DNA from: Hemileia vastatrix
Taxonomy: Eukaryota > Basidiomycota > Pucciniomycetes > Pucciniales > Zaghouaniaceae
Assembly (NCBI GenBank): GCA_030280995.1
Contig: JASXTE010000001.1
Coordinates: 28,614,606-28,678,605, forward strand
DNA: 64,000 bases
Reading direction: 5' to 3'
Part shown: piece after piece, positions 1 through 64,000 of the stretch
Layout of the letters: every line of letters begins with the position of its first letter
How positions within the stretch are numbered: the first letter of the stretch is position 1
Program-made: the position numbers and the translations under genes
Notes under the pieces: model-generated
Seen by the model: the letters and a program-made list of their open reading frames with translations, nothing else
The model's database searches: none
What the model was told of the DNA's origin: nothing

Positions 1-569
1 TGAATGGAGGAAGAGGATGGGAAATGATTTGCTTCAAAATCATGTTTAGAGATAGGATTTTCTCCATCCAACATGTTTACAGGATTAACATTGGCTTGCT
101 ATCCAAAAATTGCATCCATATCTTTAAAGTAAGGACATAAAGATTCAAGTTTATCGTCTATGGATTTGATGCCCTTAGTGATATTGATGTTGGTAACCCC
201 AAAACCAGTGGAAGATGAAAGAGCCTTTGCCTTCTTGTATTTGGCTCGGTAATTCTTGAAGCGTTCAGACATCTGTTTAGGCAAAAGATAAATCCTTCTC
301 TTGGTCTTATTCCATAATTCATTCACCATAAGAAGGTAGCCATTAACTTTTGATGCTGGGGGCCATCCTACTTTAGTTGCATACTCAGTACCAAAACAAG
401 AATCATAGTTAGATATGGTTTTCAGCCAGTTGATAAGAATGAGATGATCATATTTTTTTAATTGAACGGTCTTAGATTTCTTGGCTGAGCGGGGAAAAGA
501 GGGAGTAGTGGGATTTGAAGAACAACTGGGTGATGGCTGCTTTTGAGAAGATCTAGGATGACGAGGCAT
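1..569 (-). pseudogene. Myb/SANT-like (trihelix-type) DNA-binding protein, in-frame stop, truncated by window edge
   Basis: The ATG at 569 opens MPRHPRSSQKQPSPS, a basic Ser/Pro-rich tail, followed by a compact helical domain starting near KKYDHLILINWLKT and including VGWPPASKVNGY and MSERFKNYRAKYKKAK. This spacing of aromatic residues resembles the Myb/SANT-like domain common in basidiomycete transposon-associated proteins. I prefer 569 over the first in-frame Met at 746 because residues 1-59 from there are an unlikely hydrophobic low-complexity stretch that overlaps tandem DNA repeats. A TAG at 99-101 interrupts the frame, but the same frame continues sensibly to the window edge (NVNPVNMLDGENPISKHDF), so this looks like a single nonsense mutation, not the natural end. 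The gene lies about 350 bp inside a transposon terminus, so it is probably transposon cargo (a second ORF for DNA binding). Function is inferred from domain type only. Confidence 0.55.
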
Positions 570-584
570 GTTAAAATATAAATG

Positions 585-648
585 AAGATGAAAAGGAGCA
601 GAAACAAGCAGGTGAAATAGCAAGATGAAAAGGAGCAGAAACAAGCAG
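585..648. repeat. 27-bp direct repeat, two copies
   Basis: The sequence AAGATGAAAAGGAGCAGAAA and the following bases up to AGCAG occur at 585-611 and again at 622-648, 37 bp apart, just upstream of the ATG at 569. It is probably leader sequence of the transposon gene. Confidence 0.8.
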
Positions 649-740
649 ATGAGATGGTGAGGGGTTCTGAGCGGATAGAATGGAAAGGATGGGATGAGAA
701 TGTGAGTGTGCAGCAAGGTAGAAGGAATATCCAGAGAGTA

Positions 741-818
741 GTCCAAGATGTGGTTATGGCAGAAAGTAGGTCAAGATGTGGTTATGACAGAAAGTTGTCC
801 AAGATGTGGTTATGAAAA
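741..818. repeat. 28-bp tandem repeat, about 2.8 copies
   Basis: Units beginning GTCCAAGATGTGGTTATG start at 741, 769 and 797 with small changes (GG for GT, GC for AC). They lie between the transposon terminus and the Myb/SANT-like gene; subterminal arrays of this kind are typical transposase-binding regions, which is inference here. Confidence 0.8.
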
Positions 819-923
819 ATTGAGTAAAAAATGTTGTATAAGAGGTGAACATTGACATGTAAAGTGTCTAATAACCCAATTATTAGCAAAAATAATTGTG
901 GATCCCTGAACATTGATACCCCC

Positions 924-1178
924 TGTTAAATACATAAAAATACACCATTATTTATAGAATATAATATATATTATGTTTTATGTAAGTATATAAATAATTT
1001 AATTAATAATAAAATTAATATAATTAATATTTTAATTATTAATAAAATATTTATATAATTTCTTTATACAATAAAATATTTTATTTTAAATACATAAAAT
1101 ACATAAATTTATTCCCTCTTGTGGTTCCAATAAAGTATTATAAAATTTTACTGGGATCCTGAGACAGCCTGGATGACA
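924..1178 (-). mobile_element. Partial LTR (U3 start) of a D-type Ty3 element
   Basis: On the minus strand the LTR starts at 1178 with TGTCATCCAGGCT, directly after the purine tract AGAGTGAGGGAG (1190-1179). The same junction occurs at 52104/52105 (element C) and 53674/53673 (element D). The LTR body is extremely AT-rich and is cut off at 923 by the DNA transposon terminus; the stretch ATATTCTATAAA...TATTTTTATGTA aligns with the D LTR near 53240-53290. No gene is present. Confidence 0.75.
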
Positions 1179-1348
1179 CTCCCTCACTCTAAAAAAAACA
1201 ATAAAAAAATGCTAATATTTTTTCTATTTATACTTTTTAACAGAGTAGGAAGGTTAGAAATTTCTTTTCCAGGAATCCATGCATCATGTTCAGATGATTT
1301 GTTTTTATATCTCAATAAATATTCAATACCCTTTTTAGAAGTGATAAT
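1179..1348 (-). pseudogene. Chromodomain C-terminal fragment of a D-type Ty3 integrase
   Basis: Minus-strand translation gives YLLRYKNKSSEHDAWIPGKE followed by ISNLPTLL, the same chromodomain tail seen at 51950-52060 (element C) and 53700-53820 (element D). The fragment begins abruptly at 1348, where the LTR of element A1 has inserted: in D the equivalent sequence continues GTGATAATTCTATCATC, whereas here GTGATAATT is followed by the LTR. Only the last 50-60 residues remain. Confidence 0.8.
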
Positions 1349-2845
1349 TTTCAGCCTGTATATTACCAGGACTGAGTAAAAAGTACTTATAAGTTATGTT
1401 AAACACATGAAATATACATAGGAACAATAAATTAGAGTACACAAACAGTATACATAAAAAAAATTATGATAATACACAAAAAAATGCCATTATAACACCT
1501 TATATACACACATATATCCACCTTTTATAAGTCTTATGTACTTAATATTAAGTTGGAATATGTTAGGGTAGCCTTAAGAACCTTAATTATAAGGCTACAT
1601 AATTTTTAAATACACTTAAAGCTGTTATTTTCATTGTTTTATACAAAAAACAAGAAATGTGCTTTAGATCACTTAAAAGTTGATTATGTGTGCCATAAAT
1701 TAAAGAATATCAAAATTGCGCTTTTACAGCTCAATTTGTCTCATTTACGACTGTTTATTTGGCTACTTAAATGCATAAAATAACACTTTTCAAATTTGGT
1801 GTTTTTTATGCCAGAAATGGCTTCTGTGTTCTGGCCACATACTGCCTGCATTTTTCCTGTGTGAATAGCTTCATTTTTAGCAAGGTTAGATTTTTAACAC
1901 TATAATTTCCCCACATTCTACTCCCACTGTGGGGAAACAGGCTAAAATAGGTAAGAGGTGCTTATTTTGTGTCCTAGCTTAATTAATAATGCATTGACCC
2001 TCTTTATATGCACTTATTTCATTAATAACCTCACTCTTGGCACCTTATTTCACTGCCATACTTAAATTTGCCTAAAATTAGTTAAGTATTTACCCATGCA
2101 AGGGCCAGCCAAGGACTGCTTGTAGTTAACTTACATCTCATGCCCTTTTTTGGGTTTCTAGGTGGTTTCTCAGTCAATTTTGGTCATTTTTGAATGGGAA
2201 TTTCACATAGTATAATTTCAGGATTAGCCCCATCATTTCTACTGTGAATCCCCCTTATTATTAAGCTCTTATTAACCTTAATTTTCCCTCTTTAGTTTTT
2301 TATATTGATGTATAATATTCATATACTCTCTTTTTTACTTATTCTTTAATTTTGATGGACTTTTCCTATTATTACAGGATTTTGGCAGGTGATATTATTC
2401 TAATTATCTTGTGGGTCACTTGTAATGTTGATGGACATGTCTTAAGTTGGATGGAGGCGTCATTATCTGCGTATTGGACTAGTAAATCAAGGAAATAATC
2501 GGGGAACTTATTGTGTATAAAAGGAGGAGGTTTTGGGGTCTTGTTTTGGACATTCTTTATCATTACAATTCAATCATATAACCAAACCAGTTACAATACA
2601 TATCAATGAGCACTTATAAAGTCTTTTGAATAGTATCTGAATTATTAAATCTATTTTTCTACCAACTATAATATTGTAAGCCATATATATAATTAGTGCA
2701 ATTTATATTACTGAGGCCTTTATTTTGAATTATATTTTACTACTTATTGGATTTGTACTACAGTATTCATATAGGACCATTTAAATCTTCTATACACAGA
2801 CCATTCATGCTAGTTCACGTCCTTGTACTTGACCTCAGCCTGACA
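1349..2845 (+). repeat. 5' LTR of Ty3 element A1
   Basis: The LTR is 1497 bp. It starts TTTCAGCCTGTATATTACC (expected TGTCAGCC) and ends CCTCAGCCTGACA. The same LTR is found in A2 (15357-17955, about 1500 bp once its nested insert is removed) and as a solo copy at 55893-57638 (about 1485 bp without its MITE). It contains a perfect 8-bp hairpin TTCCCCAC/GTGGGGAA near 1908-1935 and a TATA box at 2516. I see no coding sequence in it. Confidence 0.9.
2516..2524 (+). promoter_or_regulatory. TATA box of family-A LTR
   Basis: TATAAAAGG followed by AGGAGGTTTT lies about 330 bp before the LTR end. The solo copy of this LTR keeps it (57324-57332), while in A2 the equivalent minus-strand site is degraded to a TATCAAAGG form. 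Position and conservation make it the likely core promoter for element transcription. Confidence 0.7.
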
Positions 2846-3436
2846 ATTGTGGCCTTTCCTAAAGTTTTCTGTTGTTATCATCAAGTAAGTAAAAATTCAA
2901 AAAGAGGCTACACGTAAATAATATCCCTATATAAATATTTGGTCAATTAAAACAGGTTGGGGTCACTTATATAGTGATTTCAGAAAAAGAAGCCCTGTTA
3001 TATAATAAAATTTTGATATTGAATCAACAATTTTACCACTAATTTAACATAGTAAATTGCTATTAGTGGGAGTCTGTCAATAGACCAATTAAATTTTTGT
3101 TCTTTGCAGATAATAAAAGAATTAAACTGATTAATTTTTTTCTTTTAACAGAACTCTTAATCCCTTTCTATTGGTTTGTAATATTCATTTAATATTTAAA
3201 AAGAATCATACTGACAGTTTTTCTTTTTTAAATATAGATACAGGGCTACATATTGTAGACCAGTTAAATCAAGTGACCACTTAAAAGCATACTTAATATT
3301 TGGAACTTAGAAATTCACTTCATACCTATAAGTAAGCAATATAATTGTGTTCAGGTATTGATAAACACTAATAAAACTCCTTCTTTGAAGTTTCATATCT
3401 AAATTTAAATTTTTTTAAATAAATTCAATGTAAAAT
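2846..3436 (+). other. Untranslated leader of element A1
   Basis: AT-rich leader between LTR and gag start; the mirror image lies at 14681-15356 in A2. No clear tRNA-type primer-binding site: the LTR is followed by ATTGTGGCC in A1 and ATTGGTGACC in A2. No gene seen. Confidence 0.7.
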
Positions 3437-5640
3437 ATGTGTGACAACAATAACATTGTAAGTAATAAGGCAAAACCTTATAAATTAAGACCTAGAGCTG
3501 AAAGACCTGTTACAGGACATTCAAAAGAATTGACCGGAATCTCCCATCATAAACAACACCCCACCAATGTCTCTGGAGGAAAGGGAGAAACTCTTAAAAC
3601 AAGTATCAACAAAAAAAGACAAAAACACATTACAAGAGCAAATTCACTCCCTCTCCACCCTGCTGAACACCCTGACAATAAGAGTCAACAACATACTAGA
3701 CCAGATAAAAAATCTGGAGAAAATGGCAGCACAGGGTTTCGTAGAAGTCAAACAAGCTCTAGTGGATATCAAGGGAAACCACCAACAGTGGCACCAAAAA
3801 ATACCATAGCAACACCTCCAGTCCAAGAAGAGGATCAAGAAATTAAAGTCAGCAAATAAAAGTGGGATTGGTATGCCCAAAATTACAACAACCCTCCTCA
3901 ACAGCAGGGCTCCAGAAGTCACCCTTACAGGGGAAAGGCAAGGAGAGGCAGGAGAAGTGGGATAAGACCTTGGTAAGTCATCCATCTTCTCATGATCAAT
4001 TGTACCAACCTAATAATGAATTACTTATAGGTAATGAGATTGATAAGAAATTGTAAGATATAGTTGATGAGGAACTAAAGAATTATTCATTTGATAATAA
4101 TATGTTAAACTTGTCTTTAAGTGAGGACAATGTAAATAGTTTTATTGATCACTAGGATAATACTATTAATATTAAATTGAAACCAAATGAATTAAATCTT
4201 GAACCTGATGATGAGTCTTCTGAGTTAGACACGAAAAAAATTGAATATTTTTTAAAAGAAAATTCAATGAAATCAAAGATAATAAGTAAATTATTATTGA
4301 GAATTGAAAAATTGGAAGAGTTCTCTAAAGAGTCAAACAATAATTCAGAAAGTGTATTATTAAAACTAACACAATCACTGAGTACCACAGCCAATATGTT
4401 AAAAATTATTGAAAATTCAAATAATGAATTAACCAATAAAAATAAAAGATTGAACTCTGAGTATAAAAATTTAGAAAGTAAATTAGAACACTCTCAGATT
4501 ATTATGGCTACCATAGAGGGACGTGTAAAATTGTCTTTTTCAAATGTAAATGATACCTTGACTCATGTAACTGTAATAAAAGATAGGCTACAAAGTGTAG
4601 ATATTGAAGTAGCAAACATTTTGAAAAGCACTGAGAAAGTAAAAGATAAAACCTCTTATGTGGAAGGAGTACCAGTTTTCATGAAACACTCAAATGATAA
4701 ATCAATGATGGAACATGAAAAAAGTGTCATGGACTCTGAGAACATAAAATCAGTAAAAGATGAAATAAATGATCATCTTTCCAAAGTAAGTGAACTACTT
4801 AATATTCCTCAGGTTAGGGAAGCAAAAACTAACCAAAATAACTGGCCTAAGCTAGATCAGTACCCTTCTTTTGATGGGAATTCAGAATCTGATGGCAAAA
4901 ATTCATTCAAAGAATTGATAACTTAAAGTTTTCATACAAATTACCTGATGAAGAAATTACATCAAATTTAATATCTTTATATACAGATGTTGCCTTATTA
5001 TGGTTTGAATCTGTATTGAGTGAGGGAAATAACTACTCCTGGAATGAATGGAAGTCACTAATTGAAAGGCAATTTGGTGGCCCAAAATTCAGAATCACTA
5101 AACAAAGATTGTATAAAAGGCCCAGATATGATCCAAATGCTGGAGATAAACCCATGGTCTTTTTAATGAATTCATAAAAAAATCATGAAAGCTATAGATC
5201 CAAAAATGGATTATAATGAGTGGAAAGAGAAAATAATATACAAGTTTCCTATATCAGTTAAAGACATTATTGTAGCTAGAACTGAAACCATCAGAGATAC
5301 CTCTGGCTTCATTAATATATGCAATGAAATATTATTAATCCACAAACATGAAACCAAGTATAATAATTACAAACAAAGTGTTGATGTAGTAAGACCTACT
5401 ACAAGTAAGTTACCAGTGGAGAAGAAAAAACCTTCAGCTCCCCTTGTCCCTAAAAGACAAGAAAATAACACTTGTTATAAATTTAATGAACCTTGGGTTA
5501 AGGGTCACATGTGTAAGAAAAGAATTAATGTTATTGAAAACTCACAAAATTCTGAACCAAGTATTCATGAAGATGAGAAGTGGAATCCAGTGAGAATTGT
5601 AAAAGTAACATCTCTTACTGTCATGATGAACATGAGATAT
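3437..5640 (+). pseudogene. gag: Gag polyprotein of Ty3 element A1 (degenerate)
   Basis: ATG at 3437 opens MCDNNNIVSNKAKPYK, the same start as in A2. Pieces in order: an N-terminal coiled coil (3567-3809, MSLEEREKLLKQ... LNTLTIRVNNILDQI), an acidic, Asn/Ser-rich helical spacer (4177-4926), and the capsid-like Gag core with WPKLDQYPSFDG (about 4840), LWFESVLSE and QFGGPKFRIT, ending in a degenerate zinc-knuckle-like stretch CYKFNEPWVKGHMCKK (about 5475-5520). Gag would form the virus-like particle and bind element RNA. The frame is broken by several stops (for example TAA near 4054, TAG near 4153) and by frameshifts near 3800, 4900 and 5600, so no intact protein can be made. Assignment rests on match with the A2 copy, order of parts, and its place before the protease. 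Confidence 0.8.
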
Positions 5641-8600
5641 TTGTATTAGAACAGGATATTATGTTCCTGAATGATGCTATACCTCATACAGATACATCTT
5701 TAACTTCCATTAAAGAAGCTGAAAAAATTAAAGATGTATCTCATGATACTTACAAAATAACACCTATCAGAGCACCTGTTATTATATGTGGAAGAGAAAT
5801 GAATGCCATTCTTGAAACTGGGGCTGCAGGTAGTGTAGTTTCTATTAATACATTAATGAAACTTGACAGTAAGTATAAGGAAAACTAGAACCTGTACAGA
5901 CAAAGAACTGTAGGGGTTTTGGTTCAGTTTTAAATCCAATTGGAAAATACAAAACTGCTGTATTCTTTAAATATAATAATGGATATATAAGAGAAGTGTG
6001 TGAATTTTTTGTAATGGATAATAATAATTGTAGTGATTGTTTTATTATTGGCAATGACTTATTGACCAAATTTGGAATTAAACAAGATCCTGCTAACAGT
6101 TGCTTCACTATAGGCGTGAATGGTAAGAGAAAATTCAAGATATGTTATGAAAATTCAATGTATTCCATTTCTCCTAAAGAGGAACAACTGCAAGGTGGAA
6201 GAACCACCAATGAAGTGGTAGAATTGGAAAATGAAATCCAAAAGGCCTCTTTCAGTCCTCAACTCTCAAAAATTGAAGAAGACAATATTTTGAGATTGAT
6301 TGAATCTTATCCTATGGCATTTGCTCATGAATCAAATGAACTAGGATTGGTCATAGACCACAAGATTAAAATCTCTTTAAGTTGTGATTTCGATAATATT
6401 ACTGGCAGCTTGAAAAAGAAACCTTACTAAGCATCTCCTGCAAAAAGGAAAGATATTGAAGACAATATAAAAATGTTGTTGGAAATGGGTATTGTTGAAA
6501 AAGTAGACACAACACCTAAGTATTGTGTTATTTCACCAGTATTAATCTCTTATGAAAAAGATAAGGCAAGATTATGTGGTGATTTTAGAGCTCTGAATAC
6601 ATAAACTGTAGACGATATTTACCCTCTACCAAGGATAGCTTCTATCCATGCTATCTTACAAGGAGCAAAATATATTTCCTGTCTGGATGGAAACAAAGGT
6701 TACCACCAGAATCCTGAGGTAAATAATTCTCAAAATTACTTATAAATAACCACACATATTAGAATATATAAGTATGTGAGAATGCCATTTGGCCCAAAGA
6801 ATGCGCCTTCAGTCTTCCAAAAATTGATGGATAGTGTTTTTCATCAGGAAATGGTTGAAGGATAGCTTCTGGTTTATATTGATGACATCAAAGTGATTTA
6901 AAAATATATTATGAACTTTTCAATCACCTGAAGAGAGTCTTTCAAAAGATGGATGAAATTAATATGACAATTGCATTAAAGAAATGTAAGTTTGGATTTC
7001 AATTCTTGAAAGTACTTAAAAAAGTTGTATCTGAATTACATATTGGTGTTGACCAGAATAAGGTGGCAGCAATTAAAAACATTGGTATACCTAAGAATGT
7101 AAAAGATGTTCAAAGATTTTTGGGTATGTGTGGATATTATAGACAGTATATAAAAAACTACCAATCCATTGCAGCTCCTTTAACAACATTAATCAGGAAA
7201 AATGAGGCTTTCATTTGGAATAATGAGAGAAAACACACATTTAATAAATTAAAGGAATGTTTAATGTCAGCTCCAATATTGGGACTGCCAGATTTCAACC
7301 TACCTTTTATCTTGTACACTGATGCAAGCTTCACAGGGTTAGGTGCTTCTTTACAGCAAAAAACAGATAATAAATGGAAAATTATCTGAAATAGTTATCT
7401 GTTATATATCCAGAACCTTAAAAAAGACAGAATTAAGGTATGGTGCAACACAGCTGGAATGTTTAGCTGTGGTTTGGGCCTTGGAGAAACTTCATTACTA
7501 TCTGGAAGACCAAAAGTTTGAACTAATAACAGATTGCAGTGCAGTAAAATCATTATTAAGCATGAAAACCCCTAATAGGCACATGTTTAGATGGCAACTA
7601 GCTGTACAGGAGTACAGAGGACAAAAGACAATCACTCATAGAGCAGGAACATTTCATTCTAATGTGTATTTATTATCCAGAAGTTCTTTTCCAAATGATG
7701 ATGACAACCTAGCTAATGTACCTGAAAATGAAGTTATACATATATTTGGGATTTATATAGTGGAATTAGAGGAGGATTTTATGCAAACTATATTGGAAAA
7801 TTATTCATCTGATAAAAATTTGACTAGACTATCTACCATTCTAAATGATCCAACTAATGCCTCCATGAGTGCATTAATTAAAACCTTACCTCCAAAGTAT
7901 AGAAATGTGTTGGAAAAGGGTAAACTGTCAATTGAAGATGGATATATATATTACAGGAAGAAGATAAGTAATGTAATAGTAATACCACCTTCTATGAAAT
8001 AGTTAATGTTGAGTACTTTTCATGATGACATCTTAGCTGGTCAATTTGATTTTAACAAAACATTAACCAGAGTTAAAAATACAGCCTGGTGGATAAACAT
8101 GAAAGAGGATGTACAAAAATACATTGAAACATGTGACTCTTGTCAGAAATCTAAAAGATTAACTGGGAAGAGATCTGAGTTGTTACAAAAAATAGAGCAG
8201 CCAAAAGCTCCATGGGAAATTATAAAAATGGATTTTGTAACTGTCTTGCCATTTACAAGAAAAGAAAGTTTCAATTCTTTCTGGGTAATAGTAGATAGAT
8301 TAACAAAAATGTGTAAATTTATCCCTACCCATAAAGAGGTATCTGCAAAAGACTTGGAATTACTATGGTGGACTCAGATGATGAATACTTCTGGGTTCCC
8401 CAAAGCCATAATCTCTGAAAATGACCCTAAATTTACCTCAGAGTTCTGGACATCTTTGAAGGAAGTATCAAGTTGTCAATTGAAATTTTCTACAGCACAC
8501 CATCCACAAACTGACGGGCTGGCTGAGAGAATGATACAAACTCTAGAAGACATGATCAGAAGATATTGTGCCTTTGTATTAGATTTTAAAGACAATTAGA

Positions 8601-8641
8601 AATTCACAAATGACTGGGTAACATTAATACCTGGCCTTGAA
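5580..8641 (+). pseudogene. pol: Pol polyprotein of Ty3 element A1 (protease, RT, RNase H, truncated integrase)
   Basis: Protease region carries ILETGAAGSVVSINT (about 5810), where the catalytic Asp of the usual DTG/DSG is Glu. RT follows (about 6480-6900): ARLCGDFRALNT, the motif-A segment SCLDGNKGYHQ with its Asp kept, MPFGPKNAPSVFQK and the catalytic box YIDDI near 6880. RNase H shows YTDASFTGLGA (7320) and TDCSAVKSLLS (7530). Integrase (8003-8641) has CDSCQKSKR of the HHCC finger and a central D-x-E core region with ISENDPKFTSEFW, STAHHPQTDGLAERM. Stops occur near 6429, 6603, 6745, 6864, 6900 and 8000. The integrase stops matching A2 at about 8641, inside the sequence around PGLE; its C-terminal chromodomain and 3' LTR are missing because A1 is joined there to A2. 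Confidence 0.85.
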
Positions 8642-8655
8642 CTCCCACCTAAAAA
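8642..8655 (-). other. Polypurine tract end of A2, exact fusion point with A1
   Basis: Minus strand reads TTTTTTTAGGTGGGAG and then, where the LTR should start with TG, switches directly into A1 integrase sequence. In C, D and the 1179 fragment the same context TTTTTAGAGTGAGG[GT]AG is followed by the LTR start TGTCA. The A2 3' LTR is therefore missing precisely from its first base or two. Confidence 0.7.
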
Positions 8656-8818
8656 AACAATAAAAAAATGATAAGTTATACATTTTCTTTATTTATTTGT
8701 AATTTTTCAGGTATTCAGATTAATTCTGTAGCATTAAATATTATTCTTTAAAGAAATTAAACATAACAAAATATTATTAGTACTGGTTTTTTAACCCCTC
8801 AGCTGGTTGAACAGAAAT

Positions 8819-11800
8819 TTATTTATGTTTAAATTTTTTAAGAAGAGAGGATAAATTTGAAATTTCTTTTTCAGGTATCCATTTATCAAATTCATTTGAT
8901 TTCCCCTTAAATCTTAATAAATACTCAGTTCCTTTTTCCTTAGTAAGGATTCTTTTCTTGATTATTTTTTCAATCTCTGATTTTTCCACAATTTCTTTAG
9001 GTTGCTTTTTAGGCCTTCCCCTTCTTTTTGGAAATAAGTCAGGATCATTTGCATGGTAAGGTTTCAATAATGAGATAGGGAAAACTGGATGTTTCCTATC
9101 ATATAAGGCAAAAAATATGACTTCCACTGCATCATTACCAACCATTTTGCTTACTACAAAAGGTCCTACAAAGGGATCCTTTAATTTAACATTACCTTGT
9201 AAGTTAAAATGTAGTGATGAAATTAGGACTTCATCTCCTTTTTTGAATTCAAATTCTTTCTGAGAATTATCCCACCTTTTCTTCTCATATTCAAATGCTT
9301 TTTGAATGCATTCTTCTGCATGTTTTCTACACATTTGTTGCATATGAATAAAGGATTTAGTGCCAGGGTGTATATCTAATCTTGGTAATTTATTTAAATG
9401 ATTTACAGGGGTATTTGGTATGTATCCCAGCCAGAGTTCAAATGTTTTCTTCTCTGTTACAGAATGAGTTGTGCTGTTATAAGCAAATTCAATTCCAGGA
9501 ATTAATGTTACCCAGTCATGTGTGAATTTCTCATTGTCTTTGTATTCTAATACAAAGGCACAATATCTTCTGATCATGTCTTCAAGAGTTTGTATCATTC
9601 TTTCAGCTAAGCCATCAGTTTGTGGATAGTGTGCTGTAGAAAATTTCAATTGGCAACCTGATAATTCCATCAAAGATGTCCAGAGCTCTAAAGTAAATTT
9701 AGGGTCTCTGTCAGATATTATGGCTTTGGAGAACCCATCAGTATTCATCATTTGAGTCCACCATAGTAATGCCAAGTCTTTTTCAGATACCTCTATGGGT
9801 AGGAATAAATTTACACATTTTGGTTAATCTATCCACAATTACCCAGCAAGAATTGAAGCTTTCTTTTACTGCTAATGGCAAGCCAGTGACCAAATCCATG
9901 TTTATATTTTCCCATTGAGCTTTTGGATGCTCTATTTGTTGTAACAACCCAGACCTCTTCCCAGTTAATCTTTTAGATTTCTGACAAGAATCACATGTTT
10001 CAATGTATTTTTGTACATCCTCTTTCATGTTTATCCACCAGGCTGTATTTTTAACTCTGGTTAATATTTTGTTAAAATCAAATTGACCAGATAAAATGTC
10101 ATCATGAAAAGTACTCAACATTAACTATTTCATAGAAGGTGGTATTACTATTACATTACTTATCTTCTTCCTGTAATATATATATCCATCTTCAATTGAC
10201 AGTTTACCCTTTTCCAACACATTTCTATACTTTGGAGGTAAGGTTTTAATTAATGCACTCATGGAGGCATTAGTTGGATCATTTAGAATAATAGATAGTC
10301 TAGTCAAATTTTTATCAGATGAATCATTTTCCAATATAGTTTGCATAAAATCCTCCTCTAATTCCACTATATAAATCCCAAATATATGTATAACTTCATT
10401 TTCAGGTACATAAGCTGGGTTGTCATTATCGTTTGGCAAAGGACTTTTGGATAATAAATTCACGTTAGAATGCAATGTTCCTGCTCTATGAGTGATTGTT
10501 ATTCTTCCTCTGTACTCTTGTACAGCTGGTTGCCATCTAAACATGTGCCTATTAGGTGTTTTCATGTTTAGCAATGATTTTACTGCACTGCAATCTGTTA
10601 TTAGTTCAAACTTCTGGTATTCCAGATAGTAATGAAGTTTCTCCAAGGCCCACACCATGGCTAAACATTCCAGTTGTGTGGAGCCATATCTTAATTCTGT
10701 CTTTCTTAAGGTTCTGTATATATAACAGATAACTATTTCAGATAATTTTCCATTTATTACCTGTTTTTGCTGTAAAGCAGCACCTAACCCTGTGAAGCTT
10801 GCATCAGTGTACAAGATAAAAGGTAGGGTGAAATCTTGAAGTCCCAATATTGGAGCTGACATTCAATATTACTTTAATTTATTAAAGGTGTGTTGTCTTT
10901 CATTCTTCCAAATAAAAGTCTCATTTTTCCTGACATATGTTTTTAATGGAGCTGCAATGGATTGGTAGTTTTTTATATACTGTCTATAATATCCACACAT
11001 ACCCAAAAAACTTTGAACATAATTTACATTCTTAGGTATACCAATCTTTTTAATTTCTGCCACTTTATTCTGGTCAACACAAATTTTTAATCCAGATACA
11101 ACATGTCCAAGTACTTTCAAGAATTGAAATCCAAACTTACATTTCTTTAATTCAATTGTCATATTGATTTCATCCATCTTTTGAAAGACTCTCTTCAGGT
11201 GATTTAAATTTTCACCATATGTTTTTTTAAAACACTATTATGTCATCAATATAAAACAAAAGCCATCCTTCAACCATTTCCTGATTAAAGACACTATCCA
11301 TCAATTTTTGGAAGACTGAAGCCGCATTCTTTGGTACAAATGGCATTCTCACACACTTATAAATTCCCATATGTGTGGTTATTAATAAGTAAGTTTGAGA
11401 ATTATTTTCCAAAGGAATCTGGTTGTAAACTTTTTTTCCATACAGACAGGAAATATATTTTGCTCCTTGTAAGATAGCATGGATAGAAGCTATCCTTGGT
11501 AGAGGGTAAATATCATGTACAGTGTATGTATTCAGAGCTCTATAATCACCACATAATCTTGCCTTATTGTTTTCATAAGAGATTAATACTGGTGAAAAAA
11601 CACAATACTTAGGTGCTGTGTCTACTTTTGCAACAATACCCATTTCCAACAACATTTTTATATTCTCTTCAATATCTTTCCTTTTTCAAGAGATGCTAAG
11701 TAAGGTTTCTTTTTCAAGCTTCCAGGAATATTATCCAAATCAAAACTTGAAGAGATTTTAATCTTGTGGTCTATGACCAATCCTATTTCATTTGAACCAT

Positions 11801-12590
11801 GAGCAAATTACATTCTATAAGATTTGATCAATCTCAAAATATTGTCTTCTTCAATTTTTGAAAGTTGAGGACTGAATGAGGCCTTTTGGATTTCATTGTC
11901 CAATTCTACCACTTCATTGGTGGTTCTTCCAACTTGCAGTTGTTCCTCTCTAGGAGAAATGGAATACACTGAATTTTCAGAACATATCTTGAATTTTCTC
12001 ATACCATTCACGCCTATAGTGAAGCAACTGTTTGCAGGATCTTGTTTAATGCTAAATTTTGTCAATAAGTCATTGCCTATAATAAACCAATCACTGAATT
12101 TATTATTATCCATTACAACAAATTCACACACTGCTCTTACATATCCATCACTATACTTAAAGAATACGGAAGTTTTGTATTTGCCAATTGGATTTAAAAC
12201 TGAACCAAAACCCCTCCAGTTCTTTGTCTGTACAGGTTCTAGTTTTCCTTATACTTACTGTCAAGTTTCATTAATGTATTAATAGAAACTACACTACCTG
12301 CAGCCCCAGTTTTAAGAATGGCATTCATTTCTCTTCCACATATAATAACAGGTGCTCTGATAGGTGTTATTTTGTAAGTATCATGAGATACATCTTTAAT
12401 TTTTTCAGCTTCTTCAATGGAAGTTAAAGATGTATCTGTATGAGGTATAGCATCATTCAGGAACATATTATCCTGTTCTAATACAAATATCTCATGTTCA
12501 TCATGACAGTAAGAGATGTTACTTTTACAATTCTCACTGGATTCCACTTCTCATCTTCATGAATACTTGGTTCAGAATTTTGTGAGTTTT
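8819..12590 (-). pseudogene. pol: Pol polyprotein of Ty3 element A2 with AT-hook and chromodomain (degenerate)
   Basis: Read leftwards from 12590: protease with ILKTGAAGSVVSINT (catalytic Asp replaced by Lys), RT 11655-11227 with ARLCGDYRALNT and YIDDIIVF, but motif A reads CLYGKKVYNQ so its catalytic Asp is Tyr. RNase H follows (10862-10125) with YTDASFTGLGA and TDCSAVKS; integrase finger CDSCQKSKR near 9980; core with SDRDPKFTLELW and QTDGLAERMIQT. The intact 318-residue C-terminal ORF (9775-8819) ends with KRRGRPKKQP, an AT-hook-like basic motif, then a chromodomain (EYLLRFKGKSNEFDKWIPEK) expected to read histone marks and steer integration. This makes the family a chromovirus. Frames break near 9780, 10122, 10865, 11200, 11690 and 12240. 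Confidence 0.88.
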
Positions 12591-14680
12591 CAATAACACT
12601 TACACATGTGACCCTTAACCCAAGGTTCATTAAATTTATAACAAGTGTTATTTTCTTGTCTTTTAGGGACAAGGGGAGCTGAAGGTTTTTTCTTCTCCAC
12701 TGGTAACTTACTTGTAGTAGGTCTTACTACATCAACACTTTGTTTGTAATTATTATACTTGGTTTCATATTTGTGGTTTAATAAGTATTTCATTGCATAT
12801 ATTAATGAAGCCAGAGGTATCTCTAATGGTTTCAGTTCTAGCTACAATAATGTCTCTAACTGATATAGGCAACTTGTATATTATTTTCTCTTTCCACTCA
12901 TTATAATCCATTTTTGGATCTATAGCTTTCATGATTTTTTTATAAATTCATTAAAAAGACCATGGGTTTATCTCCAGCATTTGGATTATATCTGGCTCTT
13001 TCATACAATCTTTGTTGAGTGATTCTGAATTTTGGGCCACCAAATTGCCTTTCAATTAGTGCCTTCCATTCATTCCAGGAGTAGTTATTTCTCTCACTCA
13101 ATACAGATTCAAACCATAATAAGGCCCCATCTTTGAATAAAAATATTAATTTTGATGTAATTTTTTCATCAGGTAATTTGTATGAAAGCTTCAAGTTATC
13201 AATTATTTGAATAAATTGTTGCCAATCAGATTTTGAATCACTGTCAAAAGAAGGGTACTGATCTAACTTAGGCCAGTTCTTTTGGCTAGTTTTTGCTTCC
13301 CTAACCTGAAGAATATTAAGTAATTCAGTTAATTTAGAAAGATGATCATTAATTTCATCTTTTACTAATTTTAAGTTCTTAGAGCCCATGAAACCATGTT
13401 CATGTTCAATCATTTGTTTAACATGTGAGTGTTTCATGAAAGCTGGTACTATTTCCATATAAGAAGTATTATCTTTTACTTTCTCAGTATTTTTCAAAAT
13501 GTTTGCTACTTCAATTTCTACTCTTTGTAACCTATACTTTATTACAGGTACATGAGTCAAGGTATCATTTACATTTGAAAAAGACAATTTTACATGTTCC
13601 TCTATGGTAGCCATAATATTCTGAGAGTGTTCTAATTTACTTTCTAAATTTCTTATCTCAGAGTTCAATCTTTTGTTTTCATTGGTTAATTCATTTTTTG
13701 AATTCTCAATAATTTTTAACCTATTGGCTGTTGTACTCAATGATTGTGTGGGTGTTAATAATACACTTTCTGCATTATTGTTTGACTCTTTAGAGAACTC
13801 TTCCAATTTTTCAATTCTTAATAATAATTTACTTATTATATTTGATTTCATTGGATCATCTTTTAAAAAATATTCAATTTTTTCCATGTCTAACTCAGAA
13901 GACTCATCATCAGGTTCAAGATTTAATTCATTTGGTTCCAATTTTATACTAGTAGCATTATCCTGGTGATCAATAAAACTATTTACATTGTCCTCACTTA
14001 AAGACAAGTTTAACATATTTTTATCAAATGAATAATTCTTTAGATCCTCATCAATTATATCTAACAATTCCTTATCAATCTCATTACCTATAAGTAATTC
14101 ATTGTTAGGATGATACAATTGATCATGAGAAGATGAATGACTTACCAAGGTCTTATCCCACTTCCCCTGCCTCCTCTTGCCTTTCCCTGTAAGTGTAACT
14201 GCTGGAGCCCTGCTGTTGAGGAGGGTTGTTGTAATTTTGGGCATACCAATCCCACTTCCATTTTCTGACTGTAATTTTTTGGTCCTCCTCTTGGACTGGA
14301 GGTGTTGCTATGGAATTTTTTGGTGCCACTGTTTGTGGTTGAGCCTTGATATCCACTAGAGCCTGGTTGATTTCTACAAAACCCTGTGCTGCCCTTTTCT
14401 CCAGATTGTTTATCTGGTCTACAATGTTGTTGAATCTTATGGTGAGGGTATTCAGTAGGGTAGAGAAGTAGTGAATTTGCTTTGTAATGTGTTTTTGGTT
14501 TTCTTTATTGATACTTGTTTTAAGAGTCTTTCCCTTTCCTCCAAGGACATTGTTGGGGTGCTTTTTATGATATGAGATTCCTGTCCCTCTATTTGAGTGT
14601 CCTGAAACAGGTTTTTTAGCTCAAGGTCATAAGTTATAAGGTTTTGCTTTATTACTTACAATTTCATTGTTGTCACACAT
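12591..14680 (-). pseudogene. gag: Gag polyprotein of Ty3 element A2 (degenerate)
   Basis: ATG at 14680 opens MCDNNEIVSNKAKPYNL and is followed after 17 residues by stops. The coiled coil (about 14500-14350, TLLNTLTIRFNNIVDQINNL), the Pro/Gln segment before KWDWYAQNYNN, and a 434-residue open stretch 14244-12940 hold most of Gag: acidic helical spacer, then WPKLDQYPSFDSDS, LLWFESVLSERN and RQFGGPKFRITQ of the capsid-like core. The zinc-knuckle-like segment CYKFNEPWVKGHMC lies near 12600. This copy keeps a longer reading frame than A1 and is the better guide to the family's Gag. Confidence 0.82.
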
Positions 14681-15356
14681 ATTGTACGTGGAATTTATTT
14701 TTTTTAAATTTAAATTTAGATATGAAACTTCAATGAAGGAGCTTTATCAGTATTTATCAATACCTGAAGACAATTATATTGCTTACTTATAGGTATGAAG
14801 TGAATTTCTAAGTTCCAAAAGTCAAATATGCTTTTATGTGTTCACTTGATTTAACTGGTCTACAATATGTAGCCATGTTTTTATATTTAAAAAAGAAAAT
14901 TTGTCAGTAAGATTCATTCTAAATATTAAACTAATTTTACAAACCAATAAAAGGGGATTAAGAGTCATGTTAAAAGAAAACAATTAATCAGTTTAATTGA
15001 TTATCATCTGCTAAGATCACAATTTTAATTGGTCTATTGAAAGACTCCCACTAAGAACAATTTTATGTTAAATTAGTGGTAAAAAATTTTATCTGCAAAG
15101 ATCACAAATTTAATTTGTCTATTGACAGACCCACTTATAACAATTATATGTTAAATTAGTGGTAAAATTGATGATTCAATATCACAATTTTATTATATAA
15201 CAGGGCTTCTTTTTCATAAGTCACTATATAAGTGACCCCAACCTGTTGTAATTATCATAATATTTTTATAGGGATTTTATTTACTTGTAGCCTCTTTTAT
15301 GAATTTTTTACTTACTGGAAGATAACCAACAGAATTCTTGAGGAAAGGTCACCAAT
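14681..15356 (-). other. Untranslated leader of element A2, with an internal tandem duplication
   Basis: AT-rich leader matching 2846-3436 of A1 in reverse. It contains a tandem duplication of about 80-88 bp (copies starting TGCTAAGATCACAATTTTAA near 15010 and TGCAAAGATCACAAATTTAA near 15097, each ending in ATGTTAAATTAGTGGTAAAA) where A1 has a single copy. No gene. Confidence 0.7.
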
Positions 15357-17955
15357 TGTCAGGCTGAGGTCAAGTACAGAGACGTGAACTAGCTTGAATG
15401 GTCAGTTTCTAGATGATTTTGATGGTCCTATATGAATACTGTAGTACAAATCCAATAAGTATTAAAATATAATTCAAAATAAAGGTCTCAGTAATATAAT
15501 TCTCACTAATTTTATATATGGCTTACAATCTTCTTAGTTGGTAGAAAAATAGATTTTATTTATTCAAATACTATTCAAAAGAGTCTATAGGTACTAATTA
15601 ATATGTATTGTAATTGGTTTGATTATATGGTTTAAATTTTAATGATAAAGAATGTAGAAAACAAGACCCAAAACCTCCTCCTTTGATACACATTGAGTTC
15701 CCCAATGAATCCCTTAATTTACCAGTCCAATACACAGTTAATGAAAATTACATCAAACTAATAGACATGTCAATCAACATTCCTAGTGATTCATAACATA
15801 ATTAGAAGAGTAACTACTGCCAAAATCCTGGATTAATAGGGGAAATCCATCAAAATTAAAGAATAAGTAAAAAAGAGAGTATATGCATATTATACATCAA
15901 TATAAAATACTAAAGAGGAAAAATTAAGCTTAATAAGAGCTTAATAATGAGGGGGATTCACTGTATAAATTATGGGGCTAATCCTGACATTATACTATGT
16001 GAAATTCACACTCAAAAATGACCAAAATTTACTGAGAAACCACCTAGAAACCCAAAAAAGGGAATGAGATGTGGGGTAACTACATGCAGTCCTTTTCAGG
16101 CGCTTTCACGGTGTGGTCTTTCAACATGGGCAGGGGCCTTTGTTGCGTGATTTGGCGCTGTTTGTGCATGTCTTAATTGACATCTGTTAAGGAATTGGGT
16201 ATTTTTCTGGTTTTTTTCTGTGGATATTGGTTCTGCGTGTATGTGGGTAATATCATTGGATAGCCCCAGTTTTTCTCTATATTTTATGTCTTGGAGACAT
16301 TTTTCATATTCTAAGTTTTAAGGGATGATTTCCTCATTTTTTTCATTTATAAAATATAGCTGTTTAATTTTGTTTTTTGTGTTTTACAGGCTAACCTTAG
16401 GTCTTAGAGTTAAGTGCTTAGTACCATTGGAAAGAGCTAATTTTTCTCTATATTTTATGTCTCTATGTTGTTATAGTGAAATTCTGTGTTTTAAAGGTTT
16501 TAGTAGTTGTAGCTAATTTTTTCAGGTAGATTAGTTGTTTTTATTGGTTTTCTGGCTTCAGGGAGGCCAGGCCGCTTCAGGCGGCACCTCCAACGTCGGG
16601 CGGCCCACCAGCCTCTGTTTTAGAAGGTTGGAGAGCGCTTCAGGAGGGTTTTTTATCCAATTTGGCGGGTACAGGCACCAGATTGGTGGGTGTGCATGGG
16701 CTCTTAGATAGTGGTCTGTGTGTACATAGTGAATAAGACAGTTTGGGGCAACCTTAATTATCATACAACCATTCGGAGGGGATATCCTTGTTCCTCACTC
16801 AGTTTTCACTGTTTTCTGGCCACAATTGGCTGTGTTTGTTGCAAGTGAGTTCTTCATTTAACTTAACTTTGGCAACTGTTTTCTCTGATATAGTCTTGCA
16901 AGCTGTAGCAAGTATTATTGCTGTCTCTGGTGTGGATTTGCAGCCTACATCAAGTATCTTTGCTGTCTCTGGTGTGGACATTGGTCTACATTTAAGTTCT
17001 TTGGTCTGGTAGTCTGTCTTGGGACTACTTTCTTGGCTCATAAAGAAGTCAAGTGTGTTGAAAAGGGGCTTTAGCAAAACAGGAACCAACTTACTTTAGC
17101 AAGTAAATCTCACTCTATTTTTCTAAAGGGACAGGGGATTTTCTCTCTGGTTTTTCTCAAACTCCCTTGATCAAGGCCTGTAGCTAGTACTATAGGATTG
17201 TCTACAACGGGTAAATCCTTGACTAATTTTTGTTAAATTTAAGCATGGTAGTGAAACAAGGCGCCAAGAGTGAGGTTATTAATGAAATTAGTGCATATAA
17301 AGAGGGTCAATGCATTATTAATTAAGCTAGGACACTAAATAAGCGCCTGTTGTCTATTTTAGTGTGTTTCCTCACAGTGGGCATAGAATGTGGGGTAATT
17401 ATAGTGTGAAAAAGCTAAATTTGCTAAAAATGAAGCTATTCAAACGGGAAAAATGCAAGCAGTATGTGGCCAGTACACCAAAGCCATTTCTGGCATAAAA
17501 AACCCCAAATTTAAAAAGTATTATTTTTATGCATTTTAGTAGACAAATCAATAGTCCTAAATGAGAAAAATTGAACTGTCAAAGCACATTTTTAATATTC
17601 TTAAATGTATAGTGCATATAATCAACTTTTAAGTGAAATAAAGCGCATTTCTTGTTTTTTGCATTAGACAATGAGAATAAAAGCTTTAAGAATACTTAAA
17701 AATTATGTAGCCTTATAATTAAGGTTCTTAAGATTACCCTAACATATTCCAACTTGATATTAAGTACATAAGAATTATAAAAGGTGGATATATGCGTGTA
17801 TATGAGGTGTTATAATGGCATTTTTTGTGTATTATCATAATTTTACTTATGTATACTGTTTGTGTACTTTCATTTATTTTTCCCATGTATAGTTCATGTG
17901 TTTAAGATAAATTATAAGTACTTTTTACTCAGTCCTGGAGTTATACAGGCTGACA
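15357..17955 (-). repeat. 5' LTR of Ty3 element A2, interrupted by a solo LTR
   Basis: On the minus strand the LTR starts at 17955 with TGTCAGCCTGTATAACTCC and ends at 15357. Removing the nested solo LTR plus one target-site copy leaves about 1500 bp, matching A1. Many sites differ from A1, including the lost TATA box, so A2 and A1 are not recent identical copies. Confidence 0.9.
16112..17206 (+). mobile_element. Solo LTR of giant element family B
   Basis: 1095 bp, TGTGGTCTTTCAAC ... GATTGTCTACA, flanked by the 4-bp target duplication ACGG (16108-16111 and 17207-17210). The empty site is visible in A1 as ATGGGTAAAT. It matches both LTRs of element B (31600-32693, 44835-45928) but is older: its GC-rich block has changes such as CCAACGTCGGG for CCGACGTCGGG. 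It presumably arose by recombination between two LTRs. Confidence 0.93.
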
Positions 17956-18182
17956 GGATGGGTGGAAAATGAAAAGCACAAATGTCATCAATCACGTGAC
18001 TTACTTTTTTGCTGCAAATGAGAATTGAACTGCACTCCAAAGTTTAAGTTCATATATTGACAATAGTCATATATATTTGTGGTAATTATATTCATTACTA
18101 ATTGTGGGTCACTTTGCACTTTTTGTAGTCTACGTATATCTTTTTACTCAGCACTCTGTAAGTGGCATTAACCTGCTCATTT
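17956..18182 (+). other. 5' remnant of element E, possible primer-binding site
   Basis: This stretch is contiguous with 28103 onwards once element G (TSD TACAG) is removed. At about 18013-18037 it reads TGCTGCAAATGAGAATTGAA followed by CTGCA, which resembles the reverse of a tRNA 3' end and T-arm and could be the E primer-binding site with a mutated start. The 5' LTR of E was probably lost where A2 abuts. No gene. Confidence 0.35.
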
Positions 18183-18187
18183 TACAG

Positions 18188-18995
18188 TGTCACGCACCAC
18201 ATGACACTCGAGGCAAAAGAAGCTCATTAAATCAATAATACAGGGGTCTAAATCCATACTAAAGCGCAGAAAGCAATTCTACATAGCAACTACAACTTTC
18301 CTTTGTGTACTCACTATTCAACAGCACTAGTCTAAACTCTAAATCTAAATTAGTCAATCCCTCAATAGTGTGTTTTGGTCTTTTCCTCAATAAGCAACAC
18401 ACAGCGCAATAGTCAATGTAATAGTCCACTAAAAGGTTTATTAAGTATCTGTGGGTTATTAAAAGGAGTAGTGATCATGGACGGGGTGGTTAGTGGAGGA
18501 TTAAAGGGCTAAGGTATGTTATTGAGGAGGGTCCAGGTGTAACAGGTGTAATTTTGGTGGTCTGTGGTGTGCGGAATGATGGATGGGTATGAGGTCAATG
18601 CAAGGAGGAGTAATGGATATACAAGGGGTTGGATTTTTGGTTTGACATTCTTTAGAATTAAATTATAAAACGTATATATAGTTAATATTGGTAAAGCTTT
18701 AGTTTAAATCATTATTATTGTATCTTTCCTTATTTTCTCAGTAATCATTTCTAAATCCTAAATCTTTGATTATTGTGTTTCCAACCCTTTGTGAGATCTT
18801 AAGAATATTAATATTACCTTTAAATTATATTAGAATTCTTATCAAACATATCTCAAAGCAGTAGCTCTTCCTTTGAGTCATCTTCGAAACACTTCCTCGA
18901 ACATTTCCTCTGTGCTTCAAAGAAGTTTCTAAACTACTCTCCTCATCTCACTTCCAGGAACACCCTCGACCTTGTGCGTAGGTTGTCCGGTGACA
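18188..18995 (+). repeat. 5' LTR of element G
   Basis: Starts TGTCACGCACCACATGACAC and ends TTGTCCGGTGACA. The TATA region reads GGATATACAAGGGG here (about 18616) but GGATATAAAAGGGG in the 3' LTR. No tRNA-like primer-binding site follows directly (GTATAATTTGATTCCC). Confidence 0.92.
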
Positions 18996-19070
18996 GTATA
19001 ATTTGATTCCCTGTAGTTCTCATTCTTTGGCACTACTACGTCCTTTTTTCAGGTGTTTTAAATTATTTAA

Positions 19071-20260
19071 ATGTCACCTGTTCAAAACACTCCTCCTACG
19101 GGCGCTGCTACTAGGGCTTGTGCCAGAGGCAGGCCAACAGCCACATGGCCTGTTTCCCGCTTTCACTCCTTAGTGCCTCTCAACCTTAGGGAACAGGGAC
19201 ATTCAGTCCAATCTGTAGAAGACATCCCCCAGGATTTTGATGATTCTAGCAAGGAAGAAGAAGGAGAGGATACGATGCATGAGGCACCATCCGCCCCTGC
19301 TACTCAATCTTTTGGTCAACCTTCAGAACCTGGACCATCTAATTTGCTGGAGGACTTCATGAGACTTTTCATGAAAACCCTTTCCAATCCAACGGCTTTG
19401 GAGGGATCTAAATTCAAAACTCCTTCCATGAAATCTCCTGATAAATTCAATGGAGAACATCCAGACAGATTGCGGCCCTTCTTGCAAACCTGAAAGCTCC
19501 TGTTCCATAACTACCCTCGAACCTTCAATAACGACCAATCAAAGGTTGTTAATGCTTCTTCATTCCCAGCTGGAAAAGCAGCAAGATGGTTCTAACCTTA
19601 TCTTCTCATTCTCTCTTCGACAGAAACCCACTTACTTATTAATAACTATGAAAAGTTTGAAGACCAACTCTTTACGTTGTTTGGTGACCCTAATGAAACT
19701 GACAACGCAGAAATTGAACATGATTTCCTTTGCATGAGTGATAATGGAAAAGCCTCTGAATATATTTTGAACTTCGGAGCACTTCAAACTCGAGTAGGTT
19801 GCAATGATGCTGCCCTAAACTATCATTTCAAAAAGGGACATCCTTTGAGGAGTCTGGATCAATTAAATCTTCATGGTCAGAAGATGACTACTTTAACAGA
19901 TTTAATAGATCAAACCCTCAAACTCGACAGCGTTTACCAAGGACAACTACAACATTGTCAATACGCCAAAAAATCTCAAGGCCTAAATTTTAAATTTGGA
20001 CCTTCTTCACACCCACGGACAACTCAATCCTCCTCAACTCGATCGAAACCGAATAAGGGAAAGTAAAAGACTCCACCAAAAGGCTTGACCCCAGGCAATA
20101 TCAGTAAAGTACTGGATCCAAAAGGGGAACTTAAAGAAGCTGAGAGGAAGAGGCGAGCAGATAATGGGTTATGTATGTATTGTGGGGGTAAGCACAAGCT
20201 AGAAGATTGTGTGAAGTTGAAGGAAAGAGAAGGTACTAGTTCATTGTCAAGAAACTAGTA
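19071..20260 (+). pseudogene. gag: Gag of Ty3 element G
   Basis: ATG at 19071 opens MSPVQNTPPTGAATRACARG. After an acidic Ser/Glu spacer comes the capsid-like core (SPDKFNGEHPDRLRPFL, then LFTLFGDPNETDNAE near 19670) and a CCHC-type knuckle CMYCGGKHKLEDC near 20190 for RNA packaging. All parts lie in one frame; it is broken only by in-frame stops at about 19491 (TGA), 19602 (TAA) and 20064 (TAA), so the loss of function is by point mutation. The layout and the GDPNE signature fit chromoviral Gag of basidiomycetes. Confidence 0.88.
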
Positions 20261-23200
20261 GATAGTTTACTTGTTTGCAAAGCAAACTATCTTATCTCTC
20301 CCAGTGCACAGAGCCTCCATGTCTTAAGGATTGGAGTTGCCTTAAACTGCTTGAGATTCATTCTTTTCAAGGAGGATACCCCCTTCAGTTGTCTTATAGA
20401 CTCTGGAGCTTCAATTTCTTTTTTCAGTTTATCTATTTCCGAGAATTTAAAGCTGACATTCACAGATATCAATCAAACTCCAATTTATTTGGTCAAATCA
20501 GAGAAATTCAAATATTGGGTAAGTAAGAAAGTTTTATGGGTTTTCAACTTTCCAAATTTTTCCTCCTTCGAGTGGGAATCGTCAGTCTTGGACGCCCCAA
20601 GAATGGACAATACCATCCTTGGACATGACTTTTTAACGCATTGGAATCCTGATATTGATTGGTCAGGGGGATTGATCACCCCACGTACTAAGTATCTTTC
20701 TGATTCTTCAATGCAGATCAATAGGGAGTTAAACAACCCGCCTGACAATGTGCTGCTAGAGGACAAATCTCTTCCAAATGACTTTCAAGCATCTGATCTT
20801 TTTCTAAATGAGAAATTGGCTAATCCTTCTAGCTTGATCACTTCACTCGAAGAGGATTTAAATTGCCTCAAAGTTGTTGAATTATGCTCTCTCAATTCTG
20901 GTCTTCCCTTTACAGACTCTCTCAAAGATGATGAGGACGACCAAATCAACGTTGAAGCCATTAAATCAACTCTATTGGAAATCTATCATGATTTCCTCAA
21001 TGTTTTCTCAATCTGGAAGGCCAATAAGTTACCCCCTCATCGACCCTACAACCATCAAATAGAGTTAATAGGCCCAGTACCTATGGCAGGTCCTGTCTAT
21101 TCTTTATCAAAGGATGAATCACAAGTTTTTTGAGACTACATCGCAGAGAATGTAGCCAAAGGTTTCATCAGAGCCAGTAAATCTCCACCTGGCTCCCCTG
21201 TTCTATTTGTAAAGAGAAAAGATGGTAGCCTTAGGTTGTGTTTTGAGTATAGAAAGCTCAACACAGTTACAAAAAAGAATGCATACCCAGTTCCTCCTAT
21301 GTCATTTTTTCTTAACCTTTTTAATGGTGCTAATTTCTTTTCCAAAATTGATCTTAGAGGCGCTTATAATCTTATTCACATTGCGGAAGGTCATGAACCA
21401 CTGACTGCAATGCGCACTAGATTTGGTAGTTTTGAATATTTAGTAATGCCTTTTGGATTATTTAATGCACCATCTACTTTTCAAAATTTTGTTAATGACA
21501 TCTTTCAAGATGTTGTCGAACAATTTGTTGTCGTCTACTTAGATGATATTTTAATTTTCTCAAAGACACTGGATGAACATATTCATCATGTTTGACAGGT
21601 TCTAAATTGCCTTCGAGATCATGGTCTCTACGTCAAGCACAATAAATGCGAATTCCACCTTAAATCTATTTATTTTTTAGGGTTTACGTTGTCCACTGAT
21701 GGTTTAGTCATGGACGACAAAAAGTTCCAAAAAGTCCTGGAATGGCCTGAGCCCAAAACCGTTAAATCCCTTAAAGGATTTTTGGTTTTTGCCAATTTCT
21801 ATAGAAGATTTATTAAAGATAATTCTAAAACTATTTCCAATCTTACTTCTCTTCTTAGAAAAGATATTCCTTTTGTTTTTACTTCTACAGCACAAAAGGA
21901 ATTCGAAGCATTGAAGACTGCATTTACCACAGCTCCAATTCTTTGACACTTTGATCCTTCTGCTTTGACAATAGTCAAGACAGATGCTAGCGATTATGCT
22001 ATCGCAGGGGTCATTTCTCAATTCAATCCTGAAACAAATATGTTTCACCCTGTTTATATTGAGTCATGCAAACTCATTTCAGCAGAATTAAATTATGAAA
22101 TTTATGACAAAGAGCTTTTAGCTATTATTCATTGACTTAAAAAATGGCGCTCTTTCCTTCTCAGCTTGGATAGTCCTTTTCAAATTCTGACTGACCATAA
22201 TGCTTTGAAATACTTTATGTCTTCCAAAGTGTTAACCAGGCGTCAAGCCAGGTGGGCTGAATTTCTGTCTGAATTTCCTTTTTCTATTTCCTATTTCCCA
22301 GGTAAGACTACATTGTCCCAGATATCCTGTCACGTTGGGACAATGTTTACCCACAGCGGGGGGACACATTTGCTGAAAAGAACCCAGAAAATGTGAAATC
22401 AATTTTCAATGAATCAATGTTAACAACTCATCAACTTAATTCAATGACAATTCAATCTTTCCAAAATACACCATCCAACATCCTCGAAGCTCAGTTGAAG
22501 GACAATTCTTGTTTAGGGTTAAAAGACAAAATACTCTCGAAGCAAGGGGCCAAAAGATTTAGTATTGAATCAGGTCTATTAGTTTTCAAAGGTAGAGTAG
22601 TCATACCCAACAACAATGAAATAAAATCATGGATTTTCAATAGTCGACATGATTCTCCATTAGATGGTCATTTTAAGGTTGATAAAACCTACTAGTTAAT
22701 TGCAAGGGATTTATTCTGGAAAGGAATGACCAGAGAAATCAAGGCCTATATAAGATCTTTTCATTAATGTAATAGGAATAAGGCTCCCCATCACCGGAAG
22801 CATGGGTTGCTTCAACTGCTTCCTATTCCCTCTAAACCTTGGGAATCTTTATAGATGGATTTTATTTCTCAACTTCCTCTTTTTAATAATTTTGATGCTA
22901 TATTAGTAATAGTAGATAGATTTTCAAAGATGTCTATTTTCATTAAAACCACTACTACTGCTACAGAAGAAGATTTGTCAAAATTGTTTCTAGAATATGT
23001 ATTTTCCAAGCATGGCTTACCTAATGATATTATTTCAGATAGAGGCTCATTGTTTGTATCCACATTCTGGACTCAATTGTGCTGACAACTCAATATCACG
23101 AGGAATCTCTCCACGGCCTATCATCCTGAAACCAATGGGAAAACGGAAGGGGTCAACCAAATCCTCATACAATACCTTTGAATGTATGTCCGTTATCAAC

Positions 23201-23679
23201 AAGACAATTGGACCACATGGTTACCATTGGCCGAATTTGATTATAATAACTGGACTCATTCTTCGACGCAACAATCTCCTTTCAAAACTGTTTATGGAAG
23301 ACATCCTTGATTCAACTCAATCCATGTAGGAACTAGTCATCCTGCTGAACATTATCTTCAAACCATATCACGACTCCAAGAAGAACTTAAATCAAACTTG
23401 GAATTAGCAATTCAAAGGTACAAGGAACAGGCTGACAAACATTGACAATCTGCTCCTTCCTTTAAACCAGGCGACAAAGTATGGCTTGATGCACGAAACA
23501 TTCAAACAACTCGACCATCAAAAAAACTGGCTGAAAAACGCTTGGGAACATTTGAAATCGACTCCGAAGTCTCTAAAACTGCATTTTGACTCAAGCTACC
23601 TCCTAAATGGCAGGCTATTCACTCTGTTTTTCACGTATCTCTCCTGGAACTGGCTAAAGAAACATACCCGGGCAGGAAC

Positions 23680-25119
23680 TGTCAGCCTAGATATCCCTAG
23701 GACTGAGTATTTCTTATGCTTAAAATAAGAATAACCTTAAGTATATTAAGCTTATATCTTAAAAATAAGGTTAAAATAATAATATATCACCACACAATAT
23801 GGGGGGCGGACTTGCTAGCAAGTCTGCAACCTTGGACCCAAACTCACCATAGATTGAACACACATTGAGCTATTGATAAAGGAACCATACAATCAGGGAT
23901 GAACACCACTCAGCAGAACAGTTTTAGGTGGGTGTTCAAGTAGAGTTCAGTATGGGTTCAGTCTGAGTTCAGTCTGAGTTCCATCTGAGTTCCATCTGAG
24001 TTCAGGTTGAGGACTTGCTAGCAAGTCCACCCCCTATATTGCGTAGTGTATATTATTATATTATATATATATAATTATTATTCTATTATACAACTTATAG
24101 TAGTTTAAATAGCTTATCCATAGCCTAATAATACTTATTAAGGTGTTAATGGAGTCATAATATACTTATCTTAAGTGACATGAAGTAATTATTGACATAC
24201 ATAAGCTTATATGTATACATAAATCTCATATTCAGTGAAATATGCAGTATATTATGTATATTTAGGTATATAAGTGGGTTTTAGCCCCTTAATAGCCTAT
24301 AACCTTTGTTTTTCTGCTTATTTTAGGTCATATGGACGAAATCAGTGGACTAACAACGCCTACAGAAGCATAGACATCTATATCAGGCGCATACACTCAG
24401 TTTGGACAACTAAATTTACTTCCTTGGATGGTTATTCATGGATTTATGGGTTGGAAGGTCACTTCTGGGTTAATTTCGATGCTTGGGGATGTTATTGGGG
24501 GCTTGGAAATTTTATTTGTTTCCTTTATATGCTTTTACTTTCATTAAATCTCTTTTTGATTGTTTATTTTACCTGTTTCTTTATGGTATCCGCTTTTATC
24601 TGGATTTTCTATTTATGGTATAGAGCTGTGTTATCATTAATAGTGATAGAGGGTCCTTAATGGAGGTCTAGGTGTTGAAACTGCTTGAAGTGGATGCCAT
24701 GGGGAGGTGATGGGCCCTCACAGTGCTGTAATTGCCGGGGATAGCAGTGACATCATCTGGATTGAAGGTCTGTGCACTCCAGTGGATTTGGGTATAAGTA
24801 AGGAGGGATTTTGACGGTTATTTATCATCATTCAATTACTAATATTCAAACAAACACTACTATACAATTATTAAAATTCAGAAATATATTATAAAGCCAT
24901 TATAAATTGATATTATCTTTATATAAGCTATAACTATATTTTATACATCTATTTTCCACCACTATCACACATTTAAATCCAAGTATTGTGAGTTTTATTT
25001 GAGTATAACTATTTTATTAGTCTTCCCCTGAGGTTTAATCACTAAATCATTTATCAATAAGTAGCAGGACCATAAATAAACACTATTATATCATACTTAT
25101 ATACTAGAATATATTGACA
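23680..25119 (+). mobile_element. Solo LTR (family H, related to A LTR) inside element G pol
   Basis: 1440 bp from TGTCAGCCTAGATATCC to ACTAGAATATATTGACA, flanked by GGAAC at 23675-23679 and 25120-25124. Removing it restores G pol between integrase and chromodomain. Its start and the following AGGACTGAGT resemble the family-A LTR, but its end and most of its body differ. It contains a 261-bp MITE and a TATA-like TATAAGTAAGG near 24792. The 128-codon open frame at 24274-24660 is hydrophobic, lies wholly in this LTR and is probably not a gene. Confidence 0.92.
23788..24048 (+). mobile_element. 261-bp CACTA-like MITE, copy 1
   Basis: Ends CACCACACAATATGGGGGG and (inverted) CACTACGCAATATAGGGGG, with 3-bp flanks TAT on both sides. 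Next to each end sits GGACTTGCTAGCAAGTC[CT], an 18-bp palindrome. Inside are about six short repeats of TGAGTTC[AC][AG]TC (23940-24010). A second copy of the same length lies inverted at 56146-56406. The CACTA-type ends and 3-bp duplication point to the CACTA (CMC) superfamily; no transposase is encoded. Confidence 0.85.
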
Positions 25120-25349
25120 GGAACCAACCTCCTCCCGAACCGGTCAACGTAGAAGACCATCTAGAGTGGGAAGTAAGTCGTATCCTTGATTCAAAAATGC
25201 ACAAGGGGAAACTTCAATACATTGTGAAATGGTAAGGCTTCCTCGATGACTCAGACAAAACATCCTGGGAACCAGCCATCAATGTTTCTAACGCCCCTGA
25301 ACTCCTAAAATCTTTTCATCTTAAATATCTTTTAAAACCAAAACCTTAG

Positions 25350-26254
25350 AACTCTCTTTTATTTTTTCTCTTCTCTTCTCTTTTGTTTTCTTAAAAATCC
25401 TAAAACTTCTTCTCTTCTAAAAATCCTTACTCTGTTTTCTTTTTTTTCTTCTTTCTTCTTCTCAAAATCTTTTTTTTCAACCTTCTTTAAAAATAAATAA
25501 ATAAATAAAATAAATAACATATAATAAAATAAAATTAAATTAAATTAAATTAAATAAAATAAAATTAAATTAAATTAAAAGTTAAAATTTAAAAATAAAA
25601 TAAAATAAAATAATAAAAATAAAAATCTTAAAATTCACTAAAAAAAATCTTAAAAATCAATAAATTCCTTTAAATTTTCTTTTTCTCCTTTCAAACTTTT
25701 CTTCTTTTCCCATATTTATTTTTCTTCAAACTATCAAACTTTTTCACAAACTCAATATGACAATCTTTCTCAAACTTCACTTCAACCTTTAAATCTCTCT
25801 TTTAAAATTCTTCAAACATATTACTTCTTTATTTCAAATTTTTCCAAAACTATTTTTTCTTCTTTCTTTTCAAAATAACCAATATTCCTTAAAAACTTCA
25901 ATAAATAAACTTTCACAAATAACAAAATTTTTTCTCATTAAATTTTCATTTCAAAAAAAATTATTTCAATCAACTATTTCTTTTTTCTTACTTAAATTTT
26001 TTTCTTTGCAAAACTTAAAACCTAATACATTCAGTTAAACATTCTTTCTTTTCTTCTTTCAAAATTTAAAAACAAAATTTTATTCAAATATTTTCTTTTC
26101 CCAAAATCTTATAAAATATATATCAGCATTTTCAATTAAAACAACAAAATAAAAAAATAAATAAATAAATACACAAATTGCTTTCAACTTTTTTCCTTCC
26201 CTCTTTCTTTCTTTTCCTTTTCCTTCCATTTCAAATTTTCTCCTGTATTTTCTC
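25350..26254 (+). other. G-depleted pyrimidine/A tract between convergent genes of element G
   Basis: From about 25321 to 26340 the plus strand is almost free of G (I count about 12 in 1020 bases) while C is common. It contains runs of TTCTTTTCTC and short AT microsatellites (TAAAT, TAAAA around 25495-25620). It lies between the end of pol (plus) and the end of the antisense zinc-cluster gene (minus). No gene. Confidence 0.85.
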
Positions 26255-27092
26255 TCAAACCAACTTCTTCATTTTTTCCAAAACTACTCTTATTTCCTTC
26301 CTGTATTTCTCAAATACCTCCTCCTCTCCTACCAGTACCACTTCCCCAATTTCTAGTAATTCTTCGGCCACGTTGAAGGAGGCAGCATCAACAATCTTGT
26401 TGACCTCACCGCTTAAATCTTTGATGAATTGAGTTCGTCGACCCTGCCGAGGTTTCTTTGACCATACCTAGTCAAGAGTCTCTTTGTTGTCCTCCCTTGA
26501 ATCAACCATTGGTTGATCTGCCTCAACTGGAAGCGATGGCGCGGCTTCCACAATCGGAGCTTCCGCGATGAAATCTGAATTCTAAATAATAGGTCATCAG
26601 TAACAAAATTTTTTAAAATAAAAGAAGAACAGACTTACTTCGAGCAATGGGTCAGCTTCTAAGAATAATTTTAAGGTGATTTCCACCATCACTTTCTTCT
26701 CCTCTTTGTCATCCTCAATTACCATCCACCGCTTCTTCGGCATCCGTCTTGAGATGGGGACTTCATCCTCATCCTCTTCAACCAACTCATCTACCTCTTC
26801 TTTGACCCCTTGTTTCTTACTTGTGGCCTGGGGTACCCAGGTTACCATGGTAGTTTCAACCTCCTCCTCAATATCTCCCACTAGCTGATTGTCCCCAGCT
26901 GATACGTCTCAGATATCTTTGACCACTTCTTTGGTCTTTGGTATTACCCAATATTTGTTTTTTTGTAAATCGACGCTTGATGTCCGCATTTTTTGACAAG
27001 GCATCACACGCCACCCGTCTCCAGCGGCAAAAATTGCATTTCTGGCAAGGAACTTGTGTTGCTGTACTTTCAACAAAGAAGTATTTCATCAA
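26255..27092 (-). pseudogene. Antisense zinc-cluster-like gene of element G (decayed, one intron)
   Basis: ATG at 27092 (or 27089) opens MMKYFFVESTATQ, followed by VPCQKCNFCRWRRVACDAL: C-x2-C-x2-C-x6-C, where C-x2-C-x6-C is half of a Zn2Cys6-type cluster. A frameshift in a run of seven A near 26960 leads to a frame with KYWVIPKTKEVVKDI, an acidic Glu-rich segment (VKEEVDELVEEDEDEVPISR) and LFLEADPLLE. Here a GTAAGT donor (from 26638) and TTTAG acceptor (to 26582) mark a 57-nt phase-0 intron; the next exon runs in frame through NSDFIAEAPIVEAA and FIKDLSGEVNKIV to a TGA at 26257-26255. In-frame stops at 26911-26909 (TGA) and 26470-26468 (TAG) and the frameshift make it a pseudogene. It occupies the same place and strand as the two antisense genes of element B. 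Function unknown; DNA binding is inference from the Cys spacing. Confidence 0.65.
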
Positions 27093-27288
27093 TTCTCAGG
27101 CTGTGCAGGCTTGAGAATACTGCCAGGTAAAAATTCCACCATCCGATTTTGGGTGTGGAGGCTTGGTAGTTGGGGTAGGACAAGTCGACATAATAAAGTA
27201 TAAAGTAATTAAAGCAAGAAGGGAGAGAAATTAGTGTGGGAAAGTATGTCTCACTCTCAATGGAGCTTGCGTTCTATACCCTGGCATC

Positions 27289-28097
27289 CTTCACACGCCA
27301 CATGACACTTGAGGCAAAAGCAGCTCATTGAATCAATAATACAGAGGTCTAAATCCATACTTGAAGCGCAGAAAGCAATTCTACATAGCAACTACAACTT
27401 TCCTTTGTGTACTCACTATTCAACAGCACTAGTCTAAACTCTAAATCTAAATTATTCAATCCCTCATTAGTGTGTTTTGGTCTTTTCCTCAATAAGCGAC
27501 ACGCAGCGCAATAGTCAATGTAATAGTCCACTAAAAAGTTTACTAAGTATCTGTGGGTTACCAAAAGGTGTAGTGAGCATGGACGGGGTGGTTAGTGGAG
27601 GATTAAAGGGTTGACCGATGTTAGTGAGGAGGGTCCAGGTGTAACGGGTGTAATTTTGGTGGTCTGTGGTGTGCGGAATGATGGATGGGTATGAGGTCAA
27701 TGCAAGGAGGAGTAATGGATATAAAAGGGGTTGGATTTTTGGTTCGAAATTCTTTAGAATTAAATTATAAAACGTATATATAGTTAATAGTGGTAAAGCT
27801 TTAGTTTAAATCATTATTATTGTATCTTTCCTTATTTTCTCAGTAATCATTTCTAAATCCTAAATCTTTGATTATTGAGTTTCCAACCCTTTGTGAGATC
27901 TTAAGAATATCAATATTACCTTTAAATTATATTAGAATTCTTATCAAACATATCTCAAAGCAGTAGCTCTTCCTTTGAGTCATCTTCGAAACACTTCCTC
28001 AAACATTTCCTCTGTGCTTCAAAGAAGTTTCTAAACTACTCTCCTCATCTCACTTCCAGGAACACCCTCAACCTTGTGTGTAGGTCTTCCGGTGACA
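27289..28097 (+). repeat. 3' LTR of element G
   Basis: Starts CTTCACACGCCACATGACAC (expected TGTCACGCACCACATGAC; first bases changed) and ends CTTCCGGTGACA, followed by the target duplication TACAG. TATAAAAGGGG at 27720 is the likely TATA box. No clean polypurine tract precedes it. The 27093-27288 gap before it holds no gene and is where an antisense promoter for the zinc-cluster gene would lie. Confidence 0.92.
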
Positions 28098-28102
28098 TAC
28101 AG

Positions 28103-28719
28103 CAGGAGGTTCCTGGTAAAAAAAATTTTTATTTTTTCCTAGTTGACCAAGATAGAACTATACTGTTATTAGTCCTATAAGTAATATAATTTTTTTTAAT
28201 TATTATATTATATTAATATTTTTTTTTCAGTTGACCTTTGTCCTGATAAATTAAAATAATATATTATTGTTTCATTTGACAAATTTTCCTGGCAATAAAT
28301 TAATATTGGAAATTAATTAAAACTAATTACATTAAAATTATTTCAGTTGATAATAAGTCCTGATAATTATATTATTTCAGTTGACATTAAGTCCTAGTAA
28401 TTAAATTTTTTCACATGATTTTTTCCTGATAATTATCAAAAATTACATTATTAATTAAAAATAAATTTTATTATTTCAGTTGATATATTTAATCCTGGTT
28501 ATAAACTTTATCTTAAATTAATAAAAATTGTGATTATTATTTCAGTTGATTTTTGTCCTGAAAAAACATTATATTTTAAATTATTCCAGTAAATTGCAAA
28601 ACCCTGATAATTAATTATATAGTAGAATTTTTTTCTTCTTATTTTTCTTTAAATAAAGCAAAAATAAAAACTAATTAATTATTAATATTTACTTCTACAA
28701 TTTCAGGTTAATTTAAACT
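28103..28719 (+). repeat. Leader of element E with about nine degenerate TTTCAGTTGA...TCCTGATAATTA repeats
   Basis: The motif ATTTCAGTTGA, a spacer of 5-10 bases, then [GT]TCCTG[AG]TAATTA recurs about nine times between 28170 and 28610 at intervals of 40-70 bp (for example near 28230, 28345, 28377, 28476, 28540). It precedes the gag start at 28720, so it belongs to the untranslated leader of element E. The motif resembles a 3' splice site (pyrimidines plus CAG) each time. No gene. Confidence 0.7.
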
Positions 28720-30420
28720 ATGACTGATCAAGGTGCTTCTGCTGGCTGTGATGAGGAATTGGATTTAATTGATTATGATGAAGCCACTTCTGTAATTTCT
28801 CCTTTGACTAAAAAATTGGCTCAAATTAATCAATTACTGGACCAATAAGTATGTCCAAGTTCAGGAGGTTAAAATATTAGTGGAGACAACTGCTCAGGAC
28901 CAAAATCCTTCCATCAACCCCTGCAGAAGAGCTTCCAAAAGGCTTCAAAATAAAAAAGATGCCCTTAACTAAGCAAGTATTGAGAAATACTCCATATGAG
29001 GTAAAAATTAATGATGAATATTTGAGGAATATTATTGCTAAGCAAAATCATATTATGAACAACATGCAATAGACTCAGAAATTTAATAGTTTTTTAACTG
29101 AACAGGGTTATCAATCATTGAGGAGTGAATTACAGAGTGTTTCTGATGATTTATTTAATTACAAAGTAACTCATGAAGAGAAAGTTGCTTTATGGAAAAA
29201 TATCAAAAAATTTTTGTCCAAATTACAAGATACTGTGTCCATCTGTTGCCAAGAGCTAGAGGGACATAAGTTGAACTTGAAAATATTGAGTGAGCATTAT
29301 TCATCTTTTTAAAATTAAAATCAGTTATCTTTTGCAACCATCAATGAGAGTTTATCTAGTCTTCCAAGAGTGAAAACCAGATTAAAAACCATTGAAGAAA
29401 AATTGAATTCATTGTTTCATGATCAAAAGTTTTCTGAAATATTTTAAACAACATATAGTGCAGGATACCCCAAGTTTACCTATTCCTAGTTCATCCATAG
29501 TGAAATAAGTTCCATAAATGCCTGTTGATATCACTGAGTTTCCATCAAAAATTGATGATGTACCAGGATCTTCCACAGAAGGATTAAACAATGAAATTAC
29601 TTCCCAGTTGAAGAAATTACAGCCCCTTCTTACTCAGAAACAGTCTAGTACTAAGGAGACTACTTCAAATCAAAAGAATTGGCCCAAACTTGACCAGTAT
29701 CCAATATTTGATGGTGACTCTTCTTCTGATTCGCAGCAATTCATTTGCAGAATTGATAACTTAAAAAACTCTTACAAACTCCCAGATTATGAAATTGTGT
29801 GTAAATTAATTTCTTTATTTACCAATGTAGACCTAATGCAGTATGAATCTGTTCTCTTGGATAAGAATGACTACTCATGGGAAGATTGGAAAAAATTAAT
29901 TAAAGCACAATTTGGTGGCTTCAAGTTTAGAATAGCTCAACAAAGGCGGTATAAAGAAACTAGATATAGCTCTTCTACTGATAAACCTATTGAGTTTCTA
30001 ATGAAACTTGTAAAAATCTTGAGGAAAATGGACCCAAATATGAAGTTTGAATTATGGCAGGACAGGATCCTCTATAAATTACCCATGTCTTTGAGAGCCT
30101 TGATAGTTGCTAGGAATGAGTTCTCCAGAGAACCTTCTTCTTTCATTAACACTTGCAATGAGATCCTTCTAAACAACATTATGCCAGAAGATTCATTACT
30201 AGAACTCCTTTGGAGAAACCCTCCAATTACCAACAGAAAACTTTGGAAAAGGTTGGTAAACCATCTGCCCCTGTTGCACCTAAAAAGTATGCAACAAAAA
30301 CTTGATTAAAGTGCATAAAGCCTTGGCAAAAAGGCCATGTTTGTGACAAGAAGATTAATCTTGTTGAGCAAACTGAGGAACATGCTGATGACACAATACA
30401 CAGGGGGGAAAAAATGAGGA
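28720..30420 (+). pseudogene. gag: Gag of Ty3 element E (degenerate; pol lost)
   Basis: ATG at 28720 opens MTDQGASAGCDEELDLIDYD, soon followed by a stop and frame changes. A helical segment lies at 29118-29312. The best part is 29518-30309, with WPKLDQYPIFDGDSSSDSQQ, MQYESVLLDKNDYSWEDWKK and AQFGGFKFRIAQQR of the same capsid-like core as elements A and D, then KPWQKGHVCDKKINLVEQT, a degenerate zinc-knuckle-like tail, to about 30400. E is thus a relative of A, C and D. Nothing recognisable as protease or RT follows, so E is truncated at about 30420. Confidence 0.8.
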
Positions 30421-31189
30421 CTTGTAGGCGAGTCGTTTTTCAGGTTTCCTGGAGTAATCTGTGGAGTAATCTCTTGATTCTAAATTTGATGTCTAGATAT
30501 AGGTGTATAATTTGTCATCAATATCTGATAATTTATGGGAAATATCTACAACCAAACTTCTTTTCTTGGATGCAGATTTTGGAATGGAAAAATCTTTGAA
30601 ACTCTAAAAAAAAGATATCATCAAATTTCAGACAAGTTCAAATAATATTCTGCACTTTCTTCATGAAAAACACAAATTATTTCTATCAAAAGACCAATAA
30701 CAGGAAAAAGTGCCATGCTATGATTTATTAGAAAAAAAAGTCAAATATTATAACCTGTCATAATGTATTTTGCACTATTATTATTTTTTCATTAAACAAA
30801 TGGATTACATATATTAAGGTAGAGATTCTTGTGCACTGAATTTACTATATCTGAGCCATAAAAATGACCATGTCCACATCTTTTCTAAAGTTTATTTGGT
30901 GTTAAGTAATATTTGAAGTGTTTTCAAATTGCAAACTAGCAAGCATAATCCAAGAGCTACTTTATAATTTTGATCAAGATTAATTTTCTTACTCTAATCA
31001 AGACAATTTGCCTTCAGTTAATGTCAAAAGGTTAGAAATTTTTTATGTTTCCTCAGTCAAATGATAGTATCAATTTTTTGATATCATTATTTCTCCTACT
31101 TCAGAAGTTTTTTTTTTGTTTTTTTTTGTGAGATTAATAATAAAACTGAAAAGTGTTTGCACTTTTAATATAGATATAGATTAGGGTCT
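30421..31189. other. AT-rich spacer, no recognised feature
   Basis: About 770 bp of AT-rich sequence with short, unconvincing open frames only. I see no LTR end, terminal repeat or domain. It may be decayed element E sequence or host intergenic DNA in which the foldback array sits. Confidence 0.5.
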
Positions 31190-31599
31190 GTCACGTGCAG
31201 CAAACTGTTGTTGCGACTCTTTGCTGCACGTGACCAGCCCTCTCCGGCCACACCCTGGGTCAGATAGACCATAGTACTTTGATACTATGGTCCATCTGCC
31301 CAAGGGGGCATAGGAGAAGGTTGGTCACGTGCAGCGAAGAGTCTCAGCGACAGTTCGCTGCATGTGACAGAGCCTTCTCCCTGGCTATGGTCTATCTGAC
31401 CAAGCCAAGGTGAGGAAAAAAAAGGTCACGTACAGAAAAGTATTGCTGCAATAATTTGCTGCACGTGAAAAGTAATGGTTTAGGTGGCCAGGTCAAATGG
31501 ACCATATCATAAAACAGATATGGTTCATTTGACCCAGCCTTTGGTGGCTAGCTGCTGGTCACATGCAGCAAAGTGTCACAGCAATACTTTGCTGCACGT
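31190..31599. repeat. Foldback array of alternating long hairpins (left part, split by element B)
   Basis: Two hairpin types alternate. Type 1 has arms GTCACGTGCAGCAAA/TTTGCTGCACGTGAC: 31190-31234 (15-bp perfect arms), 31323-31368, about 31424-31467, and 31557-31599 continuing at 45933. Type 2 has arms GGTCA[AG]ATGGACCATA and complement: 31257-31301, a half copy near 31384-31400, 31491-31534, and 46097-46138 on the far side of B. All type-1 arms contain CACGTG or a one-base variant. Element B inserted in the last type-1 arm, at GCACGTGAC. No gene. Confidence 0.88.
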
Positions 31600-32693
31600 T
31601 GTGGTCTTCCAACATTGGCAGGGGACTTTGTTGTGTGATTTGGCGCGGTTTGTGCATGTCTTAATTGACATCTGTCAAAGAATTGGGTATTTTTCTGGTT
31701 TTATTCCGTGGATATTGGGTCTGCGGGTATGTGGGTACTATCATTGGATATCCCTGGTTTTTCTCTATATCATATGTCTTGTAGACATTTTTCATATTCT
31801 GAGTTTTAAGGGTTCATTTCCTCATTTTTCATTTATAAAAGATTGCTGTTTAATTTTGTTTTTCGTGTTTTACGGGCTAACCTTAAGTCTTAGGGTTAAG
31901 TGCTTAGTACCATTTGATAGAGCTAATTTTTCTCTTTATTTCATGTCTCAAAGTTGTTATAGTGAAATTCCGTGTTTTAAAGGTTTTAGTAGTTGTAGCT
32001 AATTTTTCTAAGTAGATTAGTGGTTTTTGTTGGTTTTCTGGCTTCAGGGAGGCCGGGCCGCTTCAGGCGGCATCTCCGACGTCGGGCGGCCCGCCCGCCT
32101 CTGTTTTAGGAGGTTGGGGAGCGCTTCAGGAGGGTTTTTTATGCAATTTGGCAGGTACAGGTGCCAGATTGGTGGGTGCGCAGGGGCTCTTAGTTGGTGG
32201 TCTGTGTGTATATAGTGAATAAGACAGTTTGGGGCAACCTTAATCATCATACAACCATCCGGAGGTGATATCATTGTTCCTCACTCAGTTTTCACTGTTT
32301 TCTGGCCACAATTGGCTGTGTTTGTTGCAAGTGAGTTCTTCATTTAACTTAACTTTGGCAACTGTTTTCTCTGTTATAGTCTTGCAAGCTATAGCAAGTA
32401 TTATTGCTGTCTCTGGTGTGGATTTGCAGCCTACATCAAGTATCTTTGCTGTCTCTGGTGTGGACTTTGTTCTACATTTCAGTTCTTTGGTCTGGTAGTC
32501 TATCTGGGGACTACTTTCTTGGCTCATCAAGCAGTCAAGTGTGTTTAAAAAGGAGCTTTAGCAAAACAGGAACCAACTTACTTTAGCAAGTAAATCTCAC
32601 TCTATTTTTCTAAAGGGACAGGGGATTTTCTCTCTGGTTTTTCTCCAACTCCCTTGGTCAAGGCCTATAGCTAGTACTATAGGATTGTCTACA
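31600..32693 (+). repeat. 5' LTR of element B
   Basis: TGTGGTCTTCCAACATTGG to GGATTGTCTACA, 1094 bp. It has a TATA box TATAAAAG at 31834, a GC-rich block at 32050-32099 containing CCGACGTCGGGCGGCCCGCC, and two copies of TTGCTGTCTCTGGTGTGGA (about 32403 and 32448). Open frames inside it on both strands recur in the other two B LTRs only because the DNA is the same. Confidence 0.95.
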
Positions 32694-32697
32694 TTTC

Positions 32698-32719
32698 TGG
32701 CGCCCAACGTGGGGTTCGA
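32698..32719 (+). promoter_or_regulatory. Primer-binding site of element B (tRNA-Lys-like)
   Basis: Four bases after the LTR comes TGGCGCCCAACGTGGGG followed by TTCGA. The first 17 bases equal the textbook tRNA-Lys(1,2)-type primer-binding site, and the extra bases fit pairing into the T-loop of the primer. The identity of the fungal tRNA is inference. Confidence 0.85.
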
Positions 32720-32784
32720 CTTGCTAGTTCTTTGGAATCTCTGTTTTCTTTGGTTGGCTCTTTTTGGTGTTTTGGACTGGAGGA

Positions 32785-35162
32785 ATGGCTTCTGGTTCCT
32801 CTATTCCTGTGGTGACTGTCAGTGGGGGGGATGGTCCTCCTTCTGTGATGGTTAGGGAGTGTGTGAGAATTAAAACTTGGGATGGTACCAAGTTTAATGG
32901 GGAGGATGTCAAGTGGTTTCTAGAGAAGTATGAAACTGCTGCTGGAGTGGATGGTGCTTCCTACCTGGACATGGTGAAGCAGATTATCTTCTTCATTGGG
33001 GATAGGTCAGTGGAGAAGGAGATTGTGGCCATGTCTGGCTACAAGAAGAGGGATTGGAAATTGTTGTGCAGGAAGATGGTGGATAGATGGGTGGTCAGGT
33101 TCACTATGGTGGATCTGAACAAGGTTTTCAGTGAATGGCAATCTTATGGTGGTGTTGGTAACTTACATAGTTACAGGAAGTTTCTGCTACAGTTTGATCC
33201 TGTGGTGGAATATTTGGTGGAAGTGGAGGAGCTGGCACATGAAAATGCTGCCAAAGATGTTTTTTGGTCTGCCCTGGCTAGAGATGTCAGGATGGATGTG
33301 TTGAAGGAGCTTTCAAGAAAGGAATTGATGAAGACTCTTTCTAATGGGGATCAGAAGTTGCCTGCCTTGGATAAGGTGAAGGAGGCTGTTGAGGCCCATT
33401 TGAAGTTATTGGCTGTGGACACCTATCAGGAGGGGTGTGCCAAGTATGTCAGAAAAGTCAGTGAGGCTTTGGCTGAAGAGGAAGTTATGGAGAAGAAGGA
33501 GGAGAAAAATTTGGTGCAGGTTCCCAAACAGGAAGGGGGCCAATGGTGGAACAGTTGGCTGATCTTACAAAGCAGCTGCACATTTTTGTTCAGGAGGCCA
33601 AGAAGGTTAATAAGGCACCTTCTCAGCCTAGAGATTTTGAAAGGAGGGCTGGTAGGAGTGATCCTTGGGTTTGCTCTTATTGCAGTAGGAGGGGGCACAG
33701 GTCCAATGATTGTTGGGCACTGAACAGAGATGGGTCTGAAGGAAAAGTGGAGTTTGATGGCAGGGTTTTTAAGTTCCCTGACGGTTCTTTTGTGAAGCTC
33801 AGTGAGGGGCAGGCTCCTGTGGATTCGGTCAGGAGAAGGGGTGGTCAAAATCAAAGGAGGCCAAGGTTTGAGGAGATTCCTGATCAGGGGAAGTCTTCTG
33901 TTAAGGTAGATGAGGACGTCAAGGGAAAGGGGAAGGAGGTCAATAAGGTCTCTTTTTCTACTTCCTTTGGTGGTTTGGAGTTGTATTCTTGTGGTGGACA
34001 GTCAAGTGGTGAATGCTTGGCTGGTGTTTATGATGTGGAAGCAGGAAAGGTGGGAAGGCCTAAGAGCAGTTCTCAGGCCCAACCAAAGCCAAATGCTTCA
34101 AAGTTGGATCCTAAGCTGAGTGCAGCTAGGAAGAGGTACAGCAAAGAGGAGCTGTACAAGATGCAGAAGGGTATGGCTGATATGGGCCCCCCTAGCTTTG
34201 GTGCATTGGATCTGAATGGTGATCCAATGCCAATGGAGGTGGATTCTGACTCTGAGGAGGATTTCCCTTTGGCTTCATTGCCAAAGCCTGTTGGAGTCAG
34301 AGGTTCTGGTGAGGGATCTGGTTTGGTTCCTGTTAATGGTAAATCTGTTGGTGGTGCTGGTCCTCAAGAAGCTTCTAGGACCAAGGTGGTGAAGCCAAGG
34401 GCTCACTTTGAGAGGCCAGTAGTGTCTGGTCAAGTTAATGTTATGGACTCTGTCCTTGAAAGGATGAATCAGGGTCAGGTTTCCCTATCTTATGGGGAAT
34501 TGTATGCTATCAGTCCAGGGTTGGCTGATAGGCAGAAAAAGTTGTTGAACAGGAGAAGAGTTTCTTCTGGTGAGGTAGAATACATTTGTGATTCTTCTGA
34601 AAAGTTTGGTGAGGGGTTGGAAACTCATTTTTCTGCTCCTCTGGGATATTTCAATGTCACTCTGAATGGCAGGGAGGCAAGGGCATTGGTGGATTCAGGT
34701 TCTCAGATAAACCTGATTTCTTTGTTTGAGGCAACTCATATGGGCCTCCCCATCAAAACTGGTATTGGTGGGAATTTGAGAGGGATCGGTGGTCATGTCA
34801 CTGAATTGGTTGGAACTTCAGAGTTTGTGAAGTTAGATGTTGGAGGAGCCTCAGGGAAGGTTCATTTTTAAATTGCTAAAGGTAATGTAAAAGCAGTTTT
34901 AGGTGGGCCATTCTTGATGGATTTTCAGGCAAGAATTGGTTATCAATTTGATTTGGGAATCAGTTTTGAGTTGACTGGTGAAGACAAAAGGAGGCTTCAC
35001 ATGAGGTTATCATCCCCTAGAGAGGATGGTTGGGAGACTAGGCCTGGTTTATCTTCAATGTGCCAGTGCATGGACTGCTGCAGGAGAAGGAAAGAAGTGG
35101 GTGCTGCCTCTGGTTTTTTGGAGTGCGGCTCAGGCTCTATTGAGAGTCTGTCTTTTATATAG
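32785..35162 (+). pseudogene. gag: ORF1 of element B: Gag with zinc knuckle and protease (one frameshift, one stop)
   Basis: I start at ATG 32785 (MASGSSIPVVTVSGG); upstream codons in frame include only a TTG. The Gag core contains IKTWDGTKFNGEDVKWFLEK and AVEAHLKLLAVDT. At a run of five G (33535-33539) the frame must step back by one base to continue, at 33543, into a long frame with the CCHC knuckle CSYCSRRGHRSNDCW (33680-33720), a Ser/Pro/Lys-rich linker and an aspartic protease LVDSGSQINLISLFEA (about 34690). A TAA at 34869-34871 interrupts the protease domain, but the same frame goes on with LGGPFLMDFQARIGY to TAG 35160. The shift could be programmed, but a homopolymer indel is as likely. 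ORF2 starts two bases after the end. Confidence 0.85.
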
Positions 35163-35659
35163 TAATGAGGGCTGATCACCCTAGTGCTACAACTTCTCCC
35201 CAAGATGAGGAAATCCCAGGTTGTAGTAGGTCAGCTCCCTTGGAGATATACCAAGTGGATTTTCAACTTTCTCTTTTTAATGTTTCTCTTCTCTGCAAGT
35301 ATTCATCAAGTTTTTTATCAAGTCTCTGTTCTCTCTCAAGATTCTTAATTATTTTTAATTCAAGTTTAAAGAAGAAGATTGGTTATATATCTTTATTGAA
35401 AGATATGGGAAAAAGTTTTGGGGCAGTGAGATTGGGGTCTAAAAGTAAGTTCTCCCAATTGTGCACCACTAGGGTTTCTTCTACACCTTTCAAAAACATT
35501 ACCTGCGCCACATCTGTGAGCATTGGGGAAACCCCTGGTTATTTTTGTAGGTCAGAAGAAAACTCAAGAAAAGAAGATAAAAATTTCAAGATAATTCATG
35601 AAAATCAAGAAAAAAATCTGAAGATAATGAGGAAAGAAGATGCAAAATATTTTTGTGAA

Positions 35660-35905
35660 GATTGTCAAGATCTATTTTTAGGCCTCCAGCATGAGGTTAA
35701 ACTGCAGAAAATTATGAAGAGTGACGATCGTCAAGATCTATTTTTGGGCCTCCAGCATGAGGTTAAACTGCAGAAAATTATGAAGAGTGAAGATTGTCAA
35801 GATCTATTTTTGGGCCTCCAGCATGAGGTTAAACTGCAGAAAATTATGAAGAGAGAAGATCATCAAGATCTATTTTTGGGCCTCCAGCATGAGGATAAAC
35901 TGCAC
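35660..35905 (+). repeat. 66-bp coding tandem repeat, 3.7 copies, between duplicated 140-bp blocks
   Basis: Units start at 35660, 35726, 35792 and 35858 and encode CQDLFLGLQHEVKLQKIMK with few changes. They are flanked by two similar blocks (about 35403-35550 and 35985-36140), each encoding KSFG[AV]VRLG[SC]KSK and RVSSTPFKNIT. Being a multiple of three, the repeat keeps the frame of ORF2. Confidence 0.95.
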
Positions 35906-36179
35906 AATTTTAGAAGATGTGATTCAGAAGATGAATCAAGATTTGAAGATTTGGAAGTTGGAAGTGAGGATGAAGATGTGGAATTGCGGAAAAGTTTTGG
36001 AGTGGTGAGATTGGGGTGTAAAAGTAAGTCCTCCCAATTGTGCACCGCTAGGGTTTCTTCTACACCTTTCAAAAACATTACCTTGGCCGCACATGTGAGC
36101 AATGGGGAAACCCTTGGTTTTTGTTCCAGGTCTGGTGGTGAAGAATCCCTGAAGATCCCTCAAGTTGAAGGTGGAGCGG

Positions 36180-37280
36180 TGTGGTAGCCTAAAGTTTAGT
36201 ATGGAACCTAAGTACGTAAATGGAGTTATTACGGCGTACAAGATTGGTGTTATTATTTTTTTATAAAAGGGTTTTATTTAATTTATTTGAGTTTTAAATA
36301 TGAAGAAATTGGTCAAGAGCAAATGCCTACGCGAAAACAATTTATTTTACGGAGAAAACTTATTTTTACGGTCTGAAAAAATTATAAGTATCAAGTCAAG
36401 TCACTCAAGAACCTTGGGAAATTTTTCCAGAATTTTTACTATTTTTCTTATATTTTTAAAAGAATTTTAAAGATTTATAGAAATATTTACGTTTTTAGAA
36501 ATTACTTAACTTTGATGAATTTTCACGGGGTAATTAGAGCTACGCAGACTACGAAAATTAGTTTGGAATGTAAAGGGGAAGTGGCTCTATCATGTGTAAT
36601 TTTTCTAGATTTTTTATTATAGTTTTAAAGGTTCTAATTGAGTCTGGAAGTCCGGACAGACTCCCTTTGGACTCCGTATGGGCTCCGGATTGACTCTGGG
36701 AGAGCTCTGGAGGGGAAAACTTAGGCACATGACTAGGAATACTTAAGCGCCTCTCAAACTCGAAATTTAGAGGGGGGATACAACATACAGCTTAGTCTTT
36801 AACCACCACGGTCTTATTTTTTATTACTCAACAAATTAAATAAATTTGTAATACCCTTATAACTTTATATTTTATATATAACATTTTAGAAATACTACTC
36901 AACAATTAAAATAACACTTCATACAGGGTATCTTTAGAAAGGTCTTCATCACTGGGACTTGATTATTGCTTTCTCATAAAAATTCAAATTATTATAAAAA
37001 CATAAAAGTCAATCTTTCCAGATCTTTCACTGGTACACCTTAATTGTTGTTATCAGTATTTCTTTATCAACAGCCACAATCATTTAATCTCAATAAGCGT
37101 TAAATATTTTAGAGTTTCATTATTTTTTATCAATCAGATCCAAGTAGTATGGCTAGCTTAGTGATTCAGAACACCTACTTTGTTATTTTTTGTTGGAAGG
37201 ACGGGGTTTTCAGCTAAATCCACACATCTCCTCCGGATTCTGCTTACAGCAAGGCGACTGTAAGAGTTTACCTTACCATA
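36180..37280 (+). mobile_element. Solo LTR (family K) inserted in ORF2 of element B
   Basis: 1101 bp, TGTGGTAGCC to CCTTACCATA (probably once TACCACA), flanked by GCGG at 36176-36179 and 37281-37284. Excision restores ORF2 in frame, which proves the boundaries. The body is AT-rich with a GC-richer patch rich in GGACTCC/CTCCGG words (36635-36720). No gene. Confidence 0.88.
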
Positions 37281-40200
37281 GCGGCAAAGTATAAGAAGGT
37301 AGCGCAGAAGATTAGGCCTGTCAATGAGCCTATTCCTGTGGGTTTGAATCCGCCTTTGAAGAGACCTCCTTTGTCAGGAGATCTGTACTGTACTCCTTTG
37401 GTGAAGAATCCTCCAGAATTTGTAGAGACGGCTAGGGTGACCGTGGAAAGATTGAAAGTTTTTAATTTTGGTCCTGATGGGTGGTTTTCTGAAGAAGAAA
37501 AGAAGTTTTTGTTGCACGTTATTGTGCTAAGGGAAAAAGCTGTGGCATTTGTTGAGCAGGAAAGGGGTGTATTGAAGCACTCTTATGGGGAACCTTACTT
37601 GATTCCTGTGGCTTGTCATGAACCTTGGCAAATCAAACCTATTCTGATTCCAGCCGCTATTAGAGAGTATTTTGTGGAGATTGTTAGGGAAAGAGTCAGG
37701 ACTGGGTTATATGAACAATCAACATCCAGTTACTCAATTCCGGTGTTCTGTGTAAAGAAGCAGAATGGAAAGTTGCGGGTGGTTCATGATCTTAGAGCCT
37801 TGAATAGAGTCACTATCAAGGACGCTGGTATGCCACCAAGTGCAGAGGATTTTGTTGAAGCTTTTGCTGGAAGGGTGTGTTATGGTTTGGGTGATATTAT
37901 GGATGGTTATGATGAGAGGGAACTTCATACGGATTCAAGGCCTCTCACAACTTTTGAGACTCCTTTGGGAAGATTTCAGCTTACTAGGTTGCCTCAAGGA
38001 GCAACTAATTCAGTGGCAGTTTATCAAGAACAGATGGCTTGGATTTTTCAGGATGAGGTTCCTACTCATGCTGGTATTTTTATTGATGATGGTGGAATTA
38101 AAGGACCATTCACTGATTATGGTAATGAGGTTTTAGCGGAGAACCCTGGCATAAGGAGGTTTGTGTGGGAATATGCAATAACTCTAGAGAGAGTGTTGTT
38201 CAGGATTGAAGAGGCTGGTTTGACCATTTCAGGGTCAAAATTCTGTTGTTGTGTTCCTGCTTTGGAAATTCTGGGTCATGTGGTATGTAAAGAGGGAAGG
38301 ATTATGGCGAAGAAGAAGATTAATAAAATCCAGTCATGGCCAAGGCCTAAAAATACTACTGAAGTCAGGGGATTTTTGGGTGTGTGTGTATATTTCAGGA
38401 TTTTTATTAAGGATTTTTCTTTGTTGGCTTCAACTTTAAGGAGTTTGACCAGAAAAGATGCAGATTGGGAATGGACTGAAGAGTGTGAAGAGGCTTTTCA
38501 GAAGTTGAAAAAGGTTGTTGGTGAAGATATTGTTCTTCACAAGTTGGATTATGGTGTTGGTGCTGGAAAAATTTATCTGGCAGTGGACTCAAGTTATATT
38601 GCTGCTGGTGCTGTTTTGTCTCAAGAGGATAAGACTGGGAGGGTCAGGCCAGTAAGATACGAGTCTGTGGTGTTTAATGAGGTGGAATCTAGGTATTCTC
38701 AACCTAAGTTGGAATTGTGTGGTGTAGCTAAAATTTTAAAGAAGCTGAAGACGGTTTTGTGGGGGCAGCATTTTGAGCTGCAGGTGGATGCAAAATCTTT
38801 GGTTCAGATGATCAATACGCCTAGTCTTCCAAATGCTCCAATGACTAGGTGGGTGGAATTTATTCAACATTTTTCTTTTGACCTGGTACACAAACCAGGT
38901 AAAACTTTTACTATGCCTGATGGATAATCAAGGAGACCACCTACAGATGAAGATTCTGAGGCTGAAGAGTTTGATGAGGATGTTCCAGTGGTTAGGGCCA
39001 GGACAAAGGGTGCTGAAGATTTTTCTGACCTCCCCCAAGAGGCTAAACTGGCTGGATCTGATCTTGATTCTGGTGATCAGGATGTTTTTGTTGAGAAAGA
39101 TGGAGTTGTTGTTTGGGACAGCTCAAAATTGGAAAAGGGTGTTTTTGTTCGTGAACTGGATTCTTACAAGGTTCAGTGGAAAGGGAAGGACGTGCCAAAA
39201 TTTAAAGATTGGTGTCCTAGTTGGGCTGCTCAAATGGCTCATGTTCACACTGGTGACTTTGATGACAGAGTTGTACCCTTGGTTGTTGTTTTGTTGGATT
39301 TTGAAGATGAGACCTGGGGTCAGTCTGGGTTTTATTTTATTTTGGTGGAATATCTGTTGACCTTAGAGAGGCCAGATAGTTGTGATGATGATACTTGGTT
39401 GGCAATCAAGAAAAAGAGTCCTGGATTTTATGTGTCAGGAAGGCGGTTGATAAGGAGGAGACATCCAAATCCTCAAGTGGTGGTGACTCAGAAGAAGGGT
39501 CAAGAATTGGTTTTGAAGTCTTTGCATGAAGACCTTGGTCATAGAGGCTTTGGGGAGACTTATAGAAGAGTAGAAGACAGATTTTGGTGGCCAGGTATGA
39601 AGTTGGCTGTGCAGGGTTGGGTTCAATCTTTTGAAGAATGTCAAAGAAGAAGTCACTTGAAACCTAAAGAGGTGGGCTGTGCTACTGGTGAATCAACTGT
39701 TTTTGTAAGGGTCAGTCTGAATGCTATCCATATTAAAAAGGGCAGGTATAAATAATTGATTGTTGCTAGGGATGATTTGTCTGGTTGGGTTGAGGCAGTG
39801 CCTCTGGTTAATTTGACTGCCAAGAATGTGGCAGATTTTTTGAAGACGGAGTGGATTTATAGGTATGGGTTGATGAAGTTGGTGACTGTTGATGGTGGGC
39901 CAGAGTTTGGTGCCAAATTTAAAGAAGCTGTGGCTAGTGTTGTTTCTATAGTTAGAGTGGCTACACCGTATTATCCTGAAGCTGAAGGCATGGTTGAAAG
40001 AGGCCATCAAGTTATCAAGAATGCTTTGGTGAAGATGTGTGGAGATAGTGCTGAAAAGTGGAGGCATTATTTACCTTTGGTGTTATTTGCTGATATGGTC
40101 ACTGTGAAGAGGACAACTGGCTATTCTCCTTATGAGTTAATGTTTGGTCAGAAAGCCGTTCTACCAGTGGACTTGGAAGCTGTCTCTTATCTTGGAATTG

Positions 40201-40680
40201 ATTGGGATGACGTGCACTCAACAGAAGATTTGCTCTGTGCCAGGATGCAACAGTTGGAATATAGAGAGGAATGTCAGGAGAAGGCATACTCTAGAATGAT
40301 GAAGATTAGGAATCAATCAGTCAGATACTGGGACAAGAAGTTGGCTCATAGACTCAGGAATCCCTTGAAACCTGGTTGTTTGGTTTTAGTTTATAATAGA
40401 ATTTTGGAGAGTCAGTGGGGGAAAATGTTTGCTGACAGATGGAATGGACCTTACAGAGTCAGATCTCAGGCGTCTGGAGGTTCTTATGTTTTGGAAGAGT
40501 TGGATGGTGCAGTCTTGAAAAAGAGGGTGGCTGAAGACCAAGTGAAGAGGTTTTATCCCAGAGGCACTAGGCATGAAGAAGATTGACTCCGCAATGAGGA
40601 TAAACTATGGAACGTTCTTTTTTGTATTGGAATTTTGTGGTGTTGCAGAGCAACTTTTGTGTTGGAAACTTTTGTTAGAA

Positions 40681-40766
40681 GGTACCCATGGGTGGGGCTT
40701 CTAGATTTGATCTTGGCAAGTGTAGGGGTGACTGATGGGCTGGCTGCTCTATCAACAGTTACCCCA
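40681..40766 (+). ncRNA. Hairpin family 1, copy 1
   Basis: Stem GGGGTGACTG (40725-40734) with CAGTTACCCC (40756-40765), loop ATGGGCTGGCTGCTCTATCAA. The 44 bases before the stem (GGTACCC...TCTAGATTT...TTGGCAAG) are shared with copy 2 and partly with copy 3. Candidate structured RNA in the 3' part of the element transcript. Confidence 0.55.
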
Positions 40767-40941
40767 GATTGTCTGTTTCCAACCCTTTTTCTTAACTTGG
40801 TTGAAACCTAGTATTGGTTTCTTTTCACATGTTTTAGTCCTCTATGACTTTAAACTGGAATTTCCTCTGGTTGTCAAGTGCTGGACTCTTCACTGTTTAT
40901 TGGTTTTAGTTTTTTGTGTTGGACGTTGTGTTTTCGTTAGA

Positions 40942-41025
40942 AGGTACCCAGGGGGGGATTCTAGATTTTATTTTGGCAAGTGTGGGGGTAACTGATGAGC
41001 TGGCTGCTCTGTGGAACAGTTACCC
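40942..41025 (+). ncRNA. Hairpin family 1, copy 2
   Basis: Stem GGGGTAACTG (40985-40994) with CAGTTACCC (41017-41025); loop starts ATGAGCTGGCTGCTCTGTGG. Compared with copy 1 the stem change GTG to GTA replaces a G-T pair by an A-T pair. Confidence 0.55.
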
Positions 41026-41385
41026 AAGAATGTCTGTTTCAAGTTTTTGTTTTTCCTAGTTGAATTCTAGTTCTGTTGTTTATTATTCAGGATTCAAGTC
41101 CACTATGACTTTAAACTGGTTTGGGACTGGCTTCTTTATCTTTGGTTCTTTCAGATTGGTGGTCTCCCATCATTTTTACTTATTGGAGGGAGCCCACCCA
41201 GTGATCATTTCTATGGATCAGACTTTCCCTTATTGGACCATCTATGGAGCTGGACTGTTTTTGATTTTGCAGTTATGTTTTTTGCTAGATAGAAGTTTTA
41301 GATTATTTTCTTTTTTTCTCTTTTTTTCTTTTAATTTTTTTATGGGGGTTCTTTAAAATTATATAATCAAAAATATAGGGTTTTA

Positions 41386-41455
41386 CCACATCAGGGTCAC
41401 CTGGATGTGGGCAAGCATTGGTGGGGAAAGGCTCATCAATTGGCCCGGCAATGCT
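41386..41455 (+). ncRNA. Hairpin family 2 (double hairpin), copy 1
   Basis: First stem CCACATC (41386-41392) with GATGTGG (41404-41410), extended by AGG/CCT; second stem AGCATTG (41414-41420) with CAATGCT (41449-41455) around a loop containing GGCTCATCAATTGG. Confidence 0.55.
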
Positions 41456-41579
41456 ATTTTATTTTTATTTATTATTTATTTCATGTGTTTCTGTGTTTCA
41501 TTATTTTTATTATCTTCTGAATTTCTAAATATTTTGATTTTTGATTTCTGTTAATCATTTAAAATATTTAATTGTGTAT

Positions 41580-41649
41580 CCACATCAAGGTGCACTTGGA
41601 TGTGGGTAAGGTATCAGGGGATCAGCTCATCAATTGTCTGGGGGATACC
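41580..41649 (+). ncRNA. Hairpin family 2 (double hairpin), copy 2
   Basis: First stem CCACATC/GATGTGG (41580-41586, 41599-41605) extended by AAG/CTT instead of AGG/CCT; second stem GGTATC (41610-41615) with GATACC (41644-41649). Loop keeps AGCTCATCAATTG. Stem sequences differ from copy 1 but pairing is kept. Confidence 0.55.
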
Positions 41650-42235
41650 ATTTGTATTATTTTTTATATTATATTTTATTTCATTTATGTTATTTCATTT
41701 TATTTTATTTATTAATTTTTTATTTTAGTATATTAGTACAAAAAAAAAAAAAAAATTCTGAAATTATTTTTATTAATTGTTTTATATTATTATTATTTTT
41801 CTAATCTTTTTTCAGGAGCTCATTGTCTGGATGATGAAGCTTCTGGAGGCTGGTCCGGATTGTGATGATGTTTTTGTTTTTTGTTGGGATTGTGGGAAGC
41901 ACTGTGTTCTTTGAAGTGCATCCTGCTGGAGAGATTATAGGGATTGTAATGGTCAGGAATTGGACTAGAGGGAAGTTCAGAGGAGGAAGAAGAAGAGGCA
42001 GGAATGGAGTGCTGGAGGGTGTGTTTAATGATTCTAGACATTTTCCAGTGGTCGTCCAGTAGGCGCTTTCTCAGGGATTTTTCAAATTCATTCAAAGGTC
42101 CATGGAGGGCAAAGGCTTTTAGCATGTTGGAACACATGGTGCTTAGGTGTTTCTTCATGTCTCCATAATCCAGGGTCAAAGAAGTTTCAAGAGTTTGGCC
42201 AACTCCAATAATAGATTCAGGAGGGGGGGTGCCAA

Positions 42236-42303
42236 CTAGACAAGAAGAATTGGATCAGTAATTATTTTTGTTGAAGAAATGGAATAATTAATTTGGTACT
42301 TAC
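42236..42303 (-). other. 68-nt intron of antisense gene 1
   Basis: Minus strand ATCT|GTAAGTACC ... TTCTTGTCTAG|TTGGCACC. Both consensus ends are present, and removal joins two frames that are both free of stops. It shows that this locus is built to be transcribed and spliced from the minus strand, against the direction of the retrotransposon. Confidence 0.8.
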
Positions 42304-42921
42304 AGATTGGAAGCTCATCAAATCTGTAAGCAGCTGGGATTTGGATCTCTGACAATTTTGTAATGGTCATAGTGGGTGGATCAACTAGGGAAAGATATGG
42401 ATTCTCATGGGCTTCCTCTGAAGGATCCTGAGAAGGTGAACTGGGATGCTGATGTTCCTGAGGCCTAGTTAGAGCAGTGAGATTGTTGTTGTTGTTGTGG
42501 TTGTTATTTCTGTTGGATTCAGCTGGAGGAGGTGCTGGTGATGGAGTACCAGGGTTGTTAAAGGATGGAGCAGGAGAGGGGGATTTGGAAGCAGACTGCT
42601 CTCTTCTGGATAAAGAATTTGAAGAGATGGAACTGTCAGAAGAGTAGTTGGCTGACAGAGGAGAGGTGTAGTTTCTTTGTCTTAGTTGGGGACAAAGTTG
42701 TTGTTGTGGAGCAGTGTGTGGTGTTCTGGGTTCTTCTTGGGGTTCTCTGGCAGGTCTCTTAGAAATCTGGTAAATTTTGGTGTTTTTGGACTTTGGAAGG
42801 GTGGATTGCATTGCTCTGGGAGCAGTAGGAGGTAGTTGGGTTGAGTTGTTGTTGTTGTCTGAATAAATTTGGCTGTTTTCTGGCCGTTTTTGGAGGTTTT
42901 GGCCCTGATTTTCACTGTTTG

Positions 42922-42966
42922 GTGAGGCGGGCAGGCCGCCCGACGTCGGCCGGGCCGCCTGGACGC
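42922..42966. other. GC-rich palindromic block shared with the B LTR in inverted orientation
   Basis: In an AT-rich window this 45-bp stretch is almost all G and C. Its reverse strand reads CCGACGTCGGGCGGCC then TGCCCGCC; the LTR has CCGACGTCGGGCGGCC then CGCCCGCC (32069-32092). It includes the 10-bp palindrome CCGACGTCGG. It lies inside the open frame of antisense gene 1. Confidence 0.8.
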
Positions 42967-43390
42967 GGTCTAGAAGCCTGGGAGTTGATCTTGAAGCTTT
43001 TGGAGCTAATTTGGCGGAGATAAAAGCAGTTTCTTGTGAGGCTAAGGCTGGTCTTTTTGGAAGAGTGTGGGAAGCTGAGCTTCTGGATCTTCTGGAAGGA
43101 GCAGAAGATAGAGAGGAAGAGGAAGGACCAAGCTCTGGGGATCAGGTGGGGGATCTGGAGATGTATTTGTGAGAAGGAGAAGGCGGAGGAATAGGGTAGT
43201 TGGCATCTCTGTCACATCTTTTCTTTTTGGAATAGCAAGAGTCACAAGCCCTGTTGTAGAATTTGGATTCAGTATTTGGAAGAGTGAATTTGCAAGGTCT
43301 GCACATGTGGATGCACTGTTTGCAGGCATAGTCCTTGGGAGCAGTGAAGCAAGGGAGAGTAGAAGGGTTAACATCAGGAGATCCAGCCAT

Positions 43391-44145
43391 GACCTGTGGT
43401 GAGATAAGATGATGAAATGGGATAGGAGGAGAATTTTGTCAGTGATGGGTAGATGATGAAGTGAAGGTGGAAGTTCAGCAGGTTGGCTGTAGAGGTGTGC
43501 TGCATGAAATTGGCTGCGTCCATTTTATGCAAAATTCCATCAGTTCATCAAGACTCTAAACTGAAAAAGTTATGGTGTCAAGATCAGTCCATCAAGACTC
43601 TAAACTGAAAAAGCTATGTTATCAAGTCATTCCATCAAGACTTTAAACTGAAATCTGGTTTCTATTAGTCCTCCAAGACTTTAAACTGGCTGTTTTTAAG
43701 ATTTTATCAAGATTAGTCCGTCAAGACTTTAAACTGAACACTGTGTTAGTCCCCCAAGACTTTAAACTGAGGGTTGTAAGTCCCCCAAGACTATAAACTG
43801 AGGGAAAAGTTTTTGTTGTTGGAGTTGGTTTTGAAAGATTGGTGGAGGGTATCCACAGGGGGAGCCTCCGAATTTAGCAAAGGCAAGTTTGGGGGTAATT
43901 GATGGGCTGGCTGCTCTATTCACAATTACCCCAGCATGTTAGTTTTTTCTCTGTGTCTTAATGTGGTTGATCTCTGGTTCTGGGTTTATGATTTAGGTTT
44001 TTGAGTCCCCCAAGACTTCAAACTGAGGGTTTTTGAGTCCCCCAAGACTATAAAATGAGGATGGTCCCCCAAGACTTAAAACTGAGGGTTGTTTGTGGTT
44101 ACATCCTATAGAGGGTGTGGTCAATTTTTCTTTTCTGAATCAAAC
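43391..44145. repeat. Array of about ten GTCCCCCAAGACTTTAAACTGAG repeats around a hairpin
   Basis: Copies of [CT]CAAGACT[TC]TAAACTGA begin near 43548, 43590, 43633, 43667, 43715, 43752, 43783, 44008, 44040 and 44068, about 30-48 bp apart. Those after 43740 carry the fuller form AGTCCCCCAAGACT and end AACTGAGGG. The hairpin copy at 43892-43932 splits the array. It fills the space upstream of antisense gene 1 (5' end 43390) and downstream of antisense gene 2 (3' end 44146). It is not CRISPR-like: spacing is irregular and copies diverge. Confidence 0.88.
43849..43932 (+). ncRNA. Hairpin family 1, copy 3
   Basis: Stem GGGGTAATTG (43892-43901) with CAATTACCCC (43923-43932), a perfect 10-bp stem; loop starts ATGGGCTGGCTGCTCTATTC. 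Relative to copies 1 and 2 a C-G pair has become T-A on both sides. Confidence 0.55.
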
Positions 44146-44786
44146 TCATGTACTAGTGGAATTACAGAGGGAATCAAGAGATGAAATGAAGTGTTCAGAA
44201 TTAGCCTTGAACTGGTGAATGAGGTGTCTTCTGTTCTCAATGTCCTGTGGATCTCTAGCAGGAGTGGATTGGAAGTAGTGAAGCAGAAGTTGTTTCTGTT
44301 GAAATGTGTGTTGTTGGAACTTGGCCTTGATAGTGGGTAAGTGCGTTGGTGTTGGTGGTGCAATGGATCCTACATTGTTATCATCACTATCAGAAGAGGG
44401 AGGAACTGAGAAGTTATCAGTTTTAAAGTTGAAGGAAGGAATGAATGTTCTTTACCATCAGATTGACCAGGGATGGGGGAACTAGTTGTTTTATGGGTTG
44501 TGGCACTCTTCTGGGAAGGGTGGAGCTTTTTGATTAATCTGGGTATCAGGATGGATGGCCTTGATCCTTTGGTGCTGGCAGAAGAAGGACCAGGTTGAGG
44601 TGGAGGTGAATCTGTTGTGAAAGAAAGTGGACCAGGTCTGTGGCAGGTCTTCTTTCTGGATTGGCAGACATCGCAGGACGTTCTGTATGGATGGACAGGT
44701 GGTGTCATGGTGCAGATTAAATTATTGTTGATGCAGTATTGGCAAGGACCCATTTCAGAGGCAGATTTGGGAAGAAGGTTAAACAT
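44146..44786 (-). CDS. Antisense zinc-cluster-like gene 2 of element B (intact, one intron)
   Basis: ATG at 44786 opens MFNLLPKSASEMGPCQYC; earlier in-frame codons lie in the LTR and are not needed. The cluster is CQYCINNNLIC, 12 residues, then CDVCQSRKKTC: C-x2-C-x6-C-x12-C-x2-C-x6-C, matching the Zn2Cys6 consensus. A Ser/Pro-rich linker follows (SFTTDSPPPQPGPSSAS). At GQSDG a GTAAAG donor and TTCTCAG acceptor bound a 50-nt intron (44455-44406). Splicing leads to PPSSDSDDNNVGSIAPP and a helical tail (IKAKFQQHTFQQKQLLLHYF, RRHLIHQFKANSEHFISSL), ending TGA at 44148-44146. Exons of 331 and 260 nt sum to 197 codons, 196 residues, with no internal stop. The start codon is 49 bp from the 3' LTR, so the promoter probably lies in the LTR, read backwards. 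Function unknown; a DNA-binding regulator is inference. Confidence 0.75.
44406..44455 (-). other. 50-nt intron of antisense gene 2
   Basis: Minus strand TGATG|GTAAAGAAC ... AACTTCTCAG|TTCCTCCC. Removal connects the two open frames exactly; unspliced translation would end shortly after. Confidence 0.75.
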
Positions 44787-44824
44787 GGTGTTCGGATGAA
44801 GAAAGAATGCAGAAATTATCAATT

Positions 44825-44834
44825 GGAGGGAGGA
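44825..44834 (+). promoter_or_regulatory. Polypurine tract of element B
   Basis: GGAGGGAGGA directly before the 3' LTR start TGTGG; expected primer site for plus-strand DNA synthesis. Confidence 0.85.
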
Positions 44835-45928
44835 TGTGGTTTTCCAACATTGGAAGGGGCCTTTGTTGTGTGATTTGGCGCGGTTTGTGCATGTCTTAAT
44901 TGACATCTGTCAAAGAATTGGGTATTTTTCTGGTTTTATTCCGTGGATATTGGGTCTGCGGGTATGTGGGTACTATCATTGGATAGCCCTGGTTTTTCTC
45001 TATATCTTATGTCTTGAAGAGATTTTTCATATTCTGAGTTTTAAGGGGTCATTTCCTCATTTTTCATTTATAAAAGATTGCTGTTTAATTTTGTTTTTTG
45101 TGTTTTACGGGGTAACCTTAAGTCTTAGGGTTAAGTGCTTAGTACCATTTGATAGAGCTAATTTTTCTCTATATTTCATGTCTCAAAGTTGTTATAGTGA
45201 AATTCTGTGTTTTAAAGGTTTTAGTAGTTGTAGCTAATTTTTCTAAGTAGATTAGTGGTTTTTGTTGGTTTTCTGGCTTCAGGGAGGCCGGGCCGCTTCA
45301 GGCGGCATCTCCGACATCGGGCGGCCCGCCCGCCTCTGTTTTAGGAGGTTGGGGAGCGCTTCAGGAGGGTTTTTTATGCAATTCGGCAGGTACAGGCACC
45401 AGATTGGTGGGTGCACATGGGCTCTTAGTTAGTGGTCTGTGTGTACATAGTGAATAAGACAGTTTGGGGCAACCTTAATCATCATACAACCATCCGGAGG
45501 TGATATCATTGTTCCTCACTCAGTTTTCACTGTTTTCTGGCCCTAATTGGCTGTGTTTGTTGCAAGTGAGTTCTTCATTTAACTTAACTTTGGCAACTGT
45601 TTTCTCTGTTATAGTCTTGCAAGCTATAGCAAGTATTATTGCTGTCTCTGGTGTGGATTTGCAGCCTACATCAAGTATCTTTGCTGTCTCTGGTGTGGAC
45701 TTTGTTCTACATTTCAGTTCTTTGGTCTGGTAGTCTATCTGGGGACTACTTTCTTGGCTCATCAAGCAGTCAAGTGCGTTTAAAAAGGAGCTTTAGCAAA
45801 ACAGGAACCAACTTACTTTAGCAAGTAAATCTCACTCTATTTTTCTAAAGGGACAGGGGATTTTCTCTCTGGTTTTTCTCCAACTCCCTTGGTCAAGGCC
45901 TATAGCTAGTACTATAGGATTGTCTACA
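44835..45928 (+). repeat. 3' LTR of element B
   Basis: 1094 bp, TGTGGTTTTCCAACATTGG to GATTGTCTACA, same length as the 5' LTR with few differences (for example CCGACATCGGG for CCGACGTCGGG). TATAAAAG at 45069. Followed by the target copy ACGT. Confidence 0.95.
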
Positions 45929-45932
45929 ACGT

Positions 45933-46959
45933 GACTAAGTAGCAGGCACCAATTCTGGCTCAAAAATGAGCCATAAGAAATTGAATGTTTGATTAATATA
46001 GCAAAAATATGTGAGTTAAAATACTGTGGTCCCATGAAAATAAAAATAATTGTGGGATTTTTTTTCATGGGATCAGAGAATGTGAGTTTAAAAAAAGGTT
46101 CAATGCACCATAATTTAAACATTATGGTCCATCAAACCATGAATAAGGGAACTGGGACAGGTGATGACTTTGGAATAAGTATATAGGTAATTCTTTTTTC
46201 AATGTGAAAAGTTAGTAATTGGGGAGTTTCATAGGACTAAATCAACAAAAAATTTATTTTTTTCAGCTACATTTTACTACATATTTGATGGGAAATAACA
46301 TATATATAAATTCTTGACTGGCAACATAGAGAGAGAGAAAAAAAGTAAGCAGAGATTAAACATAATATTTATATAAGGTTATGGATTTTAAGTTTATGGA
46401 ATTGAGAAAGGTTTTTATGAGGGGTTTAACAGAATTTTACTAGAGAGAAACACCTTTGCGCAGCCTTTCCTGGCACTTTTTAAGCCCCTTTTCCACCCCC
46501 AGTCCCCCCACTGGGGGTGACAGAGGGGCTAAAGGGTGCTTCAAAGGTTTAAAATAAGTGATTCAAAGGGGTAAGTCAGAGGTAATGAAGGTAAAATTAA
46601 TAATATACTGTTCTTAAAACATAAAATAATAAATTTTTTTTTTGGTTTTTATAAAATTAAATTTTTTATGTCAAATTTTTTGTATAATTTTTTGGTGTTG
46701 AAGATAGCAATTTTCAAGATTCCCAATATCAAGGTACATATAAATTCCTTGAAATTTCATTGGGAAATTAAAAGCTGTTTTTGAATTTTAATAAGCTATT
46801 TCATAAGGTAAAATTTAATTAAATGTACTAAAATATATTGTGATATTATTCTATACACTGAACACATCTAGCCTTCAATGCATCAACAGATAATTTGTGT
46901 CTACAATCGAGTGAATTGTTAATTGTTCAAACCTGTATCTGAAATACTACGACCCCTTC
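45933..46959. other. Right part of the foldback array and AT-rich spacer with a long hairpin
   Basis: Up to 46138 the array continues: the end of the type-1 arm (GAC at 45933), a TCCCATGAAAA/TTTTCATGGGA hairpin (about 46031-46072) and a type-2 hairpin (46097-46138). Beyond lies AT-rich sequence without genes, apart from the hairpin at 46448-46550. Confidence 0.7.
46448..46550. repeat. Long imperfect hairpin with a C/G-rich core
   Basis: Core arms CACCCCCAGT and ACTGGGGGTG pair perfectly; further out AGCCCC/GGGGCT, GCAC/GTGC and AACACCTTTG/CAAAGGTTT also pair, giving a stem of about 100 nt with bulges. It could be a small foldback element. No gene. Confidence 0.75.
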
Positions 46960-48101
46960 ATGGCTAACCCGTGTTCCTAGTAGTCTAGGAGAGGCTGGTA
47001 CAAATGTTAAAGCTGCTGAATGGTTTGTACTATGTAAAATTTACTATGTGGCAGCTTTGATGCCAGTTTGGGCTATTGAAAATTCTGATGCAGGAGGGAA
47101 GAAGTTGATTAAATGTCTTTCACATCTAGTTTCAATAATCAATATTCTGACTTCCTTGTAGATACGTGAAGCTCAAATTTCATCTCTTCAAGGTCAGTTA
47201 AAAGATTATATGAAGTGTCTTAAGGAATTTTGGCCATATATCAATATAAAGCCAAAAATCCACTATGCACAACATTTTCCTGAAGTTTTGAGAAGATTTG
47301 GGCCAGTACCATCAACTGCAGCATGGGCCCAAGAGCATATAAATGGAATGTTAAGCTCCATTACAACCAATAAGAAAACATGTATGTTTTCCTTAATTAA
47401 AGCTATATAACTTTATTAATTTCATTTTTTTTAAAGATCAAATGGACAAGACCATTATGAAAAGGTTTATTTTGACCGGTCAGCTTCAACCATTAATGGA
47501 CAGAACTAATGATCGATTTGAGAATGAAATGAAAAATGTCTTCAGTTCAGAGAAAAGAAAAATTCCCTCAAAATCATCTCAACTACTGTGTGAAGACTAT
47601 GAATTGTGGATAGAGTATCTCAACATGATTGATGGTAAAAAAATATTTTCCAGTATTTTTACGAAAAATCAACCATCTGTTTCATCTCAAATTCTATCAC
47701 CTGAAATTATTGAAGTAGATAACTTGTTACTGGATGGAAAAAACTACTCATTATATTCAACAAATTAAGGAAATGGCAATGTTGAGGTAAATTCATCAAA
47801 AGGAAATGTTGTTGGGGTTATACTGAAAATGTGGCAGTCAACAACATTTTCAGGTCAAAATTTTATTTTAGTTGGCTTATATGACATTGTGGATTCTAAA
47901 ATTGAAAATCCTTATTTAAAAGCTGGGCTTAATGTTTTTTGGTGTTATGATAAATGGTCAAAAAAAGTAGTTATGAATAGCAAGGAAATTATTGGTCATG
48001 TTTCAAAAACTACACATCCTAGTGGTTTTTCAAATGTTTTCTCAAATAATTGTTGTATGATATCATTAAAAAATTTAGCCAGAAGCTATTCTGATTTTTA
48101 A
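46960..48101 (+). pseudogene. C-terminal remnant of a Tnp2/CACTA-like transposase, one intron
   Basis: Plus-strand pieces in order: VPSSLGEAGTNVKAAEW, YYVAALMPVWAIENSDAG (about 46975-47090), IREAQISSLQGQLKDYM, then IKPKIHYAQHFPEVLRRFGP and AWAQEHINGMLSSITTNKK (to 47380). A GTATGT donor (47382) and TTTAAAG acceptor (47437) join this to DKTIMKRFILTGQLQPLMDR. The next open stretch runs to a TAA at 47766, then in the same frame to TFSGQNFILVGLYDIVDSKI and the end at 48101. The HY..H.P.....FGP...W..EH.NG pattern is the C-terminal region seen with fungal Tnp2-type transposases. No catalytic core is left. A TAG near 47160 also breaks the frame. Confidence 0.6.
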
Positions 48102-48329
48102 TGTGGTTTTAGAATTGTATATTTTTTGTGGACAATAAATATATATACAAATATTTACTGCCAGTGATTAAGCTAACTAATAAAAGTAAAAAGTATGGAC
48201 TCCAAATTTCACTCCCTGATTCATGAGAGGCAGTTTTGAATATGGATCACTTGAAGTTCTAACCAGGTTACATCAAGGTTGGTCAGAAATACAAAAAAAC
48301 AACTTGCCTACAAGTCCTCATTTTTTCCC

Positions 48330-51300
48330 CCCTGTGATAGCACTGGATGATACTTCAAGTGATTGTGCCAGCAATATTTCATATGAATCTCAGCAGGAAA
48401 TTTTGATTCTGGAAGAGGATACTCATTATTTAAATACTATTAATATTGAAAATAATGATTTTTCTACAGTTGAGGATTCTGAGATCATAAAAAACATTAA
48501 AGATAGCTCAATTGTTATTGCTCCTCTCAAGGCACCAGTCTTGATCAATGGAACCTACATTGAGGTTGTTTTAGATTCTGGAGCTGGAGGAAGTGTAGTA
48601 TCTGAAAAACACTTGCTTCAGTGAACCAGGATTATAAATTAAAACTTATGTATATTATTTCTGAAAATTGGAGAGGTTATGGCTCTGTTTTGTCCCCCAT
48701 TGGTAAATACAAAACACAGTTTTTTTCAAATATAACCATGGTTTCGTAAGAGCTATATGTGATTTTTTTGTCATGAAAAATGATAATTTTAGCAGTTGGT
48801 TTATTGTAGGAAATGATATTTTAAACAAGTATGGCATAAAATTGATCCTTCAAACTAATGATTCACAATGGGGATGAATGGGAAGAGAAAATTTAAGATT
48901 TCCTCCCCCAAAAAATTATTAAAACCAGAATTGAACACATGTAATTCTGTAGTTCAATATAAAGGAAGATCTACAAAAGAAATGCCTGCCCTTATGTCTG
49001 AAATTGACAATGCTTCTTTTGGAGAACAAATTTCTGGTGAGGATAAAGATTCCATCATTAAATATATAAAATATCTTCCTATGGCCTTTGCTCATGGTTC
49101 ACATGAATGAGGATTAGTTAAAGAAGAAATGACACTATCATTATCTTATCCATTAACTGAAATACCACCTAGTTAAAAGAAGAAGCCTTATCCTGCTTCT
49201 CCCACAAAGAGAGAAGATATTGAAGACAATATCTCTACCCTTATAAAAATGAATATTATTAAAAAGGTACTTGAATCACCTAAATATTGTGTTATCTCAC
49301 CTGTCCTAATTTCTAATGAGAAAGATAAAGCCAGATTATGTGGTGATTATAGAGCATTAAACACCTATACTCTTGATGATATCTATACTTTACCCAGAAT
49401 TAGCTCTATACATGCTACCCTACAAGGTGCTAAATATATCAGCTGTTTAAATGGTAACAAAGGATATCACCAGGTACCTGTTGAGAAGAATTCTCAGAAT
49501 TTCCTGATGATTGCTACTCATACAGGTATTTATAAGTATGTTAGGAAGCCATTTGGCCCTAAAAATGCCCCTTCAGTTTTTCAATAAGTAATGGATAACA
49601 CATTCCATCAAGAAATAATTTAAGGATGGTTGATGGTTTATATTGATGATATCATTATATTCTGTAAAAAATTTGAGGACCATCTTAACCACCTGTGTAA
49701 AGTGTTCCATAAGATGGATGAGATAAATATGACACTTGCTTTAAAGAAATGCAAATTTGGTTTTTATTCTTTAAGAGTACTTGGTCATGTTGTTTCAGGG
49801 TTACAGATATGTGTTGACCAAAACAAAGTGGCAGCCATACAACAGGTGAAGGCTCCTACCACAGATAGAGAGCTCCAGAGTTTTTTGGGAATGTGTGGAT
49901 ACTATAGACAGTATATTTAAAATTACCAAGTAATAGCCTTACCCCTTACCCAATTGACCTCAAGAGATTTTGCTTTTGTATGGAATAGTGAAAGACAGAG
50001 AGCTTTTGACAGTATGAAACACTTTTTGATGTCAGCACCAATTCTTGTTTTACCTGACTTTAATTAATCATTTGTTTTGTACACTGATTCCACTTTTTAT
50101 TGGTCTTGGTGCTGCCCTCCATCAAAAACAAGTGATGAATGATAAATTATCAGAAGTAGTAATTTGTTATATTTCAAGAACCTTGAGAAATAGTGAATTA
50201 AAATATGGTGCCACTCAACTTGAGTGTTTAGCAGTAGTGTGGGCCCTATAGAAGTTACAATACTATCTGGATGACCAGAGATTTGAAATTTTCACTGACT
50301 GCAGTGCAATTAATTCCCTTTTATACTTGAAAACACCTAACAGACATATGTTCAGATGGCAGTTAGCTGTTCAAGGATACAGAGGAAGAATGACAATCAT
50401 TCATAGGGCTGGTATTGTTCACTGGAATGTGGATATGTTATCAAGGTTACCTTTACCAAATAATGACTCAAATCCTGCATATGATCCTGAGTATGAAATC
50501 ATTCATATTCATGAGATATATGCGGTTGATATGGTGGAGGAGCTATTACAGCTTATTCTGGATTCATATGATAAGGACACTGACTTAAAAAATTTATGCA
50601 CCATATTAAGTGATCCAAAGAATGCTTCAATACAACCATTAATTAAAACCCTTCCACCAAAGTACCAGAAGGCTTTGGAAAAAGGTAAATTTTCAATTGA
50701 TGAGGAATATCTATATTTTAAAAGAAAGTTGAGTAATTTTATTGTTATTCCTCCTACTTTGAAAGAGATCATCTTGAGAATTTGTCATGATGATATATTG
50801 GCTGGACATTTTGATCTTGAAAAAATAATGATCAGAATTAAAAACACTGCTTGGTGGGTTAATATGTCTGAAGACACCAAATTATATGTTGAATCTTGTG
50901 ATTCTTGCCAAAAATAAAAAATATTGACTGGTAAGAGAGCTGGATTAATGTAACATATTGAACATACTGATTCATCATGGCAGATATTAAACATGGATTT
51001 TGTAACAGGATTACCCATTGGTGGAAAAGACAGTTATAACTCTTGTTGGGTTAATGTGGACAGATTCACAAAAATGTGTAAATTTATCCCTACTTACAAG
51101 GATGTTTCCACTAATAAATTTTCCTTCTCATGGTGATCTTATATGTTTAATACTGCTGAAGCCATAATCTCTGACAGAGATCCTAAATTTACTTCTGAAT
51201 TTTTCATGTCTCTGATGGATGTTTGTGGTTGTGATCTGAATCATTCTACTTCCCATCACCCCAAGAATTATGGATTAGCTGAAAGAATGATTCAGAATCT

Positions 51301-52072
51301 AGAGGACATGATAAGAAGGTATTGTGCCTTTGGCCTTGGGTATAAAGACAATGACAGATTCACTCATGATTTGGTTACCTTACTTCCTGGGTTCTAATTT
51401 CCTTATAATAGCACTGTTTATTCTGTTACTCAAAGAAAGCCTTTTGAGCTCTGGCTTAGATATGTTCCAAATACTCCTGCCCAAATTCTCAATAATAAAA
51501 TACCTAAATTGAATTTTCATCCTAGTGTAAAATCTTTTCTTCAAATGCAACAACTTTGCAGAAGTCATGCTCAAAAATGTATTGAAAAATCCTTTGAATA
51601 TTAGAAGAAGTGATGGGATGAATCCCATAAAGAATACACTTTTAAAAAGGGTGATGAAGTGTTGATTTCTACAGTCCACTTCAATTTAAAAGGTAATAAA
51701 AAATTAAAAGACTCATTTGTAGGTCCATTTGTTGTCAGACAAATGGTTGGTGATAATTCAGTTGAAGATATTTTGTATTCTCCATATGACAGAAAACATA
51801 CTGTTTTTAAAATATCTCTTTTGAAACCTTACACATCCAATAGTGATTTTTTTCCCAAAAGGAGGGGAAGACCAAAGAAAATCTCTAATGAAATCACTGA
51901 GACATTGGAAATTGATAAGATTCTGAATGACAGAATAGTTACTGCTGAAAAAGGTACAGAATACTTATTGAGATTCAAGAATAAATCATCAGAATATGAA
52001 TCTTGGATACCTGGAAAGGAGATATCTAATCTTCCTACTCTACTAAAGAAATATAAAAAGAAAAAATCATAA
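48330..52072 (+). pseudogene. pol: Protease-Pol of Ty3 element C with chromodomain (5' truncated, degenerate)
   Basis: Starts abruptly near 48330 in the region before the protease. Protease: VVLDSGAGGSVVS (48570) with Asp kept. RT: ISPVLISNEKDKARLCGDYR, motif A CLNGNKGYHQ with Asp replaced by Asn, FGPKNAPSVFQ, catalytic VYIDDIIIF (49640). RNase H: GAALHQKQVMNDKLSEVV, TDCSAINSL. Integrase: CHDDILAGHFDLEK and CDSCQK of the finger, SDRDPKFTSEFF and NYGLAERMIQ of the core. The 3' end (51659-52072) is intact: KRRGRPKKIS AT-hook-like motif and chromodomain EYLLRFKNKSSEYESWIPGK. Stops and frameshifts elsewhere. Same family group as A and D; LTR differs from A. Confidence 0.87.
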
Positions 52073-52092
52073 CATTTTTTATTGTTTTTTTT

Positions 52093-52104
52093 AGAGTGAG
52101 GTAG
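52093..52104 (+). promoter_or_regulatory. Polypurine tract of element C
   Basis: AGAGTGAGGTAG after a T-run, directly before the LTR start TGTCAGCC; same as AGAGTGAGGGAG in D. Confidence 0.75.
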
Positions 52105-53673
52105 TGTCAGCCAGGCTACTAGACTAATCCAGTAAAATAATAAATTCTTTTACTGAGATTAAGCCACACCTTTTTACTTCTTATTATTAATTAATTATAT
52201 TATATTTAATTATGTATTACTTACAATAAACTAACTAAATATAATAAGTAAATTTAGTAATTATTTAAAATTCCCTTATATTTTTACTCCCTAACACCGT
52301 TCTCAATAACAGGATGAAAAGGAATAAAATTATATTAAATACTAAAGTCTAAAAATTTCAAATTTCTTTATTAAGAAATTTAAAATTCTATTAATATAAA
52401 ATTTTAATTTTTAAAAGTTTTACACTAAGTGTGACAATTAAAGGTAACTCCAAAATTATATCAAATAATGTGATACCTTTTATTGACGCATCATTTTAGT
52501 ATACCTTTGTTATGTGCACATTCTTTTTTGAATGACTTTTTTTCGCACACTCCCTTATGGATAGTTGTTAACTCAGTGTGTTATCTCTTTCCTTTTTTCT
52601 ATAAAAGGTTTTCTCTTTTTTGTGTTTTTGTGATCATTCTTTTACTTACCAATTTTAAAAAATTTATCTCATAAATTACTTATTACTATTATTTATAACT
52701 TAAGTATTTACATTAAAATAATTCTAAAACAAAAATTATAATAATATTTATAACACTTGACCTCTTGAAACTTTGAGTAAATTAAACAAAAGAACAAATT
52801 TATACATACCTTGACTTTAGAAGTCCAAAAATCCACTTATACACCCCATTGGACCTCCGTCAGAAGCTTCTAGACCAAAAGACCCTTCGACAATTTGTGT
52901 CAGAAAATAATATACTTAGTTAATATAGATTAAAAAAATATTGAGTTAGTAACTTAACTACTTTTAATAGTATAATAATATTTTAATTTTAAAAAATTAA
53001 GTACTTTAATAAAATTACTATGTTTTAAAATATTCAATTTATATAAATTGTTTACTTGTTTTAATTTATTTATTTATTGACCCAATTGTGAGTACAAAGA
53101 GTGCCCAATAATTTTTTATTGGAAAGTACTTATTTTTATGACTCAATATATATAATTAACTAATTAACTAATTACATTAAAAGTTGATTTTATTACTTAT
53201 TATATATTTTAATTAATTAATTAATAATTTATAATCATCAAGTACATAAAAATATGCCAACATTTTTATAGAATATATTTTAATTTTATATTTACATGCA
53301 TATATAGTATATATAATAGGGGGTATCAAAGTTAGAAATCTTCCATTTCGAAATACCTCTTTTTTACACCAAATCAACCATGATTATTTTTTAAAATATG
53401 TAATATTGTGCTCCAAAAACACCTTTTTACTGAGAATGAATGTCAAGTTTGTGGCTTTCTTTTTGTGTTTTGAAATACCTTTTAAATAATCACAAATTTC
53501 TAACTTTGATACCCGCTAATAATAAAAATAATATAACATTTAATTTTAAAAAAATAGTGTTATATAATTATATTTTAATATAATATTTAATTTTTATATG
53601 TTCAAATAAAATTTTTCTCTTATTGAAATTTAGCATAAGATTTTACTTCACTCCCAGTATAGCCTGGCTGACA
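52105..53673. repeat. Two 3' LTRs (C plus, D minus) facing each other, gene-free
   Basis: From the left, TGTCAGCCAGGCTACTAG at 52105 begins the C LTR, with TATA box TATAAAAGG at 52600. From the right, on the minus strand, TGTCAGCCAGGCTATACTGG at 53673 begins the D LTR, preceded by AGAGTGAGGGAG. Both starts are U3 starts, so two incomplete LTRs must meet between about 52800 and 53050; the exact joint is unclear. A GAAGCTTCTAGA heat-shock-element-like site lies near 52864. A 198-bp MITE is inside the D half. AT-rich, no gene. Confidence 0.7.
53319..53516. mobile_element. 198-bp MITE of the GGGGGTATCA group
   Basis: Terminal inverted repeats of 21 bp (GGGGGTATCAAAGTTAGAA.. against GCGGGTATCAAAGTTAGAA..) match at 20 positions. 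The flanks are TAATA on both sides (53314-53318, 53517-53521), which could also be read as a TA duplication. The terminus equals that of the element ending at 923. No coding capacity. Confidence 0.88.
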
Positions 53674-53689
53674 CTCCCTCACTCTACAA

Positions 53690-55880
53690 AAAACAATAAA
53701 AAAATCCTAATATTTCTTATATTTATAGTTTTTCAAAAGCTTAGAGAGATTAGAAATTTCTTTTCCAGGTATGGAAGTATCATTTTCAGATGATTTATTT
53801 TTATATCTCAATAAATATTCAGTACCTTTTCAGAAGTGATAATTCTATCATCAAGAATTTATCTATTTCTGCAGTTTCTGTGGCATCTAGAGGGTTTTTC
53901 TTCAGTCTACATTTTCTTTTAGGAAATAATTCACCATTGAAAGTATAAGGTTTAAGTAAGGAAAATGTGAAAACAGGATGTTTTATATCATTAGGAGAAT
54001 AAAATACTACATCTACTGCATTATAACCAACCATTCTTTTAACAACTAATGATCCTACAAAAGGATCCTTGAGTTTATTATTTCCCTGTAAATTGAAGTG
54101 GACTATAGATATCAGTACATCATAGCCCTTTTAAAATGTGTATTCATTATAGGACTTATTTTATATTTTCTTTTGATATTCAAATTCCATATTAATAAAA
54201 CTTTGAGCATGTTTTCTAAATAGTTGTTGCATTTGCATAAAAGATGTTACACCAGGATGAAGTTCCAACTTTGGTAATTTATTATTGAGTATTTAAGCAG
54301 GAGTATTTGGGAAATAACCTAACCAGACCTCAATAGGTTTTGTTTCAGTGACAAAAGGTACAGTGATATTATAAACAAATTCAAGACCTGGTAATAGAGT
54401 AATCCATTCATGTGTAAATCTGTCATTGTCTCTATATTCTGATCCAAAGGCAAAATACCTTCTAATCATTTCTTCTAGAGTTTGAATAATCCTTTCAGAT
54501 AGACAATCAGTTTGGAGATGGTGAGAAGTAGATAATTTCAACTCACAGCCACAAATATCCATTGAAGACATTCAAGATTCAGATGTAAATTTTGGGTCTC
54601 TGTCAGAGATAATGGGCTTTGGGAAACCAATGATATTAAACATTTAAGACCACCACAAGAAAGCTAAATTATTGGTGGAAACATCTTAATGGGTTGGAAT
54701 AAATTTGCACATTTTTGTGAATTTATCCACTATTACCCAACAAGAACTATAACTCTCATTTCCTGCTACAAGAAGACCAGTGAAAAAATCTATATTAATG
54801 ATTTGCCATGGAGAATCAGGTGCTTAAATATGTTGAAATAATCTTGCTCTTATTCAAGTTATTTTTTTAGATTTTTGGCGAGAATCATAAGATTAAACAT
54901 ACAATTTTGTGTCTTCAGACATATTATCCCCCCATGCAGTATTTTCTACTCTGACCATGGTTTTTTCTAGATCAAAATAACCTTCTAATATATCATAATG
55001 AAAAATTTCCAAGATGATCCCTTTCATAGAAGGTGGAATAACAATAACATTACTCAACTTTCTTCTATAATATAGATATCCCTAATCAAATGAAAATTTA
55101 CCTTTTTCCAAAGTATTCTGGTACTTTGGGGGGAGAGTTTTTATTAATGCTTGAATTGAAGCATTCTTTGGTTCATTTAAGATTGTAAATATTTTATTTT
55201 TATCAAAATATTTTTCATATGAATCCAGAATTAATTGCAATAACTTCTCTTCTATATCAACTATATATATACCATGTATATCAATTGTATTTTCTTCAGG
55301 AATATAAGCTGGATTTGAGTCATCATTAGGCAGAGTTAATCTAGAAAGGATATCCACATTGGAATAAAAATTTCCAGGTCTGTGAATAATTGTCATTCTA
55401 CCTCAGTATTCTTGGACAGCTAGCTTCCACCTTAAAATATGTCTTTTTGGTGTTTTAAGGTTTAATAGAGATTTCACTGCGCTACAATCAGTAACCAATT
55501 CAACATTTTGGTCATCTAAGTAATAATGAACCTTCTCCAAAGCCCATATAACTAATTAACACTCTAATTGAGTGGAACCATATTTCAATTCACTATTTCT
55601 TAATGTCCTTGAAATATAACAAATAAATACTTTTGAATTTTTATCATTAATAATTTGTTTTTGGTGGAGAGCAGCTCCTAGTCCAACAAAACTTGCATCT
55701 GTGTAGAATAGAAAAGGTTTATTGAAATCTGGGAGAGCTGGAATTGGATCAGAATTTACACATTTTTTCAATGTATTTAAGGCCCTCTGTGATTTATCAT
55801 TTCAGATACAAGCAACATCTTTTCTGTTTAATTTAGTATGAGGTAAGGCTATTCCCTGATAATTTTCTATATATTGTCTA
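53690..55880 (-). pseudogene. pol: Pol of Ty3 element D, 3' part: RNase H, integrase, chromodomain
   Basis: Minus strand, from the solo LTR at 55893 leftwards: RNase H DASFVGLGAALHQKQIIND (about 55690) and SAVKSLLNL, integrase finger remnants near 54900, core SDRDPKFTSES, LQTDCLSERIIQTLEEM (54520), WLGYFPNTPA, then KRKCRLKKNP (an altered AT-hook-like motif) and the chromodomain tail (YRYKNKSSENDTSIPGKE) to about 53710. Numerous stops and frameshifts; less intact than C. Confidence 0.82.
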
Positions 55881-55892
55881 TAATTGCAACAC

Positions 55893-57638
55893 TTTCAGCC
55901 TGGATATACCCAGAACTTAGTGATCAGTACTTATGAATTATGTTAAAGACATGTAGTATACATGTGAACCATAAATAAAGCTACACAAGTAGTATACATA
56001 AGTGAAATTTATTATTAAATACAATATATGCCATTATAACACCTGATATACATGCATATATCTTCCTCTTATAAGTCTTATGTACTTAATATTTAGTTGG
56101 AAAATACTTGGGTAAACTTAATAACCTTAAAAATAAGGCTACATACACTACGCAATATAGGGGGTGGACTTGCTAGCAAGTCCTCAACCTGAGCTCAGAT
56201 GGAACTAAGATGGAACTCAGACTGAACTCATACTGAACCCATACTTTACTCTACTTGAATACACATCTAAAACTGTTCTGCTGAGTGGTTTTCATCCCTG
56301 ATTTTATGGTTCCTTTATCAATAGATCAATGTGTGTTCAATCTGTGGTGAGTTTGGGTCCCAGGTTGCGGACTTGCTAGCAAGTCCACTCCCAATATTGT
56401 GTGGTGATCATTTTTAAGTAAACATAAAGCTTTACTTTTCATTTTTTATATGAAAAACAAGAAATTCACTTTAAATCACTTAAAAGATGAATATATGCGC
56501 TATAAATTTAATTATATTAAAAATTCACCTTTACAAATCAATTTTTCTTAATAAGGACTATTTATTTCACTACTCAAATGCATAAAAAGAACACTTTCCA
56601 AATAGGGTGTTTTTTATCCCAGAAATAGATTCTGTGTACTGGCCACATACTGCCTGCATTTTTCCTTTGTGAATAGCTTCATTTTTAGCAAAGTTAGCTT
56701 TTTCACACTATAATTACCCCACATTCTAAACCCACTTTGGGGAAACACACTAAAGTAGGTAACAGGCACTTATTTAGTGTCCTAATTTAATTATAGGTGT
56801 TTGGACTTGCTATATGAAATAATTTTATTAATAAATTCAAGATTGCCGCCTTTAATTCACTACCACATTTAAATTTTCCAGAATAAGTCAAGGATTTACC
56901 CGTGAAAGAGCCTTACAAGGACTGCATGTAGTTACCCCACATCTCACATCCTTTTTTGGGGTTCTCAGTTGTTTCTCAGAAAATATTGGTCATTTTTGGA
57001 GGAGGATTTCACATAGTGAATAAGAATAATTATACCCATCATTTCTAGTGTTTATACCCATTAATACTTTTTAATATTTGGTGTAATTCTTTCTTTTTTT
57101 AGTATATTATTTTAAGATATAACAAGCATATACTCTCTTTTTTGCTTAATCTATTATTTTGATGGATTATCCCTATTACGCCAGGAATTTGGCAGGTGAT
57201 ATAATTCTAATTATGTTATTGGTCATTATTTATGTTGTTTTAAAGGTGTATTTGCTAGAATGAGGCTTCGATAGCTGTGTATAGGACAGGTGAATCAAGG
57301 GGGCTCATAAAAGGATTATTGGGTATAAAAGGAGGGGGTTTTTGGTTTTTTTTCTACATTCTTTATGATTACAATCAAAATATATAACCAATACAATTAC
57401 AATAAATATCAATAGTACATATAAGGTCTTTGAATAGTATCTGAATTATTACATTTATTTTTCTACAAACTATAAGATTTTAGTACATTTATAATTAGTG
57501 AGATTAAAATTATTGAGACCCTTATATTGATTTATATTTTAATACTAATTGGATTTGTACTAAATTATTCATATAAAATATTCAAGACAACTGACTAATC
57601 AAGCTATTCACATCTCTGTACTTGAACTCAGCCTGACA
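55893..57638 (+). mobile_element. Solo LTR of family A inside element D, itself carrying a MITE
   Basis: Starts TTTCAGCCTGGATATACCC and ends AACTCAGCCTGACA. Without the 261-bp MITE it is about 1485 bp, as in A1 and A2. It splits the RT-to-RNase H region of D between FLGMC and YRQYI. Flanks AACAC and CACAC are a near-match target duplication. TATAAAAGG is kept at 57324. No gene. Confidence 0.9.
56146..56406 (-). mobile_element. 261-bp CACTA-like MITE, copy 2 (inverted relative to copy 1)
   Basis: CACTACGCAATATAGGGGG at the left and, inverted, CACCACACAATATTGGGAG at the right, each followed by GGACTTGCTAGCAAGTCC. Same length as copy 1. Flanks ATA and ATC. Internal GAACTCA[GT]A repeats as in copy 1. 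Confidence 0.88.
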
Positions 57639-59285
57639 CACACATTCCCAAAAAACGTTGGATTTCTCTTACAGAAGTTGATGCTTTCACATTTTCAATT
57701 GCAGAAACTTTGTTTTTATCTACACAGATTTTTAAACCTGACACAATATGTCCCAGAAACTTCAAGGATTGAAAACCAAACTTAAAATTTTTCATAGATA
57801 AGGTCAGGCTGATATCATCCATCTTCTGAATGACTCTTTTCAAGTGACTCATGTTCTCATAAAAGGTTTTAGAAGAAACTAGGATGTAATCAATTTAGAC
57901 CATTAACCATCCATAAATTATCTCTTGATGAAAAGTATTTTCCATCACTTTCTGAAAAACTGAAAGAGATTTTTTAGGGCCAAATGGCATTCTAACATAC
58001 TTATATATTCGCATGTGTGTAGAAATTAGCAAGAAATTCTGAGAGTTCTTTTCAACAAGAATTTGATGATAAACTTTATTACCATATAGCCAACTAATAA
58101 ATTTTGTAACTTGAAATGTAGCATGTATTGAGTGTATTATGGATAAAGGATAAATATCATCCACTGTATAAGAATTCAATTCTCTATCATCCCCACATAA
58201 TCTAGCCTTATCTTTTTCATACAAAATTAAGATTGGAGAGATGACACAATATTTTGGGGTAACATAAATCTTCTGAATAATTTTCATTTTCAAGAGGTTT
58301 GTGATATTATCCGCAATATCTTTTCTCTTTTGTTGGAGAAGCAGGATATAGTTTTTTCTTAAGGAAAGGAGGAATCTCAGTCAAGTTACAGGATAAAGAA
58401 ATTTTTCATTTCTTCCTTAAAAACTCCTAATTCATGAGATCCATGAGCAAATGCCATACAAAAAGATGTAATCAAGTAAATTATAGATTCTTTCTGTTCA
58501 TCAGATAACTGATCACCAAATGAAGCAGTATTAATTTCAGATAAAAAATTATCTATTTTTTCTGTTGGTCTTCCCTTAGATTGAATAGATGCATTACAAG
58601 ATTTTAAGAGATGTGCAGAAGATTTTTTAGAGGAAGAAATGCTTACTTTCCTCTTACAATTCATTCCCAGTGTGAAACAATTGTTTTCTGGATCTAATTT
58701 GATACCAAACATGGTTAAATTGTCATTTCCCATAATAAACCAATTGCTTAAGTTATCATTTTACATCACAACAAATTCACAAACAGCTCTGACAAAACCA
58801 CCATTATACTTAAAAAAGTACAGCGGTTTTTTACTTGCTAATGGACATAAAACAGAACCATAAGCTCTCCATTTTTCAGATGTCATAGGTAATAATTTAC
58901 TATGATAATATTTATCTACTGAAGCAAGAGATTTTTTAGACACTACACTTCTTCCAGAACCAAATTCAATAACAACCTCAAAATTTTTACCATATATGAT
59001 AACTGGTGCTTTTAAGAGGGATATTAATATGGAACTTTCATTAATATCTTTTATAATATCAACATTTTCCCTTGAACATAAATCCAAGTTACACACTTCA
59101 GATAAATAATCTAAATATTGGACATCTTGTTTCAACATTAGAACTTCATTTAAAGAATCATTTTCATAAAAGATATTACTTTCACATTTGGTAGAGGAAT
59201 AATTAAGATTAACTTCAGAATTATCAGTTTCTTCAGTTTTTTCTACAAGATGAATTTTCTTGTCACAAAATTTTCCTTTCTTCAA
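57628..59285 (-). pseudogene. pol: Pol of Ty3 element D, 5' part: protease and RT
   Basis: Minus strand: DVQYLDYLSEV, then a protease-like FEVVIEFGSGRSVVSKK (about 58970) in which the catalytic DSG/DTG has become EFG, so it is dead. RT follows at 58293-57628: YCVISPILILYEKDKARLCG, motif A WLYGNKVYHQ with the Asp replaced by Tyr, MPFGPKKSLSVFQKVMEN, VLVSSKTF near the YxDD position (the box itself is disrupted around 57895), KFLGHIVSGLKICVDKNK. Joined to the 3' part across the solo LTR. Confidence 0.82.
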
Positions 59286-61569
59286 TATTTTTATATATTT
59301 AAAACAAGTATTACTTACATATTTCTTTGTTGAAACTGGGAAGAGGGTTTTTCAGATTTTTCTGAGAGTTTTGATGAATTTTTTGTTGATCATGGTAAGA
59401 TTTTGAGGGATAATTCATTGGTTCATATCTATGATTAAGTAAAACTTCATTACAGATATTAATGAAAAAAGAATGTTCTCATATATTCTCAGTTCTAGCC
59501 ACAGTCAAATCTCTGAGAGAATTTAGTAATTTATAGATAATTTTGTCTCTCCAAATATCATAATCCAATTTTTAAATCTATAGCTCTAAGAAGTTTGGTT
59601 ATTTTCATAAGGAAAAAAAAGTTTTTTCGGCAGAAGAGAATGTATATTTAGCATTCTCATAAATCTCTGTTGTTCCAATTTGAATTTTGAACCACCAAAT
59701 TGATTCTCAATTAATTTCTTCCACTCATTCCACATAAAGTGATTGTTATCCAATAAAACAGACTCATACCACATCACTGCTACATTGAAAAATCAAGAAA
59801 TAAATTTAGAAATAATTTCTTCAACTTTTAATTTATAAGAACTCTTTAAATTATCAATTCTTTGAATAAAATGTTTCCAATGAGATAAAAAATCCCCATC
59901 AAAGGTAGGGTAATGATCAAGTTTAGGCCGATTTGTATTGCTACTAGGCTGGAAAGCTTTAATGATAGAATTATTCATTGTAATTAATTTCAGAAGTTTG
60001 GAAAGGTGTACAGAAATCTCAATGCTTATAGAGGCAGATGGTTCATTGTGAGTATTAAAAATTTTTTTGTTATTCACAAAAGATTTCATAGACTCATTGT
60101 CAGAAAGATTAATGGTCATATTACAAAGAAAAGATGAATTTCTTTTTTCAGGTTATTTACCTTTATTTCTAGTAGACATTTGAGTAGTATTTTTTACCAC
60201 ATCATAATTTTCATTAGAAACAACTGGTAATGCAGAGAATTTTTCCTTAAGATTAGATAAAGTTTTTCATAACTTAGGAATATACAAAATTTGATAATTG
60301 TTTTTTGCAAGAGATAAAACATTTCTATCTTCCTCCACTGAGAATTTTTCACTCAAAGATTGAAAATCAATTTTCAATTTCTTTAATTAATTGCATGAGG
60401 TCTTATTATCATTTATTAATGAATTTTTTTCACCTATGAGGGGTTTTAATTCACTAATAACTTAACGCAGATGTTGAAGTGCTCTGTGATCATTTTTTAT
60501 AATTTTTTGTTGATAAAGTATATGAATCAAGGTGTCATTTAATTTAAAATAAGCTGTATCTCATACAGAAGAACTCAATTTACAATGTAAATGCAAACTA
60601 TTTAATCTGTCATTTTCATGTTTTAATAAATATCTCAAGACTTTGTCTCTTATATCACTGAAATCAGGAGGATCCTTTAAAATTTCTTCAGAAGTTTTCT
60701 CAAGCAAGAAATATACTTCATGGAAAACAGATTCATTTCTAATTTCATGAAAATGATTTAATAAATAAGTTGAAGTTAAATTTAAAGGCTCATCAAATGA
60801 CAATTTACTGATTAAATCTTTAGGGATACTCATAACAGAAATTTGTTTTTAAGAGGTTTTAAAGTTCTCTCATTACTCTCAACAGTATTACCTGAAGAAG
60901 AAGGCTTAGTATTGTACATACCAAAATGCTTATTAAAAAGGTTACTCACCATGGCAGAGGGGGAAACTTCCCCTGGGCCTGAGCCTTCTTTTTCTGCATC
61001 TGTGGTAAGGAGGGCAGGCTGAGGATGGTAATTGCATGTCCTTGATGGGCCAGGTTGATAAGCTAGAAGAGGTTTCACATTCTTCTGGTAATTATATATG
61101 AGGTAATCACATTTCCACTGCTCTACCTCCATTCTCTTTGAGGTTGGTTGAGGAAGATGTGGATTTGGCTGCATAGTCTGATAATGACCTTTGTTGTGCT
61201 TTAGCAGCTATTTCATCTGATCCCATAGAGTACCCGATCTGTATTTTTACCTCATATTTTCTGTTTTTGTTTCCTATTTATGACCTGACATATTTTCTAC
61301 CTGCTGTACCAGAGGGATCTTTTTTATTTGTAAATCTTTTAAGGGATTGTCCAGATTTATTACAGGTTTGGCTTTTATCTGAATTTTTGGGGGAGGAAGT
61401 TTTATCACCTCTCCTGACATTTCTATGTCCTGAAGAATTTTCAGATTTTCTGTCAGCTGATGAATCTTTGTAATTTTATTTTGAAGAACCTAAAGATTTA
61501 ATATCAAAATCTACCATCTTTTTCATCAACATTTAGACTATCCATGCTATCAGTAAAATTTTTAGACAT
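59286..61569 (-). pseudogene. gag: Gag of Ty3 element D (degenerate)
   Basis: ATG at 61569 opens MSKNFTDSMDSLNVDEKDG. A basic, Ser/Lys-rich N-terminal part (RRGDKTSSPKNSDK near 61400) leads to TSKRMEVEQWKCDYLIYNYQ (61130), a helical spacer (60833-60561), and the capsid-like core RPKLDHYPTFDGDFLSHWKH (59930), WYESVLLDNNHFMWNEWKK and FGGSKFKLEQQR (59770-59660). A basic Lys/Cys segment (FKYIKILKKGKFCDKKIHLV) ends it near 59260. Frame breaks are frequent. The N-terminal part is longer than in family A and shares no clear match there. Confidence 0.78.
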
Positions 61570-62111
61570 GAAAAATGTATACTAAAAAAAAATCAAATTC
61601 AATCAAAAATGATTTAAATTTTAATTTGTGATATAAGATAGAAATTATACATTAATATTTTAAATCAAAAAAATGAGGAAAAAAAATATATTTATTATGA
61701 TTATTATTTATTTTATAAAAAATAATCAAGAAAACATTTGATTTCAATTTATTTTAATTTGATTATATTTGTTAAAATAATAACCAACAAATTTTAATTG
61801 AGACTAAACACCAATTGTAATTATTGTCCATCAATTTTATCAATTATAAATGATAATTAAATTAATTATTAATCAAAAAAATTATCTTCTAGTACTAAGA
61901 GAGTTACTCTATAATTTTCAACCATGAAAAAATTTAAAAAAAATTATGATTACTTACATGCAGTGACTCAGCAAAATAGCCAATGACACTGTTTTTGTAA
62001 TAAAAGTTTAAAGTCAAAATTTGTTAAATGCAAAGGTTAACTTACTATAGTGATAAAAAGAACACACTGAAATATATAATTTTTAAATACATATAAACTG
62101 TTAGTTTAAAA
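61570..62111 (-). other. Untranslated leader of element D
   Basis: AT-rich with no open frame of note; lies between the primer-binding site and the gag start, like the leaders of A and E. Confidence 0.65.
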
Positions 62112-62132
62112 CCCCAGTTCAAATCACAGCCA
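62112..62132 (-). promoter_or_regulatory. Primer-binding site of element D
   Basis: Minus strand TGGCTGTGATTTGAACTGGG(G). Its complement ends in CCA and contains CAGTTCAAATC, the T-arm form of a tRNA 3' end, so it fits a tRNA-primed Ty3 element. It is at the right distance upstream of gag (61569). Confidence 0.75.
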
Positions 62133-62732
62133 TGGGAAAAGGTCTTTTTTTGTGTAAGGGTGGCCTGTGTGTTGAGTCATTCATCTAAAAAGTCCAAAAT
62201 GTTGTTATTAGGAAAGGATCCCAATTGTAAGCAGATTTTATAGAAGAATGAAGAAAATTAAGAAGAAATGAAAAGACAATGGGAAAATAAAAACATAAAA
62301 GTATCAACTGAAGAAGAAAAAAAGAGTCTACAAAATAAAGACTTGGACATAAGGATTTTATTTAAACAAGTAAGTAGTCTTTATCTCTCTGACTATAAAA
62401 AAACAAAATATAACAGTGAACCACTCTTAAAGCAACCTTTTATATAGATATAATTCCTTATTTTAGTTGTAATTAAAACACAGTAATTGAACTTTTTAGA
62501 AAGATATGTATAAAACTAAAAAAATGTTAACTGATAAAATTTAAGGCAATGAATTTAATACAGACTACAAAGTGAGAATCCAAAGCCTTTATATAGGCAA
62601 ATGAGGCCCTCTGAGGTTTTACAATCTTTATATACACAGAAAAAGAAAGGAAACAATTAAAATGAAGTATAAAGATGCAAATAAGGGTTTCTATGTAACC
62701 ATTTACTAAAACAGAATAAAAGAAACCCAATA
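62133..62732 (-). repeat. Probable 5' LTR of element D, truncated
   Basis: The sequence before the primer-binding site should be the LTR. It contains a minus-strand TATA box (CTATATAAAAGGTTG, 62448-62434) matching TATAAAAGGTT of the C LTR. The LTR start is not seen; a DNA transposon terminus begins at 62733. The open frame at 62527-62730 is probably not a gene. Confidence 0.55.
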
Positions 62733-64000
62733 GGGGGTGTCAGTTCTGGCAAATCCGCACTTAAATTAAGTGCGGATTTCAAACCAAATCAGCACTTAAA
62801 TTTTGAAAAAAAGTCACTTATTTCAAAAAAGGGTGTCAGTTATGACCTCAAATCAGCACTTTTTTCCCGTTTTTTTTTCACAACCACATTTTGGCCACAA
62901 AACATCCCTTCCTTTCTTACCCCATCCCTGTAACATGTGACACACTGACCTTCCTCGCTACCTACCCATCAATCCTTGGCACACACCCCTTCCTGACATT
63001 TTCAATATTTTGACCAGGCATGTTTACATTCTTTTTTACTTATTTCTTCTACTTCTTAATCTTTTTTCTATGGGTGTCAGTTCTGACCTCAAATCAGCAC
63101 TTTTTTCGTGATTTTTTTTTCAAAACCACATGTTGGCCACATCATCCCTTTCTTTCCCATACCATTTTGTACTCTCCAAATGTCCTCTTTGTGTACTTCA
63201 TTCACTTGGGTTGGTATTTTGGTTTGTTGCATATTCATTTTTTTTGGAATTTACGGTGAATTTTTTTTTTTTGGATGGCTCATTGGTTTTCTTTCACCAG
63301 CTCAACATGAAATCGCATATTTTCTGAAATTGCATATTTTGTCAGTGATTTTTTTTTTCATTCATCCCTCATATCCTTTTCCTATTCTCCTCCAACATCC
63401 CTCAAACAATTTGGTTTCATTCATTTTGTCATCTCATCTCTCCAGGTAAGTCACTTTATTCTTTTTTTTTGATTTTTTGATTACTAATTATAATTTTTTT
63501 TTGTTTTTTTCTGTTTATTTTATTTTTTTTATCTAAATTTTTTTTGTAAGTGGTTATTTTGGATTTCAATGTTATAATTAACCTTTTTTTTCTCTCCCTC
63601 TTTACTTTCTTTTTTAGCTCCATCACCCTACTCTTCATCCCTCCTTGGCATGGTCATTATCCCCCCTTTCCCTTATTTCACTTTTTTTTGGCTCCATTTT
63701 ATTGAAACACATACATTGCACATTCTTTATGCATTTCACTTACTCCATATTCAATTTCCCCACAATTCCAACATCAATCTTTCTCACTCTATTTTTCCTA
63801 CTTTTCAATCAAGGTAAGTTTCATCTCCTTTTTTTCATGCCTATATGATATCTCATTCCTTTTATGAAAAGTTCATACTTAAATATATGTATGACTCTTA
63901 TCTGGATAACAGTGAACTTATAAAACTCCTTTTGATCTCATCTTCATTACCACTTTTCAAGTTTTTGTAAAATTTTGAAAATCAGACTCGGAATTAGGGT
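62733..64000 (+). mobile_element. 5' region of a DNA transposon, GGGGGTRTCA group, running off the window
   Basis: Starts TA|GGGGGTGTCAGTTCTGG. GGGTGTCAGTT[AC]TGACCTCAAATCAGC recurs at about 62830 and 63072, each followed by CACTTTTTT and AACCACAT[TG]TTGGCCACA, so about 240 bp are duplicated. AATCCGCACTTAAATTAAGTGCGGATT (62751 on) is a long palindrome. Further right are T-rich stretches with good splice donors (CTCCAGGTAAGT at 63443, CAAGGTAAGTTT at 63809) and an acceptor (TTTTTTAGCTCC at 63612), suggesting an intron-rich leader. Open frames here are low-complexity, so I call no gene. Confidence 0.6.

What the first reader, a model, noticed from the sequence alone, without database searches (positions are those of the whole stretch)
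41820..44786. Two antisense, spliced zinc-cluster genes inside a giant Ty3 retrotransposon
Element B carries on its minus strand two genes between pol and the 3' LTR. Each begins with C-x2-C-x6-C, 12-15 residues, C-x2-C-x6-C, the Zn2Cys6 pattern of fungal transcription factors, and each has an intron with consensus ends whose removal joins two stop-free frames exactly (1503 nt and 591 nt). Gene 2 is fully intact, gene 1 has one TGA. Antisense accessory ORFs exist in some plant Ty3 elements, but spliced zinc-cluster regulators as retrotransposon cargo would be a new kind of self-regulation or silencing control if confirmed.
Basis: partly seen in the sequence, partly recalled or inferred. Interest (0 to 1): 0.9.

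Follow-up and report, generated by a model that had tools for sequence, protein, structure and literature searches.

The report
Backward zinc-cluster genes in fungal retrotransposon
A much-copied Ty3 retrotransposon, probably of a rust fungus, carries two spliced genes on its opposite strand that look like small DNA-binding zinc proteins, and their reading frames were kept by selection while the element spread.

Summary
Element B is one Ty3 insertion (LTRs 31600-32693 and 44835-45928, 97.9% identical, ACGT on both sides). Between pol and the 3' LTR it carries two minus-strand genes, each with one short GT-AG intron, each opening with C-x2-C-x6-C-x12/15-C-x2-C-x6-C. The two zinc regions are alike and occur nowhere else in the window. 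In the window's own 747.6-Mb genome, 37 of 39 fetched copies align across both genes. Variants shared among copies are enriched for synonymous changes in exactly these frames (gene 1 p=7e-7, gene 2 p=0.034, CpG sites left out); private variants, shifted frames and the spacer are not. So the frames were selected as proteins. New here: ten same-orientation copies of a sharply bounded ~23-nt motif lie between the genes, upstream of gene 1. Two cysteine halves match Pfam Zn_clus weakly and in swapped order, below its cutoff, so filing them as ordinary Zn2Cys6 factors is not earned. [quoted passage not shown] Two selected, spliced zinc-cluster genes around a motif array look like a new variant. Regulation or anti-silencing through the array is the likely role, not shown: no transcript, binding or methylation data.

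The parts
31600..32693 (+). 5' LTR of element B
   Evidence: 97.9% identical to 44835-45928 over 1094 nt; starts TGTGG, ends CTACA; ACGT at 31596-31599
44835..45928 (+). 3' LTR of element B
   Evidence: ACGT at 45929-45932
32728..33723 (+). gag-like open frame, named by position
   Evidence: no Pfam family above cutoff
33477..34871 (+). frame with aspartyl protease
   Evidence: Pfam Asp_protease_2 E=2.4e-6
37218..38927 (+). reverse transcriptase and RNase H
   Evidence: Pfam RVT_1, RT_RNaseH; named relatives in Austropuccinia psidii, Puccinia striiformis, P. coronata, besides unnamed environmental proteins
38928..40586 (+). integrase (two frames parted by a stop; first with Integrase_H2C2, second named by position)
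   Evidence: second frame without Pfam match
43145..43390 (-). gene 1, exon 1, zinc-cluster end before the TGA
42304..43141 (-). gene 1, rest of exon 1 after the TGA
   Evidence: 19-nt deletion site at 42955 in 20 of 38 rows
42236..42303 (-). gene 1 intron (68 nt)
   Evidence: GT and AG kept in 37 of 37 copies
41820..42235 (-). gene 1, exon 2 with stop
   Evidence: no homologue found for residues 325-450 of copy L011
44456..44786 (-). gene 2, exon 1, zinc cluster
44406..44455 (-). gene 2 intron (50 nt)
   Evidence: GT in 36 and AG in 37 of 37 copies; GTAAAG/TCAG in 12 of 12 copies L055-L066
44146..44405 (-). gene 2, exon 2 with stop
43533..44088 (+). array of ten same-orientation ~23-nt motifs AGTCC-N-Y-CAAGACTTTAAACTG-R between gene 2 stop and gene 1 ATG
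   Evidence: 7-16 units in each of 38 aligned rows, core diversity 0.010 against 0.031 in linkers
40827..40861 (+). outlying motif unit
41088..41122 (+). outlying motif unit

Best explanation
Element B carries an antisense accessory module. Minus-strand transcripts, for gene 2 most likely starting in or at the 3' LTR (its ATG is 48 nt from the LTR) and for gene 1 within the gene 2-gene 1 spacer, are spliced and translated into two related proteins with an N-terminal six-cysteine zinc cluster. The proteins go to the nucleus and bind the element's own ~23-nt motif array upstream of gene 1, raising element expression or relieving methylation-based silencing, in trans for all copies. Shown here: the genes, their conserved introns, their recurrence in copies, selection on the amino-acid frames, and the conserved array. 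Inferred: transcription, splicing, zinc binding, DNA binding, the array as target, and the direction of the effect.
For: Frames selected: with CpG sites left out, shared variants in gene 1 (38 rows) are 88 synonymous against 54.7 expected (p=7.2e-7, omega 0.48), private ones neutral (0.98); gene 2 (50 rows) 17 against 11.0 (p=0.034, omega 0.58); shifted frames and spacer show no excess among shared variants. Divergent gene 1 of L048 against the window: codon-position changes 51/56/104. Few indels in gene 2 exons. Of 4 stretches placed only by a long open pol frame, 3 show both genes and the array. The two zinc regions are alike (BLASTP E=5e-5). Motif array conserved with sharp edges, no RNA-fold signal (z 0.17). 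C-to-T at CpG 14.8% against 1.6% at other C points to cytosine methylation of copies. A rust methylates young TEs (PMC8444563, abstract). Precedent for TE-coded proteins acting through motif arrays: VANC (PMC5735166 passages; PMC10398659 abstract).
Against: No transcript, binding or methylation data. Zn_clus scores below cutoff. No PDB sequence match, no fold match; gene 1 model is helical at pLDDT 52. Gene 1 is broken by a 19-nt deletion in 20 of 38 rows and open to its end in 3 of 37 copies, so nearly all sampled copies lack it in cis. All six cysteines are kept in 29 (gene 2) and 26 (gene 1) of 37 copies. Gene 2's selection signal is modest, and some pairs run against it (N:S 12:3 for L031-L048; 11:1 for L069-L070). 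Nothing ties the proteins to the motif except position.
Confidence: 0.45

Rival explanations
1. The genes encode proteins with a role other than transcription: nucleic-acid chaperone, RNA export or integration-site choice. The array is then a sense-RNA signal, since all its units in the window point the same way.
For: All 12 motif units are in sense orientation. Cysteine clusters can bind RNA as well as DNA (general knowledge). C. elegans Cer1 has a protein needed for nuclear export of its RNA (PMC10309623, search listing only).
Against: The array has no RNA folding signal (z 0.17), and ten of twelve units lie upstream of an antisense gene. The basic CDxCxSxKK half resembles DNA-binding clusters by weak profile match (gene 1 only).
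Confidence: 0.25
2. The antisense RNA itself matters: it pairs with sense RNA and feeds small-RNA silencing, and the proteins are incidental.
For: Proposed as a possibility for plant antisense ORFs (PMC7264820 passages). CpG decay suggests the copies are targets of methylation.
Against: Selection acts on the amino-acid frames.
Confidence: 0.15
3. Captured host transcription-factor genes that ride along as passengers.
For: Introns and a zinc-cluster start are gene-like; retroelements can transduce genes (PMC7264820 passages).
Against: 37 of 39 fetched copies align across both genes and the frames were selected during spread. No homologue at E<=1 in the protein database for gene 2 or for residues 325-450 of gene 1; that search needs shared 5-residue words.
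Confidence: 0.08
4. Chance open frames and chance introns.
For: Long antisense frames can occur opposite biased sequence (general knowledge).
Against: Motif frequency, frame-specific selection, indel pattern.
Confidence: 0.02

Closest known systems
[quoted passage not shown]
   Same: Place, orientation, retention across copies, long POL-3'LTR region often with repeats, nuclear or DNA-binding role proposed (PMC7264820 and PMC11963269, passages only)
   Different: Retand ones carry mostly TRP28; here two zinc-cluster genes with introns, in a fungus. Weak Zn_clus is the only Pfam match in the four gene 1 and gene 2 pieces scanned. The word intron does not occur in the main text of either paper
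brtn antisense gene of Botrytis Boty (Ty3)
   Same: Fungal Ty3 element with an additional antisense gene (Zhao et al. 2011, seen only as a cited title; passages in PMC8365987, PMC4227169)
   Different: Sequence and exact place of brtn not seen here, so homology untested. One gene named there, two here. Boty gag-pol has a chromodomain (PMC4227169 passage); none was found in element B's pol frames
VANC anti-silencing proteins of Arabidopsis VANDAL transposons
   Same: TE-encoded protein, short motif repeated in the TE's own noncoding DNA, array length varies (PMC5735166 passages)
   Different: VANDALs are not LTR retrotransposons (recalled); VANC binding and demethylation were measured, here nothing is; no sequence comparison with VANC was made
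Fungal Zn2Cys6 (Gal4-type, PF00172) transcription factors
   Same: Six cysteines as CX2CX6C...CX2CX6C at the N-terminus, basic residues in one half
   Different: Below Pfam cutoff, halves in swapped order, no other Pfam domain found, encoded by a retrotransposon

Membership tests
Ty3/Metaviridae LTR retrotransposon | LTRs, target-site copies, protease, RT-RNase H, integrase after RT | tested here: met
Zn2Cys6 (PF00172) domain | cysteine spacing CX2CX6CX5-12CX2CX6-8C (spacing rule recalled) | tested here: inconclusive
   gene 2 fits (loop 12); gene 1 loop is 15
Zn2Cys6 (PF00172) domain | profile score above curated cutoff of 21 bits | tested here: not met
   15.7 and 14.7; best halves alone 18.6 and 17.4
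Zn2Cys6 (PF00172) domain | basic half first, other half after it | tested here: not met
   gene 1 second half matches profile 1-16, gene 2 first half matches profile 16-35; the other two halves gave no match; Gal4 halves as control matched 1-18 and 16-37
Zn2Cys6 (PF00172) domain | binuclear zinc fold | tested here: inconclusive
   gene 2 exon 1 model shows two helix-strand units but pLDDT 55 and no PDB match; gene 1 model helical, pLDDT 52
Antisense pol-3'LTR accessory gene | antisense frame between pol and 3' LTR | tested here: met
Antisense pol-3'LTR accessory gene | kept in many copies of the family | tested here: met
   37 of 39 copies picked by gene 2 likeness; 3 of 4 stretches placed by pol only
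Antisense pol-3'LTR accessory gene | antisense transcript | not testable with these tools
   no RNA data
Antisense pol-3'LTR gene with TRP28 domain (Retand) | TRP28 (PF04195) | tested here: not met
   not among Pfam matches at E<=10 of the pieces scanned
VANC-like anti-silencing system | repeated motif in the TE's own noncoding DNA | tested here: met
VANC-like anti-silencing system | protein binds the motif and removes methylation | not testable with these tools
   needs binding and methylation data

The most novel reading that the evidence does not exclude
A retrotransposon-coded regulatory circuit in a rust fungus: two sister zinc-cluster proteins, with cluster halves in the reverse of the Gal4 order, made from spliced antisense RNAs, recognise the element's own 23-nt array and lift silencing or drive transcription of its many copies. 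It would be a fungal, LTR-retrotransposon counterpart of the VANC systems.
Probability: 0.33. Interest if true: 0.87.

Novelty: new variant of a known kind. Interest (0 to 1): 0.68.

Why it matters
Antisense genes of LTR retrotransposons are described as of unknown function in the review seen here (PMC7264820, passages). Here two such genes have a recognisable cysteine-cluster start, measurable selection on their protein frames, and a candidate target array beside them, so the question what such genes do becomes testable. It may also bear on how this element became so common in a 747.6-Mb genome (2626 and 9201 first-look candidates for two pieces, of which 40 and 150 were scored).

Tried and rejected

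Not reached: more divergent families in the same genome. The genome search answered only.
Full report
WHERE IT LIES. Element B runs from 31600 to 45928. Its LTRs (31600-32693, 44835-45928) are 97.9% identical over 1094 nt, begin TGTGG and end CTACA, and the four bases ACGT stand on both outer sides. Inside are a gag-like frame, aspartyl protease, RT-RNase H and integrase. The best-scoring relative of the RT is an unnamed environmental protein (74% identity); named relatives include proteins of the rust fungi Austropuccinia psidii (up to 64% among the best), Puccinia striiformis and P. coronata (228 hits among 7993 scored candidates, 120 listed). With a 747.6-Mb genome this makes a rust host likely; the species was not given and I did not determine it.

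THE OBSERVATION. Both minus-strand genes are as described. Gene 1 is 1503 nt after removal of a 68-nt intron, with one TGA; gene 2 is 591 nt after removal of a 50-nt intron, without defect. Their ATG-proximal parts share C-x2-C-x6-C-x(15/12)-C-x2-C-x6-C, found in no other frame of the window and in none of 200 order-1 Markov windows. The two regions are 35% identical over 57 columns (E=5e-5 for the single comparison), so the genes look like sisters. That E-value leans on shared cysteines.

COPIES. A DNA search of the genome with gene 2 exon 1 scored 40 of 2626 candidates, 97-100% identical, the window's own copy among them. I fetched the 39 others with flanks. 37 align across both genes, L016 and L030 a few dozen bases short of gene 1's end; L026 and L037 do not and were dropped from later counts. 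Gene 2: 29 of 37 are open to exactly residue 196, 27 of these with ATG and GT/AG ends. Intron 1 keeps GT and AG in 37 of 37, intron 2 GT in 36 and AG in 37. All six cysteines are kept in 29 of 37 (gene 2) and 26 of 37 (gene 1). These copies were picked for gene 2 likeness, so I took 12 more picked for an open gene 1 exon 1 instead (the first 12 of 20 with an open frame of 390 aa or more, by my count among 150 scored of 9201 candidates): splice ends intact in 12 of 12, one exon indel, 7 of 12 open to residue 196, one of the 7 without ATG and two of the 7 lacking one or two of the six cysteines. Gene 1: 3 of 37 are open to the end, L033 stopping one codon early; 20 of 38 rows (window included) carry the same 19-nt deletion between GGCGGCC repeats, scattered over a star-like tree. 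The window's TGA at codon 83 recurs in 1 of 37 copies, L045. Four stretches were placed at one distance from RTs with a 1413-aa open frame, without regard to the antisense region. Three show gene 2, the start of gene 1 and 7 to 9 array units; the strict six-cysteine motif stands in gene 1 of L069 and L070 and in gene 2 of L070 only, so these copies are not all intact. The fourth (L068) holds another LTR and an RT start, so its own 3' region was not seen.

SELECTION. If the frames mattered while the element spread, variants inherited by several copies should be mostly silent, and variants private to one copy, arisen after insertion, should be neutral. That is what is seen. Leaving out every site that is CpG in any copy: gene 1 shared variants by codon position 72/52/108, synonymous 88 against 54.7 expected, p=7.2e-7, omega 0.48; private 183/184/180, omega 0.98. 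Gene 2 (50 rows) shared 12/11/24, synonymous 17 against 11.0, p=0.034, omega 0.58; private omega 0.85. Frames shifted by one or two and the spacer read in three frames show no excess among shared variants. With CpG sites kept, p is 2.1e-5 and 0.011; there the shared-against-private contrast is p=0.0024 for gene 1 and only 0.077 for gene 2. Expected numbers use the mutation types seen and the window's codons; the p-values treat variants as independent, which recombination and recurrent mutation only approximate. Shared stops in gene 1 (14 against 10.5 expected) show that some shared variants are recurrent, or that broken gene 1 copies are passed on. L048 has a gene 1 that is 82-92% identical to the window's, 200 nt by 200 nt, but a gene 2 of 96-98%, which looks like recombination between subfamilies; its gene 1 differs from the window's by 73 replacement, 79 silent and 5 stop changes in singly changed codons, codon positions 51/56/104. 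Gene 2 pairs are noisier: 8:10 for window-L067, but 12:3 for L031-L048 and 11:1 for L069-L070. Indel events per 10 kb: gene 2 exons 0.8 and 0, intron 2 10.8, intron 1 27.8, gene 1 exons about 11, spacer 31-54; gene 2 exon 1 is low partly because of how copies were picked.

THE MOTIF ARRAY. [quoted passage not shown] Twenty Markov windows of equal size gave 1.45 such matches on average. The unit has sharp edges (positions -7 to +15 of the 16-mer) and unlike linkers. Each of 38 rows has 7 to 16 units (one reverse match, in L040); mean diversity is 0.010 in unit cores against 0.031 in linkers. The core has no CpG, which explains part of the difference. The strand does not fold better than shuffles (z 0.17). 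I read it as a DNA target, with a sense-RNA signal as the rival.

WHAT THE PROTEINS ARE. Pfam sees only Zn_clus, below cutoff: 15.7 bits in gene 1, 14.7 in gene 2, cutoff 21. Scanned by halves, gene 1's second half matches profile positions 1-16 and gene 2's first half matches 16-35; the other two halves match nothing; Gal4's halves, as control, match 1-18 and 16-37 above cutoff. The sequence therefore suggests a six-cysteine cluster whose halves stand in the reverse of the Gal4 order. This rests on two weak half matches, one from each gene. AlphaFold2 on gene 2 exon 1 alone gives two short helix-strand units at the two CxxC motifs, pLDDT 55, no PDB match; on gene 1 with two sequences it gives helices, pLDDT 52. 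Neither decides. The scanned rest of both proteins has no Pfam match, and no homologue was found.

MECHANISM. Gene 2's ATG is 48 nt from the LTR, so its promoter probably lies in the 3' LTR read backwards; gene 1 has its own 755-nt upstream spacer with the array. CpG sites in copies show C-to-T at 14.8% against 1.6% at other C, the mark expected of methylated DNA. Puccinia graminis is reported to methylate young TEs, associated with small RNAs (PMC8444563, abstract). An element-coded protein that acts through a repeated motif in its own noncoding DNA has a measured precedent in VANC (PMC5735166, passages; PMC10398659, abstract). I therefore hold regulation or anti-silencing through the array as most likely, at 0.45, with the coding nature of both genes near certain and everything from transcription on inferred.

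NOVELTY. [quoted passage not shown] 2011, cited title only; passages). Searches of the held papers listed none whose title or shown abstract start reports zinc-cluster antisense genes in a rust Ty3 element; these are listings, and subscription journals are mostly not held. In one rust TE paper (PMC12210899) the words antisense, cargo and Ty3 do not occur. Hence new variant of a known kind.

Noticed in passing
42930-42959 and 32048-32103: GC-rich palindrome in gene 1 (CCGACGTCGG) resembles by eye a GC-rich stretch of the LTR; the 19-nt deletion in 20 of 38 rows falls in it.
   Followed up: partly
[quoted passage not shown]
   Followed up: no
41387-41411 and 41580-41605: Two similar stretches with CCACATC...GGATGTGG inverted arms after pol, seen by eye.
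   Followed up: no
35150-37200: Stop-rich, AT-rich stretch with 66-nt and 148-nt repeats parts protease from RT in this copy, whereas other copies have RT in open frames up to 1413 aa; it may be an insertion.
   Followed up: partly
16112-17209: Solo LTR of family B inside one of two inverted copies of another Ty3 element.
   Followed up: no
1351-17953: Two copies of another Ty3 element lie in inverted orientation, about 92% alike over the longest stretch; a frame with a chromodomain lies at 8819-9823.
   Followed up: no
L048, L047, L069, L070: L048 gene 1 is 82-92% and gene 2 96-98% identical to the window: a mosaic of subfamilies. L047, L069 and L070 share a second gene 1 type beginning MSGSPAV.
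   Followed up: partly
L011-L049: C-to-T at CpG is about nine times that at other C in the antisense region (37 copies and the window).
   Followed up: partly
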